Source of the DNA: Sabellastarte sp. h YS-2021
Lineage: Eukaryota > Annelida > Polychaeta > Sabellida > Sabellidae
NCBI GenBank assembly: GCA_964017235.1
Contig: OZ024929.1
Coordinates: 22,193,464-22,257,463, forward strand
Length of the DNA: 64,000 nucleotides
Reading direction: 5' to 3'
A program made the translations under genes and the position numbers. Positions 1 to 64,000 of the stretch are shown here, piece by piece. Position 1 is the stretch's first letter; every line of letters starts with the position of its first letter. The notes under the pieces are model-generated. The model saw only the letters and a program-made list of their open reading frames with translations. It searched no databases and was not told the DNA's origin.

Positions 1-59
1 TAAAGAAACACAAGGCATTTTAATAGGACTGGGTCTGGTGACTGGGATGGGTGATGAAC

Positions 60-480
60 ACTGTTTACCAGAATGATTTTAAATTTTTTTTCACTAAAAA
101 AAATAATCGAGGATGTTTGCAAGGTCAACAAGATTTGTTGGTCAACAAGGAGGTTGTGGAAGGTGGTCAAACATTGGTGACTAAGACTACTGGCTATTTT
201 ATGAGGGCACATGATCAGATCTGAGTGCAAAATGTTTGACCTGAAATCTTCAACATTTGTTTTGTGAATTTTACAAATTTCACACATCTTACTTTACAGG
301 GCTCCATGAAAGGTACTTTGATGGAAAAAGTAATTGCAAAATGATCAGATAAGCCATCTGTGACTTGTGACCAGGCTGCCAGAGCAAAAGATTCCCTGAT
401 GCAAAAAACATCCAATATATGGCAGTGGATATGAGTTGGTGAATTTGTTATTGGAACAAAGATGTGTTGTTTGAGCACAT
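60..480 (-). mobile_element. L2/CR1-like LINE fragment, end of endonuclease domain
   Basis: The minus-strand frame at 215-478 reads like the last part of an APE-type LINE endonuclease: a THIHCHILD segment (usual form TH-x-HGHTLDL), then DGLSDHFAITF, which carries the SDH motif of the catalytic site. A basic KFVKFTKQ stretch follows, as where these proteins leave the endonuclease domain. Downstream sequence towards position 60 is decayed. This is a short remnant, not a gene. The family assignment rests on motif resemblance only. Confidence 0.5.
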
Positions 481-589
481 CATTGAATTGTTTTTACTAG
501 TAATCCTGTTTGTCCAGATTAAATTAAACTAGAGTATTGCTTTGCAAGAGAAAAAAAATGTTTTTCCACAGCAAAAACTAAGCGTCCAA

Positions 590-2110
590 ATAAGCGTTAA
601 TGATTTTGTCGAAATGACTATCTTCCTCTGTTTAATTTGTTGTTTTCCATTTATGCAAAAATTCAACCTACCTGCAAAAAAAATGAACTGACCTGACTGT
701 ACCCTGTGGTTTAAAACTTTCATCGAAATTGCATCTCACACCATTTCTGAGATAAATATGTTTTTGCATTTTATGCAGAAATTAAAAATGACCACCAAAA
801 TGGCAGGAATATGATTTTTTTTTTAATTGCCAGATGACTCTGTGAATACCATGGGGGGTAAAATTTCGTCAAAATCACTCTATCTTGCACCGTTTCCAGG
901 ATAAATGCGTTTTGTGGTTTTTTTTTACTCAGGTCGCCAAAAATAGTGGGAAAAACAATTTTTTCAACAAAAACTGCTAAACAACTGTGGGGTTACCCTG
1001 GGATGAAAAAAATCGTTTTTGCACCATTTCCAAAATAATTGTATTTTTGCGTTTTACGTAGAAATTCAAAATGGTCACCAATATGGCGTCAAAATGATAT
1101 TTGGACAAAACTGACAGATGACTGTGTGAAAATAGCCTGGGTAAAATATTTTGTCGAAATTACTCTGTTCTGCACCATTTCCGATATAAATGTGTTTTTG
1201 CATTTTACACAGAATTTCAAGATGTCCCCAAAATGGCAGGAAAATAAATTTTTAGAACAAAAGGCCCAATGACCCTGTTGATACCCTTTGGTAAAAAGTT
1301 TCTTCGAAATCACCCCAATCAGACACCCTTTCAGAGATAAATTCATTTTTGTGAACATCTTGATCTGTTTCAAAGATAAATGCCTTTTTTGTGTTTTACA
1401 TAGAATTTCAAGATGGCCACCAAAAATGGTGGGAAAATTATTTTTTGAAAAAAATTGCTAGGTGACTGTGGGAATACCCTGGGGGTAAAGTATTTTGTCG
1501 AAATCACTCTATCTCACACCATTTCTGACATCGATTGCATTTCTGTGGTTTATGCAGAAATTCAAAATGGCCACCAAAATTCATGAAAAATGGGGGAAAA
1601 ACATTTTTGGCAAAGTGACAGATGATTGTGCAGATAATGTGGGGGGTCAAAAATTCTGTCAAAATCGCTATATTTCGCAGTGTTTCCAAGATAACTGAAT
1701 TTTTGCTTTTACACAAAAATTCCGATGGCTGCTAACATGGCGAGAAAATGTTTTTTTGGACCCAAAAAAATGACAGATGACTGCAGATACCCTGGGAGTA
1801 AAAAATTCAATATTGCTTTCTCCTGTACCGTTTCCGAGATAAATGCATTTTTGTATTTTACACAGAAATTCCAGATGGCTGCCAAAAATGGTGGGGAACG
1901 ATTTTTGGAAAAAAATGGCCAGATGACTCTGTGGATACATATTTGGTAAAAAAGTTTGTTGATATTGCTCTATCTTGCACCATTTTGAGACAAATGTATT
2001 TTTGCATTTGACACAGAAATTCAAGATTACAGAGAAAAATGGCCCGAAAATAATTTTTGGCAAATAGTGGCAGATGACTTTGCGGATAACCTGGGGGTTA
2101 AATATTTGAA
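590..2110. repeat. Degenerate ~150-bp tandem repeat, about ten units
   Basis: The phrases AAATTCAAGATGGC-CCAAAATGG, GACAGATGACT-TG-GATACCCTGGGGGT, TTTTGTCGAAATCACTCTATCT, CACCGTTTCCGAGATAAATG and ATTTTTGCATTTTACACAGAAATTC recur in the same order. The AAATTCAAGATGG landmark lies near 780, 925, 1070, 1213, 1404, 1560, 1717, 1866 and 2018, so units run about 145-190 bp. Units are strongly diverged. The small open frames across this stretch follow the repeat and do not look like genes. The same repeat reappears at 63340-63600. Confidence 0.8.
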
Positions 2111-2689
2111 GAGAATCCGCCAACAGGTTGCTGAGCTATACACAATAGAAAATGCAGGAGCTGGCAGACCAGGCAGACCCTCTCTCTCTCTCTCCCATTT
2201 CCCCTGAATACAAACAAGCATTCCTTGCTGAACGTTTAATTATCTAACAGTGTATGTTCAGTGCCTGGTGAAGCTGCATTCTCAAGAAACAAACCAAAGT
2301 CATCAAGAAACTGGGCCTTCAGAACATTAGGAGGTATATAAAAGGCATGGAAGACAATCTTCTAGAAGAAAAGATACCCATGGACTAAGATTTCTGAAAG
2401 AGTGTGACACGCTAAGGATGTCACCCTTGAATGTATAATTGATCCTGCCAACATACGGGTGTATGCCAAGTTCATTATTGAAGGAGTGGGCCATGAACAG
2501 AGAAAATTCAATCAAGCCAGAGTGGGCCTAATACAAGGATTCAGATGAGCCAGAGGTGTGAAAACCAATAAGTATGACATATAACAAAAAATAAAATATA
2601 TGCATCACAATCCCAATGTGAGTGCTGATGCGATAGGAACCAACAAAGGGTTGACTGGATTTAACATATGCGTGTATTAATTTCTATGT

Positions 2690-3260
2690 TATATTGTCCA
2701 GCAACAATTTTGCTTCAGAAAAGAAATGGCAGAGGGCAATGGCCAGCTTTCGTAACATTGACCTTTGTATATATTTGTTGCTCATTGATATCACTGAAGT
2801 TTTCCCTCCCATTATCAGTCATCGGTGAACTGGTACTAGAATTACCTTTACTCCAGTTCTACTTTATTTACCTTTCTCTTGGCTCTGAACTACTGCTATT
2901 CAACTAAAACCTGCTCATTTTTAAAGCCATAAATTTCTCCCTTCCCCTATTTGTCATCTCTGATCAAGTCCAGTAGTCTGGCATGTGGAAGTAGACTATA
3001 AGTTTCTTCAGTCCATCCCAGAATGGCCATAGGCTTTGCCACGACTGCACCAGTGGAATGGAACAGGCTCCCATTTAATGTCAATTCACAACAAACCATT
3101 ACTTCAGGCTTTAGAAGCCAACTCAAGGCTTACCTGTTTAGACTAGCTTACCCACCACCATAGTCCTTTGACAAGTGCTAACTGGGTACCTTTTAGATTC
3201 GTTAGAGGATCTTCATCATATTATGCGCTATACAAATGTTTCCATTATTACAATTATATC
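2690..3260 (+). mobile_element. L2/CR1-like LINE 3' fragment
   Basis: Near 3040-3165 a plus-strand frame reads like the usual LINE C-terminus: a WNRLPFNV-like segment, then FRSQLKAYLFRLAYPPP and a stop, matching the WNSLP...FKSxLKTYLF ending of L2/CR1 reverse transcriptase proteins. Upstream sequence is badly decayed. A short 3' tail ending near CGCTATACAAATGTTTCCATTATTA follows. The fragment lacks everything upstream of the C-terminus. Confidence 0.55.
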
Positions 3261-4185
3261 ACCAGTTTCACTCTGATATGATTCACCCATTATTATCTGC
3301 ATCATACTAAATTTGCAAATGACAAAAATTAAATAAGTTGGATTTCTAAAACATAGCTCATTATTCAGTAGTACAAATGATACTATTAAGGCTTATTAGA
3401 TGTGGGGAGTCATTAAAACTAATGGGAGAGGTTATAAAACATGGGTGTACTCGAAAGATACTTGGGAAAAATATACCCCTCGACTTTATAAATTTTTTAT
3501 GATTTAGGTTATTTAAAATATATATTTTTATTAAATTTAACAATCAATCCATGAGAATGGCTCTGGGGAGTTTCCACTGGTTTAGACCAAGCAACATGTT
3601 TTGTCAGGGAAAGCCTCGCAAAAATATGCCAAAATCTGAAAAGGATCTGATTGACAAATCACACAGGGCAAAAGTTTCCAAAAAGATGTATACTGTGAAT
3701 GTATGATCAGACCTAGCACTTAATTTAAATAACTCCAGACTGCAATATGCATCACCGAAATGATATCAAAATTCACTTCAGCATTGGGGCAATTTAAAAG
3801 AATCTTTAATATTCTAAATATGTCAAATATTGTAGCATCTAATTAATTTCAAAGCACTGACATACCTTTGTAAAATTTCACACCATAACACAGCTTAACA
3901 TTTAAAACTAGATGGTGACGACTCAACGCCAACATATCCCCAGACGGGCCATCTCCAATACCACGGGTAATGATTTGGTATTTTTTGTAGCACCCATTTT
4001 ATGAGATCCACAATTATTATAAACCATTTAAAATTTTTTTTGCCAAACCATTTTGTCAGATTTATCCTTTTTAATATCTTTAAATGGTTGTCAGTACTTT
4101 CTAAAATAGTAGCACAGAGCTTTGTAGGGCTTGTGTGTCTTTAATTTATTAGTGGAAAGATTAAGTCATAAAATATTGTGATAGT
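3260..4185. other. AT-rich stretch, nothing recognised
   Basis: I see no convincing frame, splice-bounded exon, terminal repeat or tandem structure here. Confidence 0.5.
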
Positions 4186-4189
4186 ACAT

Positions 4190-5110
4190 GTAGATGTAGT
4201 ACATGAAAAATGTTGAAAGGTCACTCGGATGGGTGTTTAGGGTCCTAATACAGAGAGTAAAGGTATATTTAAAGCTTTTGTTTTTGGCACATGTAAAACG
4301 AACATATTAATTTTTCAAAGATGAGTTTTCAACTTCATCAGTCAGAGTTCGACAATTAGAGGGCTTAAATGTGGAAAAATTCCATAAACTGGGCCTCTGC
4401 GGGCATTTTAGAGACCTCAAGGTGCCGTTAAAATTAAAGCTACGTACTTCAAATTTTCTACATACAGAAATTACATACAGAAGTTATACCTAATACAGTT
4501 TGAGACTTGTCAGACTTACCATCTTTAAGTTCCAGGGCAAAATATGTGAACAATGTCGAAAAAGGGTCACTTATGTAGGTGTCGGGTCCCTATACACAGG
4601 TTAAATGTCTATGTAAAGCCTTGATTTTTGGCACATGTGGAGAGGACATATTAATTTATTCCCAGATGAAATTTTAGTTCTATCAGTAACGTAATATGAC
4701 AGCCATTGGGCTTAATAGTGGCACAAAAGTCAATGAATTGGGTCTCTGTGGGCATTTTAGAGACCTTAAGGTGACCTTAAAATGAAAGCAAAGACTTTCA
4801 ATTTTCTACAGACGGAGATTAAGTATATAAATTATATCTAACACAGTTTCAGGTTTGTCAAAATTGCCATTTGTAAGTTTCCCGACAAAATATGTGAAAA
4901 ATGCCGAAAAAATGTGTATAATTTATGGGTTTATGGGCTTCAAATACAACTTTATTCTCAACGTAAAGTCTTGAGTTTTGGCATATCAAAGGAGAATATA
5001 GAAAGCAGTTCATTGGTAAAGATTGAGATGGATAAGCCAAAGATTTTTTTGTCCCAGAGAGATTTAAGTGACAAAAGGTTAAATTTCTGACCTTGGGGTG
5101 GCCATAATTT
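4190..5110. repeat. ~345-bp tandem repeat, about 2.6 units
   Basis: The landmark GGCACATGT...GACATATTAATTT occurs at 4286 and 4630, with a decayed third copy at 4980, giving periods of 344 and 350. Within each unit the same order is seen: a GGTC-CTAATACA segment, TTTTGGCACATG, GGGCATTTTAGAGACCT-AAGGTG, AATTTTCTACA-ACAGA and ACACAGTTT-AG-CTTGTCA. The second unit holds the near-palindrome TTAAGGTGACCTTAA at 4766-4780. Confidence 0.8.
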
Positions 5111-5320
5111 CTTTACTATTGGGAGTATAAGGTCACCTTAACACAAGGTTCCTCTCCTGACCCAAATACATGTTTGTGCCAAGTTTGAATGAAATCTGTA
5201 AACGTGTTTTTGAGTTATCGCACACACAATTCAAAATGTATGGCAGCAGCAGTGCAATGGATGTGACACCAGTATATCGCCAACTTTCGTCTGGAGCAAT
5301 AAAATAATTTTTTAACTCAC

Positions 5321-5648
5321 GCAGTCTTTGCAGGGCTAGGTACAGCATGCTGTTGAAACATTGGTGGCATTGTCTTTGTGTATGTTTCCACGAACCATCT
5401 TGCACGTGCTTTTGGGGAAGCATATTTTGACAGTTTATCCAGGAATTCAATGATGACTTGCAGATTTTGGTCATAAGTTTCATGTAATTGCTTGGCAGAA
5501 TGTAAAGACGCCTTGAGTTGTTGCAGTGTTTTCACATGCTTGACAACATCATCCAACTTGTATGGTTGGAGGGCATCTTTCAATACTTTCTCTATTGGAG
5601 GAGATTCAAACAATGAGGTAGTCCCTCCCATGGTGGCTAATTTGTTAC
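5321..5648 (-). CDS. Possible first coding exon of an unidentified host gene
   Basis: On the minus strand a splice acceptor (TTATCAG) at 5649-5650 opens an exon. Its first good ATG (5629-5631) sits in the context GCCACCATGG, a near-ideal Kozak site. The frame stays open for 103 codons to a strong donor (GTGAGTT at 5320 downwards), ending two bases into a codon. The peptide starts MGGTTSLFESPP, so an N-myristoylation site (MG-xxx-S) is possible, and is then helical and lysine-rich, with KLSKYASPKARARWFVETY near the end. I do not recognise the family and did not find the next exon, so this could be a solitary or chance open frame. Confidence 0.35.
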
Positions 5649-5699
5649 CTGATAAGACATAGTAGGTGATAATTAACCATTTTGTAAAGTTCAAGCTTG

Positions 5700-6175
5700 G
5701 GTTTTTATGTACCTTTTAAAGACACACTAAGAAAAGCGACAAAAAAGTTCTCACAAGCTCCTATCAGATGGACCCGAACCCAATTAAGCAAAGCAACTAA
5801 GCAAAGTGAGAGCCAAGTAATCTGTTGCCATACTTTATTAACCCGGAGACCCCTTCTGTAAGGAATTCAAGGAAATTGCACTGACATATTTAAATACAAA
5901 AAAAAAACTATTTGAATTTGATATACTTGTTGAAATTTTCAGTTAAATATTTGGCTACTTGAATGCAGAAATCTGGAGAGATTGTTGCTGCTCTTCGTAA
6001 AATGTGCATATGTCGCCATACAACTTATAATGATTTATATTTCTCTTAGTGATCTAGACTGGATACAGATAAATTTTAGTATTTATGCTGTTTAAGGTAT
6101 ATGCTGAATTATCAAAGTCAAGTCACAGTTAGAGTTTTATGTGTTAGTTAACAGATGTGGACATTTTGGAACAGT
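5700..6175. other. Intergenic, nothing recognised
   Basis: AT-rich sequence without a supported gene or repeat structure. Confidence 0.5.
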
Positions 6176-6240
6176 TCCTTGGCATGGCCACTTGTGGGAG
6201 TCAAACCCACACAGAGGGGTGACAGTCTGTGATTATGGAG
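6176..6240 (-). repeat. tRNA-like SINE head, single diverged copy
   Basis: The stretch GGCCACTTGTGGGAGTCAAA followed by CCCACACAGAG matches one unit of the 73-bp array at 46208-47008. On the minus strand it reads GGGTTTGACTCCCAC, close to a pol III B box. Confidence 0.55.
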
Positions 6241-6514
6241 AATATGTGTAGATATGTGTAGAATATATGGAGATACAAAATCATGATTCCATACTTTGCC
6301 CTTCATTAAGAGGATTCATGAGTAAAGCTTATGAAGGGCTTTGTGAGCCCAAATACAACCTGTTTCTCTCAATAATGGTTACTGTGCTGATAAATGATGA
6401 TTTGAAAGTATTTGTCAACTAATTTCATTTTAGAATTGTGAAAAAACATCTCATCTTTGTCAGAATCCAAACAAATAGAAGTGGTATCTCTATATATGTT
6501 ACAGTGAATTTGTG

Positions 6515-6665
6515 TAATCAGGGAATTCGCAATTCCCTGAATACTTTCAGGAATGCTTTCAGGGAATTCGTGAATTCTCTAAAATGTCTAGGGAATTCGC
6601 GAAATCCCTAAAACTTTAGTTAATTTTTTCACAAATTCACTGAATGCTATTTTATGGAATTTGTG
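6515..6665. repeat. Cluster of GGGAATTCGC palindromes
   Basis: AGGGAATTCGC, AGGGAATTCGTGAATTC and AGGGAATTCGCGAA recur within about 100 bases, several of them parts of inverted pairs (GGGAATTCGCAATTCCC). This is probably the remains of a small foldback element. Confidence 0.4.
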
Positions 6666-6689
6666 AAATTATATTTATTTTGTTATCAC

Positions 6690-6985
6690 AAAATTATGTC
6701 ATGCGCACAGTGTAATAATCTTGTGATAATGAGATTTTATTGTGAGAACAAGAAAACTAAACTGATCCTTCTATGCACAAGATGATCTTGTGATCACAAA
6801 ATGACATGCAATCAGAAGATGATGTTGTATTGACTTGATTTTCCTGTAATCACAACATAATCATATGTGCAAATATCAGCTTGTGATGACAAGATAATGA
6901 AGTTGTGGCATGGGTTAATTATTTTGTGAGCATGAGAAGATCTTGTGTGCATAAGATCATCGTGTGCACAGAACTTAGCACATAA
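6690..6985. repeat. Decayed relative of the GTGATAACAAGAT foldback element
   Basis: Repeated TTGTGATAA-GA, CACAAGATGATCTTGTGAT, ATGACATGCAATC and GTGTGCATAAGATCATC phrases match the inside and arms of the foldback element at 10917-11426, but the inverted ends are no longer clear. This looks like an older copy or family member. Confidence 0.45.
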
Positions 6986-7228
6986 AATATCTTCTTCATT
7001 CTAACATGACATGGCTGTGTCCGCAAATTTGATTGGCTAAGACACAAAAAATTACTTCGTAAAACCCCGCATAACCTGATGAATTCTATTTTATCGCTCA
7101 CAATGCTGCTCTGCAAAAACAAAACTTGAAGTAACTTTTTTTCATTAAATAAACAAATAATGGTAAATATGATATTCTTGGATTCTTACATTTGAAAAAA
7201 GAATATACTGATATGAATGTGCTAAAGT

Positions 7229-7549
7229 TTAAAGACGTTTAACAAAGAAAATGGTTATCTTATTTTGTGGCTCTTCCAATAATTCAACTGCACCCTTCAA
7301 TAAAAAATCTTTATAGAATATTCCTATATTTTTGTACAAAATAGCTTCAAAACTAATTTTTATAAAATCTTTTAAATGTCGTGTTAGAATAGAAATAGAT
7401 AACTCCACCTTTGTGATTTTAATATCGCTAATGGTTTTTAAATCTCCTATAACCCCTCTCTCATCGTTGTCTATTTCTGTAATATCCTGATAGGGGGCTC
7501 TGTAGATATGTTGAAAAATCCTCTCTGAAGCAGGAAGGAATTCTCGGAA
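7229..7549 (-). CDS. Possible terminal exon, unidentified
   Basis: The minus strand has an open frame of 106 codons running from directly after an acceptor-like TTACAATTAG (AG at 7550-7551) to TAA at 7229-7231. It begins FREFLPASERIFQHIYRAPY and is rich in Ile, Lys and Leu, including DLKTISDIKITKVELSISI. There is no ATG at the start, as expected for an internal acceptor. I recognise no family. The length is only modestly above chance in AT-rich DNA, so this is a tentative call. Confidence 0.2.
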   Translation of the reverse strand, partial: FREFLPASERIFQHIYRAPYQDITEIDNDERGVIGDLKTISDIKITKVELSISILTRHLKDFIKISFEAILYKNIGIFYKDFLLKGAVELLEEPQNKITIFFVKRL

Positions 7550-7689
7550 CTAATTGTAACATGAAAACAGTTGTGTATAGCTGTAAAATGGGCTGTAGAC
7601 AGGATGCTTTTTGAGAGAGAGAAATGGTTCCTTTAGGAATGATTTTTTTTTGGCGACAAAATATGATAGACATTGAAATTTATACAATG

Positions 7690-7924
7690 GTTTATTGTTT
7701 ATTTGGGGTTTTGCGTCGCTTTCAACACTGTACATGTCATATCACGACAGGTAGTTGGAATGGCAGAGGAAACCAGTACATACAGTTCATTAGGGTTCTG
7801 TACTGTAAACTGCTGACCAACGGCAAGCAACTACCAGCTTTCCCACTTGAGGCCGTGCCAGGAACCGAACCCCGGCCTCAGAGGTGGGAGGCGAGAGTGT
7901 TACCACTCTGCCACCGTGGCCCCC
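7690..7924 (-). mobile_element. tRNA-derived SINE (family 1), nearly full length
   Basis: Read on the minus strand, the head has a pol III A box (TGGCAGAGTGG) and a B box (GGTTCGGTTCC), then a body with AAGTGGGAAAGCTGGTAGTT and a tail AAAGCGACGCAAAACCCC with AATAAACAATAAA. Imperfect direct repeats TGAAATTTATACAATG (7674-7689) and TGAAACTTATGCAAAG (7925-7940) flank it and are probably the target-site duplication. Related copies lie at 44405, 52038, 53820, 59160 and 60480. Confidence 0.85.
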
Positions 7925-7944
7925 TGAAACTTATGCAAAGTGTA

Positions 7945-9270
7945 AATATATATTTGTACTGTACATGTCTGTCACGTAAAAGTTGACTGGAAAGTTTACA
8001 ACATGTACAAGATAGGCTGCACAAGTAACGTTCTACAAAATATGTAACTTGCTGCTCCTGGTCGCCTCAAAAAATAATAAGCCTGCCTTATAACGAGATG
8101 TTGGACATGTTGGATTCAAAAGGAACTTGAAATAGTTAAATTTAAGTATTTTATTGAAAATATATATTACAATATGTACATGAATATCTAAATGTGATAG
8201 GATCATTTTATGATTTATTCATTACAAAAATAATATTGATCACTTCTCTCCTTTATGTATGGTTTAACTCCATTAAAAATCTTTTATGAAAAAGGTTTAA
8301 AAGACTTTATTTGAAAGGTCAGAATTAGTACTATATTCACCTCCATGCAATAAATGAGGACCATAAGTGACTAAAGAAAACCTTCAGATGACAGTATATG
8401 TATTATTGTTATCAATATCTGTGCTTGCAGATAATACATAATGATCAAGATACATGCAATTTAGGTTTTGCTAACCATATTTGACTTTTGAACAAGGGTC
8501 AAAAAGTCAAATCTGGTCAAGTCAAAATTTCCCCAGCTAATGATTTACTATTCGTTTTAGCATCCCAAACCGCTGTGACCTGTAATAATCAAGATACAGG
8601 CAGTTTTAGTTCTGGCCTCCCCCATTTGCTATGTGGAATACTTTGGCACAACATGGATGACCTTGAATGAAGAGGTTCAAAGTCAAATGTCTGCATCCTT
8701 CCAGAGGGACTGTATGCCTAATTAACTTCTCAATCATATATAGATTAAACCTCCTATAGTTCAGAAACAATCCAAGTTTGTCAAACTTGAATAATTTTTA
8801 AGGAAACAACCATGGTAACCATTATGTTTTTTTTTTCAAAATGAGGGCCAAATCATTCGAAGACAGGCTTTTATGATCTCCCTAGACACCGGCATGGCTG
8901 GTGAAGCACAATAAATATATCCAGTTTTATATATAATAATAGAAACATATATACTGAAATATCATGATATATTTATATGGGTTTTATATGGGTCATAACT
9001 TTTACACATTTCGAGCTCGTACAAGTTGTTTCTACAGGATTTAAAAATTTGATAGCAATATTGTGCAAGTAATAACCAAAATACCAAACCTCACCTTGTA
9101 CTCTTTGCAGAGTCTCCCTGTGGAAGTAAGTGATTAGTAGAATTATCACAGATAAAATGTGTCAAAGTAAATACTTCACCAGTAAAAATATTTTAACTAG
9201 AAATAATGGTTCACATGAAATAGAAAAGACACTGTGGTTATTTGATAGTTATTATTGATAACTTTAGCTA
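7945..9270. other. Intergenic, nothing recognised
   Basis: AT-rich with several microrepeats (for example ATATATATAATAATAG near 8930). I support no gene or element here. Confidence 0.5.
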
Positions 9271-9275
9271 ATGTT

Positions 9276-9866
9276 CCTGTTCCACCACACGACTATGGCT
9301 CCCGATTAAGGGTTTTTGGGACCTGTTTCCAAAAAATGTAGAGTCCTGGACAGTCTGCTCGAGTCTGTTTGGGTTTGTTGTGGTCGGTATAAATATCAAA
9401 CATGTTTGACATTTGCCAGGACTGTAACTGATCCACTTTCACCCCTACCCACAAATTTCCTTCCTTTCTTCCAGGCTTTCTGAGACCCAAATTTATGTTG
9501 TCTGAGGCATCCTGCGACTCTTAATCCCAGGACTCTTAGTACCAGGAGGCATGGACTTCGTCCCAGACCTAAAAATCAATTACTGTCTCTGTAAATCGGT
9601 TATTAGTCCTAGGAGGCATGAGGAAGCCGCAGTCTGAGACCCAGTTGGTATATCCCCGACAGGATCGGAGTTGAAACCGATCACAAACATGGCTTAATTG
9701 CTTCATAGTCATGGAACGTCTGAGGCTTCCTGGGGATGATCTGGGATGGATCCCACACCTGCATCAAGATTCCATTTTCCCGCCCATTTTTCAGGGGGTT
9801 TTTCACCGAAGCTCCAGGATTAAGGGTCCCAGGATGAATCAGGGCTTAATCCTTTGGTGGAACAGG
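9276..9866. mobile_element. Non-autonomous inverted-repeat element (MITE-like)
   Basis: CCTGTTCCACCA at 9276-9287 is matched in inverted orientation by TGGTGGAACAGG at 9855-9866. Further inside, GATTAAGGG on the left faces CTTAATCC on the right. The inside has no coding frame for a transposase. TTAG flanks both sides at a short distance, but a clean target duplication is not certain. Confidence 0.55.
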
Positions 9867-9869
9867 GGT

Positions 9870-10640
9870 ATTAGATACGCTTTGTGAACAACATTTAAGT
9901 CCCTAGACTAAGCTAAGACAAAGGGTTCAAATTTAAGTACCTAACTTAGCCTAAGGCCAGCCTAATTCTACGACCTTGTGTGAAACAGGCACCAGCAACC
10001 AGATACCTACAAAAAGAATGAGTCAGGGGTAGACTTGACCTTGTGAAAGGACAAGACATCAAAGCGATACTAGTTTTCAGAAAATATGACCCTGATCAAT
10101 AGTATTCTCGCAATGCACACAGACAAACTAACAGACAACGGATGAATTTAGAATATATCCCCAAAAATTCTTGCGAGGCATACAAGCCCGCAAAGATGTT
10201 TAGTATAAAATTTGTGTGTTCTTTTCCTGCCATAAATCAAATACAAAAGTTAAAGACTATTTCCGGTTTACACAAGGCATTATTTCCTTAAAGTTATGGC
10301 TAAATTATAACGATTCTATTCATTTTAGTGGATATGAATATTTCAAGACAAGTTCTAAAGAAAATCAACCCCAACACGCTGAACAATAATTATTTTTACA
10401 GAGTTATTCAGTGCACGACTGTTGATTTCCCTCCAGGCCCTTGGCCAGTATGATTTGCCCTCAGGCTTCACAAATCAAAATATTGCCCAAAATGAATGGT
10501 TATGAATAAATATGTCCTTACTATGTTTATCTGACTCACGTGTACAGCAGCTGAAAACGTTCTGTCTTAATGTTAATTTCCTCGCTTGTCCTTGTTGTGG
10601 ACACCAGTTGTCAACCACTACAAAAAGAGTTACTTTAAAT
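9870..10640. other. Repeat-like border, then no recognised feature
   Basis: AAGTCCCTAGACTAAGC and CTTAGCCTAAGGCC at 9897-9960, ending near GTGTGAAACAGG, resemble a stretch at 49135-49205 (CAGTTTCACATAGAGCCTTAG). They probably belong to one small repeat family. The rest shows nothing. Confidence 0.35.
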
Positions 10641-10910
10641 TAGATCATTTTGTCTTTTTACATTTGCAGAGCATGCATATTGCAGGACAATAAGATGATC
10701 CAAAATAGGCAAAATCACACGATATTGCCCTCAAATAAGGCATTCTAATTGAATGATACACGCTCCAGACACAATATATACATGTATAAAGCCTCTTTTT
10801 GTATTCGATTTTTGACAAAACACATGGATCACTGGGATGAAACACACAAATACAAAAGACCCACAATATATTACACAATTCAGGCCAATGAAACACTTAA
10901 CAGTTGCTGT

Positions 10911-10916
10911 GATATG
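10911..10916. repeat. Left target-site duplication GATATG
   Basis: GATATG abuts the left inverted end of the foldback element and is repeated directly at 11427-11432 after its right end. Confidence 0.55.
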
Positions 10917-11426
10917 TACGGAGCCCCTAATAGGACATGGTAAAATAAAAATTGCACCATGTATTAAGTCGTGCGCACAAGATGATCTCGTGATAACAAG
11001 AAAATAAGTTGTGATAATGAGATGATCTCATTATAATGAGATAATAAGTCGTGATAACAAGATCATCTCATGATATCAAGGTGGTCTGGTGATAATGAGA
11101 TCATCTTGTGATATCAAGATCACTAGTGGTGCTCACTACTTCATCTGGTGATAACAACATAATAAGTGGTGATCACCACATAAACTAGTACTCAACACTT
11201 ATTATGTCGTGATAACTACTTTATCTGGTGATAACCACTTTATCTAGTGAGCACAAGATCATCTGGTGAGCACCAGATGATCTTGTGATATCAAGAAAAC
11301 AAGTGCTGCTAATGAGATCATCTCATTATCACGACTTATTTTCTTGTTATCACGAGATCATCTTGTGCGCATGACTTAATACATGGTGCAATTTTTATTT
11401 TACCATGTCCTATTAGGGGCTCCGTA
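10917..11426. mobile_element. Foldback element with long inverted ends and internal GTGATAACAAGAT repeats
   Basis: The left end TACGGAGCCCCTAATAGG and the next ~75 bases (CATGGTAAAATAAAAATTG, CACCATGTATTAAGTCG) are repeated inverted at the right end, finishing CCTATTAGGGGCTCCGTA. The inside is an unusual mosaic of short variants of GTGATAACAAGAT, GATCATCTTGTG and ACTAGTG-TCACCA, many self-complementary, so either strand could fold into a long hairpin. It has no coding capacity. A 6-bp duplication GATATG flanks it. The transposase class is unknown. Confidence 0.8.
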
Positions 11427-11608
11427 GATATGTAAATATATTTGACTTTTTATTACGCATTAGAAATGTTTAACATTATCCAATTTGACAAGGTGTTTTT
11501 ATAATTCTGTCATACATATTCTGACTCACTATAGAAAGATCCTTCAATATCACGAGATTTGTAGTCCTGATATCATCAGGACGTTGAGTCATACGTAACT
11601 TACAAAAC

Positions 11609-13076
11609 ATTAAAGGGCCACTGCAACCAAAAAACTATTTTCTCAGTATAAGTACATCAAAACACATAGTACCCAATCCAGTAGATAAATATACACACAA
11701 CCACTGGGAAAGCCACAAAAAATGCTTTTGTTTAGCTTTCCTGCAGAAATCTGCCTCACACAGAACATTTAACCTCTGGATCACGTGTACACACTCATCA
11801 CATGAACACAACTCATCTCCTGTATTCATTCATCAGTATAAAAACAGTGTGTGTGTAGTATTTTTGAGTCTAAAAGCCTTGTGTTTTCTTAAATTACAAA
11901 GCATTTATAGCATCATTATTTGGAATTATCTTTATGTTCAGCATCTGCAATATAGGGACCAGTTTTTGCAGCCATTTTAAAGTCATATAATGATCGCAAA
12001 TAGCCAATATGTCCAGTTTTTGCTTGCCCATCCATAAATAGGCAGTACCATGTATGAAAAAAAAAAGTTTCATGCATAAAAGTATTATATTGCTTCACTG
12101 TTACTGTGAACATTAACTTACACTTTACATTCAAATGTTTATGCAAAAAAGAAAATCCTATTTTACCACAGAAATTGATAATCATAGTTCTAGATTTGCA
12201 AGAAACAGACATAATTCATACAATTAGGCATTTTATTAATTTAAATAAAACATGTCTCTTTTTAACTCAAGCATCAGCTATACATTAAAGCATATATTTA
12301 TTGCATATGAACAGTATTAGAACAGTGTCTTCAGTGTTTATTATTCACAATTCACTGTAATTTTTATTTTTTTGCATATTTTCATGGGATTTTCATATGT
12401 CTTATTTGACTAAGGCTCACAAAATGGACAATTTCATGGATTGGGCTTCACATATGCATGTGTCTTTATTCATTAAAAAAGTTTGAAAGAAATACACATA
12501 TGCATGTGTCTTTATTCATTAAAAAAGTTTAAAAAAAATAAAATTATTAAATAAGTCATAGCAGTTAAAAAGCAGCAGGAAGATGAATTGTAATTGACTG
12601 ATAGCCACACAGACTAGTCTTTGCAATTTGGAGCATAAAAGCTATACAAGCAATGATCTCACAATTGATTAAAACAGTCAGTCACTTTAGATTTATGAAA
12701 ACTATTGTAACAATGAATATCATGAAAAGAAAACATCTCACAGCTAATTTGTTTTTGTTTATGTAAAAAAACCTTTGGTTTATATCACCAACACAATGTT
12801 AATGTATAATAAAACATGTGTCCATGTAAAACTGTCAATTTGATGTTTTCATGTTTGTGAATATTTGAATCCAAGAAAGTCAGGAGAATTAAATTTTCCC
12901 CTAATGATAGCTGTAACACAAGAAGGGAGATGGACTGTTTTTTCCCTAGATATCCCCTGCACCATCTTACAAACTGTATGTATGCAGTATACATCTGCAT
13001 TTTTCCTCAATTGGTTTATCCAGAACTCCAAATACTGAGAAAATAGTTTTTTGGGTTGCAATGGCCCTTTAAGTAT
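11609..13076. mobile_element. Non-autonomous element with ~40-bp terminal inverted repeats and TTAA ends
   Basis: TTAAAGGGCCACTGCAACC with the following AAAAAACTATTTTCTCAGTAT at 11609-11650 is matched in inverted orientation at 13035-13076 with only a couple of differences. If TTAA is the target site, the inverted repeat begins AGGGCC, which would suit a piggyBac-type (TTAA-specific) mobiliser. That is inference. The 1.4 kb inside carries no transposase frame that I can see. A further outward end lies at 13363-13381. Confidence 0.7.
12449..12540. repeat. 46-bp direct duplication
   Basis: CACATATGCATGTGTCTTTA with the following TTCATTAAAAAAGTTT starts at 12449 and again at 12495, giving a recent tandem duplication inside the inverted-repeat element. 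Confidence 0.85.
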
Positions 13077-13362
13077 ACCAAAAGAGTTCCAAATAAATGT
13101 AAAATCAAGAGAATACACGGACAAATCAACTTATCTCTGCATACATAAACAACAGAAAAGCCAGTACATCTTCTGTTGATGACTTGTGCACAGAAGCAGT
13201 AACCTGACCTAATTTCTCCGGGCCTGTAGCAGAAACATACATTTCAACGGATAAAAGTACTGATAATAAACAACTGGGTGTTTTCTGGCTTGATTATTTG
13301 TCAGTAGTGTTGTATGAATAACACTCTGTGTTTTTCATCTGAAAAATATACTTGGTAAATTT

Positions 13363-13382
13363 GGTTGCAGTGGCCCTTTAAC
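13363..13382. repeat. Extra right end of the TTAA element
   Basis: GGTTGCAGTGGCCCTTTAA is an exact inverted match to the left end at 11609, better than the match at 13076. It implies either a nested second copy or an alternative outer boundary. Confidence 0.6.
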
Positions 13383-13384
13383 TA

Positions 13385-14145
13385 ATTTAAATATAGTAAA
13401 GGTATATAGATATTCAGTTCAAACAATGTATTCACCCATACAAACTTGACAAGAACATTTCACATAAAAGAGAACAAAAAACAAACACATTGTATTGAAT
13501 TTAGATTATCACAAAATGTTAACATCCGGTGAAACTGATTTTAACAGGTGTAAATATCTTAATTACCTGTAAATGATGAAAAATACTGCCTGTTTTAACT
13601 TGTCCTGTAAGTACACCACATTCTTATATAAAAGTAATCAAAAGTCAAGTCCGGTATCTGCAATTGACATAATTATAGAGCAACTGGCATATAGCACAAA
13701 AGTATTTCATATAAACATACATTTATATCCTTGTTTGAGTTCAGTCGTGTGTATTTCTGATCATATTATTTGTGAAAACGAATGTACAATATTTGGCTCT
13801 TTGTGATACTGCGGCCAATGAAATATCTTGGGGAAAACGAAACCGAAAGAGCACAAGACTTTAATTACTGTTTAAAGGATAAAATGAATAGCAGAAGTTA
13901 CAATATCTATTATATCCGTGTTATATAATGGTATAGAACCATAATTTATAAGTAGCAATATTCTGTCGTAGTTATGTTTGACACAATTCTAATTTTGACA
14001 CAATTCAGCCGTCAAAATAGCTCACCACAGCCTTTGTAAATGTTGGATTTTCCGTTAGAAAATTTAAAACAGCAATCAGTGCCCGTGAACGGGCTCTGTG
14101 TCAGCTGACTATGAGTTTTGAGTTTCACAGTAGAAGTGAAACAAG
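13385..14145. other. Intergenic, nothing recognised
   Basis: I see no supported coding frame or repeat here. Confidence 0.5.
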
Positions 14146-14149
14146 TAAT

Positions 14150-14745
14150 GAGCTACAGGTCTGCAATTTCACTATGTTATATCTGACCAAAAAGTAGGTG
14201 AATCACATATTTAAACAAAATACTCTAAATGTAATAGTTATCAAGTTACAACTGATTTACACAACAGTGATAACGTCAAAGTAGCTATTACTCAGCTATG
14301 CCATGAGCTACAGGTCTATTTTTTCACTATGTTATAGCTGACCCAAAAGTAGGTGAACAACATATTTAAACAAAATACTGTAAATAGAAAAGTTTTCAGG
14401 TTACAAATGATTTACTCAATAGTGAGAACCTGAAAACAGCTATTGTTCAGTTATGTAATGAGCTACAGGTCTGCAATTGCACTATGTTATAGGTGACCAA
14501 ATTAGATGAATAACATATTTAAACAAAATACTCCAAAAGCAATACTTTTCAAGTTACAACTGATTTACTCAACAGTGATAACCTCAAAGTAGCTATTACT
14601 CAGCTATGCAATGAGCTACATGTCTGAAATTTTACTATATTATAGCTGACCCAAAACTAGGTGAACAACATATTAAAAACAAAATACTGTAAATGCAATA
14701 GTTTTTGAGTTACAACTGATTTACTCAAGAGTGAGAAGCTGACTG
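14150..14745. repeat. 155-bp tandem repeat, four units
   Basis: The landmark GAGCTACAGGTCT starts at 14150, 14305, 14460 and 14613, so the period is 153-155 bp. Each unit continues TCACTATGTTATA-CTGACC, AAAGTAGGTGAA, ACATATTTAAACAAAATACT, TCAAGTTACAACTGATTTAC and GTAGCTATTACTCAGCTATG. Units differ by perhaps a tenth of positions, so the array is moderately old. Confidence 0.9.
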
Positions 14746-14749
14746 ACAA

Positions 14750-16920
14750 GCTCTTTATTTATATTTTCTTTTTATAATCGTGCAAATTGTCTTAGAAGAA
14801 AATATTTATAAATATAAAGGGAGGGTTTAGGATAGTTTGAATATAAGTTGTGATATTTTCCAGTGAATACTTGTATTAAAAATCTAGTGAAAAGGATAAT
14901 CCTAGTTTTTACATAAGATCGATTTATGTGAAGTGGGGAAATTGTTGAATAATGACTATTGATGAATATACAGTTATTCTGCCTCTGTTGAAGAGATCCC
15001 TTATCCAGAATGCATCCATGCTTTCAGGCCTCAAAGTGCTCGAGCCACAGGGCTCATCCCTACGTAGACCACCTTAAAGCCTGTGATTCAGTTGTTTCAC
15101 ACTTGAATGGCATAATTATTTTTACCCCTCTTTTGACTGGCCCTCTTGGCGCCTTTCCTTGTCACTGAAGGGCCACGTTGCCACTTTGACTTTGAACCTC
15201 AGACAGTGAGCATAAAAATTTTGTTGTTATTATTTTGTTCACTCTAGTAACTCAACAGAAAGTGTCTTTGCAAATGTTTTTTTTTAAATAAAAAACTCGA
15301 GGAGTAAGAAACAATTTACACTTTAACACCAATATCTGAAAGGAAACTCACAAATAAAACAATGTGGAAAGCAAAGGATTGCATGTTCTACAGAATTTAA
15401 AACAAAACAGCCCATTAAGCAGTCTATTGTATTTACTGAAACACTTTTTATTTCTGCCAACCAGTTGCGCAAACCTTAATATGTTTTTCTTACAAATATC
15501 ACACTCGTGTACAAATATATGAGTACTAGATGTACTAGATGGTCATGGTAAAAAAGAAATGAGACATGGGATTAAACAAAGTTTTTAGACTGTTCATTTA
15601 TACAAATCTTTCCTGTTTCATTGCTAAGAATTTTTATGTTTCTCATATTGGCATTGTTAAGACAAAGGCGCCAAGTTTTACATCTTTCAATTGTGAAACA
15701 AAGGGTTAAATTTTTGCAATCGCTAAACTATTTAGCCAAAATGAAATGTTTATGACAAGTAAAGAGTTTTGCTAAAGGTAATTTGTTTATGATTTTACAT
15801 TCTAAGCCAGAGAGGAAATGTTTACAATGCGTTAAAGATAAGGCTAAAATGTGAAATATTTATTATCAGGATGTTTACTCTTTGTCAGTACACTCCTCCT
15901 CCATCTTAATCGAAGGGAGTAATCACTTTCAGTAGTTTGGGCTATCAACAAGTCTATTTTGACCTCTACTATGACCCAAGGTCATTCTTGACCTTGGTCA
16001 CCACCGTATTGTCTATATTTTAGGTTCATATAAATAATCTCTTTGAAACTCCCAACCTAGTTTTGGTCAGGAGTTTGAAATATTATTTGTTGAAGAATAT
16101 GTAAATGAGCAAATGTTAAAACAATTAGAAAATGGGTGCTTTTTTGACTTGGAACTCTCTGGGGGTGAAAATAATGAGAAAATGTTTACCATCAGAAATG
16201 TATTCAATTAAAAATGTATTTAGCCAAAGGTGATGTGTTGACAATGTCTAAAATCTAAGGTAAAACATGAAGTTTTTGGGTATGTAATTTATTTCTAAGT
16301 GATGCAATATTTAGGTTGATAAATTTAGTACTCGATTTTAATACTTTGTTATGCTTTAAAAAAATTCTACTACAACATTTACTTCAGTATAAGCTTCTAT
16401 GTCTGAAATAGCAAAAAATATATGTTGTTGCATTATATCATTGCTTATATGTTTCTGTAGAGTCGGTAGATTTATTGTTTATTCCTGAGGCAAGCAGCAT
16501 TTTTAGTCAAACCGATTGGATCTTCTTGAAGAATTTCCTGATAGATGTTACAATGAATTTTTATATTGGCCTTTGTCTTGGTCAGGCATGTATTCATGTT
16601 CTCAGTCAAATTAAAGATGTCTTTGCTATGTTGAAACAGAGTGAAAAATGAAAAACTAATTGTTCGTGTGTTCTGTAAAAGGACAATAAACATCTAATAA
16701 AAGTGTCAAAACGTAATATAATTAAAATCTTTTATATTAAATACTCAATTACCCTATTACATGTTTAAACCTTCGTTTATTTTATGCCAAAATGCCATCA
16801 TGAGAAATTTTTGCAACAATTGTAACTGATGACCTTTGTTTCCACTGCCAGCAAGGAATTGAGATAGCTATATTGATGCAATAGTATTGAGTTAGGCTAA
16901 AAGTTGACTGACATACAGTG
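14750..16920. other. Intergenic, nothing recognised
   Basis: There are a few short unique-looking GC-richer patches (for example 14990-15060 and 15140-15200), but no frame or element that I can name. Confidence 0.45.
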
Positions 16921-16924
16921 TGCC

Positions 16925-17170
16925 AATACACTCAATCCTGGTTAACGCTGAATAAGTCTGTTTGTTCCACAAAGGGATCAAGCCAATCTGCTCCAGATTT
17001 TGAAACCTAGTTGTTTAGACTTGCATACCCTCCACCATGGTATATCTCCCCTAGCGGCGATAAATTTGGTTTTTGACCCTGCATGTTCATGAACTTTCCT
17101 TGTTCTTGCCTCAAGCACATTAGAGGATGCTGCGTCTATTTTGAGCTATATAAATGTTTCTATTCTATTC
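16925..17170 (+). mobile_element. L2/CR1-like LINE 3' tail fragment
   Basis: The segment CTTGCATACCCTCCACCATG through CATTAGAGGATG and GAGCTATATAAATG resembles the 3' tails at 3140-3260 and, inverted, 62465-62640. Only the C-terminal scrap and tail are left. Confidence 0.5.
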
Positions 17171-17174
17171 TGTT

Positions 17175-18090
17175 CTAATCCACCTGAGCAGGGTTTAGTT
17201 TTACCTTTTTGAATCCAGAACGTATCCCCTATATGCTTCAGTCCAAGTTAACCCAAGTAAATTCATTAATGTTGAACATCAGGCATAATCCCCATTATTA
17301 AATTTAGTGGAGGAATCTTTGTTGCTGTCCTGTCCAATCCACTGTATATTTACAATTAAGGAGAAATTTAGATCAAATTTTGAAATGTTGACGTTATTAG
17401 AGTTTTTACATTGTACACCAGTGGGAAGAAAGCCGGGTAGTTACATGCCTAATATGGCAGTGCCTGATTTGAATAAAATTTGAGGGGTGGCAAATTTATA
17501 TATGTGTAAAGCAATATTTGTGTACACATCCAAAACTGAACAAGATGATTATTGTCTGTTGGAACCTTTTAAGCACTGGCCAGTAGAATCTATTATGAAA
17601 TCTCAAGTGTTATAAAAAGTGTGTAGTGCCTGTTTTTTTTACAAATTAGTGTGTGCGTTCTTGCTAAACTGTGATCACATTTGTGAGGCACAGAAGTAGC
17701 ACTCTATTATTGTGTTAATGATTAAAAATATAACTCTAATTTGGCAGTTAATAATTTCATTGTACAGTTTGGAGTTTTAAAAGTGAAGCAATCACATTTC
17801 ATTAGTGTAATAGGCAAGCCCCTTGATTGGAAACTGGGCAAAAGCCCTACCAAGAAAAGCCCTACAGGAGAAAAGCCCTACAGTTTTTTTATTTCCATGC
17901 AGAGAAGCAATACACCATTTTCTAGATCTTGAAGAAAGTCGTATACATCATGTTTAGTTTACAAATGAAAGGGTTGAACATTACTTAAATGGTATTTCAT
18001 TTATTATTCAAACTACCCTGTGCTGTAATTTTTAATCCCATTGCCCCTTTGTAGTTTTACAAATTTTAAAATAATTACTTTGTTAATAAA
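17175..18090. other. Pre-insertion flank of the LINE, nothing recognised
   Basis: It includes a small run of AAAAGCCCTAC repeats at 17840-17890 and no supported gene. Confidence 0.45.
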
Positions 18091-18092
18091 TT

Positions 18093-18108
18093 AAGACCTC
18101 TCTTGATT
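18093..18108. repeat. Left target-site duplication of the LINE
   Basis: AAGACCTCTCTTGATT here is identical to 24319-24334, just after the LINE's A-rich tail. A perfect 16-bp duplication is the footprint of target-primed reverse transcription and implies a recent insertion. Confidence 0.95.
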
Positions 18109-18110
18109 TC

Positions 18111-19398
18111 TTGAAAGTGGTAAATACTGATACACCAAGACCAAAAAAGAAAAGCAAAAGGAAAGTTATTTCACCAATTCAAGGACTGGACTTGGAATCT
18201 AGTGCAGATGATGAGGCTAATGAAGATACAATTTCATCCTGCATTGTGGATAAGTTAGATGCCTTTCAACGTACATTTGATATGAATATGGATATGGTGA
18301 CAGAAAGTCTAAAAATTAAAATATCTGATGAGCTGCAGGTGTTCAAGAGAGAAATTACAGAAAAAATAAACAAAAGTGACAAGGAGTACAAAGAAAGAAT
18401 GGGAACAATGGAAGAAAAGATAGTCGAGTTAGAGAAGTCACTTGATATTCAGAGTCAAGAGATTGAAGAATTAAAAAAGGAAAACCATGGACTATTGAAG
18501 AAAATGCAGTTGTATGAAGGCATGATCTGCAGCAATGAAAAAGACACAGAGTACATAAAAGAGGACATTTTACAAATACAGGCCAAGTCCATGAGTGCTA
18601 ATCTGGTCTTTCACAGCATTCCAGAAGAAGACACAGAAACAAGTGATACTACAGCCCAGATTCTGAAGCAGTTCTTCACAAATGAACTGAAAATATTGAC
18701 ACCAGATTTGAAGTTGACTGAAATGGATAAAGTCCACAGATTTGGAAGAAAGATGGGGAAGAAACCAAGACCAATTGTAGCCAAGTTTCTTCAATCCAAA
18801 GGAAAAGAAATAGTGTTGAGGCATGCAAAAAATCTGGATAAGTCCAAAAAGTTTGGAATAAGTGAACAGCAAAACCGCAAGCAGAGTCTGATGCCAAGAT
18901 TCAAAGAAGCCAGGGCAAAAAGCCAGAAGTCCAGATGGTTAAATGACAAACTCTTAGTGGAAGATAGACTTATTTCAGCACATCAAGATAAAGTCAGGGA
19001 TATAAACATGAATGTTGTTGAACGAGCTATGGAATTGAAAGCTAAATCAGCTCCTCCCAAGACGCAACAACTTAGTACTTTCCAAGGTCATGCTATCCCA
19101 ATCACCTGCCAGGTTGACATCATATTAGCCTTACGAGCAGTTCAAGCTGATCCAAGGATAGCTAGAGCTGAACATAATATATGCCTACAGACTAGGTGTA
19201 AAAGACAACTTACTGGAACATTATGATGATGATCATGAATGGGGGGCAGGAAAACACATATTATCAGTGCTCAGGGAACAAAATATCTCCAATACTATGG
19301 TAGTGGTTACAAGGTGGTTCGGTGGAGTTCATATTGGGGTGAAGAGATTCGAATTGGTGAAAGAAGCAGCATTACAGGCACTACAGTTATTACAGTGA
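18111..19398 (+). pseudogene. LINE ORF1: RNA-binding protein with a C-terminal IMPACT-like domain
   Basis: The first frame runs to 19226 (371 codons counted from TTG at 18111; the true start is cut off, and the first ATG is residue 58). It holds a basic RPKKKSKRK patch (10-18), a charged coiled coil (about 60-155), an L1-type RRM (about 162-240, ANLVFHSIPEE to RPIVAKF) and the C-terminal RNA-binding domain (241-290, with MPRFKEAR and NDKLLVEDR). From residue 322 it becomes an IMPACT/UPF0029 domain: STFQGHAIP, IARAEHNI, then, after a small frameshift near 19175, YAYRLGVKD, YDDDHEWGAGKHIL, MVVVTRWFGGVHIG and KRFELVKEAA, ending at TGA 19396-19398. The first part packages element RNA in known families. 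The role of the IMPACT part is unknown. Confidence 0.85.
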
Positions 19399-20268
19399 CC
19401 AAGATGGATACACAAACTGTAAGCTCGGGCATATGTGAACTTAGTGTGACATTTTTTTTACTTTATGTTAATAAGACTTTGTATGGACTTTTTAAAGATT
19501 ACTTGTGAACTTTGTGTGACACTTTTTTCACTTTATGTTAATACCACTTTGTAGGAAATTTAAATATTACTTGTTTTGGACCATATATTTGATAGCTAAT
19601 GTTAATTCTAAGTTTAAAATATCTTGAATCCAATACAGTCTAGAGGTTGGGGGCATGGCAAATATGCTTAAAATAAAATTAGAATATAAAGATAATGCAC
19701 TGTAAGCTGTGATGTCCGTATTACCAAACAAATGTCTTAATAGAATAAATGATCTATATTAATCTATATTAAATATTAAAGTAAAACATGAATAAAAATT
19801 GTATGGTTGTTGCATCACAATATTAGCAGATTGGAATTAAGTTACACTTTCTTATAGGTTAACATGTGTATATTTGGTTATAATGTTGCTGCTGTTTTAA
19901 ACTTTTTTTTTATTGTAATCAATAGATAACCCGATTGACAATCATGCATTGGTGAAAATTAATAATGGTGTAGATCTAGTAGAACTATACTATGCAAATA
20001 TTTTATAATGTAGTCACATAGTCATTGAAAACAGCATAAATTGCATATTTTGGTAACTTCCAGGAAGTAGTAATAAGTATTGTACACCAGTAAAAAAAGG
20101 GGTAGCTTAGTAGTGTGTCTGACAGTAACATACAGAGTTTGTCTTTTGTTTCTATTTTATACTGTTTTTTCATATTACAATGTATTGTGTGTCAGTTGTG
20201 TATTTTTGTCTTGTAGTGGTCTTGTTTGTTCAGGCAAGTTATGTAAATGGCAGTTACATATCTTTTAG
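19399..20268 (+). other. Long spacer between LINE ORF1 and ORF2
   Basis: There are 870 bases without a conserved frame, much longer than the gap in typical L1 elements. They include a ~70-bp direct duplication (GAACTT-GTGTGACA, TTTATGTTAATA-ACTTTGTA) at 19437-19575. How ORF2 is translated across this distance is not evident. Confidence 0.7.
19437..19575 (+). repeat. ~70-bp tandem duplication in the LINE spacer
   Basis: GTGAACTTAGTGTGACA followed by TTACTTTATGTTAATA recurs about 70 bases later as GTGAACTTTGTGTGACA followed by TCACTTTATGTTAATA, including the shared ACTTTGTA and ATTACTTGT phrases. Confidence 0.85.
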
Positions 20269-23200
20269 ATGGATAGTATTAAAAAAATAAGTAGGGATAG
20301 TGTGCAAGCTTTGTCCTGTAAATTCTTATCAGTAAATATTAGAGGCCTACGAGACAAATCAAAAAGATTAAAAGTCTTTAATTGGGTAAACGAAATTAAA
20401 TCAGATATTACTCTTTTTCAAGAAACATTTAGTTTAGAAGAAAATGAAAATGAATGGACAAGAGACTGGGAGGGTGGACAGGTTATATTCTCGCATGGTA
20501 GAAACCATTCCAGAGGATGCTTAATCACAGTAAATAAGAACTTAGATCTGAAAATATTAAAGAAAGAAGTTGATGTGAATGGAAGGTATATATTATTACA
20601 GGTTGAGTTAAAAGGTGAAGAATTTTATATCCTTAATGTTTATTTGCCAAATAGTGTTCATGAGAGAGTTAATTATTTGGAAAAACTTACAAATATTATG
20701 AATACATATGACATTAATCAAAATAGCAATATAATTATGGGTGGCGATTGGAATATAATACAGAGTTTAACAGATAAACAAAGCATAAACCGAAACATTG
20801 AGGATACCTCTTCAGTAACATTAAACAAATTGATGACACAATTTGATTTGTGTGATATATGGCGAGTCAGGAATCCTACAGTAAAAAGTTTTACTTATAG
20901 AAAGGTCAAGAGCTCATATAGAAGTAGACTAGACTTTTGGTTAATTTCTGACATACTCCAGGAATTTATAGTATATTCTGACATTTTACCAAACATATAC
21001 TCAGATCACTCAGCCATAGTAGTTGGTTACCAAATGACTCAAGATAGAGACAAAGGAAAAGGTTTTTGGAAATTTAACTCCTCACTTTTAGGTGAACAAA
21101 CCTATGTTGAATCTTTAAATAAATCAATTGATAAATGGTTAAAAGAGTATAAGGAAGTACAAAGTAAGCAACTTATTTGGGAATTACTAAAGTATGAAAT
21201 AAGAAAATTTACAATCAAATATTCAAAAGAAAAGAAATCAGAATGTGCAACACAAGAAAAAGAACTAAGAAACAGATTATTAGAATTAGAAAAATTGTCA
21301 GATCCACCAAATGAAACAACAGAAAATGAGCTAAATAAAATAAGGCTCTCCCTAAAAGAGATAGATGATTATAAATTAAAAGGAGCAATAATAAGATCAA
21401 GAGTAAAATGGATAAAAGAGGGGGAGAAAAGTTCAAAGTATTTTTATAATTTAGAAAAGAATAACTATTGTAAAAAAAATATTGGGAAATTGAAAATAAA
21501 TCCAGAAGAAATTATTACAAACCCAGAAAAAATAAGGGTTTTTCAGAAAGAATATTATGAAAATTTATTAAGCTCAAAGTTCAATAATAAAAATGTAAGT
21601 AATGAAAAATTCTTCACTGATATGCCAAGTATCCCTCAACTTACAAATCAGCAAAAACAAAGTTGTGAAGGCAAGATTTCAATTAATGAATGTACAAAAA
21701 TTTTAAAAACTTTTTCAGAAAATAAATCACCTGGTAATGATGGCCTGACTATTGAATTTTACAAACATTTCTGGAATAAAATAAACAAAATTCTAGTTGA
21801 TAGTTATAATGAAAGTTTTGATAAAGGCATTTTGACCAATAGTCAGAGACAAGCTGTAATAACTCTCTTGCAAAAACCAGGAAAAGATCGTTTATTGTTA
21901 CAAAATTGGAGACCTATTGCCCTTTTGAATTTAGATTACAAAATATTAACAAAGGTAATTGGTCAAAGAATCCAAGTAGTTTTACCAGACATTATTCATG
22001 AAAATCAATCTGGCTTTGTATCAGGTAGAAAAATAGAGCATTCAGATTCAGTCAAACTAATTCAAGACATCATGAATTTCACTGAATATAAAAAGCAAAA
22101 GGGTACTTTCTATTCATAGACTTTGAGAAAGCTTTTGACTCCATTGAATGGAACTTGATATTCAAAGCTTTGGAGACCTTTAATTTTGGCAATGAACTAA
22201 TAAAATGGATTAAAATATTTTACAATGATGTATATAGTTGCATCATAAATAATGGGAAAACAACTCCATATTTCAAAGTTGGTAGAGGAGTTAGACAAGG
22301 AGATCCATTATCACCTTATTTATTTATCATTTGTACTGAATTACTTTCAATCTCAATCAGAAACAATAACAAAATTAAAGACATAAAATTAGGGGATACT
22401 GAGATAAAGCTAATACAATTTGCAGATGATTTAACCTGTTCTTTTTCTGATACTGAATCAGGAAAAGAAATGTTCAATACACTCCATAAATTTGAAACTT
22501 TCTCAGGCTTAAAAGTAAATCAATTGAAAAGTCAAGGTTTGTGGTTAGGAAAATTAAAAGAGAGTGGAAATAACTACTTTGACAAAAATTGGACAACAAA
22601 ACCAGTAAAACTCCTGGGAATATATATTGGACACAATTCAGAAGAAGTAGAAAACCTCAATTTTACCTCTGCACTGAGTAACCTAGACTGTACTTTAAAT
22701 CAGTGGAAAGGTAGAAATCTGTCATTAAAAGGGAAAGTTTTAATAGTTAAAACTTTAGGATTATCCAAATTCACATACTTAAGTAAAGTTTTACATGTGC
22801 CTGATAAAATCAAACAACAAATTAACAAAAAGATATACAGTTTCATATGGAATGGACAAACAGAAAAAGTAAATAGAAAAATTTTTATGCAGCATTATAC
22901 CAAGGGAGGTTATAATATGCATGACTTTGACACAGTTGATAAGGCTAACAAAATAGCTTGGGTATTAGAACTATTGAAAAGCAACACTTTGCTATTGGCA
23001 ACATTTCTCAAAACAATAACAGTTGGGACAAATTTGGATCTGTTTTTGAGAAGTAATTTTTCAAAACAAATGATTCCCAACTTCCATGTTCTTCCCCAGT
23101 TCTATAAAGATATGTTGTTAAACTGGATTGAATTTACAAATGACAAAAATAATATAAGTAGCAGTCATCGCTATGCACATTTAATATGGTATAACACTTT

Positions 23201-24078
23201 CATATATGGCCATAATAGTCCAATGGAATATTTTAACAATCGAATGTTTCAAGCCGGACTGTGGTTTGTTAGTGATTTATTTTATGATAATGATAAATTA
23301 ATACCAATTAATATCTGGATGAAAAGAGGGGTGCTAGCCCAAGATTATTTGACATGGAGAGGTTTAGTTACCACTGTGAGGCAAAAATCTATGAAATATA
23401 TAAGAAACAATTCAGATGAAAAACTTCAAGATAAACCTCTTGTAAATTCATCTAAAGAAATAATAATTTCAATGAAGCCAAAACTATTTGAAAAAAATAA
23501 AAGGAAAACAAATAAAGTATGTGTTCACTGAGAGAGCACTCCACCAAGTTAAATATAAAAATAAAATTTACTATAACGCATTATATGGTCAAACTATCAG
23601 TAGTAAATGGGAAGATGTCTTCAAAATGCCATACATTATGCCTGTTGATAACCATATTAGAGATTTAAATTATAAGATTCTGTTCAGAATTACGGCGACA
23701 AATAAACTTTTATACCAAATGGGAATAAAGAATAATCCAAATTGTCTTATATGCTTCTTATCGGTTCACGCAGTAGAACATTTATTTTATGAGTGTAATA
23801 CTACTAAAAATTTTTGGGTCACTTTGAGCTATATGTGGAAAATGTACATTCACAACAAGAATTTTAACATTGGTCTATCAGACATTATTTTTGGGTATAA
23901 TCTTCAAAATTTTGAAGGCACCAAATCTTTAAATACAGTAATCTTGCAGGCAAAATATTATATATATAAATCCTTTTTAAAGGAAAAAGCTGCTACAATA
24001 ACGGGATTCTTATCTTACTTAAATCAGTATGTTAATATTTGTAGAAAATTGAAAATAACTTGGGAAAACATATTCTAG
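20269..24078 (+). pseudogene. LINE ORF2: APE endonuclease and reverse transcriptase, split by two frameshifts
   Basis: It starts at ATG 20269 and runs in three frames, 20269-22119, 22155-23531 and 23488-24078, about 1,270 codons in all, normal for L1/Tx1. The N-terminal endonuclease shows LSVNIRGLRD, LFQETF, YILNVYLPN, MGGDWNI, SRLDFWLIS and YSDHSAIV. The reverse transcriptase shows KSPGNDGLTIEFYKHFW, NWRPIALLNLDYKI, ENQSGFVSGR, IDFEKAFDS (just after the first frameshift near 22110), GVRQGDPLSPYLFI and QFADDLT. The last frame has the zinc knuckle C-x2-C-x9-H-x4-C (CLICFLSVHAVEHLFYEC). The second frameshift lies around 23490-23530. The endonuclease nicks the target and the reverse transcriptase primes from it. 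Lacking one intact frame, this copy cannot make the full protein. Confidence 0.95.
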
Positions 24079-24310
24079 ATACACTTAAATCTTTTGTAAC
24101 TACTGCAATTTGAAAATTTAAGCTGATTTTAATTATGTTCCAAAAAAAAACTTTAAATGTAAATATACTCTAGCATATATACCTGCCTGAATGATGTGGA
24201 ATTGTATTGTCTCTGTGTTTTGTTTTCTTGTCAGTTTGTATTGTCTGTGCCACGTGCCATTGTTTTTGTTATGTATGATAATTGTAATGTACAAAAACTT
24301 AAAATAATAA

Positions 24311-24318
24311 TAAAAAAA
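24311..24318 (+). other. A-rich 3' tail of the LINE
   Basis: A short run of A following AAAATAATAATA directly abuts the right target duplication, as in retrotransposed copies. Confidence 0.85.
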
Positions 24319-24334
24319 AAGACCTCTCTTGATT
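24319..24334. repeat. Right target-site duplication of the LINE
   Basis: AAGACCTCTCTTGATT, identical to 18093-18108. Confidence 0.95.
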
Positions 24335-24487
24335 ACAGTTACTCAATCTCTAGGTGATAACTAATAAAACAAAACAACATTGCAGCGAAATGGAGTTTTG
24401 TTCTAGAATTTTTACAGTCAGTTGAACTTAGAATTTGTTTCTGATGATTGGGAGTTGTTTACTTTCCTTTCATTAGTATGTTTTTAC

Positions 24488-25230
24488 CTAATCTAATCTA
24501 ATGTGGACTTTTATAGCGCTTAATATCCACCAATGACAGACTCTAAGGTGCATCTGAACATAAAACAATGCAATGTATGTTAATCCAATGACATAGCCAG
24601 GTCATACCAAGGAGACACAGGGGTGACAAGGGAGGCTATGGCAGATAGGCTTTTCCAAACATGTAAAGTTTTGAGTTTTTTCCCGAAGGAGGCAACAGAT
24701 GTTGTGCAGCGCACATCATTAGGGAGTTCATTTCCAGATCTTAGGAGCATCTCAGGCAAAACTATGGGCAATATCTTTGGCTGACTTAAAGACTGATGAG
24801 TGAAATGGAGGAACTGTCAGGTATCAGGGTGACTATGCCTGGTACTATAGGAACAACTGTTGAGAGACAAGAACGGTTCAAAATAGAAAGAACCACTATG
24901 TAAAATTTGCAAACCAGTGTTGCAGTTATGAACATACAGCATTACTTCACAGCAACCAGTGGAATTGCTTAGGATGGGTGTAACAAGAGCATACTTTCTA
25001 AGATTTGTGACAATACAAGCAAGGTATTCTGAATATTCTGCATCAAACCACACACCTAGGTTTTTGACAATGGATGAAGAACGCTTCCAAGAATACTGAC
25101 AGGAAATTCAGAGGAAATTTTCTGATGTTGAGCCTTAGAACCAAAAACAATAAATTCACTTTTTTCAGGGTTGAGCTTCAATTTATTGAGAGCCATCCAT
25201 CATCATACATCCTGAAGGTAGCAGCATATC
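24488..25230 (-). mobile_element. L2/CR1-like LINE, 3' half of the reverse transcriptase ORF and tail
   Basis: On the minus strand, with several stops and shifts, one reads WMALNKLKLNPEKSEFIVFG (25230-25140; the N-x-LKLN-x-xK-x-EF motif of the reverse transcriptase palm/thumb), VWFDAEYSEYLACIVTNLRK, then DAPKIWK/NELPNDVRCTTS and FGKKLKTLHVWKS, the usual C-terminus. A tail with TAAGCGCTATAAAAG and TAGATTAGATTAG (24488-24503) follows. It is heavily decayed. A sister fragment lies at 55135-55615. Confidence 0.75.
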
Positions 25231-25234
25231 AGCC

Positions 25235-26460
25235 ATATCAGCCATATAGAAAGGGAATTTAATACCTGGATGGAGGCTGATGATATTTTTTTAAATGTTA
25301 AAGATATTTCTTTATATTTTAATTTGCAGAAAAATAAATGTGTATGTCATATAACAAATACTAAAAACAATAATAATTTTGAAATAATGAAAGTGATATG
25401 TAACTTTGAAACAGTTTATGTTTGCACATCTTCAAAGGACTTTTATCCACAATCTCAAAAATGGTACAGGGTGTTCTCGAGGGGGCTCAACAAATTGTAT
25501 GACTTTTTTCTGTATGGGTTTTCTCTGCAGGGCTTTTCTATATATGATGAAAACCTGATGCAGGATATTTTGGAAAAGGGAAGTACATGTACCAAGAAGT
25601 TGTTATTTGTGTAACTTGATAACCAGTGAAATATGTAACATCTTTAAAATTATGGAGTTATTTATTTTAGGCTCTGTGAAAGGAATTCTGGTAGACATGT
25701 TATAAATAATGTTTTCTCAAACTTCACAATTGCTGAGGTCATATTTTAAAACACCAACCCCACACTCAGGTGTATTATACTATCAATTCAGTGTACCAAT
25801 ACATCTAGCCTTGCCCCTGGGCTGTACCAAAGCCCCTGGCTCAATACATGAAATACTGTAAGTCTGTACAAATACTATGCTGGCTTTTACATGAAACATA
25901 AACTCTTGGTATTTCTTTCGGACCTTAGATACTAGGCTCTGGTTAGAACTAAGTAGAATGTAACATAAAATGTAATGCCGATTCCCTTTGAAAATTAATT
26001 ATGTTTTTTACAGGTCAGATTGTTTCTTTCAGTCACACTTAGTTCCAGTATTCAATTTGCTCTTTGAATATCATGGATACCTGCTGTTGGAAAAATATAA
26101 AAATATAGAAAAATATATAAAATATAAAACATAATAGCTTAATAGCTTAGAGTATAGAACAAGACTACCCAAAACCAGAAGATATACAATACTGTACATA
26201 CATGTTACTTTGTGTTAATCATTTGCATAGTGCAAACGTTTGGGTTTACAATCACTTTTGACCAAAAAAACAAAATACAGGCTGATAGTATATGGAAGTG
26301 GTTAAATGGCAAACTAGTCAACCACTCTACATTAACATTTCTAAAGAAAGTGACAATTATGGAACATATTTAATACTGGGTTGTGTAGAAAAATCTGGAA
26401 TACCATAAAATCGGCATACATGTTAATACAGTTCAAACCTTATTGATCAATAGTTATTTC
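25235..26460. other. Intergenic, no supported gene
   Basis: A 114-codon plus-strand frame (25270-25614) opens MEADDIFLNVKDISLYF and matches nothing I know. It may be chance. The stretch near 26095-26140 is low-complexity AAATATA. Confidence 0.35.
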
Positions 26461-26462
26461 AG

Positions 26463-26648
26463 GTTTGTGTTATAACAATGGGAACTACTTCAGTTTTGAA
26501 TTGGAATTTTGAAGATCCCCAAACTAGTAGTTTACCCAGTTTGTTTTCCGCCTTTGCTGCTTTACCTCTTGTGAGTGGTAATATTACCAGCTTCAAAAGT
26601 GCAGTGGACCTGGCTCTAAACAAAGTAATGAAAAAAACCACAAGTCAG
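26463..26648 (+). CDS. Possible internal exon of an unidentified host gene
   Basis: A plus-strand acceptor (AGTTATTTCAG, AG at 26461-26462) and donor (CAG then GTAAAA at 26649) bound an open frame of exactly 62 codons, phase 0 at both ends. It starts VCVITMGTTSVLNWNFEDPQ and includes LPSLFSAFAALPLVSGN and a lysine-rich end KVMKKTTSQ. The codon pattern looks more protein-like than the neighbourhood. I recognise no family, and no partner exons were identified. Confidence 0.3.
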
Positions 26649-27502
26649 GTAAAAATAGCCAATAAATGTATATGTCACGCTATAAATTCCAAATTGGTAA
26701 ATTTGAAATGATAGCTCTTGTATTAGTTTGTGATCTATTTAAATATTCATACTGGATGAATATTTTCACACAAACATGATGGTTTCTTTGATATCTTAAA
26801 ACAATTTCAACTCACAGAAATGAGTATGGTTTACCATATGAAATAAATTCATGATGGTGTACAAAGGTCTTCCATTCATATTACATGTAATGGGGGGTAG
26901 CATCAAGGTGCTACCTTAATCAGTGCTAGTTTGGAAAAGTTTCTCTGGTCATCTAGGTCGATATCAATGATTGGCTGACCCCTCTGATGACCCTAGCAAT
27001 TGCCGCCAAAAGCTATCCACCATCATTAAATAATTTGATTTCAATCAGGCAACTTGTCTTCTTTTAAACTTAACATCTAGAATTTTTATTATTTTGTTTT
27101 GTGACCACGGACGCCAGGAATTGATCTATGTGAAGAATATATATTGGACATTTCATTGTACTGGAATATCTGCAGTGTTTCACTACTTGACGGCGTCAGA
27201 TGTACAGCTGACACACGATCCTGGGAAGGGATGTGTCTTGTTTAATGCGAGTTTTGCTCTGTTTCAGAGCAGCAGTGAAGGGATGAGTTTATTTTATATT
27301 TTATTTTAATATTTTAGTATTTTACACATATTTTACAACTGTTATTGAATAATTATTTTATGTAAACTTCTCTTGCGTAAACCCCTAACTCATCTGAAAC
27401 CCGTATTAAACAAGGTATCACCCACGGGTGAATATATATTTATTTCAGAAACAGTAACTGTAAAAGCCATTTCATTTACAAACATTAACTCTGTTTTATA
27501 AT

Positions 27503-28536
27503 ATGGCTCCGAGGAAATATAAATGTAATCAATGTAACCAAACCCACAAGAAACCAATTGACGAACAATGCCCGTCTTTGTTACATAATGATAGTACTGA
27601 AAGTGTGAACAGTAGTCTTCAAAATACTGACGTTAATAGCCAGATTCTGGCGGAACTACAAAAATTGAATGGCAGAATTGCCACAGTTGAGGAGAAAGTA
27701 CAAAATAACGCTCAGAAACTGTCCAATGTTGTACCTCAGGTTTATAATACCCCTGTCACACAGCCCCAGCTCATGGGTGAGGCGACAAACGTCAGAAGTA
27801 GACATTCTTCTGCAGCTGAGTCATCAGTTAGAAGTCAAGACGTAGTGGTACTGTCACTCAACTCCCTCCAGACGTCTCAAAGAATCCAGGCTGAAGTGGA
27901 CGAGAGACTGCGTCACCTGGCCCATTTATCCACAGAACAAGGTAAATTAAAGAGCCAAAGGGGGGCAGTGAAAATATTTATGTTAAAAAACAGATTCCCT
28001 GGCCCCAAAATCACATATTAGGGGGTCAGGCAAAAGCTAGAGTGTCATATGACGGTTTGTCATGGTGCCAATGGATGGCAGGTTTTGCCACCATAGCAAG
28101 AGAAGAGTCGGACTTAGACACGAAAAACGCGATGCTGGAATATCTGGCTGATCTCATGGAGGATGCCCACGACTTTTCGTGGGCATCCGCCAAGGGCAGT
28201 CATGCCGTATTATTATGTAAAATGGAAGAAGGAAAAATACAATGGACAGACACCCACAAAATCGACCGCGTTCGACGGGCACATGCCCAGCGTTTCACTC
28301 AGCAGAATGCTCAAAATTCGCAAAAAAGAACGGATAGCAAGGGAATACCTTGCAAATTTTTTCAAAAGGGCACATGCCAGCACAAAACGGGCCACAAGTC
28401 GGGCTCAGTCTTTTATAAGCACATTTGTTCAGGCTGTGCCTCTCAGGGTAAAGAATACAGGCATGCAGCAAAAGATTGTCGGGTATCTCGTTCAAAAAAC
28501 GAGTCAGGCACTGCAAAACTGCAGTGCCAAGTGTAG
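27503..28536 (+). pseudogene. Fossil gag-like region
   Basis: A cysteine/histidine-rich beginning, a middle stretch and a zinc-binding Cys/His cluster near the end resemble the first ORF of Ngaro/DIRS elements, which packages element RNA. The second fossil has a recognisable counterpart. It is broken about once and treated as a fossil. Confidence 0.7.
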
Positions 28537-31319
28537 AAAACCAATACGTGTCAAAAGGTCATATGGGACAGGTCGAGGATGCAATGTATAGGAAAGTTTG
28601 TAAAAAATCAAAAAGCAGAACTGTATATAATAAATGTTTGTACAATGTTGAAAGTGTAAACTGGAGGGCTGATTGGTCCAAATTCTGTAACAGGTCATAT
28701 GCAGAGGTGGTGAAACAAAATAATCAGCCTAGGCTGAAAGTTAAAAAGTACACAAAGATCATGTCATATCCCAGAGACATTAGGCAGGTCAAAAATGTCC
28801 TCTCTAATCATAGGGCCACCCACGAAGAGGGTCAGTCCAAAACTGTATCCCAAAAAACCACTGCCCTATCCAACACCAAAGTAGTGAGACTTAAAACCAC
28901 CAATGTAAGGGAGAGGGATTTTTTCCAACTTCCGACCAGAAATAGGTTCAATTTGCTAAATCAAGATCTGCAACCAATTAATGACACAGAAACCACTTTT
29001 AATCCTAATGCACCAGAGTATGTACCCATAGCAAACAGACAAGTAAAGCAAAAGGGCAAAACAACTCAGCAAATGTATATCACCGAAAACCCAACCACTA
29101 TCGACACAAATCGCAGCAATGTGAAAGCACCTTTAGATTACAGTGACGTCACACATAATAACACTGGGCAAAAGGTCAGACAGTGCAGATGTCCACAAGG
29201 TAGGAGCCAACTCGTTTCTGACGTCACTCACAGACAAAATAATCCAGCAGACACTCTCAAGGTGAACCAGGACAATTTCAGTGCACAAGTACTACAAGCC
29301 CCTCACCAGGCTAGCAATGAAACCCATAACTCGTCTAGACGTAATATTGGAAAGTTGCGTGACAATGCGGGGGTGGCTAGTCAGTGCAAAAGTGGGGGAG
29401 GGACAGTTTTAAAACCTAAAGCTCCTGTCACATTGTACCGATTCCCTTCACCAAACACTGATTGTGGGGCGGTTGATAAAAAACAGTACTCACCACTGCT
29501 GGATGACAAATACAGTCTAGCCATTCATAATAAAACCTATAAAAAGGCATTACTGTGGCAAGCCAGGGACAATACCACCTTCAAAAAATGGCAATCCCAA
29601 AATAAAGACAAGTTTGGGTTTACACCTTTAGGTGACCTCACTGTACCCAATGTCAATTTGGCTAATAATACTACCGACAGTCCTCTTGATATTCACAAAA
29701 GGGTCAGAGCTTCTCAAGTGCCAAATTTTTTAGGTTTTCAAATTAACATCAGATCTCAGCTAAACGTTGAGGCATGGGAAGAAGTCCTACAAGACTATTG
29801 GGATAAACAACTACTTTTTCTTATTAGGTATGGGTTCCCCTTGGATTTTGACAGCAAACTTGAGGCAGACCTACAACATAGTGGAAAAAACCATCCGTCA
29901 GCCATACAATTTCCCAGTCATGTGGACACATATTTAAAAGAAGAGAGTGAATTTAAAGCTATTCTAGGCCCTTTCAAGGACCCACCCATAAGCCCCCTTC
30001 ACATTTCACCGTTCCTGACACGGGAAAAACAAGGATCTCAAAACAGACATGTTATAATTGATTTAAGCTTCCCTAAGGGTCATGCAGTCAACTCTAACAT
30101 TTCAAAGGATGTTTATTTAGGCACTCCATTTCTTTTAACCCTTCCTTCTATTGATACCATCACAAACAAAGTCAGGCAGCTAGGCAAGGGCTCACATTTA
30201 TACAAGGTTGACATCACTAGGGCTTTTCGGCATATCAAAATTGACCCTAGGGACTATCATTTGCTAGGGTTAAGGCATGAAAACTACTTTATTGACACCT
30301 GCCTGCCATTTGGATACAGGCACGGGAGCGCTATTTTTCAGCGTATAAGTGATGCTGTGCGTCACGTAATGACGTCACGGCGCCATGACATCATAAATTA
30401 TCTGGATGACATAATTTGGTTCGAACTCCCATCAAAAAGCAATGATGCCTTTCAGTACCTCCAGGACCTCCTAAGAAAACTAGGTTTTTCTCTTAACGAA
30501 AAAAAAATTGTAAAGCCACAAACCAAAGTCTCTTGCTTGGGAGTAGAAGTTGACACTGTCAACTTTACCGTCGCAGTTCCCCCGGAAAAAATGAAAAAAA
30601 TCAAAGAAACATGTTATGGCTGGGTAGGTAGGAAAAAATGTCGTAAAAATGAATTACAATCATTATTGGGGGCACTTCTGTACATTAGTAAATGTGTGAA
30701 ACATGCAAGAAGTTTCCTCAATAGGATGCTAAGTGTTCTGAGAGACAACTATAACAGCAGTGTTATCCTCCTTCCAGATATTTTTCACCAAGATTTGAAC
30801 TGGTTTATAAAATTTTTACCATCTTTCAATGGCAAAGCCTTTTTTGACCACACCCCTGTGGCCGGTGAAATTCAATTAGACGCATGTCTTCAGGGCCTGG
30901 GTGCTTGTTTCACTAATCAAGTATATACTATAGAAATACCATTAGGATACAAAGACTTCAATATTTCGCATCTAGAAATGCTAAACATTCTGGTAGCATT
31001 AAGAGTATGGGGACCAGCTTGGCAGGGAAAGAAATTGCTGGTCCACTGCGACAATCAGGCTGTGGTCGCCATTTTGAATTCAGGGGCCACCAGGGATCTT
31101 ACTTTGGCTGCCATAGCCAGAAATATATTCATGGAATCGGCCAAATGTGACATTAACCTAAGTGTCATACACATATTAGGAAAAGACAACCCCATAGCAG
31201 ATCTGCTCTCACGTTGGTATATCACAGATAATGCAAATACAAAATTGAGGGACATGAAACCACAGCCCAGATGGGTAAATGTCCCCAGTAATATTCTTGA
31301 AATTGATTGGTCTATATGA
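28476..31319 (+). pseudogene. Fossil reverse transcriptase and RNase H region
   Basis: This long frame has a low-complexity N-terminal part, a reverse transcriptase core with a YLDD-type active-site box, and an RNase H domain with the usual D...E...D pattern, of the DIRS/Ngaro kind. It overlaps the gag-like region upstream and slightly overlaps the recombinase downstream, as this family is known to do. It appears open throughout. Confidence 0.85.
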
Positions 31320-32320
31320 ATTTAGGTATAACCGGGGCCATGCACAGCTTGGCAGAGAAAGCAGTAGCCAGGACTCAAAGGGCGTTTCAACCATCGACTC
31401 AAGCAGCCTATAACAGACATTTCAGGTCCTTCCTGGCCTACACCATTGTTATGAATTTTGACATCATATGTTCCCCTGTTTCTGTCATGTTACTGTTATC
31501 ATTTCTGGAATCTTTGGTACAAAACAATACCTCCCATTCAGGAATAGCAAATTGCCTTTCAGCAATCAAAGCCAAATTATCTCTCCATGGCAAATCAGTG
31601 CAAGCCTTCAATTATCCCAGAATAACATACTACCAAAAAGCCCTCATCATGGATAAGCCTTTTAAAGTCAAAATCAATGCCATTATTAATATACCATTGT
31701 TGAGTAGAATCATCAGTTTGTGCGACACCCTCTACATGGGACAGGTGTATAAGACGGCTTATCTCATTGCCTTTTTCTCATTTCTCCGGATTTCCAACTT
31801 AGTCCCACATAAAATTTCCGCATATTCTCCTTTGAAGCAGCTGGCAAGAGCAGATGTCATCTTTGGCCCACCAGGGCTGCATCTTGTTCTGAAATGGTCA
31901 AAAACAATGCAGGCAAAAAATGCAGTTAGAATCATCAAACTTCCTCAATTACCTTTATCACCTTTATGCCCAGTTAATGCCACAAGAAAAATGCTCAAAC
32001 TTGCGCCAGGCACAGCCGATTCACCCTTGTTTCAAACAAAATCCAAATCACAGTGGCTCCCACTCACAGATTCTCAGCTACGAAAACACCTAAAAGGGAT
32101 TATGCTAAAACTAAATATGTCACAAGCAGGGATCACATTCCATAGCTTCAGGCGGTCAGGGGCCACTTTTGCATTTAATGCTAATGTTCCCATGCAAAAC
32201 ATAAAGAGTCATGGTACTTGGACTTCCAATGCAGTCTGGAGGTATATCACCCAAGACCACAACACCTCGGAACAGGTAGCCAGGGCCTTCCAGACTGCCC
32301 TTTCCTGCACCACCTCCTAG
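31307..32320 (+). pseudogene. Fossil tyrosine recombinase region
   Basis: A phage-integrase-like recombinase with an N-terminal core-binding part and a C-terminal catalytic part showing the H-x-x-R pattern and a late tyrosine. Ngaro/DIRS elements use this enzyme in place of a DDE integrase, so they leave no target-site duplication. It appears open throughout. Confidence 0.85.
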
Positions 32321-32880
32321 CCGGGGTTGGGGAATGACATGGACAAGGCATAGGCAAACAACCATTGGGGTCACCTCCCCTTTGTTTATGTCATATAAAC
32401 ACGCTTAAATATACCTTCATAAGATTGCATTAACTTAAGGTCACCTTAACACATTTCTGGCCTTAGGCTGAAATTGAGCCTAGGCCTACAAAATCCTAAA
32501 AGAATCTCTCACATCGGAAAGTTGTCATTCAGGGCTGAAACACAGCCCCACTTTAAGTTCATGTCTTATCTTTTCTTCCAACCAACAAAGACTGGCCTCA
32601 TCTTACACTGTAAGTAAGTAAATTCAATGCCACAGGCCAGTTTATTTAAACTCTAGATTCACTTTCCACTCTTTAAAGACTGGCTCTAATTTTCACTTTA
32701 AGTAGGCCCACGGCATAACATAATGCCAGTCTTAAATTGTGGGCTAAAAGCAACCCACTCTTTATCATTCCAATGTTTGCTTAACCTCAAGTTAAGGTCA
32801 CCTTAGGACCAAATGTTTGCATGTGAGGTGACCCCAAAGTATTAATGTGTACATATATTTAGAATAAATGTAGTATATAT
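32321..32880 (+). repeat. Fossil element 3' non-coding region with internal repeats
   Basis: Two related blocks (AAAGACTGGCCTCATCTTAC and AAAGACTGGCTCTAATTTTC, each followed by an AATGCC-CAGGCCAGT-like segment) and an inverted pair TTGGGGTCACCTC (near 32367) and GAGGTGACCCCAA (near 32824) fit the split-repeat ends known in Ngaro elements. The near-palindrome TTAAGGTCACCTTAA occurs at 32435 and again, in part, at 32792. Confidence 0.55.
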
Positions 32881-33059
32881 TCCCAACTTGGGCTGTTTCA
32901 ATGTTCACACAAGGTCAAACTCAAACCAGGGCACTGATATGCTATTGCAGTTCTGGCGGCAAATGCCATTTTCAGTAATTAACTATACTGCTGTAAGTTC
33001 GTACAATATGGCATCACCAAATCCAGCATTCCCAAAATTCTGTGCATTGTTTACAGAAT

Positions 33060-33420
33060 CGAGAGAATGAGTCATGCCACACCATATTTAGAAAAGCTTC
33101 ATTGGCATCCCATTACATATTGTATCCTTTTTAAATATAACCTTCTTACTTTTAAGGCCATCAATTTCTCCCAACCTCCATAGCAATTTCACTTGTGGAA
33201 ATGGGCTACCGGTGTCACCAGTTGGAAACACCTACTGAATGAAACAGTCTTCAGCTCATTGTTAGATCCCAACAGACCATCTCCAGTTTCAGGAACCAAC
33301 TCAAAAGATACCTTTTCAGACTGGGATAACCACCACCAAAGTCATCCCTCTCTGGTGGGCGCTTATTAAATTATGCCCTCTCTCTTGTTTTGGACTCCCC
33401 ATTTTTTTAATAATTGTGGT
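33060..33420 (+). mobile_element. L2/CR1-like LINE 3' fragment
   Basis: At 33076-33180 the plus strand reads TPYLEKLHWHPITYCILFKY followed by NLLTFKAINFSQPP, matching the LHWLPV-x-RI-x-FKI...LTFKAL segment near the end of L2/CR1 reverse transcriptase ORFs. A decayed C-terminus follows, with a CACCACCAAAGTC phrase also seen at 3150. Confidence 0.6.
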
Positions 33421-33597
33421 ATATACCACTTCAAGCCATCTAGGTTAGCTCCGTCGGGTCAGACTTAACCTGACTATTTCAGTATAGCTGGTAGTCAAAA
33501 GCTGGTGGTCAATAGATGTTTTTTTTAATGTTTTTGCAAAAGTTGTTGGGTACAGATTAAGGTTAGCATGTACTTTCTGAGCCCTAATATATCCCCA

Positions 33598-33690
33598 AGG
33601 GCCTAGTCGTTAGCAGGTTTGTCTTCTATTCAACTACAGTCACACTTATGTGGGTTCGATTGTAATGTCTATGCCAATTTGTTGTTACTT
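33598..33690 (+). repeat. tRNA-like SINE head
   Basis: GGGCCTAGTCGTTAGCAGG resembles a pol III A box and GTGGGTTCGATTG a B box, about 50 bases apart. There is no acceptor-stem pairing, so this is a SINE remnant rather than a tRNA gene. Confidence 0.5.
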
Positions 33691-33694
33691 CCAG

Positions 33695-34250
33695 ATGGGC
33701 CATATTACCATTATAGTGTCATTTTATATGAGACATAGGTTGTATTGGAAGATATATTAAACCATACTGAAACAAACATTTTAATGTTATCTCATTGTGA
33801 TTATTCACTGTTTGCTATTAGGCTTTTATTCATCCAATTAAAGGTTATGAGCCGTATTTTAAAGTTTGACATACAGTTTAGGACAAATTCTTTATATTCC
33901 TCTGCAGCAGTAACTGTGGTTAATTGACAATACAAATTCATCTGCAATTACTATGTTTATTGCATTAAAATCCATCCTGAAATGACAGAGAAAAGGTAAG
34001 TTAAAAACCACTGCTAACTTTTTAGCATTCTTTTTTTCAAATATAGACAAATTTTACTTATTGTTCATACAATATAGTGGATAATAGAAGTAACATACTC
34101 CAGTAAGCATGAATGAAACAAAAAATTACTCATGAAAAAGAACAATATAACACTCGTGCCTGTATAATATTGTTGGCATTAATGATCTAATTATTCCATG
34201 TTTGTAATGTGGTAATTCTTTGCATGTTTTTGTGTATTTTGTATTTATAC
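33695..34250. other. Intergenic, nothing recognised
   Basis: AT-rich sequence with no supported frame. Confidence 0.5.
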
Positions 34251-34254
34251 CCAA

Positions 34255-34516
34255 TATCTCAATGTACTACAGGGCTCAAAGCGCTATATGACCCATCTGA
34301 TTGCAGTACAGTCCAACTCTTGAGTTCCTGACATTCCCCTAACTGAAATACAGAGGCTCAGAGATGACCATGTATCAACGTCCTTGAGGTTCTCTAGCCT
34401 GCCACTAGGGATAGGACCCAGACATTCAAGTCATTATGTATCTGCCTTTACCTTGGTTTGAACTCATGTCTTCTGTGTTCCTAGGCGAGTATGTTACCCA
34501 CTAGGGAACAGTGGGA
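34255..34516 (-). mobile_element. tRNA-derived SINE (family 2)
   Basis: On the minus strand it begins CTCCCACTGTTCCCTAGTGGG (A box region), then GAGTTCAAACC (B box). The body contains CTCAAGGACGTTGATA and GTTGGACTGTACTGCAATC, and the tail has ATAGCGCTTTGAGCCCTGTAG, an L2-like ending. It pairs along its length with 48590-48891. Confidence 0.75.
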
Positions 34517-34761
34517 GATGCTTCCTGCTGTATGTCATATGTTTCTGTATATATCATAGGATCTTTGCAGTTGACCTTGAATCAGAAATAAAGATGAAAC
34601 AATTGAAAGTTTTGGCATGTGGAATAGAACTGAATGTATTCCTCATAGAAAAGTATCCTGGTCTGGTAAAAGCTATTGCTTGTTCGCAAAATGAAGGTGA
34701 AATTCAAGTTGTTTTAAAAGTTAATTGCTTCCTTACTTCTCAACAATGTTAACAATATTAA

Positions 34762-35065
34762 CAAGAGCACTTGTAGATTGCCGACCTCAACCAAGACACA
34801 TAATTATAAGTAAAGGGGTTAATCCGGATCTGTAACATTTTTGGTATCCAGACGGTGATCCAAATCACTCACAATAATCGGTTCTATGACGGCCAAGGCC
34901 CATCTTCTGTTTTTTTTTTTTCATTTTTCATGAAGATCCAACCAACAGTATTTGGGTAGTCCTGCTAACAGACATATAGACGGTCATGAAAATAATATCT
35001 CCTTGGTGAAGGTAATTGCCTCCAGATACAGGGAAAGTCATTCTTAGTTCCCAGCATCCCATATG
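34762..35065. repeat. Interspersed repeat of unknown class, copy 1
   Basis: AGAGCACTTGTAGATTGCCGACCTC opens a stretch that resembles 52405-52700 (AGAGCATTTGTAGACTGCAGACCTC), including a GATCCAACCA-like segment, GCTAACAGACA and a late ATCTCCTTGG. It has no coding frame. Confidence 0.5.
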
Positions 35066-35210
35066 GACTGTGTGTAATTCCTGTTACTTTGGTAATGGAT
35101 CTGGTTCAGGTAATTTCTACTCTTTACAATTTATGGATGCCAGTCTATTGCCGGTTTACCTACCCATGTAGTGCTGAGCAGTATTCACTAACATGGAGCT
35201 AAAAAATCAA

Positions 35211-35300
35211 GTTTTGATTTGATTTTCAGATGAGCTGCAGTTGGTATTTATGAAAGTTTTGATTTGATTTTCAGATGAGCTGCAGTTGGTATTTATGAAA
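35211..35300. repeat. 45-bp tandem duplication
   Basis: GTTTTGATTTGATTTTCAG with the following ATGAGCTGCAGTTGGTATTT starts at 35211 and again at 35256, apparently without differences. Confidence 0.9.
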
Positions 35301-35689
35301 CATTTGGTCTGGTTTTTCGATAAAACTTGGGTTAACTTTGATTCATGCACTTTGATGGATTAACTTTAAGATCAAGATGGATCAAAATTAGTTGATGGAA
35401 GATTTTTCCGGAAAGAAGACGAATGTTTTTCTCAGTCATAGTATGATCAGAGAGTACCTCACAACTGAATAAACCCTTTAGATATTCCGATGGATAAAGA
35501 ACTTTTTTTCAAAATTGTGAGAAATAAGAAAAAAATCAAATATTTAATCTTTTCAGCTAAGGTGATTCATTGACTGTGGTTAGTTATAAGTCATCAGTCA
35601 TAAATTTGATCTGATCTTGATCTGATTATAGTTAGTGAATGCTGCCCCTCGAAGCTATTTGTTTCCTGTGTAAATTCTCATTCAAATTC

Positions 35690-35870
35690 GACCTTTATAG
35701 CTTAATCTCTACTGAGTAGTGGACTCTAAGGCGCAACAACACAATAGCAATATCCAAGTTCAAAATCCAGGGACAGAAATAGGTCAGCACCACGGATAAT
35801 CCATAAGAGAAAATGAGCTACAGAGGAATACATTCATAAGTGGTGTTTAGGCATCACGGTTGCCACTTCC
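35690..35870 (-). mobile_element. L2-like LINE tail fragment
   Basis: The plus-strand order CTTTATAGCTTAATCTCTACT, GGACTCTAAGGCGCA and GGTCAGCACCACG parallels the 3' tails at 24500-24560 and 55150-55245. Only the tail remains. Confidence 0.4.
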
Positions 35871-35929
35871 CCATCCCAGGAAGCCAGGGGTTGTGGAGGT
35901 TTTATTGTGGTCTACCTCAAATCATTGCG

Positions 35930-38760
35930 GGGTTCACTGATATTACAGCAAGGATGTGTGGTGCACTCTGATTGGCTGACCTTTGGGGTCAGAGGCGATG
36001 CCCCCTCTATTCCCTCCAAAACTGTATTTTCCCTCCAGTTTTGTAAAGTTCTGTGAACTGGGTGGATGACATGAAAAATTTAACTGTTTATCTGTTTTAT
36101 TTAATGATTTTATGTGGTGTTTTATTGCTAGACTGTAAATTGTACCAATTTTAACTGATGGTCATAATATTACTGAGCTGCGTTTGCACACTGTGTATTA
36201 TGTGAACTATGGACTGCAGTTGTGGCAGTTTGCAGGAATTTGTCTTCTTGATAGTGTCAGGCTTCACTTGGCTAATCAGAAGGGATGGTCTAACCTATGT
36301 TATTAACCCTTGCTAAGTGAATTCTGAATCCGTGGAAGCCAGATTTCTATGAGAGTGTGCTCCCTTCATGCGTTGTAGTGTCAGTGATTTTTGACTTATA
36401 TAAAATGTGCAAAAATAATAACTGGTGCACCACTTGCACTAAGAAGCACTTTTCACAGACTGGTAAAAAATGCCCTGTAAATATAGAGAAGCAAAAACAA
36501 GAGAAGGCAGCCGTGAATGTTTCAGTGGAGGAAGGCAGTAATATATGGGACAGTCTGTTGGGTCAAACCGTAACCAAGAGCCTGGCCTTGGCTGGGTGCA
36601 GCACTAAGGTGGGCACTCACAAAGACTTGTTTGTAGTTGGACCTGGTACCCCTGGTCATGGCGACCTCTGTGCCTCTTCCAGTGCTGATTCGACAGACAC
36701 GGAAGAAGAAGAGGACAGTGGTGACATTCAAGCAAGGATTCTTCAGAAGTTGCAGAGAATGAACAGTTGCCTGGATGTGGTTGAGCAGCAGGTGGGACAG
36801 AAGTCTTCAAGATTAAGCAAGGACCATAAAAAACATAAGTTAAGTACTGTTTGTAAACCGTTAAAAGTGCCAGTAAATTAAAGTAGAAAAGTCAAGTGTT
36901 ATGTTCAGATGTTTCATCTGATGATTCAGATTTCCCTACTTTGAGTGATATAAGGTCCTCAAAGGCTGTCCAGAAGAAGATTGACAGGTCGACTGCTAAC
37001 TTGGACTCAAGTCATATTCCACAAGGTAATGATCAGACCCAAAAACTGAAATCTAAAAGGGGGGGGGACCTGTGGAAGTGCTAGTAAACAAAAAAGTAGC
37101 TTTGCCCCATGAACACAAACTGGGGGCTTTGAATCGCCATTGGTCACTTATAACCAGCTGTGCTTAACTCAGTTTATTCAGGATTTTGTCAAAAACATCA
37201 TTGATGAGCAAGATGGGGACTGTAAAGATAAAATGCTTCATTATCTAGGAGATTTGATGGAGGATGAGACTGATTTTAGCTGGTCAAGTGCTAAATCAGC
37301 CCATGCAGTCCTCCTATGTGAAATGGAGCGGGGCTCACTAGATTGGTTTAATACTGACCGGATTGATCGCATAAGACGTGCCCATGCTCAACGTCATAGT
37401 GCTCAACTGAAACAGAACTGGCAAAAAAGCACTGAGCAAACCAAAAACCATGGTTTTGTAAGGCTTTCCAGGTGGGTATGTGTTATCACAGTAAAGACCA
37501 CGAGAACAATGGCAAAAATCATAGGCATATATGTGCTTACTGTATTTCCCTTACTGTATTTCAAATCATGACACACCCACAGAAGGATTGTTTGTTTTCC
37601 AAGAAATCAGGTTTGTCAAAAAACAATCAAATGGCTGCTCAGCAGAACTAGGGCTGAGCAGATTGCCTGCACAAAACACAATATGTACTGTTATCTCTAC
37701 ACCCTATAAAACAGAGGTAGGTCATGTCAGTACTGCAAAAGTGGCTGCTCAAGGATCTTTAGAGAGACAGGTAACCTGACAGGTAACCTGACTATTATGT
37801 CTGGGTCATATCAACGTTTACTTGACTTGTTGCGTTGTCTGGGACTTGACATCAGCCACAAAAAGTTATGTTCCACCCAGTACCAATGCTGTATGTCTGG
37901 GCGTCGAGATGGACACCATATGACGCACTATTTCTGTTCCTGAAGACAAGTTGCGGTGCATATGCCAGATGGGAGATGACTGGGGTAATAAGCATTTCTG
38001 CTCTGTGCATCAGTTGTAATCTTTGCTAGGTCATGTCATGTATATTCAGAAATGCGTCGGACCATCACATTTTTTTTGTGAACAGAATACTTGAACTCCT
38101 GAGATCAAACTATGAAGCAAAAAGCATTACACTGAATCATGACTTCAAAAGAGATATCAGATGGTTTAAAACGTTTTTGTGTCATTTTAATGGCACTGCA
38201 TTTTACGACCATAAACCAATTCAAGAAGTTTTGGAGCTTGCCTAGTTGGTTTCGGTGGCAGGTGTAACAATAAAGTTTATAACTTCCCCACTGTCAAACA
38301 TTACAAAAACTTGCACATAACCCACTTAGAGATGGTAAACATACTGGTGGCAGTCAGAATTTTTGGTCCTAGTTGGTCAAACAAAAAAGTACTGGTGAGA
38401 TGTGATAATCAAGCGGTTGCACATGTACTGAACAATGGTAGAACAAAAGTTGCTTTCATGGCAGCTTGTGTGCAGAACATATGGTTGGAAGCCGCCTTGT
38501 ATATCAAACAGTCTGTCAAGGTTAAATGTAAAATTGGGTTTTCATTCTAATAAATACACATTTCACACATTTCGATGCTCAGGGACCACTCTGGCTTATA
38601 GGTCTAATGCCTCACTTCAGTTCATAAAGAAACATGGCTCCTGGGCTTCGGACAGTGTTTGGACTTACATTCAGGAAAATCAGCATTCTAGCAAAGAAAT
38701 TGCCCGGACTTTTACTCATATTGTATAAATGTTTACCTATTTCTACTGGGCCTTTGAGAG
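35930..38760 (+). mobile_element. Second Ngaro/DIRS-type fossil, badly broken
   Basis: This has the same plan as the element at 26890 but much shortened: a 5' region with GATTGGCTGACC near 35970, a gag-like part (about 36404-37560), remnants of reverse transcriptase and RNase H (about 37800-38550) and the end of the recombinase (about 38525-38728). It is broken in many places, at least five, and clearly older than the first copy. The gag-like parts of the two copies are similar enough in order to place them in related families. Confidence 0.8.
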
Positions 38761-38884
38761 TTTTATATTATATACATGTGATTATATTATATACATATAT
38801 TTCAATGCATACTTATCTGGGGCTGATCTCTTACATCAGTGAATAATCTACCCTTAGGGCTATTATCTAGCATATTACACAACA

Positions 38885-39000
38885 TTCTGGCCTAGTGGTT
38901 CACAAGTTGGCATTAGTGGTAGACTTGGTTTACTGGTCTCCTGGGTTTGAATCCTTCAGATCGTCATTCATCAGCCCTGGATTCAACTCCATTATGTTTC
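38885..39000 (+). repeat. tRNA-like SINE head
   Basis: TGGCCTAGTGG (38888-38898) matches a pol III A box and GGGTTTGAATCC (38942-38953) a B box, with normal spacing. The sequence does not fold as a tRNA, and the body fades quickly. Confidence 0.6.
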
Positions 39001-40435
39001 ATGTAATAATGTGATAACTAACTAGCCAACCTTATTTACATGCATAGTCACTGTATTCATTCAGTAAATGTAATTCTTTATGTAGTAAATATAAATCTTT
39101 ACCTGTGTTATCTCTGTAATTGGATACTGTTAATGAACTGTACATACTATTAGTTATAGTTATCATGTATACGTAGAGTGCATTGATTTTGTATAATAAT
39201 TAATGAATCAATTCCTCCATTGTGTCTGTCTCTTGACTAATAATACTACTACTAATTATAATAATTAATGCCATCCTTATCCTTTTAGCTTATGATAATG
39301 CAAACCATATCACTGGCACTGGTGCTGTCATTGTGAAAAACAAAGACAAAAGTGCATCAATGAAGCATGGTGATTCTTTAAACCTAAGTCTCAACCAAGG
39401 GTAGTGTTAATAGGAAAGAGGTGTTTATGTAGTAGTTTTCATAATATTTGAGTTTACTGTCAATCCTGGGAGAAAGTTAACTCAATTATCACATATCTAT
39501 GTGAAGCATCAAGCTTTTCTCTTTTCATAAAAGGAGTTGACAAATGTACAGTTTTAATTAGAGGTTCAACAAATTATAAGTAACAGTAATCAGTCTAATA
39601 TTGTATATTCACTCTGCTGTTCCTTAACTATGCTCTCTGTAACTTATTGTCATATTTTTTTCATAATTTATCCCAGATTTATCCTAATTACTGCAATCAC
39701 TACTTTCTACTTATTCCTTTCTTATTTTAAGGCCACGTTTTCTGGCATAGTTACCTAAATTGAAGTTCACTTTTGGTGGCCTAAATCTCTACAGTATTTC
39801 TGTATCATTAGTTATCTTATTTATATGTTCGTACGTACTTTTATGCTTGGTAATTAGTCTGCACTGAAATTAAGGATACCTTATTCTGGTAGTTGACTCT
39901 ATATGACACTACATTCAAGTTTTAAAGTGCCCTTATCTTGTGAGATTATAACTTGTTGTAGGTTAATGCATGTTAAATAGTTACAGCCAGTAACTGTGTC
40001 CATGTAAATGAATATAATAATCCCAGCTACGTTATTATTTAAAATTCAAACTTGTACTCATTCAGCACAGTGTACAGATATTTACATTGAAAAGGGTGTG
40101 ACAAAACATTGCATTATCAGGCACACAGTATAATAAATCATCTGTGTTTTAACAACAATGGTAGTGTACTGTATTTACTACTTAAAGGAGAAATGTTTCA
40201 TCTCAGGACAAAAATCTCACTAAATTTCACTGTTGGGATATTTTATAGGTGTTATCTAGACAATTAAACAAACCGAACTGACTGTTGAGGTATTGCATAT
40301 CATCTGACAGTGAAATCCTCTATAATTCTTAATATTCATAGCAGTGTTACAGGTTTGATATGTACATTAATCAACTGGCACTCGCAATGCTTATGTTAAG
40401 ATGTTTACTTTAGCATCACATTTCACTGAGGAATG
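39000..40435. other. Intergenic, nothing recognised
   Basis: AT-rich sequence without a supported gene or repeat. Confidence 0.5.
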
Positions 40436-40439
40436 AATA

Positions 40440-43150
40440 ATTTTAAATGCTCATGACCTCTCGACTTTGGACTTAATGTTTTTTTTTTGCAAACAATGAT
40501 ACCCATACATGAAGTCCAACAAATTAAGATTGGTTTTAATGGAAAGTTTTAACCCAAAACATGTTGTAATGTTTTTCCAAAGGTCAAACACAATTTGACA
40601 TCTGGCAAATAAGTGGGTAATGTTTTCGCATTGCTGATCACATATTCCACAGGTAAATAATTACTTCCCTGCTAAATACTGCTAAACACAACACTAATAA
40701 GAAATGGAATAAGAAATGGAACATGTGTTTCTCCAATTTAACTTTAGAAATAAGATTTTGCTATCTATGAATTTTGTTATCGGATGTTTCATTCTATAGA
40801 AATGTATACTTTCAGATTTAATTTATATTTTGTTTTAATTCAACTGGGACAAAAATGATTCCATCTGAGTTAAGTAGGCCTGTCACCTAGTTATGCATGT
40901 TTTGAACCAGATTATCTTATGCCAAATGCTACTACTAAAGAGATCTTTGTTTTGACATTTTAATTTTTAAATGATGTTATCAATTTCAAATACATTACTC
41001 CAGAAGGAATTAAGATTTATATGTGTGTTTTACAGCTTTCTTGTAGTAATATGTTCCATTGCAACCTTGCCTTTGATAAAAAATACTTTTTATCCACCTA
41101 AGTTTTAATGAATTTTAAAATTTAAAAATAGCTACCGTAAGTAGTCCACTATTTAAATAATCAGCACAGACATTTGGTCTTTTAAATTGGTATGTTTTCC
41201 CTCCCCATACATAGGAAAAACCATTCTGTTTAAATCATCTTACACTATTTGGGGTGTAACAACAGACATCATTGAATGATTAAATTTAGACATAATCATT
41301 GTTTGTATCACGGCTATCCCAATAGGAGCAACCTACTCTTCCAACAACAATTTAGTAGTTTTTTGGCTTGTTCATTGCTATATTGAAATTTAGTTCAGGT
41401 AGATTTTCCAGATATACTGAAAACTCAAAACCAAAAATGAAAACTCTGTATCTCCCCAGTGTAGCTTTGCCGAAATATTTAGCTTTTCTTTTACAGTGAT
41501 TTTGGTACATATTCATATAAATTTAGTTTTTTTTCAGTATTCATTTTGAGATCTGACCTAAAAGAACAAAATGTTTAAAGCTGTCTGCAAGGAATTTTGA
41601 ATTCCATTAAGTAGTAGTGTAGTGTCATCTACAAATTGCATAATTTTCAAGGCCTGGACATCACGACACTGATAATAATAGCTAATAAACTTTTTAGTCA
41701 AAATATTTAAAATTTCTGGAACAGTTAAGAAAAGATATTGTAAAATTGGATCTTCTTGCCTACATCCACGGGCAATGTGTGTAACGAACTCAAAGAATTC
41801 CGCATTGTTACACAAAAGCAGTTGCATTACTGCTAAATAATTTTATACAGTTAATAAAGGCTTTATCAAAACCAGAGATCAAGTTGAGTTCAAAAATTTC
41901 AGTGACACAGTCAAAGTTTTTTTTTCGAAATCTATTAACAGGATCAAACATGGAATGTTATGCTTTTCTGTAAAAGTCATGATGTCATAAACCACATGGA
42001 ATATTTTTCCGTGTATGTCATGCTTTGATATAACATGTTTGGCTCTTTGAGATTAAATTATCAAGACAGGGCTTCATTCTTTCTAAGACACCAGATACTA
42101 ACTTATATACAGCACATAGGAGAAATATTGATCTCCAGTTCCTTAAACAATAGTCTGTTCCTACCATTTTTGGCAAGCATATAAAATGCTTTGACGCCAT
42201 GATATTGGTTACATACCTTTGCATTTGTAATGTGGTTTTTTCAGTTTTCCACAAAATACTTTCAAGACCGTCAAAAGCCATCTATATGCATAGATTTATT
42301 GCTTTTCATCTTTTTAACACATTACCTGATGTTCCAAGTAAATTATGCTTATTTTTTAAAAAGATTACTATAGGATTATTGCATTGATTTTAATATTTTG
42401 TGTTGTTCTGTTATAACAAAACCATCAGGTGTTTGCATTTTTAATGTTATCAACAAAAGTTTGGGTTTACAATTTGCAAAAAAAGTTGGTGGGTTTTATA
42501 CCCTGGTCTTGACATTGCAAATGTGCTCTTACCATCTGACCTATTTTATTTTTTTATTTATAGACATCCCAAATTTCTAGAAGCATATTTGTCTATGGTC
42601 AGTTCAATAGTGTGATGGTTGTATTCAAGATTATAACTTGGAAAACCATAATTTATTTATTTTTGAAATCACATTAGTTCAATCAAAAGTATAATCACTC
42701 TACATATAAACATTCATATTGCTTTGTATCAATGTCACCAGCAGCTTAAGTAAAGTTTAAAATTACTTTAGAGGCCTTTAAGTACTTGTGCACTTGATAT
42801 TTTTTATCTTTTAAGTAAAGTATGCAATTACTTCTGACCTGATTGGACAATAAAACTTTTTTCCTAGACAAAAAAAGATATTATATAGTGATGCATATAG
42901 ACCACAAACTAAAAAATGATAAGTATCAAATCTTTTCACAAATATTTCTAACCTATCTTGTTGCTGATACACTTTTTCATCAGTGTTAATTTTGCACCTA
43001 AGAATGTATTAATTGTAGAAAGTCCTTCTGTTTCTTTATCGATTTGCATATGAAAAAGTTGCCCACAAAGATGACATAGTTAACAGCATGATAATATTGT
43101 GTATCACAATTAAAACCCCCAAGTAAAATTTCGAAAAATGTAAAATTGAC
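40440..43150 (-). mobile_element. Decayed L1/Tx1-type LINE, most of ORF2
   Basis: Read on the minus strand, with many shifts: an endonuclease scrap LLGGFNCD near 43120 (GGDFN motif); DYCLRNWRSIFLLCAVYKL and CLDNLISKSQTCYIKA at 42018-42160 (the NWRPISLLCVDYK...QTGFI-GR region of reverse transcriptase); ARGCRQEDPILQYLFL and IMQFVDDTTLLL near 41600-41780 (GxRQGDPxSPYLF and FADDT); SWSNVFEID near 40990; and a C-terminal zinc knuckle CGICDQQCENITHLFARC near 40600. It is much older than the LINE at 18109 and from a different lineage (the VDDTT and LLCAVYK wording differs). Confidence 0.85.
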
Positions 43151-43254
43151 ACATTGCCTCAGGTCCAAAGAAAGGTAATAAGAACCGCAGTTGGAGGAAT
43201 ATATACATTTTATTCATCTAACACACATATACACATCTAGTTGTATGTACAATT

Positions 43255-43665
43255 ATAGCAGAATACACGGTGATGACTTTGAGGCCACCTTAGTTATGAA
43301 AGGTATTTAAGGCCAAGGCGGAAAAGTTAAGGTGGCCCTATCTTGTGGTTAGCAAGTAAGGTCACCTAATGGTTTAGAATAATTTTGGTTTAAGTTCATG
43401 TTGACCTCAAAGTAATTATTAAACTTACACCCCAATCAGAGGTGGCCATGCTGTTATGGTCTGTACAGTTATGAAGATTACATAATGAAGACCTCAAGGC
43501 CACCTTAAGTACATGATATAGATATAAGGGCAGGAGATAAAGGTTAAGGTGGCCCTATCTTGTGGTTAGCAAGTAAGGTCACCTTAAATGAATTTAGAAT
43601 GATTTGGGTTTAAGTTAGGGTGGCCTCGGTGTGAATATCTGAGTTTGAACAAGATTAGAGGTGGT
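43255..43665. repeat. ~218-bp direct duplication with AAGGTCACCTTAA motifs
   Basis: AAGGTGGCCCTATCTTGTGG followed by TTAGCAAGTAAGGTCACC occurs near 43329 and again near 43547, and flanking segments such as GAGGCCACCTTA also recur. Two units are visible. The TAAGGTCACCTTAA motif at 43574-43587 is shared with other repeats in the window. Confidence 0.8.
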
Positions 43666-43669
43666 GAGA

Positions 43670-44400
43670 CGTTTATGGTTAATTTAGGAAATCTTTAAAA
43701 TTTCTTGTAGGAAAACATTCGTTTTTAACTTTACTGAAATTTTGTTAAAACTAACTTTTTTTGTGGAAAAGAAGAAGCCCCTGGAGGGGAATAGCAAATA
43801 TGGTGAGATTAAGGCCAATAGTAAGATGACAAGATGAAAATACAGATTTAGTGAATAAAAGATGCAGTAGATATAATTATATTGTCTGTAACAATAGCTG
43901 GGTTGTTGTACAAATTTTGATGCATAAATCCGTAAAAGTGTTATGATTTCATCCTCTGAAATCCAAATCAGGTCAGCAGTAGATTTATACAGAACCTAAT
44001 TTTTATTCATGACAAAAACTAATAAATAATTGTTGCAACAGCATTTCTTTCACCATCATTCCCATTCATACGTCTGACAAATTTTGCACTTGGCAGTCAT
44101 TGTGTTACAAAATTATATGAACCATATGGTTTTGGCAGCTTCCATGGTGTACCTTACTGATGACATTTTCAAACCACCAAATGGAAGAGTCAAGGTTTCA
44201 TTGGAGACTAGATGCTTTCAGTTGCTCCACACAAAATTCATAAAAAAGAGCTTTTAATTCAGAGATTACTCACCAGAATTTAAAATATTTTGACAGATGG
44301 TCATTGTTAGTACACAACTTTCTATGTTGGTGTACAAGATTGTAATCCAGTGCTGAAAAACAAACCCAAAGCCAAATATTTCAAGAGCAGCTTTCATAAA
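43670..44400. other. Intergenic, nothing recognised
   Basis: I see no supported frame or repeat here. Confidence 0.5.
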
Positions 44401-44404
44401 GTCA

Positions 44405-44505
44405 GTTTTACTGTGCTGACCAATGGCAAGCAACTACCAGCTTTCCAACTTGAGGTTGGGACGGGATTCGAATTCCGATCGCAGAGGTGGGAGGTGAGAG
44501 TGTTA
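44405..44505 (-). mobile_element. tRNA-derived SINE (family 1), head-containing fragment
   Basis: The minus strand shows GTAACACTCTCACCTCCCACC, a B box within GAATTCGAATCCC, and AAGCTGGTAGTTGCTTGCC, as in the copies at 7690 and 52038. The 3' tail is missing. Confidence 0.75.
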
Positions 44506-44509
44506 CTAG

Positions 44510-45845
44510 AATGGGTTTATTGTAAAAAAAATATTACAGCAACGTTTTGTTTTAGCCAAAGGAAGGCAGCTTGTCTCTTATATTTGTCTCTGAAACCTCT
44601 ATAATTTAAACAATTCAGATCAAGTTTTTCCTAACATGAGCTCTTATGGAATTTAATTTTGGTAGTGATAAGTAACTTCATCTGTTCCTTCATTATTTTA
44701 GGTTTTTATTTCTTCTAAAAATTTGGATCATGATGACTTGGTGCTTAGATCTTAGTGAGGTTAATTTTGAAAGAGTTACTAGAAGCTACATATAGTTGCT
44801 ACTGTTGTCTATATTTGCACTTTAAGACTTGTTAGACAGAGTTCTTACTTAGCAGTACAGCTACCCAAAGTGAGTTCGTTTTTGTGCCATGTAGGTAACA
44901 AACCAAATCTTTAACTGAACCTACACCTTTCAGTAAGAAGTGTGTGTCCTGCAGACAAACAATTGAAGCACCTGTTTCTTTAAGGTGAGAAAAAACATTT
45001 TTCGTTTCATTTTACGAATCCCCCGCAATTTGCAGATAAGAATTTAAAAATTGAGTTACCCACCCCCCATCTTCCCAAAATGCACTAAAACTTGCAGATC
45101 CAGAGGGCCTGTGTATTATTATTATTATTACTATTATTCACAATGGTCTTAAACACAGGAATGTCCCTGAACTATTTTTGTCAGAATAGTTCTTATATTT
45201 TCCTTTACCTTTGCAAATTGTCCTGAACTTGTTCCTTATTATCATCATCTGGAACATCATCAAGCTTGTTTGGAGATCTTTGCGTGCTATGTAATTTGAA
45301 ATTTGTTCAGGTGAGATGAGGGACATTTGGCCTCATTTCAGACTTTGGTAATCTATTCAGTTTTTTATCGTCATTTGGGGCATTTAAACCATAAAATGCA
45401 GGAATGCACAAAAACTCCACAAAAAATCCTAATTCTGGGGTATTTCTGAATCATTTGCCAATATCTTTCAGCTTCATAATTAAATGATGTGAAGGTAAAT
45501 AGGAGCAGATTAGCCTTTTCTCTCAAATTTAAGATTGCTTGTTTGCAATTATATCTTATCAAAACAACCTTATCCAGTCACAAACTGCAGAAAACTTGTA
45601 ACTACTTCTGCCTGTGAACTTTTATAAGCTGATAGATAACACAGATATTTGGCTTCCAAATGTTAGATTACTTGACAGAACAAAATAATGTAATAATGTA
45701 TACATTTCATTACATTAAATTAGCATAAATTGTAGGCTTTTCTGATTTCCGAAAAGTTGAATCATATAATCATTTTGAATCATACAAATATTGATACAAC
45801 CAAAGAACAACATGACAACAATGCAATCTAGAAATATAAACTATT
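44510..45845. other. Intergenic, downstream of the glucanase gene, nothing recognised
   Basis: An ATT microsatellite run lies near 45115-45135. No supported gene is seen. Confidence 0.5.
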
Positions 45846-45849
45846 CATA

Positions 45850-45855
45850 TTTATT
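45850..45855 (-). terminator. Polyadenylation signal AATAAA of the glucanase gene
   Basis: AATAAA on the minus strand lies about 93 bases past the stop codon at 45948-45950, a normal distance for a short 3' untranslated region. Confidence 0.55.
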
Positions 45856-45947
45856 GATTCGCATGTATGTGGTTCATCTTTACACCAAGTGTACCAATTT
45901 TGTCACAAAGAGATATAACTTCAAATGACTAAATATTCCATATATGA

Positions 45948-46104
45948 TCATGCCTCCTGAGGACAGTCTACTTCTTGCTCTGGTGGGAGGTCATCACGCT
46001 TGTAAATTCTAACATAATCCACCTGCATGGCGTCATTGACATTGTTCTCTCTCTCTTTCAGCCAGGTCCAAAGCCAGCCAGAGGTCTCGTCCTCTCCCCT
46101 TGCA
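45948..46104 (-). CDS. Glucanase exon 11 (C-terminus and stop)
   Basis: Acceptor ATTACCTAG precedes 46104, which supplies the third base of codon 363. The exon contains TSGWLWTWLKE and AMQVDYVRIYKRDDLPPEQE and ends at TGA 45948-45950. The VDYVR-x-Y segment closes the GH16 fold in this family. Confidence 0.92.
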
Positions 46105-49100
46105 CTAGGTAATGAAAAGAGTGTAAATAATACAAATAAAACAAAGTCAAAGTAAGGGTTTTACATCCTGTTCAACAGCCATTGTCACACTGGACAGTTT
46201 CATCATTTGTCGGAGCCAAACTCACACAGAGTTAACAGATTATGTTTAGATGCCAAACTGTACCCACCCACTAGGCCAGTTGTGGGAGCCAAACTCACAC
46301 AGAGTTAACAGAATATGTTTAGATGCCAAACTATACCCACCCACTAGGTCAGTTGTGGGAGCCAAACTCACACAGAGTTAACAGAATATGTTTAGATGCC
46401 AAGCTATACCCACCCACTAGGTCAGTTGTGGGAGCCAAACTCACACAGAGTTAACAGAATATGTTTAGAAGCCAAACTATACCCACCCACTAGGCCAGTT
46501 GTGGGAGCCAAACTCACACAGAGTTAACAGAATATGTTTAGATGCCAAACTATACCCACCCACTAGGTCAGTTGTGGGAGCCAAACTCACACAGAGTTAA
46601 CAGAATATGTTTAGATGCCAAGCTATACCCACCCACTAGGCCAGTTGTGGGAGCCAAACCCACACAGAGTTAACAGAATAGGTTTAGAAGCCAAACTATA
46701 CCCACCCACTAGGTCAGTTGTGGGAGCCAAACTCACACAGAGTTAACAGAATATGTTTAGAAGCCAAACTATACCCACCCACTAGGCCAGTTGTGGGAGC
46801 CAAACTCACACAGAGTTAACAGAATATGTTTAGATGCCAAACTATACCCACCCACTAGGCCAGTTGTGGGAGCCAAACCCACACAGAGGTAACAGCCTAT
46901 GTTTAGATGCCAAACTAGGCCCACCCACTAGGCCACTTGTGGGAGCCAAACCCACACAGATGTAACAGCCTATGTTTAAATGCCAAACTAGCCCACCCAC
47001 TAGGCCTTGTTTTTTATATTTTTGCAGGATGTCTTTGTCCAAGCTGCTTACTTATGTGGGTATGATATAGAATTATCAATGCAAGGGAAAGTAAAATAAG
47101 AGCACTTTTAAAATCTGAATATACACCTTTCAGAGATACATTATTTGTATGTTAATATATAAAACTCTGCCTTTTTTCACATTTTACGTTATTCTTGCAA
47201 TGAATCCCATTTTAATAGACTCACTTGTAGAAAAGATTCATGGCTTCATTTTGTGTCATTCCATTGAGCCATGGTTTTGCATATGCTGGGTCCCCACCTC
47301 TGTTGATGGGTTCATCAGGGATATAATCATTGGTTCCTCCAATAGCCACATTCATTAAAATGTGAAACTAAAAAGATACCAATATATGTTCGAGCTACTA
47401 GTATTAAAATATTACTGTACAATAATAGTATTGTCACTTTTTTATTCCTGCATTTTTATAAAAATTTCATGGCAAATTTTATGAAGTAGTTAAATTTAGT
47501 TCAAACTTTTTTATAACAAACACTTGTTGTCAATGAATGTTCAGCTAATATTTCTAGACTCATCGCAAAATATATCATCACGAGACACATTCTCAACCAA
47601 GAATTGCCACAAACATTGCTGTTAGTGTTTGTTAATGTTTTAATCAACAGACATTTAGTAACTTTACGTTAGGGTTAATGTCCTTTTTTAGGCTGGGGGC
47701 GAGTGTATTATGTTCAACATAACTAACTTCAGAATCAAATGGTGCCAAGTCAGGGTTGTTATTAATTCTCCATGGGTTCTGCTCTGGGTCGCTCTCATTT
47801 ATAGTTGTCCATGGCTTTCCAAACTCAAAGAACCCCTCCCACTCTTCATTGTCAGGAATCAGAGGATCAGGAACATTTAAAATGTTCACTCCATCTACTA
47901 AGTAGCTGCAAAAGATAACACAGAAAGAAAAACAATCAGAATTGTGGATTATAATGGTGGGAGTGTGGTAGTACTTAGAGGAATAAGGTTTTGTATGAAA
48001 TACATATAAATTTTGGGTCAAAATAGAGCTTTTATGTCCGGTTCAAAATCCAGGGTCAGGTCCTCAGCATCCTCAGTTGTGGGGAGTTAAATCCACACAG
48101 AGATAACAGCCTGTGATTGGATGCAAACCTGCTAACCCACTATGTCAATGAGGACTTATACATAACATATGGAATTGTGGTTAGGGTGTAATTTGGGCAT
48201 AACAGGTTTAATTATTCTATTTGTATGTTAGTAAGCTTTATGAAACTTCTAGAATTAACCTGTGCATATACTGAACTATTTGAAACTTAGATGGTTTTGA
48301 AATTGCCAGTTGAGTGACAATTTGCTGTTACAATAGTTAATCTCAGAACAGTACAATATAGCTAGTAAAAGCATAGACCGAATTCAATTCATTTAATTTA
48401 CAAGCTACTATTTCTTCCTTCTCAAATAGAAAAAGATATTGATCGCTAAAAAAAGAGAAATTCTATTATTGCAAAGAAATGAGATCTTTCTGATGATGCA
48501 CATGGTAGAATTTATGGGACTAAAGTACTGTATAGTATTACATCCTAGAGTAAGTGAAGCCACAGGATCTTTTTTCAATTGTTTCAATTTATACTCATCA
48601 CAATATATCTACATACTAAAACACACAAAGTGCTATTTGACCCTTCTCACTGTACAAATACAGCCCAACTCTCTAGTTACTGACATTCCTTTTTCTGATA
48701 GGGGATCAAGGATGACCATATATCAAACGTCCTTGAGGTTCTTTAACCTGCCACTGAGGAAAGGACCCAATAACAGGGGACAGCCATTTTAATTGGTCTT
48801 CCGAGCCACTATGTATCTGTATGTACCTGGGTTTGACCCGACCTCCTCTGTTCTTAGGTGAGTGTGTTACCCACTAGGCCACAGTGGCAGATAACACTGA
48901 GGCACTTACAAACAATGGCGTACAATTTACTTTTGGTTAAACTAAAGAAACTATGGATTATTTACCTAAATAAACCCACGTAAAGTTAGTTTTCGGACAA
49001 ATTTAAAATGTAGCCAGAAATTGCAATTTATTTTGTCCTAGGATGCAGAATACAGGCATGTTGGTGTTTTGTTTGTTGTTTGGTAATTTATGTATGCCTT

Positions 49101-52100
49101 TCCAAAGTCGAAAAGGTGTCTTGGGTACTGATCAGGGAACAGTTTCACATAGAGCCTTAGACTTAATATAGCCAGTCTTAGACCAAGTCAGGGACTTAAC
49201 TCTAGGCCCTTCGATTTTATAAAATCAGTGACTTGGTGGATTTCAGAAATGACGAATTTACTGAAACCAAGAAGTAGGTTGAGTTATCGAATAAATATAG
49301 TGTTTATCTAAGTCAAGTGACCATTTTTTCTACTCCCAATATAGTACTGATGACTTGTACACGTTGTATATGTATACATTTTATCATAAGCAAAATCCCA
49401 TTTGCAACAGAAATCATGTACCTTCATAAATACTTCAGGTAGATTCTCTGTATATTAACATTTTACTTTAATAATGGCCACATTCTGCTATTTGTTTGCA
49501 AAGGTTATTCCCACTGAAAGCTAAACTTAACTGTAGGACCACGGACTTAGTCTGAGTATCAGACGAAAGTGTTTTAGGTCTCAATACAGACTTAGCCCTT
49601 TTGTAAAATCTATGCCATGGAGTTTCCCACTTTGCATTTTCCTGCACTTCTTCGGGACTATTAGTGTCCTGAAGTATCCCCATAAAATAGGGACTGTACC
49701 TTTGTTCAGTTCTCTTTGTGGGAAAAAATATCAGTTATAAAACATTTATCCATGCCCAAACCTGACCCTCCCCTGTGGCTACAGTGTCGCTTTCAAACTT
49801 GACATTGAAGAGAAGACATGTTAATTTTTACTTCCCACATCTCTCCCTCTTGTTCAGTGAGGTTTAAATCCTTATCCATGTTAAGGGCCTGAGGGCCTAC
49901 ATATGTTTACTACCTTGTCTCAACATATCTATTTTTATTATAGCCACCTTGGCCTTCAGGTTGTAGGGCCACATTAGATTGATGATCTCACTGAAATCTC
50001 AACCTTGGATTTGAGGTCTTTGGCATGTGTCCAGTTTAACCTTTAAGGTCACTTCCTCAGCTAGACCTCACAAGGTCGACCCTACTTAATGGGTACTTTC
50101 AGGTGAAAAACTTATTTTAAATATTCTAGTCTGTTAAAAGTTTTTAAAATCATCATGAAAGCTTATTATGTACTTTTAAAATGAACAATGAACAATGGCT
50201 TATTATGTACTTTTAAAATAAACAATGACTTTTATATTCTAAGTTTTTAATGCTAATTTTTTTTCTATTCATAAATTTGTGTGTTAAATTATTTTATATT
50301 CTGTCAAACATGTGAATACTTCTAGTATACAAAATATAATTTTACTCTTCTCATATATTTAAAGTACCCGCAACCTGGTGTTTCTCTGTCTTGGTTTGGT
50401 GACTGATACATATTTTATGCATTTTATTCATACAATCATTGAAACAACAAACATGCACTTGTGATGTTCTTCTTTAATTTTCTTTACAGTGGTAAATGAG
50501 TTGGGCCTCGCTGGTTATTGAGCTAACTTTACAGTCTGCAAACAGCTTCTTAATAAGGATTAATTAATTACTCCTCAGAGTGTCGTATGAAGTAAATTGA
50601 CACCATAAGCGTGGACGATGGGCTTGGGACTGGTGTTTTTGTACTTAAATTGTGTAATATGAAATCATTTTAACACTGAACACTTGCCTGTATCCAGCAG
50701 GAGACCAGATGACTTCATAGATATGAAAGGTTTCTCCATAGTGGACTGTTTCATTAATGCTGAAATTGATATATATGTTTAAATATTGAATTAAGATAAC
50801 ATCATATACCTGTCTATGGCATAAGGTGTCTCAATGCTACAAAATGTGTCTTTCAAGATATTTGGAAAATGGTGACAACCATTGGAGTCCAAGTATGATA
50901 AGATGAGGGCATGTGACTTGTTCCTAGCAGCTACCATCCATCACTTGTAACACTAAGATCACATTAATGTTGGATAGAAGAGTGATTCATATTCAAAGAT
51001 AGGTTCTAACACTGTAATGGTTAAAGAATTTAAGTAAAACAGCTAAATGGAAACAAACTCAAAATTCTTTAATAACAGGCAAACAATCCCAAAGAATTAC
51101 CTTTTGCTGGCTGCAACACAGAGACAAATCAATATTCATGGCGGGCCACTCCTAATTAAAGCCTTAGCCAATCCCTGCTCTTTAAGGTGACGCAGCCCTT
51201 ATAAAGTAACTGATATAATAACCCAGCTTGCTGCTGGAGAGAGAGATGTGTACAGTCTGGCATTTTAACAACTAACATTCTGGACACTGAGTAGTTGAGT
51301 TCACACTTCCCCAGAATGACTGAGTTTCAGTTATCAAACATAACATGAATTGTACTTATGAATTGTTACAAGATTTGTGAATACACTATGAAGGAGTAAA
51401 CATGTGTTTCACTTCTGTCATTGTGGCGACAGAAGCGAACCTCTCATAAAAAGCAGCCAAGCAGGTCGAGACAGAAGTGGACATAGTGGAGATCTGGGAA
51501 TCCACAGCTGCCATCAGGCACTGCTGGAGTCCACAAAAATCACCTCTTTCTACCCCCAAACCTTAATTTAGGCAAACACCCAGTGTAAATGTGGATTCAG
51601 ACAAAATTAACTCATTATTATATATAAAGCAAAAAATTGTAAAACATTTGGAATATTTTCAGGTATCCATGATTACTGCTCCGAACCTTATAAAGTTTGA
51701 AGACTGGTAAAGCACTAATGACTTTGTACAATGGATTATAATTGTGTATTTCGTATTAAACCTACCCGTGATGTCAATAGATTAAACCACAATAAACATA
51801 AAAATGTATACATACATTTCCCCGATGGTAAGATTAAATCGGTTTTCCGGACGCCCCACACCCCAATGCATGGCAGATCCTGCTCTCTGGACACCAGCCG
51901 CTCTCCCATCAGCATAGTAAAAATCCTCATTACCTGCGAAGTACACATACAGTCCAGCCACTTTTTATGAAAGAAATATCTATCACTTAAGAACAATATA
52001 ATACTCATGCTACACACTTGTCTATTGTTGTCATCTTAGGGGTCACGGTGGCAGAGTGGTAACACTCTCGCCTCCCACCTCTGAGGCTGGTGTTTGGTTC

Positions 52101-55100
52101 TCGGCATTGCCTCAAGTGGGAAAGCTGGTAGTTGCTTGCCGTTGGTCAGCAGTTTACAGTACAGAACCTTGACCAACTGTATGTACTGGTTTCCTCTGCC
52201 ATTCCAACTACCCATCGTGATATGACCTGTACAGTGTTGAAGTGATGTAAAACCTCAAATAAATAATAAATAAATAAGGAAATAAATAAAGTATTGTCAT
52301 CTTCATTCATGATATCTATATGTATTTTTGTACATGCCATTTTGGATCTATTATATACTATTAAGAGTATAATGTTAACACTTAAAGTGAACAGTAACAA
52401 TAATAATCACTAGAGAGCATTTGTAGACTGCAGACCTCCATAGGTGCATTTTTCTGAAAATGCAGGAATTTTTATTGTATCCAGAATATGACAAGGATCT
52501 TTCCCAAAATGTGATCAATCCTTCCATTTGGCTTGCCCCATCTACATAAAAAATTATTTTTGGAGTAATGCTAGCAGGAGAGACAAAATCATTAAAATAC
52601 ATTCACAATGGGATGATTGATATGTCATTACTTTGGACTTATCACAAACACTGAAAAACCGACAGGCAGATGTATAATTGAACTCATCAAAACCATGATC
52701 TCCTGGTATGCGTAATAATAGTAATAAAATCAGTAATATATCAAAAGAAAATAACCATTTGTTTTACTTGTCTTATGGGGGATGGTTTACTTTGACGTAT
52801 AAATCATACGTGTGGCTTACATATTTAAAGAAACGTTGAATTAAAAATTGATAGTTGTTCGAGAATTAGTAATGCTATTCATGTACAGTAAGCTGCACTT
52901 GGAATACCAAAAAATAATTATTACCTGGTACAAATCTAACAATATTTAAGTCACAGATGGTGTTTGGACGAAAATAAAATACTTTATTTTGAAATATGCT
53001 ATACAACTTCATCCTGAAAATTCACTTTATAAAGCATGATAACCATTGAATAAAATAACATACAGACTTATTCCATAATCTTTACATTTATTTAAAACAA
53101 AGCCACTATAAAACAGATTAAATTAAGAAAAATTAATTATAAACTATGCATAAATTACCAACAGATTCCACCAAGTCGTATTCCCCAGACACTGGCCAGT
53201 CACCATAGCACCAGTTTTCAGGCAAAAACCAGACAGCTGGACACAAAAAAACATGGTATTCTATTAAACCACGCGATCTGTATCTTAATTATTACCCACT
53301 GTTGTAAATGCAGATGTTTGTATTTCTGCACAAATATCTTTCTGGATATACATTAGACTGGAATCATATTTCCATTTCTTAAAATTTGGGCTAACTTTAA
53401 AGATTTCTGTATTCTGTCATTGGAAGCTTTACAGCAGTATCTGAAATGTATTTCATCTTTATTAAAGTCTTCCATGCAAACTTGACCTATCTTATACCAG
53501 ACATGTTATAATATAGGATTTATAAAGCATGTCAATATTTATCCAGATGGTTAACTAACCTGGCCACATCCAGTCACCCACTGGCATCTTTGCTCGAACT
53601 TCAGCTCTGCCATATCTGTAGCTAAACCTATTGATTTGAAACAAAGAGTTACAAATAGCTGATTGAGAAAATATGGTAAACTTAATATGGTAAAATGGTA
53701 TCCAATGGTAAACATTTATTAATAGGTCTGACTAAAAAAATTACTATAACGGTGAACATGATGCTGCAGTAGTGAATTCAACTGACGAAAGTGTAGTTAT
53801 TATGATAGAGTTGTTTTTTTTTTGGTTTTTTAGCAGCACATTGTTTTTGTTATATCATGACAGGTAGTGTTAAAGGCAAAGGATGCCAGTAATACTGGCT
53901 GGTCATGATTTTGCGTTGCAAACTGCCAGGCATTGGTAAGCAACTACCAATTTCACCATACGGGGTGTTGTCCGGCATCTGAACTGCCGACCTCAGAGAT
54001 GGGAGACAAGTGTGTTTACCACTACACCCGCCGGGCCTTGTTAGTGATAGGGAAGAACTAAAGCCATTGCTAAGTGTTCTATTGTACAACCAATTTAAAT
54101 AGGGATTCTTAAAATGGGGTATAATTCCAAGATAATGTCATGTAAATACAAAACTCAGTAATCGTAACAACAAAACTTTGCCACACAAAAATGTTCCTGT
54201 ATGAATCTGCTGTTATTTATTATTTCTCAAGTTTACTTATATGTACTAAAAATTAAGTAAATAAATGAAACTGACCTTTCAGAAGACCGTATCCTTCCAG
54301 ATGCAATCGGAGGAATTTCAGTGTCTTGTGGTGGTGCGTAGCCCTGTCTGACACATCCATCATTCTCCGGATTTGTACACCGCCCATACAGTTCTAGTAG
54401 TTTAGAAACAATATACTCTGCTGATTTGATTTTTGTAGATAGCTTTATGGAGGGTTTACTATATGTACTCTAAATTAACTCATTTGGTTTTTGCATAGTA
54501 TTTTGTCGAGTATCATCAGAGGTACACTCCGTGCAGTGTTGCTTAGGATATGTAACTTACTGTAAAATTAGAAAACATTCACAAGAGCATGTTCAGAAAA
54601 TGATCCCTTTTTTAGTATTAGAATAAATCGATAAAGAAAGTGAAATCACCGAAAACAGATTGAAAAATTGGATCTTTTGCTGCATTCTTTTCAAGCTATG
54701 AGATGGTATTTACCACTCATGCATTCGTGCCTGCCACTGGGAAGTTAGATAGGGTTCTTTGCTATTCAGCTTTATGATTACAGGTGTATGTAACAGAAAA
54801 CAGAAACTAAGTACAAACAGAAATAAATGAAGACAAAGATAAAAGCAATGACGGTAATTTGCTTTCCAGCATTAAAATATATACATGTATATGTATATTA
54901 TTTGTCTTCTGAACTTATATATCAATATTCTAATTATTAAAACACTTTATTTCACAGGTTTTATAACAAAGGCACGCGTATTGTGCATAATTGTTGTCAT
55001 CATAGGTAAGGTCACAAATTAGAAAGCTTGGGAGATATTATATTCACCGGTTAACATCATTATTTGCATTTTGAGAACCAATTTATCCTCCTCAGAAATG

Positions 55101-57990
55101 TTATCTAAATTGCTAAGTATCCTTATTCATTCTAATATCACTTTTTAGAGCTTAATCTCCATCTGAAAACAAACTGTAAGCACATAAATAAAGCTGAAGT
55201 CCATAACCATACAACCAGAGACATTGCATGGGTCAGCGCCATGAAGAAAGACCAGGAGAGAAAAAACAGAAACTGTGGTGGATTTGAGATTTTGTGCTTC
55301 TTTCCGAATGGGTAGAAAGAAGTGGCTTAATGTACATCATCAGGCAATTTGTTCCAAATCTTTGGAGCATTGTATGCAAAGCTGGGGCTTTTTATAATCT
55401 TCCCATATGTTTATGTAGCTAAGATAGCCTCTGATACAGTGTGCATTATGGCAAAAATATTTCACGTTTGCATAATGGTTCTGACAGCCGGGAAGGACAG
55501 ACTATCCGAGGCAGACTATCCCAGGCATTTTAGACGATTTTTGGATGATTTGTACATTCTCCAAAAATGTACATTTTTATGGTTCAGAGTTCTTTAACTG
55601 CAGTCTATTAATATGGGGACTCTACTCGTGCTATTGGTGGCTTCTGTTTAAAGTAGTCCAATAATGGAAGTTAAAACTGAAGTGTATTCCAAATGAGATT
55701 TACCATAAACAGTCTGCAAAAACCAAAGAGTACTTTTTTGTAACAGTTGATTATAAGATTTTGAGTTAACAAGTCCCTGTGATTATTTTGTTCACACATG
55801 TTTGAGTACTTATAAGACAAGACAAAGTTAATATCAACATTAAGATAAACTTATATTTGACTTACCGGTAAGGTTGAGTGTTCCACTGTAAAGAAAATCT
55901 TGTCCAAAAGGTTCTCCTGTCAGAGGATTTATATTTTCTTCCAGTAAAGTCTATGAAAATATATAACAGAAGTACAAAGGAACTGGGCATTTAGCTTATG
56001 TTTTTCGCAATTATGTTACTAGCAAATCAGGCAGACTAGGTTTATCATCAGAAAGACAACACCATAATTCGGCTATATCAAAGTCATGTAAAACATAGTT
56101 TTGTAATTCAAAATTTAATATAATTATTTATCATCTGGATAAGAATATATTTATTTCTGCCTCGATAAATTTCAAAACTTGATTAAGCATTGCAAAAATA
56201 AATATTATTTAATTCAATTTGATATTTATTTCATTCTATTATAAATTACCATCCGGGTGACATTTGTAATTCCAGATGTATATTTAGGGGCAAATATTTA
56301 AACTAAAATTTTAAGTGATTAATGTGACTAAGAAGAGTAATTATGAAAAGCACAACTATTCAATTTGTGTGAAATATAATTGTGTGACAAACACGCTCTT
56401 CAAATACAAAATGGATAAATGACAAGAGTATGCTCTTGTGGTCTCACTGACTTTGCATGCACTAGATGCTGATCCCTTTGTATAGTGATTGCATTCGTAC
56501 TATATAAGGCAACTGTATGTCACTCCTCTAGCAAAACCTCAAGGAACAATTTATTAAGCCAAGTGAATTCTATCACTTAAAAAGCAAGCCAAGTGAAAGA
56601 TATTTAACTTTATTTAATCATTAAAAGGATACTCAAAATCGTGGCATAAACATATATGAAACTCTTGTTTTTATAAAATTAGGTTGTGTTTATGTTGCTT
56701 TCAACATACAATTTATATTATCGGAGAAATCAACAGAACAGAGAAAAGCAGATGTTCGATTTTTTTTCTTGTTTTTTTTTTCCAGTGTCCCCCCCACCGC
56801 CACCTCCGCAAAAAAGAGGGAGAAGAAGAAGAGGGGCGAGTGTAATCAAAATCATTAGGTATATTGACAGTCCCACATAGCAAATATTTCCATTAAGTTT
56901 TGAGGGTCTGTGATGTATGAAGCTATTTTGTCTTTCTATTTATGCATTTGACCTTAAGTGTACTGGGTGCTCTAGCCTAATCCTTCTGACAATCCCTATA
57001 TGGAAATTAATGTTGAAATTCACAGAAACTGTCAGAGTTATTCCATGTGTTTTAATATGTAAGCTCTGCCTTCTTACCGGCTGTATGTACAACACCCCAT
57101 TGCTCACATAGCTGTTTCTAGGATCGTCTGTGTAGACTTGGAACTCCGAATTCTACATAAAGAAGAAGTACATATGGACAGAATTCAGAAAAAAATAAGT
57201 ACATTTTGATGTGACAGTCTTTTATACACATAAATGTGTTTTTGCAGCAGATTCAAATTACACCAATCAGAAAATGGAAAGCATCTAACAATATTTGTGC
57301 TGTAAACTAACTGAAGCAGTAATTTTTACACTTTTTATTAAAATTGATATCACAGTGTGAATTAACTGATAGCTTTAACATAAATAACCAGAACTCCCAA
57401 CTGACACTACAAATGTTATCCCTGGGAAAGCATAGGTCCAAGGTGTGTTCTTATGTCCCATTAAGGATTAGTCAGGAGGATTTCTCACATGATATCATGA
57501 AGTTTAAGACTGACAGACATACGATGTATAGCTTAGTGCAAAGGAAGAGAACCATCTGTTCAAATATTTACCAATTAGGATAGCTGATACAATAATTGTG
57601 AATTTTTAGTCTGTAAATTGGCTTACTTTGTCTACTTTGTTGCAGAAACTGTATTGTGAAACTATTTCTAAGAAGTTTGTTTGCCGTTTTGCATGTTAAG
57701 TTTACTTACAAGTTGGGCATGAGTCAAAGTTAACTTTAATTCAAAGAAATTCATATTTTAATTACTTCAAACAAGTCCTCCTGACAACTATCTTCTTGAC
57801 AAGTAGTACTGTATTACTAACACAAACATATATTTACCCCTCCTCCCCAGGCTGTGATTTCGTAATCCCACTTGGTAAGATCAATACTGTCCCCGTCAAA
57901 TTCATCAGACCAAAATAACTCCCACTCTTGACACAAGATGGAGCTACAGGTCAGCACCAACAGCACCACGTGACAAATTAATTTGTTCAT
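45948..57990 (-). CDS. GH16 endo-1,3-beta-glucanase (laminarinase-type), 11 exons, 414 residues
   Basis: A secreted glycoside hydrolase expected to cut beta-1,3-glucans such as laminarin. Coding exons: 57838-57990, 57078-57152, 55866-55950, 54276-54393, 53560-53627, 53159-53236, 51816-51933, 50688-50759, 47728-47905, 47225-47367 and 45948-46104. Together they give 1,245 bases, and every junction keeps phase. The signal peptide is MNKLICHVVLLVLTCSSILC. Landmarks are ELFWSDEFDG (about 25-34), WGGGNSEFQVYTDD (48-61), FLYSGTLNLT, YRYGRAEVRAKMPVGDW, WFLPENW, GEYDLVES (184-191), FHIYEVIWSP, FHILMNVAIGGTNDYIPD and AMQVDYVRIYK at the C-terminus. E185, D187 and E190 form the catalytic E-x-D-x-x-E, so it should be an active enzyme rather than an inactive glucan-binding relative. 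No carbohydrate-binding module is seen. Digestion and innate recognition are both plausible roles. Confidence 0.93.
46195..47010 (-). repeat. 73-bp tandem array in the last glucanase intron, 11 units, tRNA-like SINE head
   Basis: The landmark TGTGGGAGCCAAAC starts at 46281, 46354, 46427, 46500, 46573, 46646, 46719, 46792, 46865 and 46938, with a diverged first unit at 46208, exactly 73 bases apart. Inner units are almost identical and outer ones differ more, the usual sign of unequal exchange. On the minus strand each unit reads TGGCCTAGTGGGTGG (A-box-like) and, about 50 bases on, GGGTTTGGCTCCCAC or its G-to-A variant (B-box-like), so the unit is a tRNA-sized SINE head repeated head to tail. 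Single copies lie at 6176 and 48050. Confidence 0.93.
47225..47367 (-). CDS. Glucanase exon 10
   Basis: Acceptor TTTTTAG and donor GTGAGT, phase 0 in and phase 2 out. It encodes FHILMNVAIGGTNDYIPDEP, the conserved N-x-A-x-GG strand of GH16 enzymes, and WLNGMTQNEAMNLFY. Confidence 0.93.
47728..47905 (-). CDS. Glucanase exon 9
   Basis: Acceptor TTTTGCAG and donor GTTAGT, phase 2 in and phase 0 out. It encodes YLVDGVNILNVPD, EEWEGFFEFGKPW and NPWRINNNPDLAPFDSE. The LAPFD segment joins directly to FHILMN of the next exon, as in known family members. Confidence 0.93.
48050..48150 (-). repeat. tRNA-like SINE head, single copy in a glucanase intron
   Basis: CAGTTGTGGGGAGTTAAATC and CACACAGAGATAACAGCC match the 73-bp array unit. 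It lies in the intron between exons 8 and 9. Confidence 0.55.
48590..48891 (-). mobile_element. tRNA-derived SINE (family 2) in a glucanase intron
   Basis: On the minus strand it starts CTGCCACTGTGGCCTAGTGG (A box) and continues GTTACACACTCACC-like sequence to GGTCGGGTCAAACCC (B box), then AACCTCAAGGACGTTTGATA. The tail is AAAGTGCTATTTGACC on the plus strand. Similar throughout to 34255-34516, with a small extra segment. Confidence 0.8.
48895..50685. other. Glucanase intron between exons 8 and 9, remainder
   Basis: It contains a repeat border at 49135-49205 resembling 9890-9990 and a small direct duplication (GGCTTATTATGTACTTTTAAAAT) near 50160-50225. A 71-codon minus-strand frame at 49468-49683 is unrecognised and probably chance. 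Confidence 0.45.
50688..50759 (-). CDS. Glucanase exon 8, with a GC donor
   Basis: Acceptor AATTTCAG, phase 2 in and out. It encodes INETVHYGETFHIYEVIWSP then AGY. The only donor that keeps phase with exon 9 is AG then GCAAGT, a consensus GC-AG intron start. The nearby GT four bases later would shift the frame. Confidence 0.88.
50765..51810. other. Glucanase intron between exons 7 and 8
   Basis: The stretch 51140-51500 is GC-richer (CATGGCGGGCCACTCC, CTTTAAGGTGACGCAGCCC) and unlike its surroundings. I cannot say whether it is regulatory or an old repeat. Confidence 0.4.
51816..51933 (-). CDS. Glucanase exon 7
   Basis: Acceptor TTCGCAG and donor GTATGT, phase 1 in and phase 2 out. It encodes NEDFYYADGRAAGVQRAGSA and MHWGVGRPENRFNLTIGE. 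The YYADG and HWG segments are typical after the catalytic strand in animal glucanases. Confidence 0.93.
52028..52037. repeat. Target-site duplication of the SINE at 52038
   Basis: TTGTCATCTT here is repeated at 52293-52302 beyond the SINE tail. Confidence 0.65.
52038..52292 (+). mobile_element. tRNA-derived SINE (family 1), full length
   Basis: The head GGTCACGGTGGCAGAGTGG contains the A box TGGCAGAGTGG. A decayed B box lies in GGTTCTCGGCATTGCC. The body is AAGTGGGAAAGCTGGTAGTT to CCATCGTGATATGACCTGTA, and the tail is AAACCTCAAATAAATAATAA with more AAT-rich repeats. A 10-bp direct repeat flanks it. It lies antisense to the glucanase gene in the intron between exons 6 and 7. Confidence 0.88.
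52405..52700. repeat. Interspersed repeat of unknown class, copy 2
   Basis: It resembles 34762-35065 from AGAGCATTTGTAGACTGCAG through GCTAGCAGGAGAGAC to CATGATCTCCTGG. It lies in the same glucanase intron as the SINE at 52038. Confidence 0.45.
53159..53236 (-). CDS. Glucanase exon 6 (catalytic exon)
   Basis: Acceptor TTGTGTCCAG and donor GTAATT, phase 1 in and out. It encodes VWFLPENWCYGDWPVSGEYD followed by LVESV. E185, D187 and E190 are the nucleophile, helper and acid/base of GH16. The usual animal wording is GEIDIMES, so Tyr, Leu and Val replacements surround intact catalytic residues. Confidence 0.94.
53560..53627 (-). CDS. Glucanase exon 5
   Basis: Acceptor AATCAATAG and donor GTTAGT, phase 2 in and phase 1 out. 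It encodes FSYRYGRAEVRAKMPVGDWM then WP, the strongly conserved YG-x-x-E-x-RAK segment of GH16. Confidence 0.94.
53820..54037 (-). mobile_element. tRNA-derived SINE (family 1), diverged, in a glucanase intron
   Basis: Plus-strand phrases TATATCATGACAGGTAG, GTAAGCAACTACCAATTTCA, CGACCTCAGAGATGGGAGAC and GTTTACCACTACACCCGCC are diverged matches to the copy at 7690, in the same order. Confidence 0.75.
54276..54393 (-). CDS. Glucanase exon 4
   Basis: Acceptor AAACTACTAG and donor GTCAGT, phase 1 in and phase 2 out. It encodes LYGRCTNPENDGCVRQGYAP then PQDTEIPPIASGRIRSSE. The paired cysteines and the SGRIRS segment leading into YRYGR fit the family. Confidence 0.93.
55135..55615 (-). mobile_element. 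L2/CR1-like LINE 3' fragment in a glucanase intron
   Basis: The minus-strand frame near 55320-55390 reads SFAYNAPKIWNKLPDDVH, then FYPFGKKHKIS, the same C-terminus as 24488-25230. The tail carries the CTTTATTTATGTGC and GATTAAGCTCTAAAAAG phrases. Confidence 0.65.
55866..55950 (-). CDS. Glucanase exon 3
   Basis: Acceptor TTTTCATAG and donor GTAAGT-like GTAAG, phase 0 in and phase 1 out. It encodes TLLEENINPLTGEPFGQDFL and YSGTLNLT. The FLYSGTL-x-LT strand is typical of the family. Confidence 0.93.
55955..57070. other. Glucanase intron between exons 2 and 3
   Basis: AT-rich. A short purine/pyrimidine switch at 56786-56840 (a C-rich run, then GAGGGAGAAGAAGAAGAGG) is the only striking composition. 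No gene is seen. Confidence 0.5.
57078..57152 (-). CDS. Glucanase exon 2
   Basis: Acceptor TTTATGTAG and donor GTAAG, exactly 25 codons, phase 0 at both ends. It encodes NSEFQVYTDDPRNSYVSNGV and LYIQP, matching the N-x-E-x-Q-x-Y segment near the start of GH16 domains. Confidence 0.93.
57838..57990 (-). CDS. Glucanase exon 1 (start codon and signal peptide)
   Basis: ATG at 57988-57990 opens a hydrophobic leader, probably cleaved after SSILC, then QEWELFWSDEFDGDSIDLTK and WDYEITAWGGG, ending at donor GTAAAT, phase 0. The W-SDEFDG opening is the usual start of the GH16 domain, so little is missing upstream. AACC-AG just before AACAATG could also be an acceptor if a non-coding exon precedes. Confidence 0.92.
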
Positions 57991-58047
57991 TGTTCTGGTT
58001 TAATCTGATCTGAAGTGCATGGAAGTACATGCAACATTTTAAAATGA

Positions 58048-58054
58048 TTTTATA
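58048..58054 (-). promoter_or_regulatory. Possible TATA box of the glucanase gene
   Basis: TATAAAA on the minus strand lies about 58 bases before the start codon. This would allow a transcription start near 58020 and a ~30-base leader. Position and sequence fit, but AT-rich DNA yields many such matches. Confidence 0.35.
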
Positions 58055-58059
58055 ATCAG

Positions 58060-59155
58060 TGGTACTTTTAACAATTTAAAAAATAAACACTCGATCTTTA
58101 AAATTTATTTAAAAACTGAAAACTAAACTGCAAACACGCAACTGTAAAATAACCAACAATTTACAATATGTTGCAAGGTGCGACTTTGGTTGAATTGTTG
58201 GTATCTTTAGACAAAGTCAAATTAGGTTTAACTGCTGTGGCCATCTTGAATTGGGCCATTAGCATTCACTACACCTCTGTATGACCTTCATTGGAACCCA
58301 CAACCTGAGTGTTAAGAACTGAGTACATGGCAAACTTGTTCAGCTGTTTGAGCCTCACCATTTTGTGTTTTGGAAATTCGTCATATTTTCAGCAGTTAAA
58401 AGTCTTTCAATATGCTGGCAACAAATTGGAAATGTAACATATACAAAAATGAAAACACATTATCTGTGTATTTTTATGAGCTGATGCATTATCATACTGA
58501 ATGCTACAATTAGATTTGTAGAAGTTGTTCATACAATACTTACAACAAATATCAAGACATCATCACCCACTAATGTTATATAAAGATGCTAACTATAATT
58601 ATATAACTGTACCCACCTTTCTGCCTTTGTTTTCAAATGCTTCACTAGCTGGTGAAAGCATTTTCATACCTCTCTTATAGACTGACATTTACACTGGGAA
58701 TGAAAACCTGTTGTCTTGTCATACAATGGCTTGTGAAGTTAGACATTGATAAGACTTATGAAATAAGTAGCATATATAATTTCACACAGAAGATAAAAAA
58801 ATATATATCAAAATTTGCTGAGTCACTCTCTGCAGTTTGAAATTTAATCTACAGCTTTAGCATGCTCTTGCGAGGCTCACGCTTAAAAAACATTTCATTT
58901 ATATGCTACTTTTTTATTTGCTGTATCTTTTCTTTGTCGAACAATCACCGTTGCCCGCGCAAATTCTGATTTTGTTCTACTTGAAGACCTGCGGCTAGAG
59001 GTGTATAGCTTGGTTAAACATGAGGTACAACATTCTTCCCTCTGCCTTTCCTGCCATGTACTGACACCGCCAATAGCAAGTGTTGTGTGATCATGGCTTT
59101 AGGTGAGAAAAGGGACACTACATACAACTTTGACCATAAGACCATATGACAAAGT
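58060..59155. other. Upstream flank of the glucanase gene, nothing recognised
   Basis: I see no supported gene or element here. Confidence 0.5.
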
Positions 59156-59159
59156 TAGT

Positions 59160-59335
59160 CTATTTATTTACATGGTGTTTTACATTGCTTTCAACACTGT
59201 AAAGGTCATATCACAATGGTTAGTCTTATGGACAGAGGATACCAGTACATACAGTTGGTCAAGGTTTGGTACTGTAAACTGCCGACCATCGGTAAGCAAC
59301 TACCAGGTTTCCCACACAAGGTCTTGGGTGTTATT
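59160..59335 (-). mobile_element. tRNA-derived SINE (family 1), fragment lacking the head
   Basis: Plus-strand CATTGCTTTCAACACTGTAA, GGTCATATCACAATGGTTAG, CCAGTACATACAGTTGGTCA and AAGCAACTACCAGGTTTCCC match the body and tail of the copies at 7690 and 52038. Confidence 0.8.
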
Positions 59336-59339
59336 ACAA

Positions 59340-60475
59340 AGTTAGAGTGTCACCTCTATGCAAAGGTCCTTAAAAGAGGATATCATATGAAAATCAGTAA
59401 TTACATAATTATGAAGTTAGAACATGCTGTAACATGAGAACTGTCGCGACTGAGCAGTATTCTAATGCATTGAAGAACCAAGTCCAAAAATTGCTGAGTC
59501 ATAAGTCAATCTAGCTATCTATTATCAAATAGGTAAAATTACAAAGGACAATTGTGTGTCTTCAATTTGGCAGAAAACTAAAGCTTGACCTTTGATAGGG
59601 TATCTTAATACAGCCAAATGCATGTCGGGGTGAAACAAAATTTGAAATTACCACATACCCCATACACTGTGAATGTTAATGAATTTAGTGTTAATTTAGT
59701 ATTACCAAGAAGCTCCCAGTTACGATGGGCATACACGTTCCAATTTTCAAATTATGTTGACTTTAACATTGCTTTCAAAATATCTGTTATGTTTGTTATT
59801 ATACCTGATTATCTGTTACTGTAGTTTCTGATATTTTAACACGACATGGGAATGTCTGTGAATCTGTTGGGTGAATACTATGACCCTATTTGTTACGGAA
59901 TTTAACTGTTTAAACCCTACTGATTTAATTGATGGAACAGCCATTTAGTTTTGCCTTAACAACAATTAAACAAGAAAATTTTTCAGCGATAAATGTCTGT
60001 TTATTCTTATAAGTATCTTTCATGATTGAATAGGGATAAACCAAAAGAAACTATATACCACACAAATTTAGACCATGCACTGGAGGTTGAGATGAAAATA
60101 TACTTATTGAACAAAAATGGCGATACTAGAAGATTATTTACAACAGTAAACGTGATGCATATTTTAACCTAACTCAAATTTACTGAAACTATCATCCCAT
60201 AGCAACAGACTCTCCTTACCATAAATGATTTCTGTTAACTAAAGCTCAGAGTTCCCCTTTGTGGGGAAAATATTGCGCCTGCAAAGCAGTAGATTAGATT
60301 ACATAAGAGACAACTAATATCAAGTGTGAACTGTATAAGCTGTGCAAAATATAGTATTATAGAGTATCCTTTTTATCCGAATTATTGCCAAGTCCTAGAA
60401 CCAGCACTTATCAAAATGGTGGCCGATAGTAGATCCTCTGCTCCTCAACAGGAAACCAGGAAGGGAATCAGACTA
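59340..60475. other. Intergenic, nothing recognised
   Basis: No supported gene or repeat is seen. Confidence 0.5.
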
Positions 60476-60479
60476 ACTT

Positions 60480-60655
60480 GTTCCATTCAGTATTCGTAAT
60501 ACACATTGTTACTGCTGGCCACTTATTTGCAGGGGCCTGATACACTGGTGGAATTCTGCCTTGAAAACCATCAACCATCGATAGGTACCAGCCTTCCCTT
60601 CACAAAACCAGACCCTGCTAAAGTCAGGGTGGGAGATTGTGTTATTGAGAACAAT
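60480..60655 (-). mobile_element. tRNA-derived SINE (family 1), very diverged
   Basis: CCATCGATAGGTACCAGCC, TTCCCTTCACAAAACCAGAC and GTCAGGGTGGGAGATTGTGT follow the order of the family 1 SINE, with many changes. Confidence 0.5.
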
Positions 60656-60668
60656 TCAACAGTAGGCT

Positions 60669-60926
60669 TCAAGCCTGAATAACAAGATCATAAAAAACTG
60701 ATCCTATTGTTGCCATGGACTGGATTAAACCCATGACCATAGCGGTCAGGGTAGGGTTATCAAATGCCACATCTGGGAAAGTTTCAATGGCATCCAGTAT
60801 GTCTGTTCTTGTCAACCACCTCTCTACCCTTCCCCTTCTCAAGGCAAAGTTAAGATTAAAACATAACAGAAGAGGTATCTGTTTTTGTCTGTTAATCACT
60901 TGTGTTCTCTGGATAGGTGGTTTCAC
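60669..60926 (-). other. Unrecognised 85-codon frame, probably repeat-derived
   Basis: The minus-strand frame includes RRGRVERWLTRTDILDAIET and ends VFYDLVIQA. The same stretch contains ATGGGTTTAATCC (B-box-like), so it may be a SINE or other repeat read by chance. I know no matching family. Confidence 0.2.
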
Positions 60927-61025
60927 AAAATAATCTATTTCAGAGATTTCTATGGTAAATGTGGTTTCGGTTTAAATGAATATGGTTTTAACCAGACCAC
61001 AATTACGCGACAGGTTGGCCCACTT

Positions 61026-61227
61026 AGTTTTTTGCATCATGAGGGAAAAGTGTGTACAAATGTACTTTCCCAAAAATAGCACAAATAGAAAAGATAACAA
61101 ACATGATAACACCAATGAAATGTGATTAGTTTTTGCATCATGAGGGAAAAGTGTGTACAAATGTACTTTCCCAAAAATAGCACAAATAGAAAAGATAACA
61201 AACATGATAACACCAATGAAATGTGAT
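61026..61227. repeat. 101-bp direct tandem duplication
   Basis: GCATCATGAGGGAAAAGTGT through AACACCAATGAAATGTGATTA occurs twice, starting near 61034 and 61135, with almost no differences, so it is recent. Confidence 0.93.
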
Positions 61228-61229
61228 TA

Positions 61230-61720
61230 TTATCTAATGTACCAGCGTGTTCTTTCTATAGGCATTCGCTTTAGCTATTTTAGCTGATGAGAGAGGATAG
61301 TAAAATATATTCAATGTGAAATATCACCATTAGGTAGCATCCAATCCATAAAATAATCTCTATATTTTTAGTGTGGCAATGTCATGTTCAATGTTACTTG
61401 ATAACTTAATTTAAGATCTCCACATACTATACAAGCAGTTCAGCTGTTACAAGAGAGTTCAGTCTATTGTTTTGGGAAAGATATCTATGTCTATATACCT
61501 TTATTGGTAGCAAATGTCATTGGCATTTTTGGCACTGGCGTTATTATATTGGTTTACTGCAGAGCAATGAACTGAACCTGGTGGACTCTGGTCAGTGAGC
61601 TAGTCATCATGTGGTGGCCTAGTTGTGGGTGAATTTTGTGTGTGGTGTTATGTAAAAATATTGGTATATTAGCAGTTTATCATCAGATGGCAAGGTCACC
61701 ATTTGATTGATTTATGTATT
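61230..61720. other. Intergenic, nothing recognised
   Basis: No supported gene or repeat is seen. Confidence 0.5.
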
Positions 61721-61724
61721 ATGG

Positions 61725-62129
61725 TTAAATGTATCTTAATATAACAGGCCATGGTTCTCTATTTGTCTGAGTAAAAAGTAAAATTACTGGAGCTTCCAGA
61801 CATATAAAGGTTATGGCTGTGAATCTCTCCCTTGTGCCTAAAACATCTGTACTGGTTTGAGGGATGATTCCATACACTAGGGGTGACTTGATGACAGTTG
61901 TAGCTGAGTCAATCACTATCTTGCTGTGGTAAATTGGTACCTTTTGTAGACTTAGGTAGTGCATTGCTGTGAGACCCTCATCCAAAGCTTTTGACAGCCT
62001 AAATTCAATCATTGGCAACTTGGGTTCGGTAATCAATCCAACAACCTGGAACCTCCCTCTACCCAGATCATTTACACGAGTATTTTGGTTAACATTGAGA
62101 GCAAAATGTTGAAGAGAAATGAGTAACAA
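61725..62129 (-). other. Unrecognised 134-codon frame, probably repeat-derived
   Basis: The minus-strand frame opens MLLISLQHFALNVNQN and includes LGRGRFQVVGLITEPKLPMI and YGIIPQTSTDVLGTRERF. The part CTCTCCCTTGTGCCTAAAAC with ATCTGTACTGGTTTGA recurs at 62368-62405, so the sequence belongs to something repeated. I recognise no family. Splice signals were not convincing. Confidence 0.2.
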
Positions 62130-62464
62130 AAATCAGAGCTTCAAAATGTCAAATGCAATCTTTGTTTAGTAAACTTCTGTAACAATATTAGCGTTCACCA
62201 GTGTAGACTCTTTGTCAACAGAAAACAGAATGCTTTATACCATTAGAAATGGTCATACTTCTTAACATATTAGTCTATATCATAATTTTCAGTGCAACAT
62301 CATTTGGCTTATTTGTTTCTTAGACAAATGTAATGGCAAATATGATTTATAACCAAAACTGTCCGCACTCTCCCTTGTGCCTAAAAGATCTGTACTGGTT
62401 TGAAGCAGATTTCCCATAAGCTATCCGGCATGTTTTACCAATGACTAGCTAGCTGTGCATCTTG

Positions 62465-62640
62465 TGAGTAAGTGAGAAACACTCATAAAGCGCCGAATTG
62501 ATGTAAACATCCTCTAAGGCGCTGATGTGCAAAAAGGGATAGTCCAGTTCCAAACAGGGTCCGTTACCATATTAGCGTCCGATAGGGGAGATAGACTATG
62601 GTGAAGGATAAGCTAATTATCTTAACTCATGACATCTGCC
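62465..62640 (-). mobile_element. L2/CR1-like LINE tail fragment
   Basis: Read on the minus strand, CCTTCACCATAGTCTATCTC, CCCTATCGGACGCTAATATG, GCGCCTTAGAGGATG and GGCGCTTTATGAGTGTTT parallel the tail at 17025-17165. Confidence 0.5.
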
Positions 62641-62644
62641 AAGG

Positions 62645-63335
62645 ATGTATTAAATGTTTCTTTGCCAATTGGATTATGTAAACACTGCTGGTTAGATCTT
62701 CATTGAAAATATGAGAAGATGGGTCTTGGTCAAACTTAAACCCCATTACAATTTGAGACTGGTCTAGATCACTGTCTGGATAATGGGGGTGTTCCACTAG
62801 GGCCGACCCTACAACAGACGATAAGACTCTAAAGTCAGTTACAAAAGACCAGACAGGGTTTTACTCCAGCGTTTTAACAATGAGGTGCAGTTCCAGTAGG
62901 GTAAACACTGAAATGTTGTTAACGGTGTTAAAACATCAATCATTCTCAGGGCCACCCTATTTTTCAAAAAACGATATTTAGCTATGTTGAAGAAAACCCC
63001 AACTACCATGTACAAACTATTCCAACTTAAAACAACTCCCATTCTTACAGAAAACTGCATACTTCACACAAAGTCCTGATAAATACATGGTGAAATTTAT
63101 TGTCAACTTGATTTAGTACCAGGGTTCAAACTCATTAAGATATACTTCAAAGTATTTCACTTTAGGTTTCTATTTTTGCATAAAAACTTTTTGGGGTTGA
63201 GCGGTAGCTCTATGCCTCTATAAATTTTATTTAGAGAGTAGGATATTGTAGCCCTTGGATGTAAACTTCTAAATTTTGGCGTGTGAAGGGTTCTATTTAT
63301 ACACAAAGAAAAGTCGCCAGTAGAACCTGCAGACA
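62645..63335. other. Repeat-flank region, nothing recognised
   Basis: A 73-codon minus-strand frame at 62839-63060 has no recognised relative. The region lies between a LINE tail and the ~150-bp repeat. Confidence 0.4.
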
Positions 63336-63339
63336 CCCT

Positions 63340-63600
63340 GTGGGTCAAAATTTTGTCTCAATCACTCTAGATCGTTCTAACTTGCACCGTTTCCAAGATA
63401 AATGCATTTTTGCATTTTAAGCAGAAATTCAAGATGGCAGCCAAAAATGGTGGGAAAACAATTTTTGTGAAAAGTCGCCAGTAGACTCTGCAAATACCCT
63501 GGGGGTCAAACATTTTGTCGCACTCGCTTTTTCTCACACCGTTTCTGAGATATTAAAGATTTTTTATTTTCAGCATCAAGAAAAATTGTGGCATTTAGTT
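63340..63600. repeat. ~150-bp degenerate repeat, second location
   Basis: GGTCAAAATTTTGTCTCAAT, TTGCACCGTTTCCAAGATAA, GCATTTTTGCATTTTAAGCA, AATTCAAGATGGCAGCC and ATACCCTGGGGGTCAAA repeat the phrases and order seen at 590-2110. Nearly two units are present. AGAGAATCCGCCAA at 63830 matches 2111-2124, so both sites share a further junction motif. Confidence 0.8.
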
Positions 63601-63604
63601 AATC

Positions 63605-64000
63605 GTTAATAAGTCGGCCATTTTGTATTTTATCACTTCCAAAAGTTGACAATTTCCAGACATCTATATAACAAACCTACTTACCAAAGTTTAAGTTATC
63701 ATCTGGACAAGCACACCCTTTGAAAAACATGTTATTGGTCATGTGACTTCTCTGATTGGTTGAAAAGACACGACACCATATTCTGAATTTTTTTCCCAGG
63801 GCTACTTGCACACACGTGCTAAATTTCGAAAGAGAATCCGCCAAGTGGCTGGGGAGCTTCCCTTGTGGGACGTTTAATTACATATTTCTGAGACTTTGAC
63901 ATATACACCAGGTATGATAGAACAAAATGAGCCACAGTGTGAGTTATGGGATTAAATGCCTCATTTTTCGACATTAAGGTGGCACTGGTGGCGGTGGCAA
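63605..64000. other. Window end, repeat-associated
   Basis: Apart from AGAGAATCCGCCAA near 63830, which also follows the tandem repeat at 2111, I see no gene or element. Confidence 0.45.

What the first reader, a model, noticed from the sequence alone, without database searches (positions are those of the whole stretch)
19074..19398. LINE ORF1 fused to an IMPACT/UPF0029-like domain
Seen: the ORF1 frame runs from the L1-type RNA-binding domains straight into STFQGHAIP...IARAEHNI and, after a small frameshift near 19175, YAYRLGVKD...YDDDHEWGAG...MVVVTRWFGGVHIG...KRFELVKEAA, ending at TGA 19396-19398. Known: the IMPACT (UPF0029/YigZ N-terminal) family shows the order TFQAH-AP, IA-ATHNIYAYRI, DDGE-AAG, VMVVVSRWYGGI-LGP-RF. 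In yeast and mammals the full IMPACT/YIH1 protein binds GCN1 and blocks GCN2 activation. Inference: a mobile element has captured a host domain tied to the amino-acid-starvation response. It might keep host translation open during retrotransposition or serve as an RNA-binding add-on. I know of no described ORF1 type with this domain.
Basis: partly seen in the sequence, partly recalled or inferred. Interest (0 to 1): 0.87.

Follow-up and report, generated by a model that had tools for sequence, protein, structure and literature searches.

The report
LINE retrotransposon ORF1 with IMPACT domain
A jumping gene (LINE retrotransposon) carries, fused to the end of its first protein, an ancient domain otherwise known from proteins linked to the cell's starvation response, and the domain travelled with it when it jumped.

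Summary
The frame at 18120-19178 runs without a stop through a probable coiled coil and an unidentified middle part into the first third of an IMPACT (UPF0029, PF01205) domain. The rest lies in the next frame (19180-19395), after a small slip in an AT-rich repeat. Half 2 alone matches PF01205 at E = 8.6e-19; read through the slip, the domain covers model positions 3-107 of 107 at 1.4e-22. New here: a 15-16 base direct repeat flanks 18109-24318, its right copy directly after an A-rich tail. ORF1, the domain, an 870-base gap and ORF2 (endonuclease, RT) therefore entered as one unit, truncated at its 5' end inside ORF1; the source element most likely already carried the domain. Not settled: whether the whole LINE family carries it (no second copy found, but the collections open to me are viral and prokaryotic); whether it came from the host's IMPACT gene; whether the middle of ORF1 is L1-type (no profile match, folding failed). 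The GCN2-blocking idea is weak: no RWD domain, the part tied to GCN1 binding, was found in the part of ORF1 present. My searches found no printed account of such an ORF1.

The parts
18093..18108 (+). left copy of the target-site duplication AAGACCTCTCTTGATT (in the right copy the first A may belong to the tail)
   Evidence: exact 16-base repeat with 24319-24334; rough positional chance 4e-6 for 15 bases (simple product)
18109..24318 (+). LINE insertion, truncated at its 5' end inside ORF1, with A-rich 3' tail
   Evidence: bounded by the duplication; no ATG in the ORF1 frame between the last upstream stop (18087) and 18282
18120..19073 (+). ORF1: basic N-terminal part, probable coiled coil, and a middle part that resembles L1 ORF1p RRM+CTD by eye only (recalled)
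   Evidence: open frame; helix with mean pLDDT 67-82 over 18393-18482 in an otherwise poor model and sub-cut-off matches to coiled-coil families; no family above its cut-off for the middle part
19074..19178 (+). first third of the IMPACT (UPF0029) domain, in the same frame as ORF1
19165..19182 (+). site of a small frame slip in an AT-rich repeat
19180..19395 (+). rest of the IMPACT domain, +1 frame, ending at TGA 19396-19398
   Evidence: PF01205 E 8.6e-19 on its own; 6bqi 5.3e-9 (query 19165-19395)
19399..20268 (+). 870-base gap between ORF1 and ORF2, T-rich, with a 70-base unit repeated twice (19434-19574)
20269..24078 (+). ORF2 in three frame pieces (20269-22119, 22092-23531, 23476-24078): endonuclease, reverse transcriptase, zf-RVT
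   Evidence: PF03372 2.4e-9, PF00078 1.1e-24 and PF13966 3.6e-7
24319..24334 (+). right copy of the target-site duplication, directly after the A-rich tail

Best explanation
A non-LTR retrotransposon (endonuclease/RT type) whose ORF1 protein ends in a complete IMPACT (UPF0029) domain. The copy here is a recent insertion, truncated at its 5' end, of a source element that already carried the domain (inferred from the duplication around the unit). Inference, about 30%: the domain is a C-terminal docking module on the ORF1 protein. Its conserved face would bring an ancient host partner, translation-linked or perhaps a cyclin-dependent kinase, to the LINE RNA particle. It is not a full copy of the GCN1-competing IMPACT protein, because the RWD part is not found. 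The confidence given is for the anatomy and the mobility, not for the docking step.
For: PF01205 over the full model. First part of the domain in the ORF1 frame, zero stops in the used frames. 15-16 base duplication around 18109-24318 with an A-rich tail and a TT|AAGA site (that this resembles the L1 endonuclease site TT/AAAA is recalled). No own duplication around the domain: the longest flanking repeat is 8 bases, and 305 of 500 shuffles gave 8 or more. Third codon positions of the domain have the element's A content (0.39 against 0.39 in ORF1 and 0.40 in ORF2), which suggests it has been in the element for some time (weak, 106 codons). Invariant loops of the ancient domain lie on one side of the modelled molecule and may bind a conserved partner, and the Yih1 fragment 133-258 (the ancient domain) pulled down Cdc28 at least as well as full-length Yih1 (PMC4503747, passages). 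Mouse L1 ORF1p binds the PKR regulator PRKRA, and L1 with PRKRA moderately lowers eIF2alpha phosphorylation in HeLa cells, though no difference was seen in mutant testes (PMC10289378, passages). Captured helicase domains in insect LINE ORF1s are a precedent (PMC5563155, abstract).
Against: One copy only; no second copy in the window. None of 7 IMG/VR scans gave a relative. One scan of prokaryotic genomes gave 10 stretches, of which one (L005) is a bacterial IMPACT and none shows a LINE. These collections hold few eukaryotes, so the misses say little. The DDGE motif of the references reads DDHE here. The codon score is weaker in the domain than in the rest of ORF1. [quoted passage not shown] The functional step is inference throughout.
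Confidence: 0.8

Rival explanations
1. A one-off chimera: a single source transcript or master copy picked up an IMPACT cDNA piece, with no lasting role; most of the family lacks the domain.
For: Only one copy is seen. The domain ends within a few residues of the ORF1 stop (model position 107 of 107 at residue 330 of 334), as the tail of a host mRNA might. The 870-base gap after it could be a captured 3'UTR (speculation).
Against: The domain starts in the ORF1 frame and has no stop. It is only 33-39% identical to the three references at hand (the host's own IMPACT is unknown), and its third positions share the element's composition.
Confidence: 0.2
2. The domain makes ORF1p an inhibitor of the GCN1-GCN2 branch of the stress response, keeping host translation on during retrotransposition.
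For: Full-length IMPACT and Yih1 bind Gcn1 and inhibit Gcn2 when overexpressed in yeast (PMC4503747, passages).
Against: Overexpressed RWD domain alone impairs growth under amino-acid starvation, and RWD helix-H3 substitutions reduce Gcn1 binding and abolish Gcn2 inhibition. No RWD match is listed for the part of ORF1 present. The missing N-terminus could not be tested.
Confidence: 0.1
3. The domain is an RNA-binding or RNA-chaperone add-on to ORF1p, working beside the middle part.
For: L1 ORF1p is an RNA-binding protein, and varied domains in LINE ORF1s are common (PMC4120745, passages; PMC5940361, abstract start in the listing).
Against: Computed pI 6.6 and net charge about -1 for the domain, against pI 9.0 for the rest of ORF1. 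No RNA-binding assay or fold supports it.
Confidence: 0.25

Closest known systems
IMPACT / Yih1 (eukaryotic, RWD + ancient domain; PDB 6bqi 'Protein IMPACT homolog')
   Same: C-terminal ancient domain, PF01205, 37 of 107 residues identical
   Different: no RWD domain found; fused instead to a LINE ORF1; DDGE reads DDHE
YigZ family (bacterial; TIGR00257, 1vi7, 2cve)
   Same: same N-terminal domain; TIGR00257 E 2.5e-10
   Different: 40.2 bits against a cut-off of 167.95; matches only positions 21-111 of 205, so no C-terminal half
L1-type (Type II) ORF1p, coiled coil + RRM + CTD
   Same: probable coiled coil, and a middle part with a similar order of motifs by eye (recalled, not tested with success)
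   Different: PF02994 not listed; extra C-terminal IMPACT domain
LINE ORF1s with other domains: esterase, PHD, viral-type helicase (PMC4120745, PMC5563155)
   Same: an additional domain carried in ORF1 of a non-LTR element
   Different: the five ORF1 types as described in PMC4120745 (passages) do not name UPF0029; the word has 0 occurrences in that paper's main text

Membership tests
UPF0029 / IMPACT domain (PF01205) | score above Pfam's cut-off over the model | tested here: met
   80.1 bits against 27, model 3-107/107 (read-through protein); 68 bits on half 2 alone
IMPACT / YIH1 protein | N-terminal RWD domain | tested here: not met
   no RWD match listed in the part of ORF1 present (limit E 10, filters drop most above about 0.1); the truncated N-terminus is not available
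YigZ (TIGR00257) | curated cut-off over the two-domain protein | tested here: not met
   40.2 bits against 167.95, positions 21-111 of 205
Non-LTR retrotransposon (LINE) | endonuclease and reverse transcriptase in ORF2 | tested here: met
   PF03372, PF00078, PF13966 above their cut-offs
Non-LTR retrotransposon (LINE) | target-site duplication and A-rich or simple-repeat tail | tested here: met
L1-type (Type II) ORF1 | RRM + CTD (PF02994) | tested here: inconclusive
   no profile match listed, no L1 ORF1p among the PDB matches; AlphaFold2 mean pLDDT 41.8 and 54.9
L1/Tx1 clade by RT tree | placement in an RT phylogeny | not tested
   no reference LINE RT set at hand; any clade guess is recalled
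Family-wide IMPACT-bearing LINE lineage | domain present and under purifying selection in independent copies | not testable with these tools
   no genome held for the window; no copies found elsewhere

The most novel reading that the evidence does not exclude
A LINE lineage has adopted the ancient IMPACT domain as a fixed part of its ORF1 protein, kept by selection, as a built-in adaptor to a conserved host partner in translation, stress or cell-cycle control: a new ORF1 type.
Probability: 0.6. Interest if true: 0.78.

Novelty: new variant of a known kind. Interest (0 to 1): 0.68.

Why it matters
How LINE RNA particles deal with host translation and stress control is open; in the paper I saw, mouse L1 ORF1p is linked to the stress response indirectly, through PRKRA (PMC10289378, passages). 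An ORF1p that carries an IMPACT domain itself would make such a link directly testable. It would also give a handle on the IMPACT domain, which is conserved in all kingdoms and whose own function is unknown: a transposon that keeps this half, apparently without RWD, shows what it does on its own.

Tried and rejected
Nested insertion of an IMPACT piece into an older LINE copy: judged unlikely. The longest direct repeat flanking the domain is 8 bases, at shuffle level, and the domain begins in the ORF1 frame.

Chance similarity: rejected.

Other copies: none in the window. The one prokaryotic-genome scan gave 10 stretches; by translation around the pattern 1 of 10 looks like IMPACT, confirmed by PF01205 at 2.8e-18. 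tblastn with P0002 (77 aa): 20 phage records, all listed, at most 42.0% identity; 66 plasmid records, 20 of 66 listed, at most 48.9%; where a feature is named it is YigZ or hypothetical. The cap for metagenome scans was zero and none was tried.

Structure: two single-sequence AlphaFold2 jobs, mean pLDDT 41.8 and 54.9, not used for fold searches.

Origin of the domain: three references (two of them fragments as printed, the third a short bacterial frame) cannot tell eukaryotic from bacterial ancestry. Void results: translated the wrong frame; I cut the first part of the domain in the wrong frame, so its domain alignments and Z-scores are not used (one search replaces them). The 35 of 111 identity came from the alignment of the read-through protein; 37 of 107 is used.

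Papers (listings unless said): UPF0029 + IMPACT + retrotransposon 0; at least 3 of ORF1, RWD domain, LINE, UPF0029: 1, on C. elegans IMPACT; non-LTR + ORF1 + 'IMPACT domain' 0; UPF0029 + transpos 2, off topic by title; 'protein impact'/ORF1/LINE retrotransposons/Tx1 4, the phrase 'protein impact' occurring in one of them, a SARS-CoV-2 paper; PF01205 1, off topic by title. Wider searches on ORF1 domains: 158 papers of which 20 were listed and 17 of 17 listed, no IMPACT-bearing ORF1 in the titles. Search on Yih1: 22 papers, 15 listed. A look for ORF1 types in PMC3905857 gave no passage. Subscription papers and Repbase are not in the library. 9 of 10 paper searches used.

Full report
What is there. 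The frame containing 18120-19178 has no stop (30 and 34 in the other two frames). It reads a basic N-terminal stretch, a probable coiled coil and a middle part of about 160 residues, and then, without a break, STFQGHAIP...IARAEHN, the start of an IMPACT (UPF0029) domain. The remainder of the domain lies in the +1 frame at 19180-19395, before the TGA at 19396-19398. The slip lies in a short AT-rich repeat; it may be a mutation or an assembly error, and I cannot tell which. Half 2 alone matches PF01205 at 8.6e-19, and the read-through protein P0003 at 1.4e-22 over model positions 3-107 of 107. The nearest solved structure by sequence is an IMPACT homolog (6bqi, 258 residues, E 1.9e-11; probably yeast Yih1, recalled from its length and name), followed by Thermus TTHA1053 (5.2e-4; the organism is recalled from the locus name) and YigZ (E 2).

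The unit that moved. ORF2 starts 870 bases after ORF1, in three frame pieces, with endonuclease, reverse transcriptase and zf-RVT matches. A 16-base exact repeat, AAGACCTCTCTTGATT, stands at 18093-18108 and at 24319-24334, the second directly after an A-rich tail. Single-base shuffles of the two flanks (16500-18300 and 24050-25300) gave a repeat of 15 or more somewhere in 2 of 200 trials, so length alone is only fair evidence. With the right copy tied to the tail, the rough chance is about 4e-6 (a simple product, not a simulation). The insertion thus spans about 18109-24318 and begins inside ORF1, which explains why no ATG lies between the stop at 18087 and 18282 in that frame. A copy truncated at the 5' end is presumably dead on arrival, so its ORFs are unselected since insertion; with three small frame slips and no stop inside the pieces examined the insertion looks young. 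The domain's intact reading would then come from the source element.

Against a later local insertion of the domain: no direct repeat beyond shuffle level flanks it (8 bases; 305 of 500 shuffles reach 8), and its first third is in the ORF1 frame. Its third codon positions have A 0.39, as in ORF1 (0.39) and ORF2 (0.40), while the flanks have overall A 0.31-0.34. That is weak evidence, from 106 codons, for long residence in the element. The codon score points the same way in part only: the domain's own frame is the best of three in both halves, but its score is lower than in the rest of ORF1, and the last window that touches the domain favours another frame.

What is not shown. (a) L1-type identity of the middle of ORF1. 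By eye the order of motifs resembles L1 ORF1p RRM and CTD (recalled), but PF02994 is not listed, no L1 ORF1p chain appears in PDB searches, and two single-sequence AlphaFold2 models are unusable. (b) Host origin of the domain. It is identical at 37 of 107, 29 of 89 and 32 of 83 positions to a eukaryotic, a bacterial and a Thermus relative. By score the first two are close to each other (156 and 153) and the third lower (117), so no ancestry can be read from them. (c) Family-wide presence. No genome is held for the window, and the collections open to me are viral and prokaryotic; seven IMG/VR scans and one prokaryotic scan gave no LINE relative. These misses carry little weight.

How it may work. 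[quoted passage not shown] This LINE keeps the ancient domain and shows no RWD in the part present, so a plain copy of IMPACT's GCN2 block is unlikely (10%). The ancient domain's invariant loops lie on one side of the modelled molecule and may bind a conserved partner; the Yih1 fragment 133-258 pulled down Cdc28 at least as well as the full protein. I think it most likely (about 30%) that ORF1p uses this face as a docking module for such a partner, translation-linked or a cyclin-dependent kinase; an RNA-handling role is the main rival (25%), against which the domain's pI of 6.6 speaks weakly. The DDGE motif is DDHE here, so binding may differ from the host protein's. That L1 particles act on the stress response is suggested for mouse ORF1p and PRKRA: lower eIF2alpha phosphorylation in HeLa cells given both, no difference in mutant testes (PMC10289378, passages).

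Place among known things. The five ORF1 types as described in PMC4120745 (passages) are RRM+CCHC, L1-type, PHD, esterase and an unclassified rest; viral-type helicases in ORF1 are reported in PMC5563155 (abstract and section list). None names UPF0029. My full-text searches found no printed IMPACT-bearing LINE (listings), but subscription papers and Repbase are not in the library. I rate it a new variant of a known kind.

Noticed in passing
window 28452-32320 (+): Frame with RVT_1 (4.9e-12) and sub-cut-off RNase H, then a sub-cut-off tyrosine-recombinase match (0.0028): looks like a DIRS-type retrotransposon; a further weak RNase H match lies at 38215-38550.
   Followed up: partly
window 41618-44609 (-): Short, weak tblastn similarities (E 9e-5 to 0.03) to this LINE's ORF2 on the minus strand: perhaps decayed fragments of other LINEs; no ORF1 or IMPACT match there.
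   Followed up: partly
window 46207-47006: 73-base tandem repeat, 11 copies, 95% matches.
   Followed up: no
window 14147-14737: 155-base tandem repeat, 3.8 copies, 82% matches.
   Followed up: no
window 1-64000: CpG observed/expected 0.32 with TG and CA in excess (1.27, 1.30): fits a heavily CpG-methylated genome, vertebrate-like or one of the few such invertebrates (recalled). The organism was not identified.
   Followed up: partly
window 19399-20268: 870-base T-rich gap between ORF1 and ORF2 with a 70-base unit repeated twice; long for a LINE (recalled comparison). It could be regulatory, or a captured 3'UTR.
   Followed up: partly
L011 87-458 (-): Bacterial IMPACT protein (from the genome of L005, titled Candidatus Aegiribacteria) with a RWYGGxHLG motif; that this form is usual in the eukaryotic type is recalled.
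   Followed up: no
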